In this document: one piece after another, positions 1 through 64,000 of the stretch | Layout of the letters: every line of letters starts with the position of its first letter | How positions within the stretch are numbered: position 1 is the stretch's first letter | NCBI GenBank assembly: GCA_032433765.1 | Contig: JAVIAB010000041.1 | Location: forward strand, 76,861,835 to 76,925,834 | Length of the DNA: 64,000 bases | Reading direction: 5' to 3' | DNA from: Megaustenia siamemsis | Taxonomy: Eukaryota > Mollusca > Gastropoda > Stylommatophora > Ariophantidae | The notes under the pieces: model-generated | What the model was told of the DNA's origin: nothing | What the model saw: the letters and a program-made list of their open reading frames with translations, nothing else | Databases searched by the model: none | Position numbers and translations under genes: made by a program

Positions 1-700
1 ATTCACTGGAAATCAGCACTTATCTGTGAGTCATCTGAAGAAGCCAGCGAACAGGGCGCCATATTCCCCGGAAGTTCTGCATGCAGAGTTCATTTTGTAA
101 ACTCTAGCACTTTGAAGATCATTCCCTGGTAGTCACATAGCAACAACACATTGAACTCATTGTTTTGATTGCTGAGGGTAAGTCGTTTAAGGAAGAAATC
201 GTTGTTGGGATGCTTACAGGAAATCTTTATCAAGACTTTGCTAATGATCGATGTGCGTCAATCTAGACAGAACCTTGGAGAGTGTGAAAACGGTAACCTT
301 AGTGACATAAACAGAATCGTGAAATAGAAAGCCAAAGCTAGTTGTGCTAGAGCTTGAGATTTGCGATAATGAACGATGTACCCGCTCTTTGTTGTTGAAG
401 ATTAATCCCGGTATCTTTCTCCCAACTCATTCAAGACTGTTCGCTGACAGTCACTAAAATACAGACCATGTACTGTAATTATTCCGGTAATTAGCGAGTA
501 GTCGCTTTACGCGTTGTAAGCATGAGATTTGCTTTCCGAAAATTGCTCTGTTGGAAATCTTGAAGTCTGATGTTGGGTAAACTTGCAGCGCGGTGATTCA
601 CAATCTCGGTGTAACATCGAGGTTCCGTTGTCGGCAAACACAAACAAGTAAATTTCAAACTCTGTAAAATATATAAACACAATGATTCAACCTCATTGTA
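1..700 (-). other. Unassigned region, possible decayed minus-strand exons
   Basis: I recognise no family here. On the minus strand a stretch entering at about 661, just after a TTTTACAG acceptor-like site, can be read as coding with cysteines. A second stretch at about 190-10 reads as coding apart from one stop. The segment 97-180 recurs in diverged form at 1116-1200, which would fit duplicated exons or a dispersed repeat. Frames are broken, so this is only a weak suggestion of an old gene fragment. Confidence 0.2.
97..180. repeat. Diverged dispersed repeat, copy 1 (copy 2 at 1116-1200)
   Basis: The two segments align along about 85 bp, both beginning GTAAACTCTA and sharing the blocks TTCCCT(A/G)GTAGTC, GCAACA and GATTGCTGAG/GGATGCTGAG. 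Both are in the same orientation. Family unknown. Confidence 0.5.
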
Positions 701-820
701 CTGCATAATGAAGGTTTCCTGGAATTGAATTCAACCTCCACGGATCTTCATGACCAGCATATTCAGGCTGTGATAGAACTCGATGTTTTTTTTTTTAATT
801 AAACTATATATCTCTCACTA

Positions 821-1078
821 AAAGGGAGCTCCCAAAAAACATCGAAAAAAGGCGATCAACATTTTTCGGGCACATCATAATAATAGGAAAATTGGAATAA
901 GTTGTTATAACTTGCAAAATAAAAGGAAAGAGATATCGCGGACGACAAAGAGAGAAAATACTGAACAGATAGTGTCATGACATGGAAAACACTCAACAAC
1001 AGAACTGATGCGATGCACTGTAGATAGAAGATTGTAGAGGGACATGATCGACTACGCCAACCGTCATGGCACAAGATG
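821..1078 (+). mobile_element. 5'-truncated LINE 3' end (LINE-C family) with 13-bp TSD
   Basis: The segment translates, with stops, to the far C-terminus and 3' end of a non-LTR reverse transcriptase (a frame reading ...FGHI...KGKRYRGRQREK...). It closely resembles 53755-54000, including the shared stretch around GATGCACTGTAGATAGAAGATTGTAG. It ends in GATG. The sequence ATATCTCTCACTA stands directly on both sides (808-820 and 1079-1091), a perfect 13-bp target-site duplication. This is the signature of target-primed reverse transcription. I use LINE-C as a local name for this family; other copies are at 18412-18983, 38600-39380 and 52840-54000. Confidence 0.75.
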
Positions 1079-1115
1079 ATATCTCTCACTACCTGTAACT
1101 TTCAGAGAACAATCG

Positions 1116-1200
1116 GTAAACTCTAAGACATTCAAGACTGTTCCCTAGTAGTCTTTTGGCAACAGCACAGGGAACTCGTCGTTTTGGATGCTGAGCGGAA
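1116..1200. repeat. Diverged dispersed repeat, copy 2 (copy 1 at 97-180)
   Basis: See copy 1. It begins GTAAACTCTAAGACATTCAAG and ends near GATGCTGAGCGG. It lies just outside the right TSD of the preceding LINE insertion. Confidence 0.45.
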
Positions 1201-1239
1201 ATTCACTTCAGCGTTGTAAAAATGTAAACTACTAATTAA

Positions 1240-2304
1240 TACATCAAGCTTGGGCAGTTGGTGCTCATAAGCCTGGGAGGGCTGACTATCTAAGGGCAGA
1301 ATCCCCCTACAGAAAAGACAATCTGCTGCCTTGCAGGAAGAGTGGGGACAATTCAAAAGCTACGCAAACCTGAATAAAATGCTGGCTGAAATCGGAAGCA
1401 CTGGGCCACTGGCGAGGAACACAGTGCAACGTTTTAACAAGTAATCAATCAGACTGGATCTAACAGACTCTAATTATGATATAAACTACCGCTGACCGGA
1501 AAGGCTTCAAGAAACAGCTGAATATAATACACTGGAATACGGAGGGCATATACCACAAAAAACAAGCTCTAACAATCAGACTAGCAAAGGAGGAGATAGA
1601 CGTTGCCTGCATCCAGGAAACTCATCTTAATTCTCAGCACAGATTTATTATCAGGGGCTACCAAACATTTAGACAAGACAGGGAACGTCACAATGGTGTA
1701 ATTATTATATTTTTGAAAAATTCCATCCCAGCAAAACTGATAGATGTAGTCACAAACGGAGAGGCAGATATCATTGGTACTGACCTATACATTAACTCCG
1801 CTAGCATAAGGATATTTAATATATACTGTCCAAATGACAAATTACTGGATCTGGAGTTAATGAAAATAACACCATCAAAGTGTCTGGTAGTAGGAGACTT
1901 TAACAGCCACTCTGAAAGATGGGGATATAAGGAGTCCAATGTTCGAGGTGAAGAAGTGGAAGAATGGAAAATAGACAACAACCTATTCCTCATAAACTCT
2001 AGGGAGGATCCCCCAGCCTTTCTCTCAAGAAGATGGAAAACAACTTCCACTCCCGACCTAGCATTTGCAACTGGAGACAAATCTATCAAAATAACCAGAA
2101 ATGTGCTCAACCAACTTGGAGATAGTGACCATATAGACCAGATAGACCAGTCAAATTTTCAATGGCTCATGCTCACAAACAGGAGTTGCATTTACCTCTT
2201 CCCCGCTGGAACTATAAGAGAGCAGATTGGGCAAAGTTTGCTAGGCTCACTGATACATATGCTGCGCCTATCAACACTCACGAAAATAAATTCAATAATA
2301 TGAT
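1240..2304 (+). mobile_element. I-group LINE (LINE-A), 5' region and APE endonuclease
   Basis: From about 1524 the frame reads an apurinic-like endonuclease domain. It has a HWNTEG start block, an IQETHL motif (catalytic Glu), VGDFNSHS near 1890, and a C-terminal GDSDH at about 2125, the SDH catalytic histidine. These are the standard landmarks of LINE endonucleases that nick the target for reverse transcription. A frameshift follows SDH, after which another frame continues with the linker (...PRWNYKRADWAKF...), matching the same place in the copy at 61.3-63.4 kb. Sequence 1290-1480 is the upstream (ORF1/5') region, since it recurs at 3590-3770. The element is interrupted at 2304 by an RTE insertion and resumes at 2952. 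No reverse transcriptase remains, so it is dead. Confidence 0.8.
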
Positions 2305-2951
2305 TACTATCATATGATGACAATTAAATATCAAAGTGGAAGGAATACATCTAGAAACAGTTAAGAACTACAACTACCTGGGACTTACTATAATCAGTGA
2401 TGGAAAATGTACAACTGAAATAAATAATAGAATGGGTATGGCAAAAAGTAATTTCAGTGTCATGAAAAATATGCTAACATCAAAACAAATAACACCAGGG
2501 CTAAAACTGAGAATGGCAAAATGTTACATCTTCTCAATATTCCTGTATGGTACAGAAACATGGACATTAGACCAGAAAACAGAACAGAAAATTGAAGCCT
2601 TTGAAATGTGGATTAATAGAAGAATAGGTAGAATTGGATGGAAAGAAAAGAGAATAAAAGGGGAAGTTTTAAAACAACAAAAATGAAAAGAGAACTACTA
2701 AACACAATTAGAGCAAGACAAATGAAATTTTGGGGTCATGTTAAAAGACACAACAGCCTAATAAAAGTAATATTGGAAGAGAAAATACGAGGTAAAAGAG
2801 GCAGAGACAGACCAAGACTAACCTGAACGAGTAACATCAAAAGATGGACAAGCCAATCTATGACACCCTGAACCATTAAAGCAAGAAACAGAGTGGAATG
2901 GCGATCCATGGTAGCCAACCTTCGCTGAGTAGATGGCACCCGATGATGATG
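2305..2951 (+). mobile_element. RTE-like LINE, 5'-truncated 3' end nested in LINE-A
   Basis: The insert encodes only the C-terminal part of an RTE-like reverse transcriptase. Visible are the YNYLG block, the LYG(T/A)ETWTL block, RRIGRIGWK, and the WGHVKRHNSL/GRDRPRL end, with two frame breaks. It ends in (GATGATG). The octamer AATATGAT flanks it at 2297-2304 and 2952-2959 and interrupts the linker codons of the surrounding LINE-A, so the boundaries are exact. It is about 85-90 percent similar by eye to the copies at 23.5, 24.3 and 58.9 kb. A dead, 5'-truncated copy. Confidence 0.85.
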
Positions 2952-3300
2952 AATATGATAGAGCGGTTAACAAATGGAATCCTGAGAGCTGCTAAAGAAT
3001 CCATTCCCAGAGGAGCAAGAACAAACTACAAGCCATACTGGAGCAAGGAAATACAAAGACTAGAAGAGGAACTGGACTCTGCCAGAGAACAAGCTGAAAC
3101 ATCACACAGCACCGAGAGCAACATTGCCTACAAAGCAGCCTCGGCCAAATACAGACGTGTGGTCATGATATCAGCAAAGACAGAGCTGGATAGACAAAAA
3201 AGAGAGCCTTAATCTAGACAAAACTGGTTATAAACTATGGAAACTTACGAAAGCTCTGAGTGACGAAGACAACTGCCGACCTCAAATATCATTAACACAC
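2952..3300 (+). mobile_element. LINE-A continuation (linker between endonuclease and RT)
   Basis: The reading frame resumes the surrounding LINE: ...RLTNGILRAAKESIPRG then YKPYWSKEIQRLEEELD, the basic/helical linker typical of EN-RT LINEs. It aligns with 62085-62300 (minus). After about 3215 a frameshift leads to a segment reading KLWKLTKALSDED, then similarity fades near 3330. The 3' remainder (RT, RNase H) is absent here. Confidence 0.7.
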
Positions 3301-3463
3301 AATCAGAACATCCTCACATGCAAAAGGGCAGAAATCTACTGATAGAGACTTACAAAAACATTACCCAAGCACTGTCTTTCATCCTCAAAGTAACGTCAAC
3401 ATCGCTTAAGTAAGGTTCTCTTGAATGAAATCTGTCATGCATGGATCTTCAGGTCCAAAATAT
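3301..3463. other. Unassigned spacer
   Basis: I see no recognisable gene or repeat in this stretch between the broken LINE-A and the inverted deletion derivative that follows. Confidence 0.3.
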
Positions 3464-3775
3464 TCTCTCTCTCTCTCTCTCTGCGATCAGGACTCAGTCA
3501 GAGTTGGATTCGAGACTCTCATATGAAGTCAGCTGTCATGTTAAGTGTGTTGATCGCTCCCACAGACAGAACGTCACATTTAGAGTCCGCCAGATCCACT
3601 CTAACTGAACACCCGTTAATACGTTGCACTGTGTTCTGCGCCAGTGGCCCAGTGCATCCGATTTCAGCTAGCATTTTATTCAGGTTTGCTTACCTTAGTC
3701 TTTGATTTTCCCCAATCTTCCTGCAAGGCAACAGATTGTTTTTTCTGTAGGGGATTCTGTCCTTAGATGGTCTGC
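3464..3775 (-). mobile_element. Internally deleted LINE-A derivative with (GA)n tail
   Basis: Read on the minus strand this ~310-bp unit starts with sequence homologous to the LINE-A 5' region at 1290-1480 (shared blocks GGGCAGAATCCCC, CAGAAAAGACAATCTG, GGGCCACTGGCG). It then jumps near 3550 to the 3' end of the RNase H element at 8397-8480 (AGTCAGCTGTC..., the coding end just before the stop) and finishes in a (GA)n tail (CT on the plus strand, 3464-3482). It therefore lacks EN, RT and RNase H while keeping both ends. That is the architecture of a LINE-dependent non-autonomous derivative. Confidence 0.65.
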
Positions 3776-3804
3776 CCTCGCAGGTTTACGAGCACCATCT
3801 GCCC

Positions 3805-4505
3805 GAGTCACTAGAGGTGAATAACACAGACATGCATACACAAAGATATGAGATGTGAATAACACAGACATGTACACAGCGATACGAGAATTGCCTAACA
3901 CCGACACACATCAGGATATATGACACATGACTAACATAGACATGCACATAAAGATATGAAATATGGCTGACTTAGACATGCACACACACAGATATGACAC
4001 ATACCTAACATAGACATACACACAAAGATATAAGATATGACTAACATAGGCATGCACACCCAAAGATATGAGATGTGACTTACATAGCCATGCACAAACA
4101 AGAATATGAGTTGTGACAAACACAGACATGCACACACAAAGATATGAGATAAGACCAACATAAACATGCACACAAAGATATGAGATATCCCTAACCCAGA
4201 CATGAACACACAAAGATATGACACATGACTAACACAGATACACACTAAGTTATGACATATTACTAAACTCAGACGCACATAAAGATATCAGACATGATTA
4301 ACACGGACACACCAAGATATGAGATATAACTAACATGACACACACCTAGATATGAGCCATGGCTAGCACACATACACACACACACAAGCTAATATTTGAG
4401 CCATGTCTAGCTCAGAAACACATCAAGATATAAGCCATGGCTAGCACAGAAACACATTAAGATATGAGTCATGGCTTCACGGAAAAACACCAAGAAATGA
4501 GCCAA
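3805..4505. repeat. Degenerate ~40-bp minisatellite
   Basis: About 17-18 imperfect copies of a unit approximating ACATAGACATGCACACACAA followed by AGATATGAGATATGACTA. Unit length varies from 34 to 42 bp and copies decay toward the right, where CATGGCTAGCAC variants dominate. The alternating open frames across it are by-products of the repeat. Confidence 0.85.
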
Positions 4506-4539
4506 GTCTAGCACATAAACACATTGAGGTATCTATATG

Positions 4540-5508
4540 CTTGGGTTAGGCTGCAGATCTTCTTAACGTGTGTATCATCGACATACGAGACGCAGGCTTC
4601 GATTGACTGTTCACAGGTTTCGTTCAAAAAGTTGTCCGGAGATTTGAGAGCAGTCTGACCCGTAGAACGTTCCCTTGCATGTACAGTTCCCGGTTGACTG
4701 TTCACAGGTGTCGTTGAAACAGTTGTCTGGACATGTGAGAATGCAGTCTGACCCGTAGTACGTTGCACGTACAGTCTGCACTTTCCGGGTCACATATGAT
4801 GTCACAGCCATCACACTGTAGCCCAAAATTAATCTCGGGACAAGTGTCACTACAGATATAGCCAGGATGTTTTCATTGTAGGCATTTTCCGGATTTTTCC
4901 CACATAAAGGACAGACACTGAGACAAGACCTGGAGCAATCGTGTCCATAGATCCCATGTGAGTATTTGTGACACGTACCGATGAAGACGTCGTAGCTTTT
5001 TCTACACCCACTACACACTGCACAAAAAGACCAAAAATACCGGTCCAGACAATAGGTGTCTGTAAATGTTTGCGCTTCACACACCGTCAGTGCATTGCCG
5101 GTCTGCGAAATGGTCGGTGAGAACTCAATCTTAATGTGTGCCATTGGCGTTTGTGTGGTGACTACAATAGTGTTCATAGAAACATTAGGGTATGATATAT
5201 CATTAGACTGGAACACAACGCCGCCACTGTCAGAGAAAGCCTTTAGAGTGGCATTCTTTACCCGAATCATAGTGCTAGATCGATGATAGATTCAAATGGT
5301 GTGAATCTTCAGGGGCGTGGCAAAGTTCAGATACCAGTAAACATGACTGTTTCCGCTTCTCAATTTTGTGTGTGTGCAGTCATTGTCATAGAGATTGGTC
5401 TTTGTTTTGCCATTTACTGCAGCCTCTGGTCCACATCCGTCTCCTGTATAACAAGCATTAAATGTGTCGGTCTGGTTTGTGTTCTGTTTGAAAGCCACAA
5501 CCGCCTAT
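4540..5508 (-). pseudogene. Lectin (FTP/F5-8C) plus EGF-repeat gene, decayed 3' part
   Basis: From a CATAG acceptor-like site at about 5508 the minus strand reads a fucolectin-type galactose-binding domain: VAFKQNTNQTD..., GGPEAAVNG-like calcium loop region, DNDCTH, WYLNFATPLKIHTI. A TGA stop follows at 5292-5294. The same frame continues IYHRSSTMIRVKNATLKAF to the domain end LTVCEAQTF. Beyond it, MEGF/laminin-type EGF repeats (YYGSDC, CPDNCFNDTCEQSTGNCTC, GTFYGSDCS) are recoverable only by changing frame at about 4850 and 4640. So there is one nonsense codon and at least two frameshifts. Such proteins are secreted or membrane-bound cell-surface lectins or receptors. Unlike the plus-strand paralogue (51028-54259), no intron splits the FTP domain. 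It is the continuation of the exon at 8085-8363. Confidence 0.75.
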
Positions 5509-5509
5509 G

Positions 5510-6119
5510 TGGATGGAGCAGATATTTGCAACTATCGCCCTTGCAATCCATAACTTGTTGATCAGACCAGCCCCAGAACAAAAGACATCAATCTCGTGCT
5601 GACTCGTGTCACTGGTATTGTCCTTTGTCACTCTGGCGACCGCAGCCGATATACTTTGGACAATCGCCTCATAGTCCAGTTTGGTTCTCTGACCCCCACG
5701 AGGCATTCATGTATCACACTCATACACATAGTTTCCTTTCGGTTACTTCTTCCATTTTGCATAGCCTTCTCTACTGTCCATGTTTGGGCTCTTTGGTCCA
5801 TCTACTATGCCATGCTATTCACAGTTCTCCTCCACTAGTCCCCATTGAGACACTTCGGTGCTCTCCTATATACTTTTTTTTCTGAGCTACTTACCCCTCA
5901 TATGTTTTTATTGTACCCCACTCTCAGACATCTCACTATTTCCGCCTTTTGAGTAGCTGTTAGTCTACTACTCTATTCTCCTTTGTGTTTGCACACTGAC
6001 TCCGGTTCTCTGGTTGCACTCCTCTGGTTCTGTGTGCATTATGGGCACATTTCGGCACACACATGTATATCCCCGTATAGATGTGCACATGCATGTATTT
6101 GTTCATATGTGTGGGCATT

Positions 6120-6120
<1 letters not shown>
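5510..6120. other. Unassigned intron-like sequence
   Basis: Pyrimidine-rich plus strand with several short open frames but no domain I recognise. It lies between the decayed FTP exon and the TA microsatellite. It may be intron of the minus-strand gene or an unrecognised repeat. Confidence 0.3.

Positions 6121-6121
<1 letters not shown>

Positions 6122-6195
<74 letters not shown>
6122..6195. repeat. (TA)n microsatellite
   Basis: About 37 uninterrupted TA dinucleotides. It sits roughly 115 bp before the Penelope-like element. Open frames through it that give poly-Ile-Tyr are artefacts. Confidence 0.97.
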
Positions 6196-6198
<3 letters not shown>

Positions 6199-6309
6199 CT
6201 GACCTTCTAGGTCGAGTTAACCTAGAAAGCGTTCCCCTCACTCGTGCATTTTTAGAACCTCTCACCTGACCAGAGGTTGGTATAATTACAGCCACACTCG
6301 AGTTACCAT

Positions 6310-6650
6310 TTCCTTTTCACTCTGACCTTGGTCCGAGAAACACAGGACACACAGGGAAGCCATTGTTATTTTCTTTAACATATTTCGATTATTTTTGTTT
6401 TGGATGTTTCGTTACTGGTTAGCTATGTAGGATTAGTTTTACTTGCATAGCCGGGAGGTGTGTATTTTTTTTTTTTTGTTCCTGCTGAAGGCCTATTGGG
6501 TTGAAATGACTTTCGAATCTGTGTAGTCTACTAATCAAGTAAAGCTTCTAACATACCATTTTTATTTCAATTTTTCCTCGCATTCAGCTTTACTGCAGCT
6601 TCGCATTTTTATGCATTCACTTGCATTTCTTTGCCTTAACCCCTTACTAG
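6310..6650 (+). repeat. Left pseudo-LTR of Penelope-like element
   Basis: This block recurs in direct orientation at 7765-8057, from TTCCTTTTCACTCTGACC through CTTTGCCTTA(A/G)CCCC, with about 85 percent identity by eye. Direct repeats of this kind flank Penelope-like elements. Near 6481 it carries CCTGCTGAAGGCC-TATTG-GGTTGAAA, the decayed counterpart of the hammerhead-like segment discussed for the right copy. Confidence 0.7.
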
Positions 6651-6893
6651 TACCATACCGCAGCTACTTAATGTTTGTATTTCGTCCTAAGTGTTTACTT
6701 TAGTATATATATTATATATTTCTTAGTTTAGACCTGCTATTTTTATATTATCCTTTAGTATTAGTACGTTTGCCATCTACAGCGTTGTTATCATTGCTGT
6801 GATCACTATCACACTCATACCACATTTTAGTTTCAGATCTTCCACTCTCGCTCGTTTCCCCTTGTCCCTTCCGCTGCCCCTTTCTTCGACAGC

Positions 6894-7865
6894 ATGCCCA
6901 CACTTAGAAAGTTCTCGAACTCCATCCGCCGGGGCACTCTATCAGCCTTCAAACATTTACCAACAGACATCTCTTCTATATCCACTGAACTCGCCTTTAC
7001 TACTTATAAGCTTACTAGATTCAGTTGCCATATTAACTTTCTCCATAATTGCATGCGATTTAAGATTCTCCCACATGGGTTCCATTCTAAATTCACCCCT
7101 TTTGTCCACCAGCCTAACCCTAGTGAAATTAGGCGATTTGACAGTATTGAAAGACGCCTGGGTTTCCATCGTATGAGGCTCGTCCTAGCCAACCACACCA
7201 GGCTAGTCTCCCACCTGCGCACTCAACGCCTCCAACTGGTAGCGAGACTCAGGTGTTTAATTACCGCCAACGACAATGTTATCCGTCAGATCATCCACGA
7301 CTTCAATAGGCAACTCTACACTTTTATGTCCTCCCAGCACAAGAAGAAGATCTCCCACCTTCGCCCCGTCCCCCCCTCCCCCACACCCGCCACATCGGTC
7401 CCCGACTCTTTAGTTTTCTGCATACCCCCCGACCTCCACCTCTCACATGATGAGAGGTCTGTTCTCTCTAAAGGTTTAAAATTTATCCCGCTTCGTCCTT
7501 CCAGTGACCACTACAATCTTTCCAAGGACGTCCATGATTTCCATAGACGTATGCGCTTGAAGCACCGTTTCTCGGGCACTACTGCTACTTCTTCCTCACC
7601 CACCCCTGTAGATGAGTTCTCTCGCGTCCACTCTCGCAAAACAGATTGGACACCACAACCCGGCGCATCACAGGCTTTGGATCACTACATAAATGTCACC
7701 TCACGTGAGATACAACAACTGTGCCCTAGAAAACTTCACCGCTCTAATTTATCTCCTTCTGAACTTCCTTTTCACTCTGACCTCGGTCCGAGAAACGCAG
7801 GGCACACAGGGAAGCCATTTTTATTTTCTTTAACATATTTCGATTATTTTTGTTTTGTATATTGA
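6894..7865 (+). pseudogene. Penelope-like element ORF, N-terminal part only
   Basis: An open frame of 323 codons starting at ATG 6894. Its middle reads LVFCIPPDLHLSHDERSVLS followed by KGLKFIPL, then a D...Y...DVHDFHRRMRLKHRF block. This is the conserved region just upstream of the reverse transcriptase in Penelope-like elements (telomerase-related RT retroelements with a GIY-YIG nuclease). At about 7765, after ~290 codons, the frame runs straight into the right pseudo-LTR. The whole RT and GIY-YIG portion is therefore missing, and the last ~30 residues are repeat sequence, not protein. The open frame is otherwise undamaged, suggesting a fairly young internal deletion. About 240 bp of pyrimidine-rich 5' leader separates it from the left repeat. 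Confidence 0.75.
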
Positions 7866-8057
7866 GTGTGTGTGTTTTTTTTTATTTGTTCCTGCTGAAG
7901 GCCTATTGGGCCGAAACGTCGTTCGAATCTGTGTCGTCTACTAATCACGCAAAGCTTCTAACATACCATTTTTTTCAATTTTTCCTCGCATTCAGCTTTA
8001 CTGCAGCTTCGCATTTTTATGCATTCATTTGTATTTCTTTGCCTTAGCCCCTGACTA
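7765..8057 (+). repeat. Right pseudo-LTR of Penelope-like element, hammerhead-like core
   Basis: Direct repeat of 6310-6650. At about 7891 it reads CTGCTGA-A-GGCC-TATTG-GGCC-GAAAC-GTC. That is a hammerhead-ribozyme-like core with perfect GGCC/GGCC stem II, GAAAC and a GTC cleavage triplet, but one change (A to C) in the CUGANGA box. Penelope-like elements are known to carry hammerhead motifs in these repeats. Here the motif looks decayed. Confidence 0.65.
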
Positions 8058-8084
8058 ACTACAAACCTTGAATCTTTGCTACAT

Positions 8085-8359
8085 GAGGCAGAACAATTCA
8101 GTTTTGCCGTGAAACTGTCCGGAACTGTTAAGTCATTTACATAAATTCTAAACCAGGAGACCAGCAAAGATTGGTTGAGAGTTGCCTCAACTGATGTAGA
8201 ATTTGTGTCCGAATTACATCTGGTGTCGTTGTAACCAAACAGGAAAGTAGGTTCAGATATTTGGGCGAATGTGTACATGAGAACCAAGTACTGACATTGG
8301 GGTCCAAAATATTCGTGCTGACAACTGTCATTGTTTGGGCATATCCCTGTAGTTTTGTC

Positions 8360-8363
<4 letters not shown>
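8085..8363 (-). pseudogene. Lectin/EGF gene exon: EGF end plus first galactose-binding half-domain
   Basis: On the minus strand from 8363 the frame reads VCDKTTGICPNNDSCQHEYF, the end of an EGF-like repeat. It then gives a galactose-binding-like start containing DTRCNSDTNSTSVEA and SWFRIYVND. This aligns with exon 11383-11547 (…ITDGNDSTCFDN…ITWFRVHVNN). The upstream end is cut by the (CT)n tail of a LINE-A copy at 8364. The next recognisable exon of the same gene lies beyond the Penelope-like element at 5508. No convincing splice donor is visible after YVND. I treat it as part of the decayed minus-strand gene. Confidence 0.6.
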
Positions 8364-8398
<35 letters not shown>

Positions 8399-9460
8399 GT
8401 TCAAGACTTAATCAGAGTAGGATTCCAGTTTCTCTCATGAAGTCAGCTGTCTGTTTAAGCGAATCGATTGCCCCATATAATTTCTCCTCCAGGGAGGTGG
8501 ACGTGGACCACATTGCTCTTCTCAGGTCCGTGTACTGGGGGCAATCCTGTAGAACATGATTTGTAGTCATATTGTCCAGTGTACAGTGGCATTGGCTGGT
8601 TGTACCTATTTTGAATTTGGTGAACATGTGATTTCTCATTCTATTGTGGCCAGTGCGTAGGCGAAGTATGATGACGTGATCGCTCCTTATTGGTTGGTGG
8701 TAACCGTCCCTCTCGTTATGCTTTGGGTGTTCTTGTTTCCATTTTTCATGGAACTGACCCTTGAGGATGGATTTGGCTTCATCATAATTGAGCGGATAGT
8801 TCTCTTGTGGTAATCTCCCTTCCTCTTTAGCTAATTTGTCTGCGCGTTCGTTCCCGTGTATATTACAGTGTGATGGTATCCACTGAATGACTACTCTCTG
8901 GAAGTTATTGCATAGTTGGTCCAGAGCTGTTCTCAAGTTATCTAGTTCACTGTTCTTGAGGCTTTTTAGAGCTGATAATACTGACAGTGCATCAGTCAGA
9001 ATCATCAATTTATTGTGCATGTTATTTTTGTGTTGAGTAGCTAGTGTTGAAGCATCTCTGATGGCCTCAGTTTCTGCTATAAAGTTATTTGAGAATTTCC
9101 CAGGAGCTATTTACTTGGTGATCTCGTCCTGATTATTCAGCGTCAAGAACACACCTCCTCCTCTATTTCTGGTGGCATTTGTAACAGAGCCATCAGTGTA
9201 TATGTGGGACCAAGAGTCCTGTGGGTAGGTATCGTGTATGTGTGTTTCTGCTACGTGTTTTCTTCCTGTGTCTGATTGGGTGCCTTTTTTCATGATTCCT
9301 GTTATATTTTCCGTAAGTTCTGGTATTTTATGCCTTTCATGAGGAGACATATCAGATGGGCTCAAGGGTTTCGATATTGTTTAGGAAAGTACTGGGTCTC
9401 CAGTAGTTAGTTCATTGGCAATTGCAGCGAAGTTGCTCCTCTTTAGTCGTACAATTCCGG
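8364..9460 (-). mobile_element. LINE-A 3' end: RNase H domain and (GA)n tail
   Basis: The minus strand encodes an RNase H domain in two pieces split by a stop. The first, 9365-9111, has the IYTDGS motif (first catalytic Asp). The second, 9020-8412, has LTDALSVLSAL (second Asp), VIQWIPSHCNIHGNERADKL (His and last Asp), and a C-terminal Cys/His region (CHCTLDN…NHVLQDCP). RNase H removes RNA from the RNA:DNA hybrid during LINE integration. The stop codon at 8412 is followed by ~15 bp and a (GA)n tail at 8364-8396. EN-RT-RNase H order places the family in the I-group of LINEs, not Jockey sensu stricto. RT is missing and the copy is dead. Confidence 0.85.
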
Positions 9461-9466
9461 AACCAG

Positions 9467-10560
9467 TTATTCTTTGGTGCATCGGGTGGCTAAGGAGCTA
9501 TATTTCTCCGCTTGTTGGTGGCTAAGGAGCCTTCTATATTTCTCCGCTTGTTGCAATACTTTAGTGACCCGTCTGTCATCTAAGGGTTGTAAACCTGTTA
9601 CTGTTTCTAGAGTCTTGATAGATGTAGATTCATAGCACCAGTGATGATACGGCATTTCTTCTGTTTTCTCGGTATTTAGACTGAGACCTTTCTTTTTGCT
9701 TTCTCTCACTATGATGTCTATTATTTATTGTATTTTATTCCCCGTCTCTACTATTAAAACTGTGTCATTGTTTACGTTTTCACCGATCACATGAGTTCAT
9801 TTTTGTCTACAATTGATCTAACATGTTCGCTATAATTTGAGAACAAATCTGGCGACAGAACACAACCTATTCTGACACATTGTGTTATAATATGGAGCTG
9901 TAGTGTGTGTTAGCCAGATCTTATGGGTGTAGTTTGTCACCAATACACGTTTGTGTGGCTCCCACTTCTTGAATGGATGTTTAGAAACGTCTGCATTTTA
10001 ATTATTTCCACGCGCTTTACTTTGTTAAATGCTTATATGTTGTCTATGATGCAAATATATAGATCTTTCTCTACCTTTATGGTTCTTTCTTTTCATTGTT
10101 TCCGAATGTACCGAACATTTTTGGTGTCTGTTCCTTCCACAAATCCACATTGGTTCTCGCTATTTCGTGTTTTATTATGTTCCTGGCAAGTACCGCTCAT
10201 GATGATTCTTAATATTATTTTGCTCATACGACTCATGAGACTAATAGTGCGGATATCTTCAAAATCAGTGGCTCCTGGCTTCTTTGGGATGGCTACAATG
10301 ATATATTTTAGGAGATTTTCAAATATGTGCCTACTGTTATATGTACCCTTAAGTAGTTGTGCTCTGTCACCTGTACACAGAGCACTACTAATGCATCTAT
10401 CTTTTCGAACGTTATATTCGTTATATTTCGAGACCTGGAGCTTAGTCACTTATCATGAGTTGAATTGTCTCTCCCACTTCACTCTGCGTGATTGGTTGTC
10501 CAGTGTCTTTGTTTGAATTGCTTAGCTCTGGTGTCTAATCATATTAGAGGTGACTAGTAA
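9467..10560 (-). mobile_element. Decayed LINE reverse transcriptase (RTE-like/LINE-C)
   Basis: From right to left on the minus strand fragments of one RT are readable. They include IIVAIPKKPGATDFEDIRTI (fingers, 10350-10240), a CGFVEGT block, then, after many frame changes, NDTVLIVE (remains of the YADD region) and ESKKKGLSLNTEKTEEM at about 9715-9670. Multiple stops and frameshifts make this an old copy. A 34-38 bp duplication (GTGGCTAAGGAGC…TCTCCGCTTGTTG) occurs at 9484-9553. Confidence 0.65.
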
Positions 10561-10975
10561 CTATGCATATCTCCCCATTATCTATTGCATTTCTTTTATT
10601 GTATTTACTTCATATCATTTGTACACATCCTGAAATTTTGACTTCTTTTCTTCCTGTAAATTAATTTAAACGACTGTGCATGAATTTCCTGTTTCTCTTT
10701 TCTTCCCCCCCCCCCCCCGCATTTTTTTTTCAAATTTCTTCTTCAGCCATTTGTCCGTTGCTACTCTACATTCCGAATTACTTGTGCAAAATTTTGTATG
10801 TTATTTTTGAGTGTACGACCAGGTTAAGTATATGCGATCGATTAAGTAGATACGATATCCAGGATTGGCAAATTCAGCCACGAGAGATGTTCAGTAAAGC
10901 AGCACCCAGTATGAGACACTAATGCTTTACCAAACTACTGACATATCATGATTGCTTGCTACTGTCAAGACGCCA
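10561..10975. other. Unassigned sequence with C/T homopolymers
   Basis: No gene recognised. It contains a C run followed by a T run at about 10707-10730. Confidence 0.3.
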
Positions 10976-10979
10976 AAGG

Positions 10980-11036
10980 GCATATATATATATATGAATG
11001 TGTGTGTGTGTGTATGTATATGCATATATATGTTAA
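10980..11036. repeat. TA/TG microsatellite
   Basis: Short TA, then TG, then TATG/CATATA runs. Typical simple sequence. Confidence 0.85.
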
Positions 11037-11382
11037 TATAGGTTAATTTATATTATGCGGCAGAAAGACATCTTCAAGGTTCCTTTACAATATACTCAAG
11101 TGTTTTTTGTTTACGTCTTTGCAGCGCTCATTGTTTAGATATGTCGATTCAAACTGTCCGCTTCTTTAGAGACAATTTAATTTTAAGCGAAAAAATAAAA
11201 TGATATATGTCATGTGACATTCTAAAGATGACAATTAAAATGCAGATTCAGTACATTGTATGGTAAATATGAGTATACAACCTGATATCTCATTTCACAA
11301 TATGAAAACATGCACTCACAAAACCACATATTATCACACATATACACACGCTGATTAAAATGTCGCTGTTTCATTTGTACAG

Positions 11383-11547
11383 CTGACCTAGCCAACAGTA
11401 GCACTGTTACTGACGGAGACACTTTGCTGGACACGATAACTGATGGCAATGATAGCACCTGCTTTGATAACATGACCAATAACGTAACTGTGGCCTGGAG
11501 TGATCCCTACCGTATTACCTGGTTCCGTGTACATGTCAATAATCCCA
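11383..11547 (+). CDS. Lectin-domain gene, exon 1 seen (galactose-binding half-domain)
   Basis: Exon of 165 bp between a TTGTACAG acceptor and a GTAAGT donor, both phase 1. It encodes 55 residues including DGDTLLDTITDGNDSTCFDN and ITWFRVHVNN, a pattern of the first half of a galactose-binding-like (F5/8C-related) domain. The splice phase and reading frame join cleanly to exon 17854-18045. A homologous but decayed exon lies on the opposite strand at 8085-8363. Upstream exons (signal peptide, EGF) were not found in the window. The protein is likely secreted or a cell-surface receptor; ligand unknown. Confidence 0.8.
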
Positions 11548-11819
11548 GTAAGTGAACATCCAAAGACAGTCTAAAGTTGACACTTAATTTGCTGCAATAA
11601 TGAGTCTACTACACAGGTAGAGCAAATCATCTATCTATTTACAATTTTCTATTTATATTTGTATCCTCCGATATGTGGTACATCTCACTTTCGTTTCATT
11701 ATTTTATCTCTCATCCTGCTGTTTATATCTCCTTGATTTATATGTCACGCTCATTCTAGGTGTAGGCTCATTCTAGATGTAGCATAGTTTAATTTATTTC
11801 GTTATAAGTTTGGCGTTCT

Positions 11820-11882
11820 CGATCTATGAGAAAGCCACATGTAGGCCCAAACGTCAGCATTTTGTTGTGTTTCATTTTTGTT
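11820..11882 (+). other. Possible Penelope-like repeat remnant
   Basis: The string CTATGAGAAAGCC-ACATGTA-GGCCCAAACGTC resembles the hairpin plus GAAACGTC pattern of Penelope pseudo-LTRs (compare 7891-7925). It lies directly before the 58-bp satellite. Weak evidence. Confidence 0.25.
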
Positions 11883-14800
11883 AAGCTATCACTATACCCT
11901 GTTGGAGTGTACGATACAGCTCACTACTTATCCTTCTACGAGCTATCACCATACGTGTAGGAGTGTACGCTACATACGCTACAGCCCACTACTTGCTCCT
12001 TCTATAAGCTATTACCATAACTTGTAGGAGTGTACGCTACAACCCACTACGTGCTCCTTCTACAAGCTATTACCATACCATGTAGGAGTGTAAGCTACAG
12101 CCCACTTCTTGCTCCTTCTACAAGCTACAGCCCACTACTTGCTCCTTCTACAAGCTATCACCATACCTTGTAGGAGTGTACGCTACAACCCACTACTTGC
12201 TCCTTCTACAAGCTATCACCATACCTTATAGGAGTGTACGTTACAGCCCACTACTTGCTCCTTCTACAAGCTATCACCATACCTTGTAGGAGTGTACGCT
12301 ACAACCCACTACTTGCTCCTTCTACAAGCTATCACCATACCTTGTATGAGTGTACGTTACAGCCCACTACTTGCTCCTTCTACAAGCTATCACCATACCT
12401 TGTATGTGTGTACGTTACAACCCACTACTTGCTCCTTCTACAAGCTATCACCATACCTTGTAGGAGTGTACGCTACAACCCACTACTTGCTCCTTCTACA
12501 AGCTATCACCATACCTTGTAGGAGTGTACGCTACAGCCCACTACTTGCTCCTTCTACAAGCTATCACCATACCTTGTAGGAGTGTACGCTAAAACCCACT
12601 ACTTGCTTCTTCTACAAGCTATCACCATACGTTGTAGGAGTGTACGCTACAGCTCACTACTTGCTCCTTCTACAAGCTATCACCATACCTTGTAGGAGTG
12701 TACGCTACAACCCACTACTTGCTCCTTCTACAAGCTATCACCATACCTTGTAGGAGTGTACGCTACAACCCACTACTTATCCTTCTACAAGCTATCACCA
12801 TACGTTGTAGGAGTGTACGCTACAGCCCACTACTTGCTCCTTCTACAAGCTATCACCATACCTTGTAGGAGTGTACGCTACAGCCCACTACTTGCTCCTT
12901 CTACAAGCTATCACCATACCTTGTAGGAGTGTACGCTACAACCCACTACTTATCCTTCTACAAGCTATCACCATACGTTGTAGAAGTGTACGCTAAAACC
13001 CACTACTTGCTCCTTCTACAAGCTATCACCATACCTTGTAGGAGTGTACGCTACAGCCCACTACTTGCTCCTTCTACAAGCTATCACCATACCTTGTAGG
13101 AGTGTACGCTACAGCCCACTACTTGCTCCTTCTACAAGCTATCACCATACCTTGTAGGAGTGTACGCTACAGCCCACTACTTGATCCTTCTACAAGCTTT
13201 CACCATGCCTTGTAGGAGTGTACGCTACAGCCCACTACTTGCTCCTTTTACAAGCTATCGCCATGCCTTGTAGGAGTGTACGCTACAGCCCACTACTTGA
13301 TCCTTCTACAAGCTATCACCATGCCTTGTAGGAGTGTACGCTACAGCCCACTACTTGCTCCTTCTACAAGCTATCACCATACCTTGTAGGAGTGTACGCT
13401 ACAGCCCACTACTTGCTCCTTCTACAAGCTATCACCATACCTTGTAGGAGTGTACGCTACAGCCCACTACTTGCTCCTTCTACAAGCTATCACCATACCT
13501 TGTAGGAGTGTACGCTACAGCCCACTACTTGCTCCTTCTACAAGCTATCACCATACCTTGTAGGAGTGTACGCTACAGCCCACTACTTGCTCCTTATACA
13601 AGCTATAACCATACCTTGTAGGAGTGTACGCTACAGCCCACTACTTGCTCCTTATACAAGCTATCACCATACCTTGTAGGAGTGTACGCTACAACCCACT
13701 ACTTATCCTTCTACAAGCTATCACCATACGTTGTAGGAGTGTACGCTACAGCCCACTACTTGCTCCTTCTACAAGCTATCACCCTACCTTGTAGGAGTGT
13801 ACGCTACAGCCCACTACTTGCTCCTTCTACAAGCTATCACCATACCTTGTAGGAGTGTACGCTACAACCCACTACTTATCCTTCTACAAGCTATCACCAT
13901 ACGTTGTAGGAGTGTACGCTAAAACCCACTACTTGCTACTTCTACAAGCTATCACCATACCTTGTAGGAGTGTACGTTACAGCTCACTACTTGCTCCTTC
14001 TACAAGCTATCACCATACCTTGTAGGAGTGTACGTTACAGCCCACTACTTGCTCCTTCTACTAGCTATCACCACACCTTGTAGGAGTGTACGCTACAGCC
14101 CACTACTTATCCTTCTACGAGCAATCACCATACCTTGTAGGAGTGTACGCTACAGCCCACTACTTGCTCCGTCTACGAGCTATCACCATACCTTGTAGGA
14201 GTGTACGCTACAGCCCACTACTTGCTCCGTGTACAAGCTATCACCATACCTTGTAGGAGTGTACGCTACAGCCCACTACTTATCCTTCTACGAGCTATCA
14301 CCATACCTTGTAGGAGTGTACGCTACAGCCCACTACTTGCTCCTTCTACAAGCTATCACCATACCTTGTAGGAGTGTACGCTAAAACCCACTACTTGCTT
14401 CTTCTACAAGCTATCACCATACGTTGTAGGAGTGTACGCTACAGCTCACTACTTGCTCCTTCTACAAGCTATCACCATACTTTGTAGGAGTGTACGCTAC
14501 AACCCACTACTTGCTCCTTCTACAAGCTATCACCATACCTTGTAGGAGTGTACGCTACAACCCACTACTTATCCTTCTACAAGCTATCACCATACGTTGT
14601 AGGAGTGTACGCTACAGCCCACTACTTGCTCCTTCTACAAGCTATCACCATACCTTGTAGGAGTGTACGCTACAGCCCACTACTTGCTCCTTCTACAAGC
14701 TATCACCATACCTTGTAGGAGTGTACGCTACAACCCACTACTTATCCTTCTACAAGCTATCACCATACGTTGTAGGAGTGTACGCTAAAACCCACTACTT

Positions 14801-16726
14801 GCTCCTTCTACAAGCTATCACCATACCTTGTAGGAGTGTACGCTACAGCCCACTACTTGCTCCTTCTACAAGCTATCACCATACCTTGTAGGAGTGTACG
14901 CTACAGCCCACTACTTATCCTTCTACAAGCTATCACCATACCTTGTAGGAGTGTACGTTACAGCTCACTACTTGCTCCTTCTACAAGCTATCACCATACC
15001 TTGTAGGAGTGTACGTTACAGCCCACTACTTGCTCCTTCTACTAGCTATCACCACACCTTGTAGGATTGTACGCTACAGCCTACTACTTATCCTTCTACG
15101 AGCTATCACCATACCTTGTAGGAGTGTACGCTACAGCCCACTACTTGCTCCGTCTACGAGCTATCACCATACCTTGTAGGAGTGTACGCTACAGCCCACT
15201 ACTTGCTCCGTGTACAAGCTATCACCACACTTTGTAGGAGTGTACGCTACAGCCCACTACTTATCCTTCTACGAGCTATCACCATACCTTGTAGGAGTGT
15301 ACGCTACAGCCCACTACTTGCTCCGTCTACAAGCTATCACCATACCTTGTAGGAGTGTACGCTACAGCCCACTACTTGCTACTTCTACAAGCTATAAACA
15401 TACCTTGTAGGAGTGTACGTTACAGCCCACTACTTGCTCCTTCTACAAGCTATCACCATACCCTGTAGGAGTGTACGCTACAGCCCACTACTTGTTCCTT
15501 CTACAAGCTATCACCATACCTTGTAGGAGTATACGTTACAGCTCACTACTTGCTCCTTCTACAAGCTATCACCATACCTCGTAGGAGTGTACGTTACAGC
15601 CCACTACTTGCTCCTTCTACAAGCTATCACCACACCTTGTAGGAGTGTACGCTACAGCCCACTACTTATCCTTCTACGAGCTATCACCATACCTTGTAGG
15701 AGTGTACGTTACAGCCCACTACTTATCCTTCTACAAGCTATCACCATACCTTGTAGGAGTGTACGCTACAGCCCACTACTTGCTCCTTCTACAAGCTATC
15801 ACCATACCTTGTAGGAGTGTACGCTACAGCCCACTACTTGCTCCTTCTACAAGCTATCACCACACCTTGTAGGAGTGTACGCTACAGCCCACTACTTGCT
15901 CCTTCTACAAGCTATCACCATACCTTGTAGGAGTGTACGCTACAGCACACTACTTGCTCCTTCTACAAGCTATCACCATACCTTGTAGGAGTGTACGCTA
16001 CAGCCCACTACTTATCCTTCTACGAGCTATCACCATACCTTGTAGGAGTGTACGTTACAGCCCACTACTTGCTCCTTCTACAAGCTATCACCATACCTTG
16101 TAGGAGTGTACGTTACAGCCCACTACTTATCCTTCTACAAGCTATCACCATACCTTGTAGGAGTGTACGTTACAGCCCACTACTTGCTCCTTCTACGAGC
16201 TATCACCATACCATGTAGGAGTGTACGCTACAGCCCACTACTTGCTCCTTCTACAAGCTATCACCATACCTTGTAGGAGTGTACGCTACAGCCCACTACT
16301 TGCTCCTTCTACAAGCTATCACCATACCTTGTAGGAGTGTACGCTACAGCCCACTACTTGCTCCTTCTACAAGCTATCACCATACCTTGTAGGAGTGTAC
16401 GCTACAGTTCACTACTTGCTCCTTCTACAAGCTATCACCATACCTTGTAGGAGTGTACGCTACAGTCCACTACTTATCCTTCTACAAGCTATCACCATAC
16501 CTTGTAGGAGTGTACGTTACAGCCCACTACTTGCTCCTTCTACGAGCTATCACCACACCTTGTAGGAGTGTACGCTACAGCCCACTACTTGCTCCTTCTA
16601 CAAGCTATCACCATACCTTGTAGGAGTGTACGCTGCAGCCCACTACATGCTACTTCTACAAGCTATCACCATACCTTGTAGGAGTGTACGCTACAGCCCA
16701 CTACTTGCTCCTTCTACAAGCTTTTA
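11883..16726. repeat. 58-bp satellite array, ~83 copies
   Basis: Tandem units of 58 bp (57 bp in the CTTATCC variant), consensus beginning GTGTACGCTACAGCCCACTA. Each unit contains the inverted repeat CTACAAG-12 nt-CTTGTAG, extendable with a bulge to CTCCTT/GGAG, so single strands can form hairpins. Variants recur in blocks: 12588-13050 matches 14383-14840, and 13970-14260 matches 14945-15230. This gives higher-order structure. The array fills most of intron 1 of the lectin gene. No protein is implied; frames through it are satellite translation. Confidence 0.97.
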
Positions 16727-16959
16727 CCACCACACTGCAATTATCTCCTTTTTCCTTACTTATAAAATCATCCACTAATTGACGTAGACTGCCATTGTCT
16801 TCAGCAAAATAATATTTTGTTTAGTAACCACTATTTTCTTCTTTAGTTACACAACAATTGCTCGCTAATGCCATTTATAATTAACAGTCACATTTTTAGT
16901 AAGTGAATGTAGTTGTGTGATGGTTGAGTTAAGCTGCCGTGCATGTGATGATAAGTTAC

Positions 16960-17375
16960 ACGATGATACGTTTGGTTAAAACGTTATGTTATATTATATT
17001 GATCACACTTAAGATGTTACGTTATATTATATTAAGTTATGTTAAGACATTAAATTATATTAAGTTCTGTTAGACGTTATTTTATATGATATAAAGCTCC
17101 GGTAAGAAGTTATGCTATATTATATAATGTTCTGTTAAGACGTTATGTTATATTACATCAGGTTTTGTTATACTATTTCTGCTAAGACGATAGGTTATCT
17201 TAGACTAAGTTCTGTTATGATCTTATGCTATATTATATTAAGTTCTCTTTTGACGTTATGCTATATTATATCAAATTATGTTTTGTGTTTAGGTTATAGT
17301 GTACTAGTTCTGTTAATGACGTTAGGGATATCAAATACTAAGTTATGTTAAGACGGTATGTTACTTATGTTAAGT
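16960..17375. repeat. Degenerate AT-rich tandem repeat (~35-55 bp unit)
   Basis: Repeated phrases GACGTTATGTTATATTATAT and AAGTTCTGTTA recur about ten times at irregular spacing. Old, decayed minisatellite in intron 1. Confidence 0.7.
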
Positions 17376-17853
17376 GTTGCTATGCTAAGATCATCGTCGC
17401 TGCACTCCGGACACATTTATATGTGCTGCGATAATATCCTTGAAATAATGAGAACCATTGGTAGGAGATTGTAAGTTACTGGCCCTGATTTACGAAGTCC
17501 GGTGTGAGTCCTTGTCCATTTTCAACTCATGCACTGTCCAGTGTCTTAGTCTGAGGGTAGATGTCATAGTAAATGTGTAGTATGGTTCAGTTGTGCATAT
17601 TGATGTTAAAATGTGATTACATTGTTGAGTAGTAGTTCTTTGTAGAAATTATAATGATTGCAATAGGGATTGTAATAACTGTAGTAATATTATTGAATTA
17701 ACAGTTGTCTGTGTAGCTTAGTAATAGTTGTAAAAATACTACAATGTTAATGGTATGAATACATGTTTAAAGAACTATGTGTTTATGCAGTATTGTCAAT
17801 TATTTATATTGCAATGTCGCGCTCTTGTTAAACATTCTTTGCACTCTCAACAG

Positions 17854-18045
17854 GACACCTGAGAAGTTTCTCTTTCCTGTATGTAAATGACAGTGGTGCC
17901 TCATCATTTGAATGTCTTAATATCAGCAGTCCATCATTTAATGGTAAAGCATTGGAACTCCACTGTAACATGAACTACAAGATTAGGAAAATTGTCATAA
18001 CAGGCCAAGGTGTCCAGTCTTTGTGTTCAATTTACATCAGTGGAG
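17854..18045 (+). CDS. Lectin-domain gene, exon 2 seen
   Basis: Exon of 192 bp after a CTCTCAACAG acceptor. It encodes 64 residues with FSFLYVNDSGASSFECLNIS, LELHCNMNYKIRKIVITGQG and ends …CSIYISGG, the second half of the domain begun in exon 1. The donor reads GGAG|GCAAGT, a GC-AG type donor. Choosing it leaves one base, so the junction is phase 1. That base joined to GT of exon 51028 gives an uninterrupted frame into the next domain. The next exon found is 33 kb away; the intron holds the large repeats. Confidence 0.8.
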
Positions 18046-18401
18046 GCAAGTTTCTCTATTAAATGTCTGCATTCTTTAATATAAAGACATCAACTTGACT
18101 TTAATCTTAACACGATTATAACATTTTCAGGAGAAGATGTCTAGCCAACGATTACAATGTAACTTAAATTTTAAAAAGAGGATAAATATCTGACTTCAAG
18201 TATCAATAATGGTTTCTAAGTTAAAGAAATTGGTGTTAATGATGTTTCTTAGATTTCCGTATTTTAGATAAATTGTTTCAAAAACTGAATAATTGTACAC
18301 TTTCTTGTATGACGTATTTAACTATTTTGTTATTGACAGACACGTTATTTCAATGTAAACTATAGCGTCTAATCCACTTCATTGTTTCATAGTAGAAGCT
18401 T
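18046..18401. other. Intron sequence, nothing recognised
   Basis: Plain AT-rich intron of the lectin gene before the LINE-C insertion. Confidence 0.4.
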
Positions 18402-18411
18402 ATAGTGACTA

Positions 18412-18983
18412 AACTCAGACGGAAGATGTACACAAGAGGTGAGATGCAGAATGGCTCCGGCAAAAGCAGCTTTTCAAAAAATGAGGAAGGTACTATGCAA
18501 TGTATTTTTGACAATAGGAACAAGAAAAAGAGTTCTTAAATGTTATGTAGAGCCAGTCTTAACATATGGATGTGAATCATGGTCAATAGGACAACAGACA
18601 AGAAAATCACTGGAGTCTGTAGAAATGTGGTTTAACAAAAGAATGTTGAGAATATCATGGAAAGCTAAGAAGAGTAATGAAAACGTTCTGAAAGAGGCCA
18701 AAGCAAAAAGATAGCTAATTTACAATATTAGGAAGAAACAATGATCATATTTTGGCCATGTAATGAGAAGAGAACAGCTGGAATATATTGTAACAACTGG
18801 GAATATTGAGGGACGAAGAGATAGTGGAAAGCAAAGAGAAAAGATACCAGACAGCTTAAGAGAATGGCTAGGCAAAAAGTGAACAACATAAATTATAAAT
18901 AACTGTCGAGATCGAAAGTTGGGGAGAGACATGACCACTTACCCCAGCAGGCCTGGTACTTGATGATGATGATGATGATGATG
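18412..18983 (+). mobile_element. 5'-truncated LINE-C copy with 10-bp TSD
   Basis: Encodes the RT C-terminus: FQKMRKVLCN, CYVEPVLTYGCESW, MWFNKRMLRISWK, then after a stop FGHVMRREQLE, ending with a (GAT)n tail. ATAGTGACTA stands at 18402-18411 and again at 18984-18993, a perfect target-site duplication. The open frame 18439-18714 is the best-kept part. Confidence 0.85.
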
Positions 18984-18993
18984 ATAGTGACTA

Positions 18994-19329
18994 TACTACT
19001 GAACAATGCTATAAAAGAAAGACAAACTCATGTGATTCACAGTAGCATCTTGTTACATCCTAACAACAGTTTGATTTAAACTTTACAAATATGAAATGGC
19101 AGGAGTTGACAGGTATACGTAGCTTATATTTTATTTTGGACACACTATTTTCAGTTTCTAGTTATAACAATGCCCTTTCATCTTTGTCTTCAACGACATT
19201 ATGGAAGTTGAAGTGAGAGAAAATGAAGTCGAGGAATAAAATGAAAAGTTCAAGGCTTTACGTCAAATATTTATAAGAAAGAAATGACATGATAAAATGT
19301 CCCAATATAAATAAATATATATTGAGTTA
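18994..19329. other. Intron sequence, nothing recognised
   Basis: AT-rich sequence with no family visible to me. Confidence 0.3.
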
Positions 19330-22190
19330 TTTAGTTCAGCAAGTCCCACAGCATCCAGTAACTGACGACTCCAGTTCTGTGTTGGTTGATGTCCTCAGAT
19401 ACGCCCACTAAGTTTCTAGTTTCTGTCTCTGCCCATCTTAACTCCCATCTCTTTCTTCCGAAGGAGTGATGTGGACTCATGGTTATCGAAGTTCTGTGCA
19501 CTTCCTATAGCTCGGAGGGCAATGATGTTGTCCGCCCGATACATTAGTTCACCGTCCTCAACGACTGCACAGCTAGCCATCATGTTCGCTCTTTTATTTC
19601 CCCGAACTCCCGCATACCGAGCGAAGTAGACAAAGGCGACACTACGTATTTTTACTTCATGAATCACTTTACACAATGCCTGCGTACAGAGCCCGCCTCC
19701 ACTTTTCTTATCATGCTCATCGAATCACTCAGTATGCAGGAATGGGTGTAGTCTTGTGACTCTAACCAGATGAATGCCCGAGTCACTGCCATCACCTCTA
19801 TCGCCATGCCACTTGTGGTCATAACGTATGCACCACTGTCTTCCTTGACTATTCTGCTTGCTGAGCGTACTGTAAATGCCAATGCACTCCTTTGGTGTCG
19901 TATAACGGACCCGTCTGTTGTCTACATTTCCTGTCGAGTGTGCAAATACACGAGAATATGTTTCTGAATGTTATTGGCACCAGTATACACTCCTCCAATG
20001 TTGATACTGGTAAGACCACAGACCTGTTTGATGAAATCTTCTGCTCTGCCCATCAATTATTTGCCTGTGTTTTGCTTGTTATATTCACTTATCTTCATGT
20101 ATTCTTGTGTCGTCCAGATCTTGATCCTGTCATCCATGGTTGGAAAGTCAAGAAGATACCCCTTGCTACACTGGGAGTGTCCTTTGCACACCCCACGATC
20201 ATGGGCATAGCTTCATTCGGTATTTCTCCAGCCTGTCAATTTGCGTCGTTCTGACAGTGATAGTTGCTAGGGCATACATGGTTAGTGGGAGACCCAGTCC
20301 CTGGAACAAAAGAGTAAGTAGACTATGCTCGATGTTGGCAGCTACCATGACCTTCAAGGCGAGAAATCCATTGCGGGATTTTGTTATCACATGGTTGTCA
20401 TGGTCCCGAAAACACAGGCTGCGATTCCTTGGTACATCATCAATCTGTCCCTGGTTATCTCATCAGCTCCATTTCATTCGACCGGATTTTCTGTATTAAA
20501 GATATGATTGTTAAGGAGGGAGAATCATGCAACTGATGCTTTATTAGGATTAACGATTGCACCTGATACTCCACACTGGGAAGAGATTTCTATCGGGATC
20601 GTTTTGTAGTGTAGAGGCAATTTGCCCGCCTGTCTCTTCCCTGTCGATATACCAGAATATCATCAGCAAAAGTCATAGTTCTTCCCCTCCCATCTGTCTC
20701 TTCCCTGTCGATACACCAGAATATCATCAGCAAAAGTCATAGTTCTTCCCCTCCCATCTGTCTCTTCCCTGTCGATACACCAGAATATCATCAGCATAAG
20801 TCATAGTTCTTCCCCTTCCATCCAGCTGTTGTTCCGTGACCGTTATTGTGTACACGCTAAATAGAACTGGTGACAATGGTGATGTAGTTGCCGTGGATAC
20901 ATTTATGTTGGCTACGGTGGTGAACTCCCACAACTATCACCTTCGTCTGAATAAGTACTGCTGAGATCCATCTAATAAGGGAGGGGTGCATAGTCAGTTG
21001 GAGGTGCATGTACATGAAGTATTCAAATTATTCTCTGTTGTATGCATCCTCCAGATCTATTGCAGCAATACATGTCTCCTCTCCTATGTGGAAGCTTTCG
21101 AAGACATCGTAGGCGAAATATGCCGCACTGAGCCATGTTTCCTTGTTATATCTATAACCTCCCAGTGTGTAAGGAATGCGCATATCTCTTTAAGGTGAAC
21201 GGTGAGTAAACGGGCAACTATTTTCTCCAGTAGCTTGCCCGCAGTGTTCAGCATTGTGATGATTATAAAGATATGAAAATCTTTGGCCTAGGTAGTAGTA
21301 GTAGTAAGTAGCTGTAGCCACTCATCCTTGATCTGGCAAAATGAATGCTGGCATTAAACTATTTGGCCAGTTTTTTCAAGTCCGTGTCAGTTAAATCGTC
21401 TAAATAGTCATACCAAACACCCTCTGGGCCAGGAGCAGTGTTGTGTGACCTTTTACGTTTTGTGCGAATGTCATCGGTTGTAATTGTGAGATCTTCTCCC
21501 ATCACTACATCCTCACACACTTATGAAAGATAACCCCGTATGCTCATTCTTACAGCCTCATTTCTTTGATCAGTCTGCTCAATGAAGCGTGCACGCAGAA
21601 CCTACCGTTTCCTTTCACCAGATGTGTGCAATATCCGGCGTGTGCTCTGTAAGTCTGATATGCCTCTATGTCGTCTTGTGCCATTCATGCTCTGATGAAG
21701 GCGTCAGAATGTGGCTAGCGATTTTTCTGAGTACACGTTTTTGCAGAAATCATCCCACTTGGCATCCTTAGCCTGCTTAGCACATAACTTAAAATACATC
21801 ATATTCTGGTCGACTTGTTCTTTCAGACGATCCAATAGCCAGGTTGTGTTCTTACAATCTTGCTGGCTGTCTGCCATGTCTTGATCGCTGTCTCTTGTTC
21901 CGTCAAGCTTTCTCGACTTCTTTGTTCCACCAGGGCTGCTGCATCCATCTTTCCTTCCTCCTGCGACTTGCGCCTTGTTTTTCTGTGTCATTGATTTTGG
22001 TAATGATGTCATGGTCTGTCCTCTCATAGTGGAGTGTGTTGAACTTGTTTTTCTGGGTTCAATTTCTGCCTTTCTCAGATAGGATGACACATGGATAGTG
22101 ATCACTTTAGTGGAATCCCATGCATTCACTCCACTTGCATACCCCATGCGAAGTGGGAGACACCAGTGCCAGGTCTATGAAACTGTCAGA
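19330..22190 (-). mobile_element. Decayed I-group LINE with RNase H (minus strand)
   Basis: Read right to left: a linker before RT (DAKWDDFCKNVYSEKSLATF at ~21720); an RT core with TYADDILVYRQGRDR at ~20800; an RT thumb (RNGFLALKVMVAANIEHSLL at ~20375); RNase H (MTTSGMAIEVMAVTRAFIWL, LSDSMSMIRKVE at ~19800-19700); and the RNase H end (ARYAGVRGNKRANMMAS at ~19600). This matches a widespread animal LINE family whose RNase H carries VTTSSMAxEV…AVTRA. Many stops and frameshifts are present. It is distinct from LINE-A. A 64-bp segment over the catalytic YADD box is triplicated (20630-20821). Confidence 0.8.
20630..20821. repeat. 64-bp tandem triplication over the LINE YADD box
   Basis: Three near-identical 64-bp copies start with CTGTCTCTTCCCTGTCGATA at 20630, 20694 and 20758. 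They cover the code for the catalytic YADD loop. Because 64 is not a multiple of three, each copy shifts the frame, so duplication followed inactivation or caused it. Confidence 0.9.
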
Positions 22191-23499
22191 GTCCCCTGTT
22201 CGAGTGGCCATTCTCGTCGTTGCCCTTCCATTATTTAAGCACACTAAATCGACCGACACAAGTGCGTAATTTATATATATCCCACATTACCGCAAACGTT
22301 ATGTTTCTAAGGTTTGTAAAAATAATGATCATTAACACCATATTCCCTATACGCAAATTGGCGTGACGGGGGCTTTTTACTTATATATATATATATATAT
22401 ATACACGTACTCTCTTCTATCAGTGTCTGACTTCTCTGCTGCAGTTGTTGAGCTATGGGCTTAGATGACAGTCGGTGATCATGGACCTAGTATGTTAACG
22501 ATAACATTTCTTCTATTGACTATATGTCTCTCAACCATTTCACATCTCTTTTCTGGGATGTCTTCCTGATCATTATTCTATTTACAGCTGCTATGCCCAT
22601 TTTTTGCATTAAATGTAGTTACCTTTGGTATCTGTTATCGACTATCTAACAGTTTTACTGTCGGTGTGTCTCGTCGAGACTTCGATTCTAAGGTGTATGT
22701 TTTGTTCTCTTCTGTATGGATGCGTCCTGACCTTATATTGTCTTCTCTCCTTTTCTAGGATTCCACTTTAGTTGTCGCGCGTTTCTATTCATATTTCTGT
22801 CCTGATCTCCAAGTTTATTACAGAAATTCCAGGCTTTAGGTGTGATTACTTTTATTTCTACTCGGACAGTAAATAACTGTCAAGATCTAATAATAATAAT
22901 AAGTCAAGATCTTCTAAATATTGACGATCTCTGCTGTAAAGAATCTGTTTTTTCCCCACTATAACTTTCTTGACTATTTGTGTTTATTAATTTTTTTAAC
23001 TTTAGCCTTTAGAACGGACTGGGGATTGTCTTCACTGAAGGCTGTGCATCCCTAAATGACGACGACTGAGTTTGTAACTTTATCTGTGGTTAACCGAGGT
23101 TAAGGTCAATGGGACACATTTGGTCACATTTTTCAATAAACCAGGTTTAAGTTTATTTCTCAGAGTAACTGTATATATCTTCTAGCTGCTTGCCGCTTGT
23201 TTTGCTTCATCCTTCTATCTCTGTGTTCTATTCACACATTCTCTCCTCCTGTATTTATGTGTTCTACAATTATCTCTCTGTGATTTGGTTATTATTATTT
23301 TCTGTTAGCATCAAATTTTGATGCTCTTATCATTCTATGTTTGGACATTTTCATTTATTTATGTTTTAGGGTTCGTGTTTTGCGATTAAAAAAGTTTTGG
23401 TCATTGTCTTTATTTTTGTTGAATTCCTTCTCCTTCTATTACCATATATCTCTGATTAAAACAATCGCCCTTTGTCAGTCTCATTATAGATTAGATTTT
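22191..23499. other. Unassigned intron sequence with TA microsatellite
   Basis: I recognise no gene. A (TA)n run lies at about 22382-22402, and an AATAACTGTCAAGATC(TAA)n string near 22873 resembles the extreme 3' end of LINE-C copies (AATAACTGTCGAGATC). The remainder is T-rich and may be old repeat. Confidence 0.35.
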
Positions 23500-24291
23500 A
23501 ATCCACATTCTCATCATCATCATCATTTTGTGCCTTCTCAGCAACGAATTTGGCTACCATGGATCGCCATTCTACTCTGTTTCTTGCTTTGATGGTGCAG
23601 GCTGACATGTATTGCCTTGTCCATCTTTTGATGTTACTCGTCCATGTTAGTCTAGGTCTGCCTCTGTCTCTTTTACCTTGTATTTTTCCTTCCAATATTA
23701 CTTTCAGTAGGCTGTTGTGTCTTTTAACAAGCCCCAAAAATTTCATTTGTCTTGTCTTGATTGTATTTAGTAGTTCTCTTTTTATTTTCAGCTGTTTTAA
23801 AACTCCATCGTTTGTTATCTTTTGTTTCCATCCAATTCTACCTATTCTTCTATAAACCCACATTTCAAAGGCTTCAATTTTCTGTTCTGTTTTCTTGTCT
23901 AATGTCCATGTTTCTACAACATACAGGAATATTGAAAAGACGTAACATTTTACCATTCTTAGTTTCAGCCCTGCTGATATTTGTTTTGTTGTTAGTATAT
24001 TTTTCATGGCATTAAAATTACCTTTTGCCATACCTATTCTTTTGTTTATTTCAGTTTTGCATTTTCCATCATTGGTTATAGTATGTCCCAGGTAGTTGTA
24101 ACTCTGGACTGTCTCCAGATGTATTCCCTCAACTGTGATATTTAATTGTAGGTCTTGAGAATTTTCTTTGTTTATGATCATAGTTTTAGTCTTTTTGATA
24201 TTCATATCTAGTCCATATTTTTTGCTTCTCATGTTTATTACATTAAGTAATTGTTGTAGATCTTTAGGATTTTCTGCTAGTAGAACAGTAT
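23500..24291 (-). mobile_element. RTE copy A, 3' part (RT C-terminus and tail)
   Basis: The minus frame 24232-23498 reads KKYGLDMNIKKTKTMIINKE, YNYLGHTI, LYVVETWTLDKKTEQKIEAF, RRIGRIGWK, FLGLVKRHNSLLKVILEGK, ending near WRSMVAKF with an (ATG)n tail at 23512-23526. It continues the RT interrupted at YADD by insertion 24292-25599. With 25600-27169 and 35979-36575 it makes one RTE-like element of roughly 3 kb once the two insertions are set aside. It is lightly decayed. Confidence 0.85.
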
Positions 24292-25599
24292 GTTGCAGCT
24301 AGTTGAATGCAGTGACTTTAGAACAATAAGCCTAATGAGCCATGTTACAAAAATCTTGCTAAAAGTTATACAAGGAAGGATTCAGAATAAAATCAATACT
24401 GAATTAGATGAGCAGCAATTTGGATTTAGGAAAAATAGCGGGACAAAAGAAGCCATATTCTGCATGAGAACATTAATCGAAAAATACACAGAAGTAAACA
24501 AACCAATATATGCCTGCTTCATAGACTACACCAAAGCTTTTGATAGAATACACCACAAACAACTTATAGAATGCCTAAAAGAGATACATCTAGATGACAT
24601 GGATATACGACTAATATGCAACCTATACTGGGAGCAAACAGCAATAATAAAATATAACAAAGAGTTCTCTACACCCATTGATATAAAAAGAGGAGTAAGA
24701 CAAGGATGCATCCTATCACCAAGCTTGTTCAATCTATACACTGAGCAAATCTTTAAAAACATCATAGAGATGCCAGGCCTACAAATTAATGGAAAGATAA
24801 TCAATAACCTAAGATATGCTGACGATACTGTACTACTAGCAGAAAATCCTAAAGACCTACAACAATTACTTAATGAAATAAACACGACAAGCAAAAAATA
24901 TGGACTAGATATGAATATCAAAAAGACTAAAACTATGATCATAAACAAAGAAAATACTCAAAACCCACAAGTGGATATCAAAATTGAAGGAATAGACCTT
25001 GAGACAGTTCAGAACTATAACTACCTTGGACATACTATAACCAGTGATGGAAAATGTACAACTGAAATAAACAAAAGAATAGGAATGGCAAAAAGTAATT
25101 TTAATGCCATGAAGGACAAACTAACATCAAAACAAATAACACCAGAGCTAAAACTAAGAATAGCAAAATGTTACATCTTCTCAATATTCCTATATGGTGC
25201 TGAAACATGGACATTAGACAAGAAAACAGAACAGAGAATTGAAGCCTTTGAAATGTGGATATATAGAAGAATAGGTAGAATTGGATGGAAGGAAAAGAAA
25301 ACAAATGACAAAGTCTTAAAACAACTAAAAATGAAAAGAGAACTTCTGAACACAATTAGAACAAGACAAATGCGATTCTTAGGCCATGTTAAAAGACACA
25401 ACAGCCTACTGAAAGTGATCCTGGAGGGGAAAATACAAGGTAAAAGAGGCAGAGGCAGACCAAGATTAACATGGACGAGTAACATCAAAAGATGGACAAA
25501 TCAACCGATGACAACCTGCACCATCAAAGCAAGAGATAGAGCAAAATGGCGCTCCATGGTAGCCAACCTTCGTTGCGGAGACGGCACTCAATGATGATG
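24292..25599 (+). mobile_element. RTE copy B, 5'-truncated, inserted into RTE copy A
   Basis: A single open frame (to 25594) spans RT motifs: SDFRTISLMS; DEQQFGFRKNSGTKEAIF; CFIDYTKAFDRI; GVRQGCILSPSLFNLYTEQI; LRYADDTVLLAENPKDLQQL (catalytic YADD); the YNYLG thumb; LYGAETWTLD; and the C-terminal VKRHNSLLKVILEG to VANLRCGDGTQ stop. An ATGATGATG tail follows. It lacks the endonuclease and RT N-terminus. AGAACAGTAT at 24282-24291 and 25600-25609 is a 10-bp TSD made from copy A's own DDTVL codons. No internal stops means it is the youngest RTE piece here. It has no promoter or endonuclease of its own. Confidence 0.92.
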
Positions 25600-27169
25600 A
25601 GAACAGTATCATCAGCATATCTTAGGTTATTGATTATCTTCCCATTAATATTAAGGCATGGCATCTCATTGATGTTTTTAAAGATTTGCTCAGTGTATAA
25701 ATTGAACAAGCTTGGTGATAGGATGCATCCTTGTCTTACTCCTCTTTTTATGTTTATGGGTGTAGAGTTCTCCTTGTTATATTTTATTATTGCTGTTTGC
25801 TCCCAATACAAATTACATATCAGTCGAATGTATGAGTCATCCAGATTTATATCTTTTAGGCAGTCTATAAGTTGCTCATGGTGTATTATATCAAATGCTT
25901 TGGTGTAGTCTATGAAGCAGGCATATATTGATTTGTTTACTTCTATGTACTTTTCAATCAATGTCCTCATGCTGAATATGGCTTCTTTTGTCCAACTGTT
26001 TTTCGTGAATCCGAATTGCTGCTCATCTAGTTCATTATTGATTTTATTCTGAATCCTTCCTTGTATAACTTTTAGTAAAATTTTGGTTACCTGGCTCATT
26101 AGTCTTATTGTTCTAAAATCGTTGCATTCAACTGCACCATTCTTTTTAGGCAATGCAATAAAAGTTGATGTTTTTAGTTCATTTGGTATGTATCCTGTGC
26201 GGTATATGTCATTGCATATGTCTGTGATCAATTCAATGCCAAACTCTTCTATTGCCTGTATCATCTCTATCTGTATATTGTCAGGTCCTGCTGCTTTTCC
26301 CTTTTTCATTGTTTTTATAGCTTTTTCTACTTCAGATTTCAGGATTTTATAGCTGGATGTACATTTTATGAATGGTTTTTTTGTCCCTTTCGTCATGAAA
26401 TAAATCTGTTACGTATTCCTGCCATCTTTCGATTATATCTTTGTTGTCTGTTAGAATTCTTCACTCTTTGTTTGCAATACATCCGTTTCCTGCTGCTTTT
26501 TTGTCTTTATTAGTCATTCTTTTTATTTCTGTGTGCATTCCTCTTAAATTTTGTTTACTTTGCATAGTTTCGATTTCTAGACATCTTTGGTTGAGCCAGT
26601 CTTCTTTTGCCTTTTTGCACATTTTTCGTATTTCATTATCAATTTCCTTGTATGTGGCAGTGTTTTTCGCTTGTCATCTCTTTTCTATTTTTTCTAAAAT
26701 GTTGTCAGTTATCCATGTTTGTTTTTTGTTACTTTCCTTTTTGGGTAAGGTGATGCAGGATTCTTGTATGCTGTTTTGTATTCTTTCTCATTTGGTTGTG
26801 ACTTTTTCTTCAGGATTTTCTCTTCATGTACTGCTCAATCCCTTCTTCTAGCAGCCTCTGATATGTATTCTTTACTTCTACAGTATAAGTTTCTTTCACA
26901 TCTTTCTGATTTAAAGTTGTTGTATCTATTGCTGTTGCAGAATTAGTACTTTACTTTATTTCTCTTTAATTTGATTTTCATTTTAATCATTACAGGATTG
27001 TGATCTGAATTAATATCTGCTCCTGGATAGGTTTTGGCTTTCTTGATGCTGTTCCGGAATCTGTCTTTTATCATTATATAAGCTATTTGTTCCTCTTTCC
27101 ATCTCCAGGGCTTTTCCGTGTGTATAATTTCCTTTTTGTCTTGCTCAGAGTAGGTGTTACATATTATTA
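25600..27169 (-). mobile_element. RTE copy A, middle (RT N-terminal half and EN C-terminus)
   Basis: Minus frame from about 26396 gives KSEVEKAIKTMKKGKAAGPD, ALPKKNGAVECNDFRTIRLM, DEQQFGFTKNSWTKEAIFSM, CFIDYTKAFDIIHHEQL, GVRQGCILSPS and LRYADDTVL at the insertion point. Upstream (26400-26940) a frameshift and one stop disturb the linker (DIIERWQEYVTDLFHDERDK). At 27230-26950 the end of the endonuclease is seen (…DINSDHNPVMIKMKIKLK, with the catalytic SDH). The 438-bp array interrupts it after the EN codons for RLIICN. Confidence 0.85.
27156..27169. repeat. Left 14-bp TSD of the 438-bp array
   Basis: GTTACATATTATTA, repeated at 35979-35992. It is endonuclease-coding sequence of RTE copy A. 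With one copy removed the EN frame rejoins (…LIICN|TYSEQDKK…). Confidence 0.9.
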
Positions 27170-30100
27170 GGGAATAATAGAACAAAGTAGTATGTGTTAG
27201 CACTCGGAAAAATTGACAGACAAACAACAATAGAAAAAAACGAAGAACAATATATGGTCCGAAGTGGGATCGAACCCGTACTCAGTGGCACCGCGCCTTG
27301 CCACGAGAAGCCGAACGCTTGGTACACTGCCACGCAGCCAACTAAAAAATTGGCTATTGCAGTAGTGTCTTCCACGAAAGGCGATCTCAATGACTATAGC
27401 ATAGGGTAACGATCACAGACCGGAAATAAATTGTATATTTGTACTTTCCTATTAATGCAAGTATCTCCCAGTAGGGCTGAATACTTGTGTTGTAGACAAA
27501 CATTTATTGGACGAAACAGCACGAATAGTAGTTCCCAGTGGTTATATACTGGGTACAAATAATAATACATAAATATTATTATATGGGGAACTTCCGAGGC
27601 GATAATAGGGAATAATAGAACAAAGTAGTATGTGTTAGCACTCGGAAAAATTGACAGACAAACAACAATAGAAAAAAACGAAGAACAATATATGGTCCGA
27701 AGTGGGATCGAACCCGTACTCAGTGGCACCGCGCCTTGCCACGAGAAGCCGAACGCTTGGTACACTGCCACGCAGCCAACTAAAAAATTGGCTATTGCAG
27801 TAGTGTCTTCCACGAAAGGCGATCTCAATGACTATAGCATAGGGTAACGATCACAGACCGGAAATAAATTGTATATTTGTACTTTCCTATTAATGCAAGT
27901 ATCTCCCAGTAGGGCTGAATACTTGTGTTGTAGACAAACATTTATTGGACGAAACAGCACGAATAGTAGTTCCCAGTGGTTATATACTGGGTACAAATAA
28001 TAATACATAAATATTATTATATGGGGAACTTCCGAGGCGATAATAGGGAATAATAGAACAAAGTAGTATGTGTTAGCACTCGGAAAAATTGACAGACAAA
28101 CAACAATAGAAAAAAACGAAGAACAATATATGGTCCGAAGTGGGATCGAACCCGTACTCAGTGGCACCGCGCCTTGCCACGAGAAGCCGAACGCTTGGTA
28201 CACTGCCACGCAGCCAACTAAAAAATTGGCTATTGCAGTAGTGTCTTCCACGAAAGGCGATCTCAATGACTATAGCATAGGGTAACGATCACAGACCGGA
28301 AATAAATTGTATATTTGTACTTTCCTATTAATGCAAGTATCTCCCAGTAGGGCTGAATACTTGTGTTGTAGACAAACATTTATTGGACGAAACAGCACGA
28401 ATAGTAGTTCCCAGTGGTTATATACTGGGTACAAATAATAATACATAAATATTATTATATGGGGAACTTCCGAGGCGATAATAGGGAATAATAGAACAAA
28501 GTAGTATGTGTTAGCACTCGGAAAAATTGACAGACAAACAACAATAGAAAAAAACGAAGAACAATATATGGTCCGAAGTGGGATCGAACCCGTACTCAGT
28601 GGCACCGCGCCTTGCCACGAGAAGCCGAACGCTTGGTACACTGCCACGCAGCCAACTAAAAAATTGGCTATTGCAGTAGTGTCTTCCACGAAAGGCGATC
28701 TCAATGACTATAGCATAGGGTAACGATCACAGACCGGAAATAAATTGTATATTTGTACTTTCCTATTAATGCAAGTATCTCCCAGTAGGGCTGAATACTT
28801 GTGTTGTAGACAAACATTTATTGGACGAAACAGCACGAATAGTAGTTCCCAGTGGTTATATACTGGGTACAAATAATAATACATAAATATTATTATATGG
28901 GGAACTTCCGAGGCGATAATAGGGAATAATAGAACAAAGTAGTATGTGTTAGCACTCGGAAAAATTGACAGACAAACAACAATAGAAAAAAACGAAGAAC
29001 AATATATGGTCCGAAGTGGGATCGAACCCGTACTCAGTGGCACCGCGCCTTGCCACGAGAAGCCGAACGCTTGGTACACTGCCACGCAGCCAACTAAAAA
29101 ATTGGCTATTGCAGTAGTGTCTTCCACGAAAGGCGATCTCAATGACTATAGCATAGGGTAACGATCACAGACCGGAAATAAATTGTATATTTGTACTTTC
29201 CTATTAATGCAAGTATCTCCCAGTAGGGCTGAATACTTGTGTTGTAGACAAACATTTATTGGACGAAACAGCACGAATAGTAGTTCCCAGTGGTTATATA
29301 CTGGGTACAAATAATAATACATAAGTATTATTATATGGGGAACTTCCGAGGCGATAATAGGGAATAATAGAACAAAGTAGTATGTGTTAGCACTCGGAAA
29401 AATTGACAGACAAACAACAATAGAAAAAAACGAAGAACAATATATGGTCCGAAGTGGGATCGAACCCGTACTCAGTGGCACCGCGCCTTGCCACGAGAAG
29501 CCGAACGCTTGGTACACTGCCACGCAGCCAACTAAAAAATTGGCTATTGCAGTAGTGTCTTCCACGAAAGGCAATCTCAATGACTATAGCATAGGGTAAC
29601 GATCACAGACCGGAAATAAATTGTATATTTGTACTTTCCTATTAATGCAAGTATCTCCCAGTAGGGCTGAATACTTGTGTTGTAGACAAACATTTATTGG
29701 ACGAAACAGCACGAATAGTAGTTCCCAGTGGTTATATACTGGGTACAAATAATAATACATAAATATTATTATATGGGGAACTTCCGAGGCGATAATAGGG
29801 AATAATAGAACAAAGTAGTATGTGTTAGCACTCGGAAAAATTGACAGACAAACAACAATAGAAAAAAACGAAGAACAATATATGGTCCGAAGTGGGATCG
29901 AACCCGTACTCAGTGGCACCGCGCCTTGCCACGAGAAGCCGAACGCTTGGTACACTGCCACGCAGCCAACTAAAAAATTGGCTATTGCAGTAGTGTCTTC
30001 CACGAAAGGCGATCTCAATGACTATAGCATAGGGTAACGATCACAGACCGGAAATAAATTGTATATTTGTACTTTCCTATTAATGCAAGTATCTCCCAGT

Positions 30101-33100
30101 AGGGCTGAATACTTGTGTTGTAGACAAACATTTATTGGACGAAACAGCACGAATAGTAGTTCCCAGTGGTTATATACTGGGTACAAATAATAATACATAA
30201 GTATTATTATATGGGGAACTTCCGAGGCGATAATAGGGAATAATAGAACAAAGTAGTATGTGTTAGCACTCGGAAAAATTGACAGACAAACAACAATAGA
30301 AAAAAACGAAGAACAATATATGGTCCGAAGTGGGATCGAACCCGTACTCAGTGGCACCGCGCCTTGCCACGAGAAGCCGAACGCTTGGTACACTGCCACG
30401 CAGCCAACTAAAAAATTGGCTATTGCAGTAGTGTCTTCCACGAAAGGCGATCTCAATGACTATAGCATAGGGTAACGATCACAGACCGGAAATAAATTGT
30501 ATATTTGTACTTTCCTATTAATGCAAGTATCTCCCAGTAGGGCTGAATACTTGTGTTGTAGACAAACATTTATTGGACGAAACAGCACGAATAGTAGTTC
30601 CCAGTGGTTATATACTGGGTACAAATAATAATACATAAATATTATTATATGGGGAACTTCCGAGGCGATAATAGGGAATAATAGAACAAAGTAGTATGTG
30701 TTAGCACTCGGAAAAATTGACAGACAAACAACAATAGAAAAAAACGAAGAACAATATATGGTCCGAAGTGGGATCGAACCCGTACTCAGTGGCACCGCGC
30801 CTTGCCACGAGAAGCCGAACGCTTGGTACACTGCCACGCAGCCAACTAAAAAATTGGCTATTGCAGTAGTGTCTTCCACGAAAGGCGATCTCAATGACTA
30901 TAGCATAGGGTAACGATCACAGACCGGAAATAAATTGTATATTTGTACTTTCCTATTAATGCAAGTATCTCCCAGTAGGGCTGAATACTTGTGTTGTAGA
31001 CAAACATTTATTGGACGAAACAGCACGAATAGTAGTTCCCAGTGGTTATATACTGGGTACAAATAATAATACATAAATATTATTATATGGGGAACTTCCG
31101 AGGCGATAATAGGGAATAATAGAACAAAGTAGTATGTGTTAGCACTCGGAAAAATTGACAGACAAACAACAATAGAAAAAAACGAAGAACAATATATGGT
31201 CCGAAGTGGGATCGAACCCGTACTCAGTGGCACCGCGCCTTGCCACGAGAAGCCGAACGCTTGGTACACTGCCACGCAGCCAACTAAAAAATTGGCTATT
31301 GCAGTAGTGTCTTCCACGAAAGGCGATCTCAATGACTATAGCATAGGGTAACGATCACAGACCGGAAATAAATTGTATATTTGTACTTTCCTATTAATGC
31401 AAGTATCTCCCAGTAGGGCTGAATACTTGTGTTGTAGACAAACATTTATTGGACGAAACAGCACGAATAGTAGTTCCCAGTGGTTATATACTGGGTACAA
31501 ATAATAATACATAAATATTATTATATGGGGAACTTCCGAGGCGATAATAGGGAATAATAGAACAAAGTAGTATGTGTTAGCACTCGGAAAAATTGACAGA
31601 CAAACAACAATAGAAAAAAACGAAGAACAATATATGGTCCGAAGTGGGATCGAACCCGTACTCAGTGGCACCGCGCCTTGCCACGAGAAGCCGAACGCTT
31701 GGTACACTGCCACGCAGCCAACTAAAAAATTGGCTATTGCAGTAGTGTCTTCCACGAAAGGCGATCTCAATGACTATAGCATAGGGTAACGATCACAGAC
31801 CGGAAATAAATTGTATATTTGTACTTTCCTATTAATGCAAGTATCTCCCAGTAGGGCTGAATACTTGTGTTGTAGACAAACATTTATTGGACGAAACAGC
31901 ACGAATAGTAGTTCCCAGTGGTTATATACTGGGTACAAATAATAATACATAAATATTATTATATGGGGAACTTCCGAGGCGATAATAGGGAATAATAGAA
32001 CAAAGTAGTATGTGTTAGCACTCGGAAAAATTGACAGACAAACAACAATAGAAAAAAACGAAGAACAATATATGGTCCGAAGTGGGATCGAACCCGTACT
32101 CAGTGGCACCGCGCCTTGCCACGAGAAGCCGAACGCTTGGTACACTGCCACGCAGCCAACTAAAAAATTGGCTATTGCAGTAGTGTCTTCCACGAAAGGC
32201 GATCTCAATGACTATAGCATAGGGTAACGATCACAGACCGGAAATAAATTGTATATTTGTACTTTCCTATTAATGCAAGTATCTCCCAGTAGGGCTGAAT
32301 ACTTGTGTTGTAGACAAACATTTATTGGACGAAACAGCACGAATAGTAGTTCCCAGTGGTTATATACTGGGTACAAATAATAATACATAAGTATTATTAT
32401 ATGGGGAACTTCCGAGGCGATAATAGGGAATAATAGAACAAAGTAGTATGTGTTAGCACTCGGAAAAATTGACAGACAAACAACAATAGAAAAAAACGAA
32501 GAACAATATATGGTCCGAAGTGGGATCGAACCCGTACTCAGTGGCACCGCGCCTTGCCACGAGAAGCCGAACGCTTGGTACACTGCCACGCAGCCAACTA
32601 AAAAATTGGCTATTGCAGTAGTGTCTTCCACGAAAGGCAATCTCAATGACTATAGCATAGGGTAACGATCACAGACCGGAAATAAATTGTATATTTGTAC
32701 TTTCCTATTAATGCAAGTATCTCCCAGTAGGGCTGAATACTTGTGTTGTAGACAAACATTTATTGGACGAAACAGCACGAATAGTAGTTCCCAGTGGTTA
32801 TATACTGGGTACAAATAATAATACATAAATATTATTATATGGGGAACTTCCGAGGCGATAATAGGGAATAATAGAACAAAGTAGTATGTGTTAGCACTCG
32901 GAAAAATTGACAGACAAACAACAATAGAAAAAAACGAAGAACAATATATGGTCCGAAGTGGGATCGAACCCGTACTCAGTGGCACCGCGCCTTGCCACGA
33001 GAAGCCGAACGCTTGGTACACTGCCACGCAGCCAACTAAAAAATTGGCTATTGCAGTAGTGTCTTCCACGAAAGGCGATCTCAATGACTATAGCATAGGG

Positions 33101-35354
33101 TAACGATCACAGACCGGAAATAAATTGTATATTTGTACTTTCCTATTAATGCAAGTATCTCCCAGTAGGGCTGAATACTTGTGTTGTAGACAAACATTTA
33201 TTGGACGAAACAGCACGAATAGTAGTTCCCAGTGGTTATATACTGGGTACAAATAATAATACATAAGTATTATTATATGGGGAACTTCCGAGGCGATAAT
33301 AGGGAATAATAGAACAAAGTAGTATGTGTTAGCACTCGGAAAAATTGACAGACAAACAACAATAGAAAAAAACGAAGAACAATATATGGTCCGAAGTGGG
33401 ATCGAACCCGTACTCAGTGGCACCGCGCCTTGCCACGAGAAGCCGAACGCTTGGTACACTGCCACGCAGCCAACTAAAAAATTGGCTATTGCAGTAGTGT
33501 CTTCCACGAAAGGCGATCTCAATGACTATAGCATAGGGTAACGATCACAGACCGGAAATAAATTGTATATTTGTACTTTCCTATTAATGCAAGTATCTCC
33601 CAGTAGGGCTGAATACTTGTGTTGTAGACAAACATTTATTGGACGAAACAGCACGAATAGTAGTTCCCAGTGGTTATATACTGGGTACAAATAATAATAC
33701 ATAAATATTATTATATGGGGAACTTCCGAGGCGATAATAGGGAATAATAGAACAAAGTAGTATGTGTTAGCACTCGGAAAAATTGACAGACAAACAACAA
33801 TAGAAAAAAACGAAGAACAATATATGGTCCGAAGTGGGATCGAACCCGTACTCAGTGGCACCGCGCCTTGCCACGAGAAGCCGAACGCTTGGTACACTGC
33901 CACGCAGCCAACTAAAAAATTGGCTATTGCAGTAGTGTCTTCCACGAAAGGCGATCTCAATGACTATAGCATAGGGTAACGATCACAGACCGGAAATAAA
34001 TTGTATATTTGTACTTTCCTATTAATGCAAGTATCTCCCAGTAGGGCTGAATACTTGTGTTGTAGACAAACATTTATTGGACGAAACAGCACGAATAGTA
34101 GTTCCCAGTGGTTATATACTGGGTACAAATAATAATACATAAATATTATTATATGGGGAACTTCCGAGGCGATAATAGGGAATAATAGAACAAAGTAGTA
34201 TGTGTTAGCACTCGGAAAAATTGACAGACAAACAACAATAGAAAAAAACGAAGAACAATATATGGTCCGAAGTGGGATCGAACCCGTACTCAGTGGCACC
34301 GCGCCTTGCCACGAGAAGCCGAACGCTTGGTACACTGCCACGCAGCCAACTAAAAAATTGGCTATTGCAGTAGTGTCTTCCACGAAAGGCGATCTCAATG
34401 ACTATAGCATAGGGTAACGATCACAGACCGGAAATAAATTGTATATTTGTACTTTCCTATTAATGCAAGTATCTCCCAGTAGGGCTGAATACTTGTGTTG
34501 TAGACAAACATTTATTGGACGAAACAGCACGAATAGTAGTTCCCAGTGGTTATATACTGGGTACAAATAATAATACATAAATATTATTATATGGGGAACT
34601 TCCGAGGCGATAATAGGGAATAATAGAACAAAGTAGTATGTGTTAGCACTCGGAAAAATTGACAGACAAACAACAATAGAAAAAAACGAAGAACAATATA
34701 TGGTCCGAAGTGGGATCGAACCCGTACTCAGTGGCACCGCGCCTTGCCACGAGAAGCCGAACGCTTGGTACACTGCCACGCAGCCAACTAAAAAATTGGC
34801 TATTGCAGTAGTGTCTTCCACGAAAGGCGATCTCAATGACTATAGCATAGGGTAACGATCACAGACCGGAAATAAATTGTATATTTGTACTTTCCTATTA
34901 ATGCAAGTATCTCCCAGTAGGGCTGAATACTTGTGTTGTAGACAAACATTTATTGGACGAAACAGCACGAATAGTAGTTCCCAGTGGTTATATACTGGGT
35001 ACAAATAATAATACATAAATATTATTATATGGGGAACTTCCGAGGCGATAATAGGGAATAATAGAACAAAGTAGTATGTGTTAGCACTCGGAAAAATTGA
35101 CAGACAAACAACAATAGAAAAAAACGAAGAACAATATATGGTCCGAAGTGGGATCGAACCCGTACTCAGTGGCACCGCGCCTTGCCACGAGAAGCCGAAC
35201 GCTTGGTACACTGCCACGCAGCCAACTAAAAAATTGGCTATTGCAGTAGTGTCTTCCACGAAAGGCGATCTCAATGACTATAGCATAGGGTAACGATCAC
35301 AGACCGGAAATAAATTGTATATTTGTACTTTCCTATTAATGCAAGTATCTCCCA
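27170..35354 (-). repeat. 438-bp tRNA-like tandem array, direct part (~18.7 units)
   Basis: Eighteen full plus partial units of exactly 438 bp, almost identical. I see only two segregating sites: AAATATT/AAGTATT at about 29324, and GGCGATC/GGCAATC at about 29573. Each unit holds an 86-bp tRNA-like segment on the minus strand (first at 27255-27340) with a perfect B-box (GGTTCGATCCC). The array starts abruptly at GGGAATAATAG after the left TSD. Units 5 and 12 share both variants and units 7 and 14 share one, giving a 7-unit (3066-bp) higher-order period. The near-identity implies recent amplification or homogenisation. It lies inside RTE copy A, itself inside intron 2 of the lectin gene. Each unit has a long frame only because 438 is a multiple of three. 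Confidence 0.93.
27255..27340 (-). ncRNA. tRNA-like segment of the 438-bp unit (representative)
   Basis: On the minus strand the segment runs from TGGCTGCGTGGCAGTG through AAGCGTTCGGCTTC and GGTGCCACTGAG to GGGTTCGATCCC and ACTTCGGACCA. The T-loop/B-box GGTTCGATCCC fits the pol III consensus. The A-box region (TGGCAGTGTACC) is only partial. An inverted repeat GTGGCA…TGCCAC suggests a long variable arm or an added hairpin. It ends in CCA. This is how tRNA-derived SINEs look. It is repeated about twenty times at 438-bp spacing. I cannot assign an anticodon, so it is not called a tRNA gene. Confidence 0.7.
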
Positions 35355-35978
35355 AGGCGCGGTGCCACTGAGTACGGGTTCGATCCCACTTCGGACCATA
35401 TATTGTTCTTCGTTTTTTTCTATTGTTGTTTGTCTGTCAATTTTTCCGAGTGCTAACACATACTACTTTGTTCTATTATTCCCTATTATCGCCTCGGAAG
35501 TTCCCCATATAATAATATTTATGTATTATTATTTGTACCCAGTATATAACCACTGGGAACTACTATTCGTGCTGTTTCGTCCAATAAATGTTTGTCTACA
35601 ACACAAGTATTCAGCCCTACTGGGAGATACTTGCATTAATAGGAAAGTACAAATATACAATTTATTTCCGGTCTGTGATCGTTACCCTATGCTATAGTCA
35701 TTGAGATCGCCTTTCGTGGAAGACACTACTGCAATAGCCAATTTTTTAGTTGGCTGCGTGGCAGTGTACCAAGCGTTCGGCTTCTCGTGGCAAGGCGCGG
35801 TGCCACTGAGTACGGGTTCGATCCCACTTCGGACCATATATTGTTCTTCGTTTTTTTCTATTGTTGTTTGTCTGTCAATTTTTCCGAGTGCTAACACATA
35901 CTACTTTGTTCTATTATTCCCTATTATCGCCTCGGAAGTTCCCCATATAATAATATTTATGTATTATTATTTGTACCC
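35355..35978 (+). repeat. 438-bp array, inverted terminal part (~1.4 units)
   Basis: At 35354 the array flips orientation: forward …GTATCTCCCA meets inverted AGGCGCGGTGCC…, with a 2-bp CA shared by both sides. The inverted block (tRNA-like segments now on the plus strand, one partial and one full at about 35749-35834) runs to …TTGTACCC at 35978, followed by the right TSD. Its sequence equals that of the direct units. Confidence 0.92.
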
Positions 35979-36575
35979 GTTACATATTATTAGCCTGTTT
36001 TCTTCACAAAATTGAATTAATCTTTCTCCTCTGTCATTTCTTTTTCCTAACCCATGATTTTCTATAACGGTCTTATATCTGCCTTTTCCCACTTTTGCGT
36101 TCATGTCACCCATTACAATCAAGATGTCTGTAGATTTCACTTGCTTCATAACTGTATTTAGATCTCCATAGTATGCTTCTATTTGTTCATCTGTATAGTC
36201 TTGAGTAGGTGCGTATGTCTGTATTTTTGCAATGTCAAATGGCTTTGCCTTCATTTTTATTAATATAATCCTATCATTGTATGTCACTTGAGTATTTATA
36301 TATTTTTGTAGTTTTCGTTTTTTTAGTATGCCTACCCCTCTTTGGTGTTCTGTATTGTTGCCTGAGTATATAAATGTATATTTATCGTCTTGTATGTATC
36401 CACTTTCCTTCCATCTTGTTTCTGGTATGCCTAAGATATCTATGTTTAATCGCTCTGCTTCTATCATAAGATTTTCTAGTTTTCCTTGTTGGTATAAGGT
36501 TCTAACATTCCATGTGGCTATTTTTATTTCGTTCCTAAAACAGTAGTTAGAATTTCTCTCCTTGGCTTTCTTTGG
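35979..36575 (-). mobile_element. RTE copy A, endonuclease N-terminal part
   Basis: Begins (right TSD) inside the EN code. The minus frame reads from about 36550: KIATWNVRTLYQQGKLENLM, DILGIPETRWKESG (catalytic Glu), QTYAPTQDY, LIVMGDMNAKVGKG (GD.N motif), NRLIICN at the insertion. These are the motif order and spacing of RTE-type apurinic endonucleases that nick target DNA. The frame is intact through this part, so the endonuclease was whole until the array landed in it. Upstream of 36560 no further coding is evident. Confidence 0.88.
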
Positions 36576-36714
36576 ACGGTTACGTATCCATTACTAGGCC
36601 TTGACTAATCATCAACATGCCTACCTAAAGTCAATATTTCTTTTCCAAACAAAATGAATATGTTATTATTTTTGGCTGCTTTGTGTATTACATGTTGTGT
36701 CTTTGTGATTTATC
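36576..36714. other. Short spacer, nothing recognised
   Basis: Contains no motif I can name. It separates two RTE copies in the same orientation. Confidence 0.3.
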
Positions 36715-38400
36715 ATCATCATTGAGTGTCGTCTCCGCATGGAAGGTTGGCTACCATGAATCTCCATTCAGCTTTGCCTTTTGCTTTGACGTTGCTGGTT
36801 GTCATACTCTAATGTGTCCTATCTTTTGATGATACTCGTCCATGTTAGACTTGGTCTGCCTTTTTTACCTTGTATTTTCCCTTCCAAGATTACTTTTAGT
36901 AGGCTGCTATTTCTTTTAACATACCCCACAAATCGTATTTGTCTTGTTTGAATTGTGTTTATTAGTTCTCTTTTCATTTTTAGTTCTTTTAAGACTTCAT
37001 CGTTTGTTTTCTTTTCTTTCCTTCCAATTCTACCTATTCTTATAAAAATCCACATTTCTGAGGTTTACATTTTCTGTTCTGTTTTCTTCTCTAATGCGCA
37101 TGTTTCTGTGCCATACAGGAATGTTGAACAAATATAACATTTTGTTATCATTAGATTTAGCCCTGGTGTTATTTGTTTCAAAATTAATATATTTTCATGG
37201 CATTTAAATTATTTTTTTCATTCCTATTCTTTTATTTCAATGTTCCAGCTTCCATCACTGGTTATAGTATGTCCAAGGTAGTTGTAGCTCTGAACTATCT
37301 CCAGATCTATACCTTCAACTTTGATATCAACTTGTATTTTTTGAGCATTTTCTTTTATTATGATCATAATATTAGTCTTTTTTTAATATTCATATATAAT
37401 CTTTGCTAGTCATGTTTATTTCATTAATTAATTGTTGTAGATCTTTAGGGTTTTCTGCTAGTAGAACAGTATCATCAGCATATCTAAGGTTATTAATTAT
37501 CTGTCCATTAATGTTTAGGCCTGGCATCTCTGTGAAGTTTTTAAAGATGTGTTCAGTGCATAGATTGAACAAGCTCAGTGTTTGGATGCATCAATGTCTT
37601 ATTTCTCTTTTTATGACAAAGTGTGTCGTGTTTTATTTGTTATATTTTATTAGTTTGCGACTGTTAGACTGTTTGCACCCAGTATAAATTGCATATTTAT
37701 TGAATGTTTGTCTGTGTCTTCTATATGTATATCCTTTATACAGTCTATATGCATGGTTGTTTATGATGTATGGTTGACTTTTGTGTTGTACTGGGTGGAC
37801 ATAAAAACATTGTTTAGATTGTGATAGATTATTAAAGACTGAATAGAGACAATTTTCGAGGATAATCATGAAATGATGCACAAAAGGGAAGAATAAAGAC
37901 ATATATTGAACAAAGAATCGTGTTACTCCTATGGGTGTTATAGGATCAGTCGGGCCTACAGTTTGGTTTTGGTCTTATTGCATGTTCCTTCTTCTTTGTC
38001 CTCGATGTCTTCGAACAAAAGGCTTTGGTGTGGTCTATAAAAGCAAGCATGTATTGGCTTGTTTATGTCTTTGTACTTTTAATGTCCTCATGCAGAATAT
38101 GGCTTCTTTTGCCCAACTGGTTTTTCTAAATCCAAATTGTTGTTCTTCTAATTCAATATTGATTTTATTCTGAATCCTTCCTTGTATATCTTTTCGAAAG
38201 ATTATTAGATTGTTTTCCAAATAAAACAATATTGATGCTTTATTTTCCCGAAGCTGCCATTTTCTATTATGTTCTTCATTTTTAGCTCTTTTATTACTTT
38301 ACCATTCATGTCATCCATTACAATTAAAATGACAGATAACCTCACTTGTTTGATAATTGTTCGTAATTTATTAAAGGGTGTTAAACAAAAACGAGGAATA
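36715..38400 (-). mobile_element. RTE copy C, decayed
   Basis: 3' tail ATCATCATCATTGAG at about 36714-36727 and, right to left, pieces of EN (IVMDDMNGKV at ~38320), RT fingers (IQGRIQNKINIELEEQQFGF at ~38190), the YADD block (LRYADDTVLLAENPKDLQQL at ~37490), and C-terminal RIGRIGRKEKKTNDEVLK, GKIQGKKGRPSLTWTS. Many frameshifts. A ~240-bp unrelated segment (37775-38012) interrupts the palm. Confidence 0.8.
37775..38012 (+). mobile_element. ~230-bp repeat nested in RTE copy C
   Basis: GTGTTGTACTGGGTGGACAT…TTGTTTAGATTGTGATA…GAATAGAGA…GATAATCATGAAATGATG…GGATCAGTC…GCATGTTCCTTCT also occurs at 51862-52400, where an extra ~330 bp with RT C-terminal code lies in the middle. It therefore looks like the 3' end of another LINE with an internal deletion. 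No TSD was established. Confidence 0.6.
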
Positions 38401-38532
38401 CAAAGGATACTCTAAGTAGATTAATTAGGAAACAAGGATCAACAATGGGCTTAAGAATAAACAAGACATCCAAGACCCAGCAATGAATAGACATAGATAG
38501 ATGTGATTCCTACCTTAGGTATTAGTATTAGA

Positions 38533-38595
38533 GACAGAGTGGAATGGTGCTCCATAGTAGCCAACCTTCGATGCGGAGACGGCACTCAATAAATA
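38533..38595 (+). mobile_element. Extreme 3' end of an RTE copy
   Basis: AGAGTGGAATGGTGCTCC…GTAGCCAACCTTCGATGCGGAGACGGCACTCAATAAATA matches the terminal codons (…VANLRCGDGTQ stop) and start of the tail of the RTE family in plus orientation. Only about 60 bp are recognisable. Confidence 0.7.
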
Positions 38596-38599
38596 AATG

Positions 38600-39380
38600 A
38601 AATGCTGATGATACAGTCTTAATCGCTAAGTGAAAAATGAGTTACAATAAATGCTAGACATTATAGTGAAAGTAAGCCAAAATAAAAGACTCAGCCTCAA
38701 TATTAAAAAGACAGAAATAATGGTAGCAACAGAGAAAAAGACTTCACCGCCATGCACAATAAAGACAAGTGAGAGAATATTTAAACAGGTATATAAATTT
38801 AAATATCTGTGAACATAGTTAACCTCAAATGGTATATATAGATATCATAGATGAGTGGCAGAACGGCTCAGGCAAAAGCATCATTCCAAAAAATGAGGAA
38901 GATATTGTGAAATCCATTTTTGACAATAGAAATAAGATTTGGAGTTATGTAGAGCCAATATTAAATATAGATGTGAATCAAGGACAATAGGACGACAGAC
39001 AAGAAAATCACTTCAGGCTGTAGAAATGTAACTTTACAGCAGAATGTTGAAAATATCACGGACAGCTAAGAAGAGTAATAAAACGTTCAGAAAAAACTCA
39101 AAGCAAAAATAGAGCTAAAATTCAATATTAGAAATAAACAATCATCATTTTCTGGCCAGTAATGAAAAGGGAACAGCTGGGAATATATTGTAGCAACTGT
39201 GTTAATTGAGGGACAAAGAGATAGAGGGAAAGAAAGAGAAAATATTCTAGACGGCTTAATTAAGAGACTGGCTTGGCAGATGTTCAACTACATAAATAAT
39301 AAGTAACTGTCGAGATCGAAAGTTGTAGAGAGACATGATCACCTACGTCAGCAGGCATAATACTTGATGATAATGAATTT
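38600..39380 (+). mobile_element. Decayed LINE-C RT fragment
   Basis: Opens with NADDTVLIAK-like code (GCTGATGATACAGTC at 38604). It continues through the thumb with numerous stops and ends CAGGCATAATACTTGATGATAATG. It is collinear with 18412-18983 over its 3' 500 bp (shared GACGACAGACAAGAAAATCAC, AATAACTGTCGAGATCGAA, and AGAGACATGATCAC/AGAGACATGACCAC). It lies just left of the palindrome's TSD. Confidence 0.7.
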
Positions 39381-39398
39381 TAACGACGGTATCGTAAT

Positions 39399-39404
39399 TT
39401 AGGA
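39399..39404. repeat. Left TSD TTAGGA of the palindrome
   Basis: TTAGGA immediately precedes AGTAGTATAC. The same hexamer in the same orientation follows GTATACTACT at 50866-50871. Confidence 0.85.
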
Positions 39405-39860
39405 AGTAGTATACAAGGGTCCAACTGTTTATTATTTGGCCCGTAAATTAACAAAGATATATAGTAGGCGCGCGGCGCGCCTAATGTACTGTAGGCGCAG
39501 GGGGAGTTAACCGTGACAGCTGGTCCCAGTGACCCCGGAAGTGACCTGTTTATGTCTGGTGTATGCTGACTTTGGAGTTCTTTATGTACTTGATCGTTAG
39601 TGATAGGTTAGTAGATTATACAACATCAATGAAAAACAATCAATATAAAACAGAAGACAAAGATATATTTTATTCTTTTATTATCTCAATAGGTGTATAA
39701 CATACATTGATATTATATAACATTACAAAAATATTCAGTACACGAAGTAAATATATAGTACAAGGATAACATTTAGTTATACCTATGTAGTTGGGTGTCT
39801 GCTTAGCTAGGGTGAAACTGTTAGAGATTGCTGGGTAGTCTAAACTGGTAGTGTAAAGAG

Positions 39861-40241
39861 TTAAATATCTAGAGGTGTAGTCGAGACATTATCATCAGCT
39901 ACCTTTCTTTTTATATAGAAATAGGAAAGAGCATTTCTTGTTTGACTATAGGAAAATATGGAATTATTTAAGACTTTGAATCCTACATTTTTCCCACCCT
40001 TAGCCTTTTGCGTAGCGAGAACCTCTAAAAACATATCTTTATCTAATTTGTTGTGTTGCTTGCTTAGCCCTTTACAACTGATTTTATCGTAATCCCCACT
40101 ACAATGGTACGTCTTACTACATAAGCTAACAAGAGCTGTCCCTTCGTACTCTAGTTTAAAAAGCCCGGGCGTTCGTTTGGTGTACGCTTTAACACCCTTA
40201 CAGTTTATACATTCTGTTTTGCTAGTATGTTCATCGCAGCG
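39861..40241 (-). pseudogene. Polinton DNA polymerase B, C-terminal remnant (left arm)
   Basis: Minus frame of ~126 codons ending at TAA 39863-39861. It reads CINCKGVKAYTKRTPGLFKL, EYEGTALVSLCSKTYHC, ISCKGLSKQHNKLDKDMFLE, GFKVLNNSIFSYSQ and FYIKRKVADDNVSTTPLDI. The RTPGLFK(L/V)E, LCSKTYxC, S.KG, and KRKV…ST.PLDI blocks are characteristic of the last part of Polinton family-B polymerases. The catalytic palm motifs are absent. Upstream, coding is replaced by the 32-bp minisatellite. It is the exact mirror of 50029-50409. Confidence 0.85.
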
Positions 40242-40243
40242 AT

Positions 40244-40525
40244 GGGTGTATGGAGGTTGCCTAGTGTGTCATGATGGCTGTATAGGGGTCGTCTAGTGTG
40301 TTATGAGGGTTGTATAGGGGTCGGCTAGTATGTCGTGATGGGTGTACGGAGGGCGTTTAGTGTGTCATGATGGTTGTATAGAGGGCGTTTAGTGTGTCAT
40401 GAGGGTTGTATAGGGGTCGTCTAGTGTGCCATGATGGGTGTATGGAGGTCGTTTAGTGTATCGTGATGGGTGTATGGAGGTCGTCTACTGTGTCGTGAGG
40501 GGTGTATGGCGGTTGTCTGGTATAT
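40244..40525. repeat. 32-bp minisatellite, left arm (~9 copies)
   Basis: Units such as GTGTATGGAGGTCGTCTAGT followed by GTGTCATGATGG. It directly abuts the 5' edge of the polymerase remnant. The right arm copy (49718-50026) has one unit more. Confidence 0.9.
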
Positions 40526-41324
40526 CATACTTTAATCAACCAATAAGAAAACATGAAAAAACGAAGGAATTCAACATTACTTATCTTAACTACTTTACAT
40601 CAATACAGTTTAATAACGTGTTATCGTTAAGTCTTACCATACTTTAAGAGAAAACATTCAAACTTACAGCGTAAAATATAGTCTCAATCATCTACACCGA
40701 ATATAACCTGTTATCGATAAGCCTTAACATACGTTAAGAGAAAACAAGCCAACTTACGGTGCAAAACTCCGCTAGAGTGAACAGTAACTTTCCTTGAATC
40801 AACCAAACTTATAACGCCGTCTAGTTTAAATATAACCTGGTAAGAAATGAATAAATTAGCCAATCAGCGAGTGACTATGCCAACATCGACTGATACCTGG
40901 ATCAACCAATCAGAGAAGAGTATTAGTATAGGAGGCGGAGCAAAGAAATGACTGACAGGTGGATTAACCAATCAGAGAAGTGCGTTAGCCCAAGCGTAGG
41001 TAGTGGCTGTCGGGTCAGCAGTGGGGGAAAAATGCGGGGTGGTGGATTACTTGAACTCATTTTGACCCCTGAGCCAATTCCAGAGGAGTTCTATGACCTC
41101 ATTTTGACCGCTGAAGGCTTTAATACCAATGTTGCCCACTTCAACGAACGACAGACATCATTAAAGGTGATTACTTCAGCTCTTAGACTTTGGAGTTCCA
41201 TATCTTTATCACTTGATTGAATGACAGACAACAGTAAAGATAATCATTTCAGGTAAGAAAACTTAGTTCCAAACCCTAATATTTATACTCATAGTCACAA
41301 ATTTTGATGCAAAACCCTAACAAT
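40526..41324. other. Unique part of left arm
   Basis: Non-repetitive arm sequence with two short direct phrases (TAACGTGTTATCGTTAAG / CCTGTTATCGATAAGCCTTA) and CCAATCAG/CAATCAGAGAAG strings repeated three to four times. A 90-codon frame at 40948-41220 exists in both arms. I recognise no domain in it. Confidence 0.45.
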
Positions 41325-43110
41325 TTAGTCCCAAAGTGATACTAGTTCGACACGACAGTCGTAAATGTTATATGCAAAGTCCAAAAGTTTGTCAAAAAGA
41401 TAACCTAAACTCAAAATAGTTAGACACAAAGCCCAACAATTTATATGCAAAGTCTAAAAAGTTACTCCAAAAGACAACTAATGTAACACTTAACCCCAAA
41501 ATTTCGTCGCATAACCAAACAGTTGAACTAAAAAGCCTAAAAATTTAGTCCCAAAGTGATACTAGTTCGACACAAAAGTCGTAAATGTTATATGCAAAGT
41601 CCAAAAGTTTGTCAAAAAGACAACCTTAACTCAAAATAGTTAGACACAAAGCCCAAAAATTTATATGCAAAGTCTAAAAAGTTACTCCAAAAGACAACTA
41701 ATGTAACACTTAACCCCAAAATTTCGTCGCATAACCAAACAGTTGAACTCAAAAGCCTAAAAATTTAGTCCCAAAGTGATACTAGTTCGACACAAAAGTC
41801 GTAAATGTTATATGCAAAGTCCAAAAGTTTGTCAAAAAGACAACCTTAACTCAAAATAGTTAGACACAAAGCCCAACAATTTATATGCAAAGTCTAAAAA
41901 GTTACTCCAAAAGACAACTAATGTAACACTTAACCCCAAAATTTCGTCTCATAACCAAACAGTTGAACTCAAAAGCCTAAAAATTTAGGCCCAAAGTCGT
42001 AATTGTTCGACACAAAAGTCGTAAATGTTATATGCAAAATCCAAAAGTTTGTCAAAAAGACAACCCAAACTCAAAATAGTTAGACACAAAGCCCAACAAT
42101 TTATATGCAAAGTCCAAAAAGTTACTCCCAAAGGCAACTAATGTAACACTTAACCCCAAAATTTCGTCGCATAACCAAACAGTTGAACTCAAAAGCCTAA
42201 AAATTTAGTCCCAAAGTGATACTAGTTCGACACAAAAGTCGTAAATGTTATATGCAAAGTCCAAAAGTTTGTCAAAAAGACAACCTTAACTCAAAATAGT
42301 TAGACACAAAGCCCAACAATTTATATGCAAAGTCTAAAAAGTTACTCCAAAAGACAACTAATGTAACACTTAAACCCAAAATTTCGTCTCATAACCAAAC
42401 AGTTGAACTCAAAAGCCTAAAAATTTAGTCCCAAAGTCGTAATTGTTCGACACAAAAGTCGTAAATGTTATATGCAAAATCCAAAAGTTTGTCAAAAAGA
42501 CAACCCAAACTCAAAATAGTTAGACACAAAGCCCAACAATTTATATGCAAAGTCCAAAAAGTTACTCCCAAAGGCAACTAATGTAACACTTAACCCCAAA
42601 ATTTCGTCGCATAACCAAACAGTTGAACTCAAAAGCCTAAAAATTTAGTCCCAAAGGCGTAATTGTTCGACACGAAAGTCGTAAATGTTATATGCAAAGT
42701 CCAAAAGTTTGTCAAAAAGACAACCTAAACTCAAAATAGTTAGACACGAAAGGTCAAAAAAGTATATGCAAAGTCCAAAATGTTACGTCAAAAGACAACT
42801 AATATAACAACAAGCCCTAAAATTTCGTCGCGTAACCAAAAAGTTGAACTCAAAACCCTACAAAATTTAAACCCAAAGGCAAAATAGTTAGACACGAAAG
42901 ACCAAATAGTTATATTCAAAGTCCAAAAGTTTGTCAAAAGACAACCCAAACTCAAAAGTTTGTCAAAAAGACAACCCAAACTCAAAATAGTTAGCCATGG
43001 AAGGTCAAAAAGGTATACTCAAAGTCCAAAATGTTACTTCAAAAGACAACTAATATAACAACAAGCCCCAAAACTTCGTCTCATAACCAAAAAGTTGAAC
43101 TCAAAACCCT
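41325..43110. repeat. 220-bp tandem repeat, left arm (7 units plus decayed copies)
   Basis: Units are exactly 220 bp apart (41341, 41561, 41781, 42001, 42221, 42441, 42661). Each is made of two diverged ~110-bp halves sharing TTATATGCAAAGTC(C/T)AAAA and AGACAAC. Two variants alternate: CCCAAAGTGATACTAGTTCG and CCCAAAGTCGTAATTGTTCG. The inner end (42720-43110) is shorter and more diverged. Confidence 0.93.
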
Positions 43111-43589
43111 AAAAAGTGTCCACTTATCAACCAAAGTCTTTAATACAGCTGAGACAACCCTAATAAATAATTACAATTTACTAAAAATGTTGCCCTTGAT
43201 GATAGTTGCGACTATGTCTAAATCATTATTGAAAATATTCATAGAACTCTAGTAAAAACCAAACACACTAAAACACCACATTGAAATAATGAACTTAAAG
43301 TTCACGCCCCTGTCACAACTCTGCTAAGAAAAGTACTGCAAAGCATGAAAGTTATGTCCCCTGATATAACTCTACTAAACGAAAGTATTACCAAACACGT
43401 AGGTTATACTCCTACCATAACCCACTAAGAAAAACAAGATTTTGCTTAAAATACCACATTTATGATTGTTACGCCCCTTGTCCCTTTATGAGGGGACGCC
43501 CATGAAACTGTTAGAAATAGTAAATTTAACCTAGTGGCATACCCCAGATGTTATATTAGACATCCCCATAGCAAAAATTTAATTAAAAC

Positions 43590-44905
43590 TCACTTTTGAA
43601 ATTACTACCCCTGTACCCATTTTTGGCGGTTACACCCATGAAACTGTTAAAAATAGTCAATTTAACATCTAGACATACCACAAACTTTATATTAAACATC
43701 TCCGTATCAAGAATTTACATAAAAACCACTTTTATGAGTGTTGCCCCCTTACCCATTTTTGGCGGTTACGCCCATGAAACTGTTAAAAATAGTAAATTTA
43801 ACATATAGACATACCCTAAACTTTATATTAACCATCTCCGTATCAAGAATTTACATAAAAACAACTTTTGAAATTACTACCCCAGTACCCATTTTTGGCG
43901 GTTACGCCCACGAAACTGTTAAAAATAGTCAATTTAACATATAGACATACCCCAAACTTTATCTTAAGCATCCCCATATCAAGAATTTACATAAAAACAA
44001 CTTTTGAAATTACTACCCCTGTGCCCATTTTTGGCGGTTACGCCCATGAAACTGTTAAAAATAGTAAATTTAACATCTAGACATACCCCAAACTTTATAT
44101 TAAGCATCCCCATATCAAGAATTTACATAAAAACAACTTTTGAAATTACTACCCCTGTGCCCATTTTTGGCGGTTACGCCCATGAAACTGTTAAAAATAG
44201 TAAATTTAACATCTAGACATACCCCAAACTTTATATTAAACATCTCCGTATCAAGAATTTACATAAAAACAGCTTTTGAAATTACTACCCCTGTACCCAT
44301 TTTTGGCGGTTACGCCCATGAAATCGATAGAAAATAGTCAATTTAACATCTAGACATACCCCAAACTTCATTTTAGTCATCCCCATATCAAGAATTTACA
44401 TAAAAATCACTTTTGACATTACTACCCCTGTACCCATTTTTGGTGGTTACGCCCATGAAATCGATAAAAAATTGAAATTTAACACCTAGACATACCCCAA
44501 ACTTTATAATAAACATCCCCGTATCAAGAATTTACATAAAAACAACTTTTGAAATTACTACCCCAGTACCCATTTTTGGCGGTTACGCCCATGAAACTGT
44601 TAAAAATAGTAAATTTAACATCTAGACATACCCCAAACTTTATATTAAACATCCCCGTATCAAGAATTTACATAAAAACAACTTTTGAAATTACTACCCC
44701 AGTACCCATTTTTGGCGGTTACGCCCATGAAACTGTTAAAAATAGTCAATTTAACATCTAGACATACCACAAACTTTATATTAAGCATCCCCATATCAAG
44801 AATTTACATAAAAATCACTTTTGAAATTACTACCCCTGTACCCATTTTTGGCGGTTACGCCCATGAAATCGATAAAAAATTAAAATTTAACCTATTGGTA
44901 TACCT
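43590..44905. repeat. 136-bp tandem repeat, left arm (~10 units)
   Basis: Units of about 136 bp with the anchor ACCCATTTTTGGCGGTTACG followed by CCCATGAAAC(TG). It recurs at 43615, 43753, 43887, 44023, 44159, 44296, 44432, 44567, 44703 and 44839 approximately. Frames of 65-78 codons in each unit are by-products. Confidence 0.93.
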
Positions 44906-44964
44906 CAAACATAATATTTGACACGCCCATGTATCAAATTTACCTGAAAAATCAATCAAAAATT

Positions 44965-45188
44965 AGTAGTATACATTGGCACTTAGGATGGATAGACTAT
45001 AAGGAAAAACGGTAGACTCTCATATAAGGAAAAAACCGCACCAAAAAATGTGCCTCGATCTGCGGGTAGACTATTTATATAAGGAATATTCCTGGCGGCA
45101 GAAAAAACTGCCGGTAGACTATTTATATAAGGAATATTCTGCCGCTGGCGGGAGAATTACGCAACCTAATTTGACATTGTATACTACT
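44965..45188. other. 224-bp core of the palindrome with its own 10-bp inverted ends
   Basis: The core begins AGTAGTATAC (44965-44974) and ends GTATACTACT (45179-45188), the same decamer that bounds the whole element. Inside are repeated GGTAGACTATTTATATAAGG AATATTC phrases (about 45064 and 45113) and GC-rich inverted strings (CTGGCGGCAG/CTGCCGG). Either a miniature element with the same termini or an old terminus pair. Confidence 0.8.
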
Positions 45189-45259
45189 AATTTTTGATTG
45201 ATTTTTCAGGTAAATTTGATACATGGGCGTGTCAAATATTATGTTTGAGGTATACCAAT

Positions 45260-46425
45260 AGGTTAAATTTTAATTTTTTATCGATTTCATGGGCGTAACC
45301 GCCAAAAATGGGTACAGGGGTAGTAATTTCAAAAGTGATTTTTATGTAAATTCTTGATATGGGGATGCTTAATATAAAGTTTGTGGTATGTCTAGATGTT
45401 AAATTGACTATTTTTAACAGTTTCATGGGCGTAACCGCCAAAAATGGGTACTGGGGTAGTAATTTCAAAAGTTGTTTTTATGTAAATTCTTGATACGGGG
45501 ATGTTTATTATAAAGTTTGGGGTATGTCTAGATGTTAAATTTACTATTTTTAACAGTTTCATGGGCGTAACCGCCAAAAATGGGTACTGGGGTAGTAATT
45601 TCAAAAGTTGTTTTTATGTAAATTCTTGATACGGGGATGTTTATTATAAAGTTTGGGGTATGTCTAGGTGTTAAATTTCAATTTTTTATCGATTTCATGG
45701 GCGTAACCGCCAAAAATGGGTACAGGGGTAGTAATGTCAAAAGTGATTTTTATGTAAATTCTTGATATAGGGATGACTAAAATGAAGTTTGGGGTATGTC
45801 TAGATGTTAAATTGACTATTTTCTATCGATTTCATGGGCGTAACCGTTAAAAATGGGTACAGGGGTGGTAATTTCAAAAGCTGTTTTTATGTAAATTCTT
45901 GATACGGAGATGTTTAATATAAAGTTTGGGGTATGTCTAGATGTTAAATTTACTATTTTTAACAGTTTCATGGGCGTAACTGCCAAAAATGGGCACAGGG
46001 GTAGTAATTTCAAAAGTTGTTTTTATGTAAATTCTTTATATGGGGATGCTTAATATAAAGTTTGGGGTATGTCTATATGTTAAATTGACTATTTTTAACA
46101 GTTTCGTGGGCGTAACCGCCAAAAATGGGTACTGGGGTAGTAATTTCAAAAGTTGTTTTTATGTAAATTCTTGATACGGAGATGGTTAATATAAAGTTTA
46201 GGGTATGTCTATATGTTAAATTTACTATTTTTAACAGTTTCATGGGCGTAACCGCCAAAAATGGGTAAGGGGGCAACACTCATAAAAGTGGTTTTTATGT
46301 AAATTCTTGATACGGAGATGTTTAATATAAAGTTTGTGGTATGTCTAGATGTTAAATTGACTATTTTTAACAGTTTCATGGGTGTAACCGCCAAAAATGG
46401 GTACAGGGGTAGTAATTTCAAAAGT
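45260..46425. repeat. 136-bp tandem repeat, right arm (~9 units)
   Basis: Reverse complement of the left-arm array with CGTAACCGCCAAAAATGGGT anchors near 45293, 45429, 45565, 45700, 45837, 45973, 46109, 46245 and 46384. It has one unit fewer than the left. Confidence 0.93.
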
Positions 46426-46904
46426 GAGTTTTAAGTAAATTTTTGCTATCGGGATGTCTAATATAACATCTGGGGTATGCCACTAGGTTAAATTTACTAT
46501 TTCTAACAGTTTCATGGGCGTCCCCTCATAAAGGGACAAGGGGCGTAACAATCATAAATGTGGTATTTTAAGCAAAATCTTGTTTTTCTTAGTGGGTTAT
46601 GGTAGGAGTATAACCTACGTGTTTGGTAATACTTTCGTTTAGTAGAGTTATAGCAGGGGACATAACTTTCATGCTTTGCAGTACTTTTCTTAGCAGAGTT
46701 GTGACAGGGGCGTGAACTTTAAGTTCATTCTTTCAATGTGGTGTTTTAGTGTGTTTGGTTTTTACTAGAGTTCTATGAATATTTTCAATAATGATTTAGA
46801 CATAGTCGCAACTATCATCAAGGGCAACATTTTTAGTAAATTGTAATTATTTATTAGGGTTGTCTCAGCTGTATTAAAAACTTTGGTTGATAAGTGGACA
46901 CTTT

Positions 46905-48935
46905 TTAGGGTTTTGAGTTCAACTTTTTGGTTATGAGACGAAGTTTTGGGGCTTGTTGTTATATTAGTTGTCTTTTGAAGTAACATTTTGGACTTTGAGT
47001 ATACCTTTTTGACCTTCCATGGCTAACTATTTTGAGTTTGGGTTGTCTTTTTGACAAACTTTTGAGTTTGGGTTGTCTTTTTGACAAAATTTTGGACTTT
47101 GAATATAACTATTTGGTCTTTCGTGTCTAACTATTTTGCCTTTGGGTTTAAATTTTGTAGGGTTTTGAGTTCAACTTTTTGGTTACGCGACGAAATTTTA
47201 GGGCTTGTTGTTATATTAGTTGTCTTTTGACGTAACATTTTGGACTTTGCATATACTTTTTTGACCTTTCGTGTCTAACTATTTTGAGTTTAGGTTGTCT
47301 TTTTGACAAACTTTTGGATTTTGCATATAACATTTACGACTTTTGTGTCGAACAATTACGACTTTGGGACTAAATTTTTAGGCTTTTGAGTTCAACTGTT
47401 TGGTTATGAGACGAAATTTTGGGTTTAAGTGTTACATTAGTTGTCTTTTGGAGTAACTTTTTAGACTTTGCATATAAATTGTTGGGCTTTGTGTCTAACT
47501 ATTTTGAGTTAAGGTTGTCTTTTTGACAAACTTTTGGACTTTGCATATAACATTTACGACTTTTGTGTCGAACTAGTATCACTTTGGGACTAAATTTTTA
47601 GGCTTTTGAGTTCAACTGTTTGGTTATGCGACGAAATTTTAGGGTTAAGTGTTACATTAGTTGCCTTTGGGAGTAACTTTTTGGACTTTGCATATGAATT
47701 GTTGGGCTTTGTGTCTAACTATTTTGAGTTTGGGTTGTCTTTTTGACAAACTTTTGGATTTTGCATATAACATTTACGACTTTTGTGTCGAACAATTACG
47801 ACTTTGGGCCTAAATTTTTAGGCTTTTGAGTTCAACTGTTTGGTTATGAGACGAAATTTTGGGGTTAAGTGTTACATTAGTTGTCTTTTGGAGTAACTTT
47901 TTAGACTTTGCATATAAATTGTTGGGCTTTGTGTCTAACTATTTTGAGTTAAGGTTGTCTTTTTGACAAACTTTTGGACTTTGCATATAACATTTACGAC
48001 TTTTGTGTCGAACTAGTATCACTTTGGGACTAAATTTTTAGGCTTTTGAGTTCAACTGTTTGGTTATGCGACGAAATTTTGGGGTTAAGTGTTACATTAG
48101 TTGTCTTTTGGAGTAACTTTTTAGACTTTGCATATAAATTGTTGGGCTTTGTGTCTAACTATTTTGAGTTAAGGTTGTCTTTTTGACAAACTTTTGGACT
48201 TTGCATATAACATTTACGACTTTTGTGTCGAACTAGTATCACTTTGGGACTAAATTTTTAGGCTTTTGAGTTCAACTGTTTGGTTATGAGACGAAATTTT
48301 GGGGTTAAGTGTTACATTAGTTGTCTTTTGGAGTAACTTTTTAGACTTTGCATATAAATTGTTGGGCTTTGTGTCTAACTATTTTGAGTTAAGGTTGTCT
48401 TTTTGACAAACTTTTGGACTTTGCATATAACATTTACGACTTTTGTGTCGAACTAGTATCACTTTGGGACTAAATTTTTAGGCTTTTGAGTTCAACTGTT
48501 TGGTTATGCGACGAAATTTTGGGGTTAAGTGTTACATTAGTTGTCTTTTGGAGTAACTTTTTAGACTTTGCATATAAATTGTTGGGCTTTGTGTCTAACT
48601 ATTTTGAGTTAAGGTTGTCTTTTTGACAAACTTTTGGACTTTGCATATAACATTTACGACTTTTGTGTCGAACTAGTATCACTTTGGGACTAAATTTTTA
48701 GGCTTTTGAGTTCAACTGTTTGGTTATGCGACGAAATTTTGGGGTTAAGTGTTACATTAGTTGTCTTTTGGAGTAACTTTTTAGACTTTGCATATAAATT
48801 GGTGGGCTTTGTGTCTAACTATTTTGAGTTTAGGTTATCTTTTTGACAAACTTTTGGACTTTGCATATAACATTTACGACTGTCGTGTCGAACTAGTATC
48901 ACTTTGGGACTAAATTGTTAGGGTTTTGCATCAAA
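46905..48935. repeat. 220-bp tandem repeat, right arm (8 units plus decayed copies)
   Basis: Reverse complement of the left-arm array. Unit anchors (AACTAGTATC or AACAATTACG) lie at 47351, 47571, 47791, 48011, 48231, 48451, 48671 and 48891. There is one full unit more than in the left arm, and the order of the two variants differs in the inner part. Confidence 0.93.
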
Positions 48936-49717
48936 ATTTGTGACTATGAGTATAAATATTAGGGTTTGGAACTAAGTTTTCTTACCTGAAATGATCATCT
49001 TTACTGTTGTCTGTCATTCAATCAAGTGATAAAGATATGGAATTCCAAAGTCTAAGAGCTGAAGTAATCACCTTTAATGATGTCTGTCGTTCGTTGAAGT
49101 GGGCAACATTGGTATTAAAGCCTTCAGCGGTCAAAATGAGGTCATAGAACTCCTCTGGAATTGGCTCAGGGGTCAAAATGAGTTCAAGTAATCCACCACC
49201 CCGCATTTTTCCCCCACTGCTGACCCGACAGCCACTACCTACGCTTGGGCTAACGCACTTCTCTGATTTGTTAATCCACCTGTCAGTCATTTCTTTGCTC
49301 CGCCTCCTATACTAATACTCTTCTCTGATTGGTTGATCCAGGTATCAGTCGATGTTGGCATATTCACTCGCTGATTGGCTAATTTATTCATTTCTTACCA
49401 GGTTATATTTAAACTAGACGGCGTTTTAAGTTTGGTTGATTCAAGGAAAGTTACTGTTCACTCTAGCGGAGTTTTGCACCGTAAGTTGGCTTGTTTTCTC
49501 TTAACGTATGTTAAGGCTTATCGATAACAGGTTATATTCGGTGTAGATGATTGAGACTATATTTTACGCTGTAAGTTTGAATGTTTTCTCTTAAAGTATG
49601 GTAAGACTTAACGATAACACGTTATTAAACTGTATTGATGTAAAGTAGTTAAGATAAGTAATGTTGAATTCCTTCGTTTTTTCATGTTTTCTTATTGGTT
49701 GATTAAAGTATGATATA

Positions 49718-50026
49718 CCAGACAACCGCCATACACCCCTCACGACACAGTAGACGACCTCCATACACCCATCACGATACACTAAACGACCTCCATACAC
49801 CCATCATGACACACTAGACGACCTCCATGCCCCCATCATGGCACACTAGACGACCCCTATACAACCCTCATGACACACTAAACGCCCTCTATACAACCAT
49901 CATGACACACTAAACGCCCTCCGTACACCCATCACGACATACTAGCCGACCCCTATACAACCCTCATAACACACTAGACGACCCCTATACAGCCATCATG
50001 ACACACTAGGCAACCTCCATACACCC
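49718..50026. repeat. 32-bp minisatellite, right arm
   Basis: Mirror of 40244-40525 with one additional 32-bp unit (near 49802-49833, containing CCTCCATGCCCCC). Confidence 0.9.
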
Positions 50027-50028
50027 AT

Positions 50029-50409
50029 CGCTGCGATGAACATACTAGCAAAACAGAATGTATAAACTGTAAGGGTGTTAAAGCGTACACCAAACGAACG
50101 CCCGGGCTTTTTAAACTAGAGTACGAAGGGACAGCTCTTGTTAGCTTATGTAGTAAGACGTACCATTGTAGTGGGGATTACGATAAAATCAGTTGTAAAG
50201 GGCTAAGCAAGCAACACAACAAATTAGATAAAGATATGTTTTTAGAGGTTCTCGCTACGCAAAAGGCTAAGGGTGGGAAAAATGTAGGATTCAAAGTCTT
50301 AAATAATTCCATATTTTCCTATAGTCAAACAAGAAATGCTCTTTCCTATTTCTATATAAAAAGAAAGGTAGCTGATGATAATGTCTCGACTACACCTCTA
50401 GATATTTAA
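50029..50409 (+). pseudogene. Polinton DNA polymerase B, C-terminal remnant (right arm)
   Basis: Plus frame ending at TAA 50407-50409, identical in sequence to the left-arm copy. It faces outward, toward the element terminus ~455 bp away. It is free of stops over its length despite lacking the catalytic two-thirds of the protein. An intact frame in both arms is better explained by arm-to-arm conversion and youth than by function. A selected role for the tail cannot be excluded. Confidence 0.85.
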
Positions 50410-50865
50410 CTCTTTACACTACCAGTTTAGACTACCCAGCAATCTCTAACAGTTTCACCCTAGCTAAGCAGACACCCAACTACATAGGTATAACTAAATG
50501 TTATCCTTGTACTATATATTTACTTCGTGTACTGAATATTTTTGTAATGTTATATAATATCAATGTATGTTATACACCTATTGAGATAATAAAAGAATAA
50601 AATATATCTTTGTCTTCTGTTTTATATTGATTGTTTTTCATTGATGTTGTATAATCTACTAACCTATCACTAACGATCAAGTACATAAAGAACTCCAAAG
50701 TCAGCATACACCAGACATAAACAGGTCACTTCCGGGGTCACTGGGACCAGCTGTCACGGTTAACTCCCCCTGCGCCTACAGTACATTAGGCGCGCCGCGC
50801 GCCTACTATATATCTTTGTTAATTTACGGGCCAAATAATAAACAGTTGGACCCTTGTATACTACT

Positions 50866-50871
50866 TTAGGA
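50866..50871. repeat. Right TSD TTAGGA of the palindrome
   Basis: Directly follows GTATACTACT. It pairs with 39399-39404. Confidence 0.85.
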
Positions 50872-51027
50872 TTTATTATTTATGCAATTTAATACAATTT
50901 TTTTTGGCTGGAACAGAAGAAATAATTTGTTTATAACCTGTTGTGGAGAAATTAAAAAAATAATTACAAGTCTCACCAATAAAAATAGACACAATGGTAA
51001 ATGTTAATATTCTACGCATTTTTTTAG

Positions 51028-51246
51028 GTCGTAATGTGGCACTCAAACAACCTACCAGTCAAACGAGCACTGCTTTTGAAGGTGTTTCTTCAAGAGCTGT
51101 AGATGGTAACACCAATGGTGACTTTTACGGCGGAGACTGTAGCCACACAGCCTTTATAAGGAATGCTGTACCTCGCCTAGATCTCGCGTTCACAAAAACG
51201 GTGACAATAGATAGAATAGTTCTCTACAACAGAATTGATACTAACA
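51028..51246 (+). CDS. Lectin-domain gene, exon 3 seen (FTP domain N-terminal half)
   Basis: Exon of 219 bp after a TTTTTTTAG acceptor and before a GTAAGT donor, phase 1 at both ends. It encodes RNVALKQPTSQTSTAFEGVS, SRAVDGNTNGDFYGGDCSHT, and PRLDLAFTKTVTIDRIVLYN. This is the start of a fucolectin-tachylectin-4-pentraxin-1 type F5/8C domain. The NVALKQP start, AVDGN calcium/ligand-loop region, CSHT and DLxxxxxIxxIxxYNR strand are all present. The Gly codon formed with exon 2 (G|GT) supports direct splicing. FTP domains bind fucose-type glycans; the fold's ligand residues lie partly in exon 4. Confidence 0.87.
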
Positions 51247-51860
51247 GTAAGTACTTTTACTATAAAGCGAGGAGCCAAGAAGTAGCGTTCTAATTGTCTG
51301 GTTTTGTCTCTCCACAGGAAGTTTCAGTGATTCAGTTAAGTCGCTTTTGTTCTCCTCTTAGAAATCTAACACGACCTAAAATCTAGGCCACACTCATCCT
51401 AGAGGAAACTGTGAATGGTGAAATATGAAGAAGTGGACACAGGAAACCAATGGTTTGAGGACATCAAATACTTTTCTTGTTTTTGGTCAGCAACGTCAGA
51501 AAAAAAATAAGGTTCCTTGACATCGATCAATGGCTATCTTCTGAATTGTGTCATATATATGTCGTCCACCGTCTCTACTGTCTTGTCACGTTATCTTTCG
51601 ATTTCTTCTACATCTCATTTACGATCACATGATCTAGACATATCTCACATCTCCGTATTATTACTGTGCGCATCTACCCGTGTGACACCTTATAAAAAGT
51701 TCTTTAAAGCTGATTTAATCTATTCAAAATATTCTACTCATTTTTCATAAGGCAAGTTGTGTGAAATGATGTTTTCTTTCCTTCTGTTGCTCTCCCTCAT
51801 TCACACCCATATAGAAGCACATAAGGTACACAACTATCAGGTATCCTTAGTTTGACATCT
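51247..51860. other. Intron 3, nothing recognised
   Basis: AT-rich intron sequence following exon 3. Small open frames have no recognisable content. Confidence 0.4.
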
Positions 51861-51861
51861 G

Positions 51862-52425
51862 TGTTGCTCTGGGTGGACCTCCAAACGTTGTTTAGATTGT
51901 GATAACATTAGTACAGACTGAATAGAGAAACACGTGAGCTGCCGGGGCTCGAAAGGGGAGTCAAGAATAATAGCATTTTCTAGGCATTTTCTTAAGAGGC
52001 GGGAAAGGAGGGTTGGGCATGGGACTAGCTATCCCAAATTGTAAAAAAAAAGGACACACAACCATGGACAATTCAAAGAAGACCAATGATTTCTTGGAGC
52101 AAACAGATAGAAACGGAGATTAAGATGATGGGGAAGACATGGATTGATCTTAAAAGAATGGCAAGAAACAGAACGACTTGGAAAGTGTTTGTTGCTGACC
52201 TATGCTCCACTGGGAGCTAAAAAGGTAGAAAAAAAGAAGAGGAAGAGAGGAAGAAAATGTTGGAGGATAATCATGAAATGATGAACTAAATGGAAGAATG
52301 GAGAAAAATATTAAACAAAGAATCGTATGACTCCCAAATGTCTTATGGGATCAGTCAAGCTTGCAGTTGGTTTAGTAGGTCTCGTTGCATGTTCCTTCTC
52401 TGTTAGAAGAATAGCTACTGCCACA
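51862..52425 (+). mobile_element. 3' end of an unnamed LINE
   Basis: At about 52120-52220 the frame reads MGKTWIDLKRMARNRTTWKV, FVADLCSTGS stop, the usual end of an RT ORF (W...L..A..R..W...). The 5' flank 51862-51930 and the 3' UTR-like 52262-52400 are shared with the nested 230-bp repeat at 37775-38012. Confidence 0.6.
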
Positions 52426-52839
52426 GTATTGTGGGTATGGTACATTATTTAAGGCAAATATTAATGACTTAAGGTAAAACTTATCTTTCCATGTCTTTCT
52501 CTATCTTGTCTTGTATTTAATGGACTTTTTATTTCCGTGGTTAATGTGCGATTTGTGATTATTAATGATCTGATCAGAAGGCAAGTGCATTCCTCAATTT
52601 CAGTTTCTACTCGTTTTGTATAATGGAATAGTTTTAACAACTAATGGATACAGATTGTTTATAACATATCAAACTTGTATATTTCAGATAATATTTCTAT
52701 TTGATATTCTGTCTTTTCATTGATTGTTTTATTTTCATTCTCAAATTCAAACATTGCCATTCTACAAACAGAATGGTGCATTTGCCAAAATGTATAATAT
52801 ACTTATGTCTGTTTTTTTCTTTCATCCTTCTTCTTTATT

Positions 52840-54000
52840 CCTGTCATTGATAGAAAGAGATATAGAGGTAAATCAACTTATGTATATGTGCTTTATAGAA
52901 TACACAAAAGTATTTGACAAAGAAAGCATGAGGAAATAATCAATATGCTCGAGAATTTAAACATTGTTAGCAAGCATGATGAATCATAAACAAACATGTG
53001 CAAGAAGCACCAGCTATAGGAATTAGCAATCAAACAGGACAATTCCAATATATAAAACAAGAAGTCAGACAAGGCTGTGTTTAGCGCCGGACTTGTTTTC
53101 ACTTTACAGCGAAAATGTTATGAGACCAATAGTAGATAGTGAAACTATTATGAGAAAAATAGTAGGTTTAAAAGAAGTATAAATGAAGAAAGTCAACTGT
53201 CACAACATGAACAATTTGCGATATGCGAATGACACAGTCTTAATAGCAAAGACAGAGAATGAACTACAATAAAAAGAAAGCAGCAAGAAAGGTCTCAGTC
53301 ATTAATAATAAGAAAATAGAAGTAATGGTCATATCGAAAAAAAAACAATCATCACCATCATGCAGCATACAAATAAACAGGACAAATCTGAAACAAGTGC
53401 AACGAGTCAAATACTTGGACACGATAATAACATCAGATATAAGATACACAAATAAAAATCTGAAATAAAAAAAAGCAGAATAACTCAGGCCAAAATAGCA
53501 TATCAGAAAATGAAAAAAATATCTTATGCAACCGAACTATGTCAATAGGAGTGAGACATTAAGTTTATCCGTGCTATATATATAACCAATTCTGACCTAT
53601 GGAAGGGAATCATGGACAGTAAACAAATAAATGAAAAGACGATTAGAGGCCACAGAGATGGGATTTCTCAGAAGAATGTTGAAAGTTCATTGGACAGAGA
53701 AAGAAACCAACGAGGAAATTCCCAACGAGGCAAAAACAGAAAGTGAGTTCCAAAAAAATATAAGAAAGAAGCAATCAAAATTGTTCGGTTACATCATGAG
53801 AAGAGGAAAATTCTAATACTTGATTATAACTGGCAAAACACAGGGAAAGAGAGATCGCTATGAAAAAGAGATAAAGTAGTATATAGCTTGGTGTCATGGC
53901 ATGGAAAACAGTCAACAACAGAATTGATAAGATGCACTGTAGATAGAAGATTGTAGAAGGACATGATCGACTACACCAACCAGTATGGCACATTGTTAGA
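52840..54000 (+). mobile_element. Decayed LINE-C reverse transcriptase
   Basis: Readable in shifting frames: MYMCFIEYTKVFDK (palm A, 52885), SQTRLCLAPDLFSLYSENVM (palm B, ~53075), LRYANDTVLIAKTENELQ (YADD degenerated to YAND, 53218), VKYLDTIITSD (thumb, 53408), RRLEATEMGFLRRMLKVHW (53635), and LFGYIMRRGKF (53780). It ends …CAGTATGGCAC. At least six stops or shifts are present. Its 3' 240 bp match 821-1078. It lies in intron 3 and ends 38 bp before exon 4. Confidence 0.78.
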
Positions 54001-54037
54001 TTATATTAATCTATAATTGTTTCGTTATTTTCTGCAG

Positions 54038-54259
54038 ATCAATTTCTCCATCGCCTTAAAGGTTTTATACTACGATGTTTTAATTCGACTAGTACATTGT
54101 TGGAATATACTGACCGTGCTTCAACGCCTAAGCAAATTTACGTAGTGGATCTCAATACAACTTTATCAAACGTATGGATGATTAGCATAGAAGTACCCAC
54201 GGGAGAACAAAATAACATATTTAAATTGCTAAATCTCTGTGAGCTGGAAGTATATGGAG
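54038..54259 (+). CDS. Lectin-domain gene, exon 4 seen (FTP domain C-terminal half)
   Basis: Exon of 222 bp between TTTTCTGCAG and GTATGC, phase 1 at both ends. It encodes HRLKGFILRCFNSTSTLLEY, QIYVVDLNTTLSNVWMISIE and ends LLNLCELEVYGG. The LCE(L/V)EVYG ending is the hallmark of FTP-type F5/8C domains. The frame from exon 3 joins without a stop. In this family EGF repeats normally follow, but no further exon was identified before the window ends. Confidence 0.87.
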
Positions 54260-54399
54260 GTATGCATTCTGCGTTTATACACAGTTTAATTGTGCTATAC
54301 TTTTTGACTTGATCTAAATCATGTATGGGTATATATTTTAATTGTGCTCTTACTTTGACTTGGATTAATTATTGCTGATCCGTTTGAGGATTATAACTA

Positions 54400-54830
54400 A
54401 TGTCTCCTGTAATAAAATACATGTCCACTTCAGATGTTCTGTATATGTGAAGAGTGTGACGTCAGCGGTTGAATGTGTTGAAAGATGCTGGTAGCATTGA
54501 TCTATTAGATAAACACAATGTAGTAAGAGAGATCAAGTATCGGGGAACAACATTCTCTGAAGATGGCAAATGGATGTTAATAAATTAACATGTGACGCAG
54601 TAAGATGAAAAAATATCGGGAGAGATAGTTCCCTTCCACAACACAAGAGAATGCCTATGCACACAAAGAAAACCTTATATAAAGCATATTTACCTCCACT
54701 ATAGTGCCAGTGCTATACAAAGTCATCCACAATTTAAAAAGGAAAGTCATTACCGAAAAGAGATTTTTGAGAAAGAGACAAAGTCTGGAACGACGTACAC
54801 GAGAAATATGTCGCATTCAACCTATTTTGA
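54400..54830 (+). mobile_element. Very decayed LINE RT C-terminal fragment
   Basis: A stretch reading VREIKYRGTTFSEDGKWMLI resembles the thumb (…YLGTTFSEDGK…) of LINE reverse transcriptases and continues with basic, broken code. Low information. Confidence 0.4.
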
Positions 54831-54869
54831 GCTGCCCTACACGATGTATACAAAATATTACATATGTAT

Positions 54870-55240
54870 TGTTGGGTGGGGGGAGTAGGGGAGGTTGTCT
54901 AGAGGCACGATGTCGGCCTCAGAACAGGAGGGACTCGGGTTCATAGCCCATCAGAATTGGGGAGTAAAGGAAATAAACAGGAGGTCTCGTGTGCATTAGC
55001 GCACGTTAAAGAATCATTGGCAGTTAAAATAAAAAAGAATAGACCACAAATATGGCCGCCAGCAGTCCAAATTGTCCACAGAAATGTACCCACATCGTGG
55101 ATTCTAGGCCGTGCTACGGAGTTCGTGAACGTGGGCCACGATTCCCTTCTCTTTTCTGGAGGGGGATATCGGAGCACCTATGGGATCGTCCGGTGTGATG
55201 ATGATCCTAACAACAAACAGACAAACCTCTGGATCTTCTG
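54870..55240 (+). mobile_element. tRNA-derived SINE-like repeat
   Basis: The head GGTTGTCTAGAGGCACGATG … CTCGGGTTCATAGCCC resembles a tRNA-derived pol III promoter with a degenerate B-box. The body contains TTAGCGCACGTTAAAGAATC and ATATGGCCGCCAGCAGTCCA, phrases I associate with invertebrate SINE bodies. It ends with GATGATGATCCTAACAACAA then ACAGACAAACC, a LINE-type tail. A 94-codon frame through it (54957-55241) is incidental. No TSD identified. Confidence 0.6.
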
Positions 55241-55494
55241 ATGTATCAGATTCTTGAACTCAAGGTCAGGCCTTTCTTTCTGATCATGATTTCTGAGAAC
55301 TTTCTTCAATGAAAAGTGATATTTAATTGTGGTACCTGTGCTTCTGAAGCAATAGCAATATACCCCGACCTACCTCGGGGTTCACCAATATCTTTAGTGT
55401 TGTTCAACTCCGGCACGGTCAGATTTACAAGCGAGCAAATCTTAGGACGGGGCAGGTAATCTCACGCTAATGATGTGTTGGTGTATCTCCAGGG

Positions 55495-55520
55495 CAGAGA
55501 CAGAGAGAGAGAGAGAGTAA
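55495..55520. repeat. (GA)n microsatellite
   Basis: Short GAGAGA run. Confidence 0.85.
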
Positions 55521-56340
55521 TGCGGGAGAGTTTCAAACTGAGCTTGATCGTACAAGTTTGTGTCTGGAGGCAGGAGCTCGTGTCAATCCGACAAAGGTAA
55601 CAGTGAAATGGTTCCCATTGAGAAATCGCATTGTCAACACATCTACGTCAAATGTGAGTCTGTATTCTGAGGTTGTGGAGAGAACTCATGGACTGGATAT
55701 CGACATACCTTGGACTGTGGTTTGTCAGGAGTCTTGCATTTACAGGGCATGTAGACCAGGTGATATCGAATGTCAGACAGTCTGCAAGCAATGAGTTGTC
55801 TGACAACAGCACAACGATTTAAGCAACGTTATCGTGTTCTCTTATATCAGAGGCTGGCCCAGTCGGTAGATGAGTATGCCCTGGCTAGCCTGACTCAGCA
55901 ATACGCCATTAGAACAACTAGGAAAATAAACAGAAAGATACAATGCAGCGGAGTATCTTCATGAGCTCAAGGATACTGAATATAGGCAATTGTCTTCCTT
56001 CACAGCTCTACCTCTAACATGAGTTCTTTCGCATCGCTACAAGTAGTTTGACTACAGGCGTTATGGCTGTTACTTATATATTGGCAGTGCTTGAGACATA
56101 GACATATACGCATGTGTGCTTGCTCACTGACTCAATGGGCATAAGTTCAGAAGTGTCGTAGCTGGATGGGCTCGAATACAGTGATTAGAGTAGCTGAGGA
56201 GGTCTAATCTGACAAAAGAGAACAAAGGTGCAGATAGATAAAGAATGTGCTGATACAGACTTGCCAGTTGGATTGATGTAGAGTGCAGAAGATAACAAAT
56301 ATACGAGTTTATATAACATATATAATATATCCATAACTAG
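55521..56340 (+). other. Unassigned; cysteine-bearing open frame at 55521-55794
   Basis: A frame running to TGA at 55792-55794 includes CLEAGARVNPTKVTVKWFPL and CQESCIYRACRPGDIECQTV. I do not recognise it. It has no clear start or splice signals and may be part of a transposon. The rest up to 56340 shows nothing I can name. Confidence 0.3.
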
Positions 56341-56353
56341 AGATGCCATTATA

Positions 56354-56466
56354 TAGAGATGTAAACTAAACTAAACTAAGCTAAACTAAACTAAACTAAA
56401 CTAAACTAAACTAAACTAAACTAAACTAAACTAAACTAAACTAAACTAAACTAAACTAAACTAAAT
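56354..56466. repeat. (CTAAA)n pentanucleotide repeat, left
   Basis: About 22 near-perfect CTAAA units. A second tract of the same unit and strand lies at 58704-58757. Confidence 0.95.
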
Positions 56467-56880
56467 ATGTAAACGCGTTTTACCCCTCCTGGTAAATTTA
56501 GCCTCTCGACACTTGTTTTGGTACACTCAGGATCAGGCTTCACGCCTTCTCGTGGACTGACTTCGCGTTGTGTTTCTGTACTCGACACTCCAGACTCGTT
56601 CATCGCAGGATCAGTCACCCTTCCGACACAGCAAGTAACAACACCAGGAATAATAAACAACAGTTTAATACATTAACAACGTGCACATACTGCCATGGCG
56701 TCCGCCACTAAGTCATGTATGATAACCAACTGTAAATAAGATCTTCTCTGGACAGACACACTTGTGCATCAATAAACGCTTCACAATGATATGATTCACA
56801 CCCCATGTTCACACCTCACAGCTAACTGCTGTTGATGAATTCTACAAAGACACCTGGCACACAGCCCACAGTGCATATGA
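56467..56880. other. Unassigned between CTAAA tract and 69-bp satellite
   Basis: No known domain. A minus frame at 56660-56451 is open but not recognised. Confidence 0.3.
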
Positions 56881-58190
56881 ACACCTTACTCCTACTGAAA
56901 GATTCGAATTGATAACATGACACACAACCGATAGTTCATCTTGAAACCTTAATACTGATGAAGGCCTCTAGTTATTTGATAACGGCACTCAGCCGACAGT
57001 CACATTGAACTCTTGCTAATAATGAAGAGTCCTATATTGATAATCACGGCACACAGCCGATAGTTCATCTTGAAGCCTGCATACTGATGAAGGCTTATAG
57101 TTATTTGATCACGGCACTCAGCCGACAGTCACATTGAACTCTTGCTAATAATGAAGAGTCCTATACTGATAATCACGGCACACAGCCGATAGTTCATCTT
57201 GAAACCTGCATACTGATGAAGATTTCTAAATTCTGTCCTAATGGCACACAGCCGACAGTTCAACTTGATATGCATTATCTACTGATGAAGATTTCTAAAT
57301 TCTGTCCTAATGGCACACAGCCGACAGTTCAACTTGCTATGCATTAGCTACTGATGAAGATTTCTAAATTCTGTCCTAATGGCACACAGCCGACAGTTCA
57401 ACTTGATATGCATTATCTACTGATGAAGATTTCTAAATTCTGTCCTAATGGCACACAGCCGACAGTTCAACTTGCTATGCATTAGCTACTGATGAAGATT
57501 TCTAAATTCTGTCCTAATGGCACACAGCCGACAGTTCAACTTGATATGCATTATCTACTGATGAAGATTTCTAAATTATGTCCTAATGGCACACAGCCGA
57601 CAGTTCAACTTGCTATGCATTAGCTACTGATGAAGATTTCTAAATTCTGTCCTAATGGCACACAGCCGACAGTTCAACTTGATATGCATTATCTACTGAT
57701 GAAGATTTCTAAATTCTGTCCTAATGGCACACAGCCGACAGTTCAACTTGATATGCATTATCTACTGATGAAGATTTCTAAATTCTGTCCTAATGGCACA
57801 CAGCCGACAGTTCAACTTGATATGCATTATCTACTGATGAAGATTTCTAAATTCTGTCCTAATGGCACACAGCCGACAGTTCAACTTGATATGCATTATC
57901 TACTGATGAAGATTTCTAAATTCTGTCCTAATGGCACACAGCCGACAGTTCAACTTGATATGCATTATCTACTGATGAAGATTTCTAAATTCTGTCCTAA
58001 TGGCACACAGCCGACAGTTCAACTTGATATGCATTATCTACTGATGAAGATTTCTAAATTCTGTCCTAATGGCACACAGCCGACAGTTCAACTTGATATG
58101 CATTATCTACTGATGAAGATTTCTAAATTCTGTCCTAATGGCACACTGCCGACAGTTCATCTTGATATGCCTTGTCTACACTAGACCTAG
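56881..58190. repeat. 69-bp satellite with diverged 5' relatives
   Basis: From about 57213 to 58184, 14 units of 69 bp begin CTGATGAAGATTTCTAAATT and contain GGCACACAGCCGACAGTTCA. The first six alternate TTGATATGCATTATCTA and TTGCTATGCATTAGCTA, a 138-bp dimer; later ones are uniform. Upstream, 56900-57212 holds diverged ~130-140 bp relatives (ACGGCAC(A/T)CAGCCGA(C/T)AG). Since 69 is 3 x 23 the uniform units form an open frame of 23-residue repeats. Confidence 0.95.
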
Positions 58191-58703
58191 TTGCAACTAA
58201 CTAACTTAGCTATCTCTCACTTGATGACTAGCCTGTTACTACGATCATCAGATCACTAGTGGTTGTAATCTATCTCTACCGTAACTTAGTAACTCACTCT
58301 CTAGTTTGACTACTGGCCACACACTAACCTGTCACCCAAGAATCTGTTTCATACTGTTCCTTGCCCACAGTCTCGTTGTGTCCTGTCGGACACCACGTCT
58401 GCATCTGGCCTCGACTCAAGCTCGAATGAATTATATTCTGCCCTTTGCCTCGACTCAAGCTCGACTGAATTATATTCTCCCCTAGTTCTTTCTCTTCAAT
58501 TTCGTTCACACCTGTCCCTCGCTTTGCACGCTTTTCTACCAATTCACCGCGCCCCCTTACGTGTTTCCCCTTGCATGATCTCCCCGTGGTCTGTCGTTCC
58601 TAATTACATCTACTGTTCCCATTACCTCCCCTTCTCAACCTCTCCTTAATTTTCATCATTACGTCCCCTTGACCACATCTTTTACTTATCACTCTTCTTC
58701 AAA
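58191..58703. other. Unassigned, with a short direct repeat
   Basis: Contains GCCTCGACTCAAGCTCGA…TGAATTATATTCT twice (58411 and 58447 approximately). No gene recognised. Confidence 0.35.
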
Positions 58704-58757
58704 TTAAACTAAACTAAACTAAACTAAACTAAACTAAACTAAACTAAACTAAACTAA
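58704..58757. repeat. (CTAAA)n pentanucleotide repeat, right
   Basis: About ten CTAAA units, same orientation as the left tract at 56354-56466. Confidence 0.95.
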
Positions 58758-58852
58758 AACAATCTTAAATTGCCTACTATGAGAATATACCAAGTGCTGT
58801 TTCATTCACCAAAACATAAAAATGACACCTATCTGGAGGACATATGCAACGC

Positions 58853-60176
58853 TAAAAGAATGGTGCAGTTGAATGCAGTGACTTTAAAACAATACGCCTA
58901 ATGAGCCATGTTACAACAATACTGCTAAAAGTTATACAATGAAGGAGTCAGAATAAAATCAATACTGAATTAGATGAGCAGCAATTTGGATTTATAAAAT
59001 TAGTTGGACAAAAGAAGCCATATTCTGCATGAAAACACTAATCGAAAAGTACACACAAGTAAACAAACCAATATGTGCCTGCTTCATAGACTACACCACA
59101 TCTTTTGATATAGTGCACCTAGTTAGTAGCCTCCGTCAGTCATAGTTGACTATGGATGATTATTATAGTGCACCACAAATAAGTTATAGAATGCCTAAAG
59201 GAGATACTAGATGACATGGACATACAACTAATATGTAATCTATACCGGGAGCAAACAGCAATAATAAAATATAACAAAGAGAACTCTACATCCATTGATA
59301 TAATAAGATGAGTAAGACAGGGATGCATCCAATCACCATCCTTGTTCAATCTATACACTGAGCAAATCTTTAAGAACATCATAGATATGCCAGGCCTACA
59401 AATTAATGGAAAGATAATCAATAACCTAAGATATGCTGATAATACTGTACTACTAGCAGAAAATTCTAAAGATCTACAACAATTACTTAATGAAATAAAC
59501 GAGACAATAAAAAAATGTGGACTATTTATGAATATCAAAAAGACTAAAACTATGATCTTAAACAAAGAAAATACTCAACATCCACTAGTGGATATCAGAA
59601 TTGAAGGAATAGACCAAGGAATTGAGACAATTCAGAACTACAATTACCTTGGACATACTATAACCAGTGATGGGCAATGTAAAACTGAAATAAACAAAAG
59701 AATAGGAATGGTGAAAAGTAATTTTAATGTTATGAAGAACATACTAACATCAAAACAAATAATATCAGGGCTAAAACTAAGAATCGCAAAATGTTATGTC
59801 GAACAAAGAAGTTAAGAAAACAGAACAGAGAATTGAAGCCTTTGAAATGTGGATATATAGAAGAATGAGTAGAATTGGATGGATAGAAAGGAAAACAAAC
59901 GATGAAGTCTTAAAACAAATAAAAATGAAGAGAGAACTGCTAAACACAATTTTAAAAGAACGGATGCAATTTTTGGCCCATGTTAAAAGACACAACAGCC
60001 TACTTAATGTAATCTTGGAGGGGAAAATACAAGGTAAAAGAGGCAGACCAAGACTAACAGAGACGAGTAACATCAAAAAATGGAAAAATCAGCCAATGAC
60101 AACATGCACCATCTAAACACGAGCAGAATGGCGCTCCATGGTAGCCAACCTTCATTGCGGAGATGGCACTCGATGC
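58853..60176 (+). mobile_element. RTE copy D, 5'-truncated and decayed
   Basis: Opens at NGAVECSDFKTI, within 20 codons of the 5' end of copy B. It continues DEQQFGF, CFIDYTTSFDI, LFNLYTEQIFKNIIDMPGLQ, LRYADNTVLLAENSKDLQQL (YADD mutated to YADN), YNYLGHTITSDGQ, RRMSRIGWIERKTNDEVLKQ, HVKRHNSLLNVILEGK, WRSMVANLHCGDGT. Several frameshifts, and a deletion at about 59805 removes the LYGAETW block. The final tail is short (CGATGCTGG). Confidence 0.88.
59120..59163 (+). mobile_element. 44-bp insertion with 11-bp TSD inside RTE copy D
   Basis: TATAGTGCACC stands at 59109-59119 and again at 59164-59174, bracketing TAGTTAGTAGCCTCCGTCAG … TATGGATGATTAT. The RTE frame is restored by removing insert plus one copy. 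The piece ends in GATGATTAT, a LINE/SINE-like tail, so it is probably an extreme 5'-truncated retrocopy. Confidence 0.8.
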
Positions 60177-60304
60177 TGGTGGTCTGGAGTTAGACTAGGA
60201 CTACGTTGGGCTGATAACGCCAGCATCATGTGTCAATGGGTGACGCTGCCATGAGATCAAGAATCATAACCGTGTATACTTCTCAACACTTGATGTGGTA
60301 ACAT

Positions 60305-60405
60305 GAGTAAGATGAGAGAGAGAGAGAGAGAAAGTAAAGAGAGAGAGAGAGTAGAAAGAGAGAGAGAGAGAGTAGAAAGAGAGAGAGAGAGTAGAGTGAG
60401 AGACA
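60305..60405. repeat. (GA)n with AGTAGAAA/AGTAAAG interruptions
   Basis: Four GA runs separated by GTAGAAA-type spacers at ~25-bp intervals. Confidence 0.9.
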
Positions 60406-61189
60406 GAGAACGAAGGTGGGATAGAGTAATATAAGATTCACTGTTTCCACACTGTGGTTGTGATGCTCAAAGTTTAGTTCATGCAAGTAGTTTTTGCCTG
60501 GTTATGCATTGTCTGACAGCTACAAGTTCTGTTCTCTGCTGAAAGATCAAACTTTTGGTTTCCTATTTTTGTTATTTATCTGGGTCACTGAGTCTGGCTT
60601 TTCTTGGTACCTGGCAACAATTTACTTGGCTTCATAATTTCTTCTTCACATCCCGGTATTGTTTACCTTGACCCTTGATTTATCTTGACCGATATTCTCT
60701 CACTTCTAACTAGAAGAGGGATGGCCAGGTGCATGTTTAACACACGGAACACTCTAGTAGTTAGTTTAACGTCGCCTTCTCGTCATTGCCGACCCATCCT
60801 TTTTTCCATTTAATCATCCTGCGATCGACTGAAAATAAGGAAGAAGCCAACGAATGGTTCTAGAACCGACTCTCGGTTCGGCGAGTTCAAACAGTTTCCG
60901 CCAAGAAGTATTGTCAGTCACCTACCTCCTCCTCCCTAACACATTCACCCCACAGTTATTTTACTTTCACTTTCTTTCTCTCCAATCCTCTTTTCTTCAG
61001 TCAATTCTGATTTTGTCGAGCTACAGTGAACAGTTCCATTTTTAAGAGGAAACATTGCTATTGTTGTAATCTGTTTTCATTCTCTGTTACTTCGGTCCTG
61101 GTATAATATGATCAAGAAACGTCAATTAAATTTTAAAAATCTTATCTTTTTCATGGGAAATGGGAATATTATTTTTTATCTATCAACAA

Positions 61190-61348
61190 TAAGAATAGCA
61201 AACCGCAGTGCCTTGTGTGTTTGCAAGTGTTGTCTGTAAATAAAGAGTATAATCTTAAACGGCATTACACACAGCACCACGCCGCTAAATACAAGGACTA
61301 CATTGGTACAATATGTTCTACACTTGTATTCGATTTGAAGAAAAAGGT
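61190..61348 (+). pseudogene. hAT transposase N-terminal BED-like zinc finger
   Basis: The plus frame reads KNSKPQCLVCLQVLSVNKEY, NLKRHYTQHHAAKYKDYIGT, VFDLKKK. The C-x2-C … H-x4-H pattern with KEYNLKRHY is the BED-type finger seen at the start of hAT transposases of the GTF2IRD2/ZBED-like group. It is cut off by the LINE at about 61348. Confidence 0.72.
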
Positions 61349-63450
61349 TAGTGCTCAGAAATCTGTTGAAATCCTCAATTTCCTGGGAAAGATAGGTTGC
61401 CTGATCTTCGGTAGAGTAACACTGTCTAAAGCCTGCTTGTTGTGGGACAAGGAGATTTTGACTTTCCAGGTACCACTGCAGTCTGAGATTGATTATACGT
61501 TCCATTGTTTTGCACAAACAGCTTGTAAGGCTGATTGGTCTATAGCTGGATGTCGTTGAACCATCTTTTCCTGGCTTTAGTAATGGTATCATAATTGCTT
61601 CTCTCCATGCCTGTGGCACTTTACCTGTGATCCAGCAAATGTTGTAGATCTGCAGTAGTTTTGCTTTAGCTGCAGTTCCCAAGTTCTTAATCATTTCATT
61701 AGACACTCCATCACTACCTGGTGACTTTTTCATTTTTAATTTGGATATTGCCAGCTCTAGCTCACTTTGTGTAATGGGTATTTCCATGACTTCATGTGAG
61801 GTCTCTTTTTGTCTTGCATTTTGTTGTTTTAGACGGGTATCTTGACGTTTCTCTAGGCTAATTTCAATATTGTTGTCATTTGCAAAGGAGTCTGCAAAGT
61901 GATTTGTTGCATGTTTACCTGTTAGAATGTTTCCATCCTTCTTCAGTGTAATTTTTGTGTTCCTTTCTGTACCCTCATCATTCAGCTGTTTTACAAGCTT
62001 CCACACTTTTCTTGTGTCACGTTCTAGATTCAAGGACTCTGTTTTCTCTTTCCAGCTTCTTCGTCTGGCTTGTAGTTTAGCCCATTAATATTTGGCTTTA
62101 GCATGTTGATAGTTATTGTGGTGTTCCTGGCAGGGGTTATTTTCTGCTTGCTTTCGAGATATTTCCATGTCATTGTGCAGTTGCTCTAGTTCACTACTCC
62201 AGTATGGTTTGTAGTGTTTTTCTGTGCCCCCCCCCCTAGGTATTGTTTCACTGGCAGCTTGTATTATTAGTCTACTGAATTCATCAACTATTTTGTTGAT
62301 GTCTCTGTCTGTATTTAGATCTTTAGTCAGTACACTGGTGTAATGTTGATACATTTTCCAGTCTGCCTTTTTGTAATTCCATCTGGAGAGAGGTTTGCTC
62401 TCCCTGACGGCCTCGTTTTGCACCACTAAAGGACAGGTTGGTGGTCGCTGCCTCCAAGTTGTTTCCCAACAATTCGTGTGATATTCCAATCCAGGTCTGG
62501 TGAATGGAAAGCAAGATATGGTGTAGATGTAGTATGCCATGATCTGGAATAGAATGTTGGTGGATCTGTTGCCTGGTTTAATAGTATAAACCCATTGTCA
62601 TCCTGCCAATTTTCAAGCTCTTCACCTCTCTTGTCCATAACTTCATAGCCCCAGCTCTGTGAGTGGCTGTTAAAGTCTCCACATACAATTATTCTTTCTT
62701 TTAATGTAATTGTATCTAATGCTAGTGGGCGGTCACTCGGACAGTAGTAGTTAAGTAGGTGAAAGTCTGTATTTCCTGTCCTGAGGTGCAGTATTTGATA
62801 TTCCGCCCCATCCATATACACTTCAATCTGACATGCATTAATGTTGTTCCTTACAAGAGTCAGTATTCCGCCCTTGTGTCTGTTTTTTCTGTCAGATCGG
62901 TAGCACTGGTATCCCCTAATCTTCAAGGCTATGTCGTTGTTTAGATGGGTTTCCTGCAAACAGCACATGCTTACTTGTTCTTCATGCAGGATATTTTCTA
63001 ATTCTATCTTTTTACTGTACCCATCTCTTTTGCTGTTGATGCCTTCAGCATTCCAGTGCATTATTTTGAGTGGTCTTATTTTGGATTGGCCAGTAGCTCT
63101 ATTCTCTCGCCCCCTGACTCCACAGAGCGGTTGAGAAGGACATCCAGTAATAGAGGTTGGGCCCTTTCGAGGCTGAGGGCCCGGCGCTGCACCTGCCTGA
63201 GTGTCCATCACAGGGCGAGTGCCATATCGATTTGCAGTTATAGACATACTTCCCATTGGCGTGAGTGCGTGGCATCCTGGTTTTTGTAGTGCGCCTTTTG
63301 GCTGGTTGCCTCCGACTTCAGCACTTAAAATTGTTAGAGCAGACTGTGGTCTTGCACAGGTGTAGGAAGGCCTGGCCAGTCTTGGTTTTCAGTCCCTGGT
63401 GACTGATAAGCTCCATCCCCACGACAAGGAGCTGGCCTTGATGAGGATCT
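61349..63450 (-). mobile_element. LINE-A relative: EN and RT N-terminal half, nested in hAT
   Basis: Minus strand, right to left: a 5' segment (63450-63100); EN with LKIMHWNAEGINSKRDGYSK, CLQETHLNN, VCGDFNSHSQSWGY and GGSDHQPVL (~63060-62430); the linker RWNYKKADWKMYQHYTSV, RGGGTEKHYKPYWSSELEQL (62390-62100); and RT fingers AISKLKMKKSPGSDGVSNEM, PLLKPGKDGSTTSSYRPISL, VPQQAGFRQCYSTEDQATYL (~61740-61360). It stops before palm motif A. Only one frame shift near 62430-62540 and one near 62085 disturb it, so it is fairly young. The missing 3' end is the opposite of normal LINE 5' truncation. Confidence 0.87.
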
Positions 63451-63720
63451 ATACACATTGACTTTGATGAATTTTTTGCTGCACATGAACGTCCACATTG
63501 TTCTCATTAAGGTTTGTTACATGTCAACTTTAAAATGATCTAACTAAAACATGTTTGTTAAACAATATAAATAGCAACTTTTATTAATTTTTTTAATAAA
63601 TCACCAATGCATTTTTAACTCTGTTGCAACAAAATGATTTATGTAAGCAAATAATGCTGATAAATAACAAAAATATTACATGAAAAAAATGCCAAGTTTA
63701 TTTGTATTTATGTTGTTAAG
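63451..63720. other. hAT 3' interior, little recognised
   Basis: AT-rich. A short frame near 63460 (HIDFDEFFAAHERPHCSH stop) could be the transposase C-terminus but is too short to be sure. Confidence 0.3.
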
Positions 63721-63798
63721 TCTGTGGCGGGCCACACAAAAAAAATAATTAAAAAATGGCCCGCCATTTGAAATAAATTGCCCATCCCTGAACTAGAC

Positions 63799-64000
63799 AG
63801 TCACACACGCAATTTTATAGCACACCACAAGGATAACGAGCAATGATCGATATAACATTTATTTTTACCTCCAGTGATGGTGTAATTTTAATTATTGCAA
63901 TACATTAATGAATTCAATGCTTTCTCTTCTTCAACGACAATTTGTCCTCTTTCTTCTTTTACTTTAGAAAAAGTATTAAATGAACAGATTTATTGTTGTG
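63799..64000. other. Unassigned flank right of the hAT element
   Basis: No feature recognised. Confidence 0.3.

What the first reader, a model, noticed from the sequence alone, without database searches (positions are those of the whole stretch)
39405..50865. An 11.46-kb palindromic Polinton derivative made almost entirely of inverted satellite arms
Seen: two ~5.6-kb arms in reverse complement, AGTAGTATAC termini, TTAGGA on both sides, and tandem repeats of 32, 220 and 136 bp. Known: Polintons have 6-bp TSDs, 5'-AG ends and a protein-primed polB. Inferred: a non-autonomous foldback element in which terminal inverted repeats grew to the whole element and all genes except a polB tail were lost. 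I know of no described Polinton derivative with this build. It may replicate by self-priming or hairpin intermediates using a Polinton polymerase in trans.
Basis: partly seen in the sequence, partly recalled or inferred. Interest (0 to 1): 0.88.

Follow-up and report, generated by a model that had tools for sequence, protein, structure and literature searches.

The report
Palindromic Polinton transposon built of satellites
A virus-like jumping gene has become a giant mirror-image DNA in one animal genome; about a thousand relatives share its ends, some still carry their own DNA polymerase on both sides of the mirror, and their two halves stay matched as if each copy is made by folding back on itself.

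Summary
Confirmed. Window 39405-50865 is an 11,461-bp insertion with TSD TTAGGA, Maverick/Polinton end motif (AGT)2//(ACT)2 and two inverted arms, 99.2% identical, around a 224-bp centre. Both arms keep the last ~125 codons of a Polinton PolB. It is not an assembly fold: the flanks are not mirrored.

It belongs to a large family in its 2.59-Gb genome. The 18-bp end AGTAGTATACAAGGGTCC occurs 994+999 times (reversed-pattern control 0+0); 20 of 27 sampled convergent pairs, and 10 of 10 close relatives, have exact, different 6-bp TSDs. Some related palindromes carry an uninterrupted polB frame (~1,475 codons) in both arms; in the one dissected no other gene was found. Its 3' part shows dN/dS 0.05-0.09. 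The window tail is 98-99% identical to that PolB, but 62% to PolB of an ordinary 14.6-kb Polinton in the same genome. The centre is a mini-element with the ordinary Polinton's ends. Arms of one element match each other while elements diverge.

Best mechanism: displaced strands fold into one-ended hairpins that PolB copies around; integrase acts in trans. Structure shown; replication inferred.

The parts
39399..39404 (.). left target-site duplication TTAGGA
   Evidence: exact match to 50866-50871
39405..39414 (+). left terminus AGTAGTATAC, Maverick end motif (AGT)2
39405..44964 (+). left arm
   Evidence: 99.2% identical to the right arm
39861..40268 (-). polB 3' remnant ORF (last ~125 codons; motif C lost), stop ~456 bp from the terminus
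40241..40518 (.). 32-bp tandem array, left
41310..42957 (.). 220-bp tandem array, left
43496..44891 (.). 136-bp tandem array, left; same repeat as at the centre of a polB-carrying palindrome (L051; 83% over 1,560 bp, single stretches up to 86%)
44965..45188 (.). 224-bp centre: mini-element with the ends (right edge read inward AGTAGTATACAATGTCAAATTAGG) and subterminal repeats of ordinary Polintons; same place and flanks in related palindromes
45189..50865 (-). right arm (reverse complement of the left)
45285..46521 (.). 136-bp tandem array, right (9 units, in the same order as 10 on the left)
47060..48928 (.). 220-bp tandem array, right
49720..50029 (.). 32-bp tandem array, right
50002..50409 (+). 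polB 3' remnant ORF, right copy (identical to the left)
50856..50865 (-). right terminus GTATACTACT, (ACT)2
50866..50871 (.). right target-site duplication TTAGGA

Best explanation
SHOWN: the element is a non-autonomous member of a large family of palindromic Polinton (Maverick) transposons. Fuller members are 10-13.6-kb mirror-image DNAs; several carry an uninterrupted PolB frame under purifying selection in each arm (tail outward) and, in the one dissected, no other recognisable gene, around a ~150-225-bp centre bounded by Polinton terminal motifs. The window copy lost all of polB but its last ~125 codons from both arms. INFERRED: the palindrome arose when a replicating strand of a polB-end segment folded back at the short inverted Polinton ends of the central mini-element and was copied back to its own 5' end. 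It now replicates as a one-ended genome: PolB is protein-primed at an outer AGTAGT end, strand displacement frees a self-complementary strand that snaps into a hairpin with one duplex end, and priming there copies around the loop to give the full palindrome again. Because the arms pair in each hairpin they are kept matched (concerted evolution). Integration with 6-bp TSDs is by the rve/chromodomain integrase of ordinary Polintons in trans; PolB for the window copy comes in trans, most likely from polB-carrying palindromes.
For: TSDs exact and different: 20 of 27 convergent pairs, 10 of 10 window-like pairs, 3 of 4 polB palindromes whose ends were fetched. Copy number: 18-mer end 994+999, control 0+0; 41 convergent pairs, 3.2-14.8 kb, among its first 100 places. 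End motif equals the commonest one of vertebrate Mavericks, 5'-(AGT)2//(ACT)2-3' (PMC8097293). PolB identity. Divergent polB pairs: 27 pairs among 108 scored hits, 7 with both frames >=1,400 codons; in 22 of the 27 the two arms have equal bit scores. No other Pfam gene in the C124 pieces and no long ORF in its end or centre. dN/dS 0.05-0.09 over 1,101 bp in 10 comparisons of 5 elements. Tail 98-99% to palindromic PolB, 62% to ordinary PolB. Ordinary Polinton C8:14399648-14414292, TSD GCAGTG, 532-bp TIR 99.6%; beside polB of its close relative on C41: packaging-type ATPase (Pox_A32 3.5e-5), integrase (rve 9.6e-6) with chromodomain. Shared centre. Left and right ends identical in 13 of 14 elements, between elements mean 27 substitutions. 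Tandem units in the same order in both arms (136-bp array).
Against: No replication intermediate, transcript or protein was seen. A hairpin does not by itself homogenise arms; mismatch repair or copying between arms has to be assumed. The centre was found in only 5 of 18 sources and was absent from 4 of 16 (axes were estimated, so some misses may be off-axis); palindromes may have arisen more than once or lose the centre. The window's inner arms differ by ~0.9% while its outer 1.4 kb is identical; this gradient was not general. 4 of the 14 elements do not form left-right sister pairs in the tree, because near-identical elements have identical ends; 10 of the 14 were picked as best matches to the window. 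The two ends of the mini-element agree fully in only 4 of 7 complete centres. Trans integration is inferred from absence, in one palindrome (C124). The 367-aa C-terminal piece of C124 gets no Pfam polymerase hit; its PolB identity rests on 57% identity to a Littorina protein named DNA polymerase. ATPase and integrase ORFs were searched from C41, 97.7% identical to C8 there, not from C8 itself.
Confidence: 0.7

Rival explanations
1. Terminal inverted repeats of an ordinary Polinton expanded inward step by step (as in Galileo/Foldback) until they met; genes were lost as they grew.
For: TIR lengthening with internal tandem repeats is described for Galileo (PMC3573991, passages). In the 220-bp array the unit order between arms is not fully colinear (one of 7 left units out of order).
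Against: Palindromes with long polB frames in both arms exist; 136-bp units correspond in order between arms; the window tail belongs to the palindromic PolB lineage (98-99%), not to that of the ordinary Polintons (62%).
Confidence: 0.1
2. Arms are kept alike after insertion by ordinary chromosomal gene conversion between inverted repeats, not by hairpin replication.
For: Conversion between arms of chromosomal palindromes is known (recalled). Inner-arm differences in the window show that homogenisation is incomplete.
Against: Near-identical copies at different loci already have identical left and right ends, and 22 of 27 divergent polB pairs have equal scores in both arms, which suggests sameness at insertion.
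Confidence: 0.15
3. Assembly fold: a hairpin-turned read made a false palindrome.
For: 3 of 27 sampled loci (L018, L043/44, L047/48) have perfectly mirrored flanks and no direct TSD, as a fold would give.
Against: The window has unmirrored flanks (55/200), an exact direct TSD, and arms differing by 41 substitutions and three array-unit indels; 30 other sampled loci have exact direct TSDs (13, 7, 10).
Confidence: 0.02
4. The central mini-element is a later insertion into a palindrome that already existed, unrelated to how the palindrome arose.
For: It has Polinton ends and lies between arms that match up to it.
Against: No 6-bp TSD: AAAATT versus AATTTT; only the self-complementary AATT is shared. 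Same site and flanks in polB palindromes and in derivatives, so it is at least ancestral to this class.
Confidence: 0.2

Closest known systems
Polinton/Maverick self-synthesizing transposons
   Same: 6-bp TSD, (AGT)2//(ACT)2 end motif, inverted repeats, PolB lineage; an ordinary one sits in the same genome
   Different: Intact vertebrate ones are 12.7-24.6 kb with TIRs of 46-1,447 bp and two gene modules, mostly pointing to the centre (PMC8097293). Here the inverted repeat is the whole element, polB is the only gene found or only its tail is left, and the polB tail points outward (so it does in the ordinary Polinton of this genome)
Galileo, Tetris and other Foldback-like elements
   Same: Long, internally repetitive inverted arms that can make up nearly the whole element; Tetris even has ~220-bp units (PMC3573991, passages; PMC4079207, abstract)
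   Different: [quoted passage not shown] no polymerase gene (recalled), no Polinton ends; longest arms seen in the passages ~1.26 kb, here ~5.6 kb
Snapback defective genomes of adeno-associated virus
   Same: Defective genomes in a 'snapback' double-stranded configuration that hold one end of the genome (PMC8235507, abstract)
   Different: By-products in virus stocks that do not use protein priming (recalled), not a chromosomal lineage with its own selected polymerase
Adenovirus panhandle replication and symmetric recombinant genomes (recalled, no paper read)
   Same: Protein-primed ends; displaced strands close through inverted ends; inverted duplications of one genome end occur
   Different: Only the terminal repeats pair in normal adenovirus; palindromic forms are rare variants

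Membership tests
Polinton/Maverick | 6-bp target-site duplication | tested here: met
   TTAGGA here; 20 of 27 and 10 of 10 relatives exact
Polinton/Maverick | end motif (AGT)2//(ACT)2 or similar | tested here: met
Polinton/Maverick | terminal inverted repeats | tested here: met
   whole arms
[quoted passage not shown]
   only the 3' tail in the window; long open frames in related palindromes. Protein priming itself was not tested
Polinton/Maverick | retroviral-type integrase | tested here: not met
   no integrase hit in the polB tail or in 10 further window ORFs of at least 60 aa searched in Pfam (one search lists 31 ORFs in 39300-51000, many of them mirror or repeat copies), nor in the C124 palindrome pieces; present in ordinary Polintons of the genome
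Polinton/Maverick | packaging ATPase, capsid genes, protease | tested here: not met
   no such Pfam hit in the same ORFs; filed as a non-autonomous derivative, not as an autonomous Polinton
Foldback/Galileo (P superfamily) | P-type transposase and its TSD length | tested here: not met
   6-bp TSD and Polinton ends instead; no transposase hit; that P elements have 7-8 bp is recalled
Foldback-like build | long inverted arms with internal tandem repeats | tested here: met
   a resemblance in build only

The most novel reading that the evidence does not exclude
A new kind of eukaryotic replicon: a polymerase-only, mirror-image transposon lineage that replicates as a one-ended, protein-primed hairpin, keeps two copies of its single gene alike through that cycle, takes integrase from ordinary Polintons, and in turn feeds gene-less palindromic satellites such as the window copy: a two-tier parasite chain with about a thousand loci in one genome.
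Probability: 0.5. Interest if true: 0.95.

Novelty: new variant of a known kind. Interest (0 to 1): 0.86.

Why it matters
It shows a Polinton lineage reduced to a polymerase and its ends, in mirror-image form, selected and amplified to roughly a thousand loci in one genome. It makes a replication mode (strand displacement plus hairpin copying by a protein-primed polymerase) testable in an animal genome, shows how satellites can build up inside such elements, and gives a natural series from ordinary Polinton to polymerase-only palindrome to gene-less palindrome.

Tried and rejected
Assembly fold rejected (see rivals). Step-by-step TIR growth rejected as main route. General homogenisation of outer over inner arms: seen in the window only, not claimed (the alignments of L010, L019 and L020 there look disturbed by a wrong axis, and I draw nothing from them). 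Viral contigs: three scans found no relative. Pfam, PHROGs and PDB single-sequence searches of the 134-aa tail found nothing. A profile of longer relatives gave only weak PDB hits, 15 of 16 of them DNA (or engineered TNA) polymerases at E 0.13-1.5; two of six longer relatives scanned touch DNA_pol_B_2 below its cut-off (E 0.0056 and 0.093). Pfam on 10 further window ORFs gave two hits below the curated cut-off, one of them (E 0.0017, a clostridial haemagglutinin-component model) in a frame that runs through the satellite region; I take both as chance. Structure predictions were low-confidence (mean pLDDT 56.5 and 41.7) and were not searched. Host not named: an RT search gave no close named hit among 120 listed; the six named PolB relatives among the 120 listed are all gastropods, which may reflect transfer. 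L027/L028 is a chance pair, not an element. C73 polB palindrome: ends not resolved in the fetched pieces. The type-2 end 23-mer could not be counted: the genome search did not complete it; nor the integrase and ATPase searches. Novelty in print: ten searches of the open-access library; 'Polinton'+'palindrom' gave 44 papers (30 listings seen), 'Polinton'+'foldback' 7; none of the listings seen describes this build. Passages only were seen of PMC4642659, PMC6431247, PMC12220804 and PMC8268682. Repbase and Dfam were not searched, and subscription papers are mostly missing.
Full report
1. The 11,461-bp stretch 39405-50865 is flanked by TTAGGA on both sides, starts AGTAGTATAC and ends GTATACTACT. 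Its arms (39405-44976 against the reverse complement of 45177-50865) differ by 41 substitutions in 5,436 aligned columns, by one repeat unit in each of the 32-, 220- and 136-bp arrays, and by a single base. The 200-bp flanks are not mirror images (55/200), so the palindrome ends at the TSDs. AGTAGTATAC occurs four times in the window (both strands), 0.23 expected, always at an arm boundary: two outer ends and both edges of a 224-bp centre, which folds better as single-stranded DNA than all 200 shuffles (z -4.5).

2. It is a Polinton relative. The commonest end motif of vertebrate Mavericks is 5'-(AGT)2//(ACT)2-3', and intact ones have 6-bp TSDs (PMC8097293; section 7 read; passages); the element has both. 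Each arm carries a 134-codon open stretch whose last ~125 residues match PolB C-termini: 19 of 23 database candidates at E<=1e-3. Longer relatives have MDTDS (motif C), and some KLLGNSAYGK, upstream. Four gastropod relatives are named DNA-directed DNA polymerase in UniRef; one of them (Littorina) touches Pfam DNA_pol_B_2 below its cut-off (E 0.0056). A profile of seven relatives aligns PGLFKLEYEG...KTY with the same place in archaeal family B polymerases, weakly (best E 0.13; 15 of the 16 chains listed are polymerases). That KTY is the KxY motif is recalled.

3. It is one of a large family. In the host genome (2.591 Gb, 155 contigs, unnamed) the 18-base end AGTAGTATACAAGGGTCC occurs 994 times forward and 999 times reverse, against 0 and 0 for the reversed pattern. 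(The bare 10-mer is not enriched: 3,873+3,893 against 6,828+7,270 reversed.) Of the first 100 places of the 18-mer, 82 form 41 convergent pairs 3.2-14.8 kb long (median 9.5 kb), against one divergent and six same-strand neighbours within 20 kb. I then took all 27 convergent pairs among the first 100 places of the 10-mer. Exact 6-bp TSDs: 20 of 27, all different. Misses: L014 5/6, L033/34 4/6, L012 2/6, L027/28 not an element, and L018, L043/44 and L047/48 with mirrored flanks. Of the 17 read in full, 12 are covered by inverted matches for 87% or more, two for 58%, one for 32%, one for 4% (L013), and one is no element.

4. Close relatives of the window. Its outer 836 bp gave 40 scored matches from 4,563 candidates; besides the window itself they include 14 convergent pairs at 98-100%. 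Ten of those 14 were read: 10 of 10 have exact, different TSDs. With three C1 elements that carry the same tail and the window, the two ends of one element are identical in 13 of 14 (2 substitutions in L011), while elements differ by 27 substitutions on average (0-57) over ~0.83-0.91 kb. In the tree 10 of 14 left-right pairs are sisters; the other four belong to sets of elements with identical ends.

5. Palindromes with polymerases. A search with a Littorina PolB fragment (P0175, 381 aa) gave 108 scored hits from 8,113 candidates. 54 of them form 27 divergent pairs less than 15 kb apart; 36 of 108 lie in open frames of 1,400 codons or more; in 7 pairs both frames do. In 22 of the 27 pairs the two hits have equal bit scores (counted). 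Two elements were bounded directly: C51:103049715-103062023 (12,309 bp, TSD GACGTT) and C41:78714687-78724830 (10,144 bp, TSD AACATG); C124 has AGTAGTATAT ends and CACATG on both sides; the ends of C73 were not resolved. The C124 centre is a 97% palindrome holding 136-bp repeats like the window's (83% over 1,560 bp) and, facing outward on both sides, the start of the polB frame with C2H2 zinc fingers. The two 505-aa middle pieces show no integrase, nor does the C-terminal piece; the end has no ORF above 63 aa and the centre, apart from the two polB starts, none above 81 aa. So polB is the only gene found in that palindrome. Over 1,101 bp of its 3' part, ten comparisons of five palindromic elements give dN/dS 0.05-0.09 (dS 0.05-0.15): strong purifying selection. 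The window tail is 98-99% identical to these and 62% to the PolB of two ordinary Polintons. The window element is therefore a deletion derivative of a palindromic polB element.

6. The ordinary Polinton in the same genome. C8:14399648-14414292 (14,645 bp) has TSD GCAGTG on both sides and 532-bp TIRs, 99.6% identical, beginning AGTAGTATACAATGTCAATTAGGG. Beside polB of its relative on C41 (97.7% identical over the compared 3.2 kb) lie an ATPase (Pox_A32, E 3.5e-5, just above cut-off) and an integrase frame (rve 9.6e-6, below its cut-off, with chromodomain 3.3e-6, above it). Pieces were read separately; no whole ordinary element was put together.

7. The centre. The window's 224-bp centre has the ordinary Polinton's ends and subterminal repeats (best stretches 89-98% over 36-98 bp). 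The mini-element was found in the window, L051, L011, L023/24 and L025/26 (151-224 bp; 5 of 18 sources). Of 16 further centres it is complete in 7 (168-208 bp), cut off with one end visible in 3, recognisable without end motif in 2, and not seen in 4, where the axis was only estimated. In the 11 cases where I read both flanks they are alike...CAAAAATT[AGTAGT...ACTACT]AATTTTTG... (L051 has one more A/T). Its two ends differ between elements but agree with each other in 4 of the 7 (L094, L096, L097, L098); L087, L092 and L099 do not fully agree. It lacks a 6-bp TSD.

8. Mechanism. Shared centre and flanks argue that this class descends from one palindromic ancestor. Yet arms within an element are nearly identical while elements differ by up to ~6% at the ends. 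Arms therefore are copied from, or repaired against, each other in the transposition cycle. Protein-primed strand displacement on a palindrome does this naturally: each displaced strand folds into a hairpin with one duplex end carrying the origin and can be primed there and copied round the loop. The origin by fold-back fits the short inverted Polinton ends at the centre and the order of the 136-bp units, which is the same in both arms (10 left, 9 right; the 220-bp array is nearly so, with one of 7 left units out of order). Integrase must come from elsewhere, most simply from the ordinary Polintons. These steps are inference.

9. Relation to known things. It works like a Foldback element in build (Galileo, PMC3573991, passages; Tetris with ~220-bp repeats, PMC4079207, abstract) and like a snapback genome in logic (AAV, PMC8235507, abstract), but by ends, TSDs and PolB it is Polinton-derived. 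It fails the integrase and packaging-gene tests, so it is filed as a non-autonomous, palindromic Polinton derivative. In vertebrate Mavericks the polB module mostly points to the centre; here the tail points outward in palindromic and ordinary elements alike. In ten literature searches no listing seen described a palindromic Polinton (calls in Tried and rejected); Repbase and Dfam were not available.

10. Limits. Copy numbers rest on exact end motifs and include singles. No centre of this type was found near the estimated axis in 12 of the 14 single-stretch C1 elements (three of these 12, L009, L015 and L022, are not near-complete palindromes, and L019 shares the window's polB tail, so its axis may be misplaced). 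Some may be an independent class: L017 and L021 carry a different polB stretch. Host identity is unknown; named PolB relatives are gastropods. 'Complete' polB means an uninterrupted frame; start codon, splicing and activity were not tested.

Noticed in passing
27165-35986: 438-bp tandem array, 18.7 copies at ~99.8% identity, followed by an inverted partial array at 35353-35986; each unit holds a tRNA-like stretch (relaxed ARAGORN only: tRNA-Glu, ctc; none at default settings), no Rfam hit.
   Followed up: partly
11883-16729: 58-bp tandem array of about 80 copies, ~93% identical.
   Followed up: no
56908-58184: 69-bp tandem array (14 copies, 98% matches) with a 184-aa open frame (57630-58184) running through it.
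   Followed up: no
23498-26396 and 58854-63256: LINE reverse transcriptase and endonuclease ORFs (RVT_1, Exo_endo_phos), several copies in inverted orientation to each other.
   Followed up: partly
L018; L043/L044; L047/L048: Three of 27 sampled loci have perfectly mirrored flanks (200/200, 30/30, 30/30) and no direct TSD: assembly folds or real inverted duplications started at the palindrome.
   Followed up: partly
L016: Element with exact TSD but two different end types (CAGGAAGG left, AAGGGTCC right): arms of two subfamilies may have recombined.
   Followed up: no
L013: 4.2-kb element with exact TSD and the same ends but not palindromic, with a polB fragment in one half only; possible precursor or product of palindromes.
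   Followed up: no
L103:802-1638: The ordinary Polinton at C8:14399648-14414292 lies beside a ~50-bp tandem array that matches its other flank (48 bp, up to 100%).
   Followed up: no
L017, L021: Palindromes with another polB stretch (P0175/P0160 residues ~110-250, 51-57% identity) in both arms and no mini-element centre found: possibly a second, independent palindromic lineage.
   Followed up: partly
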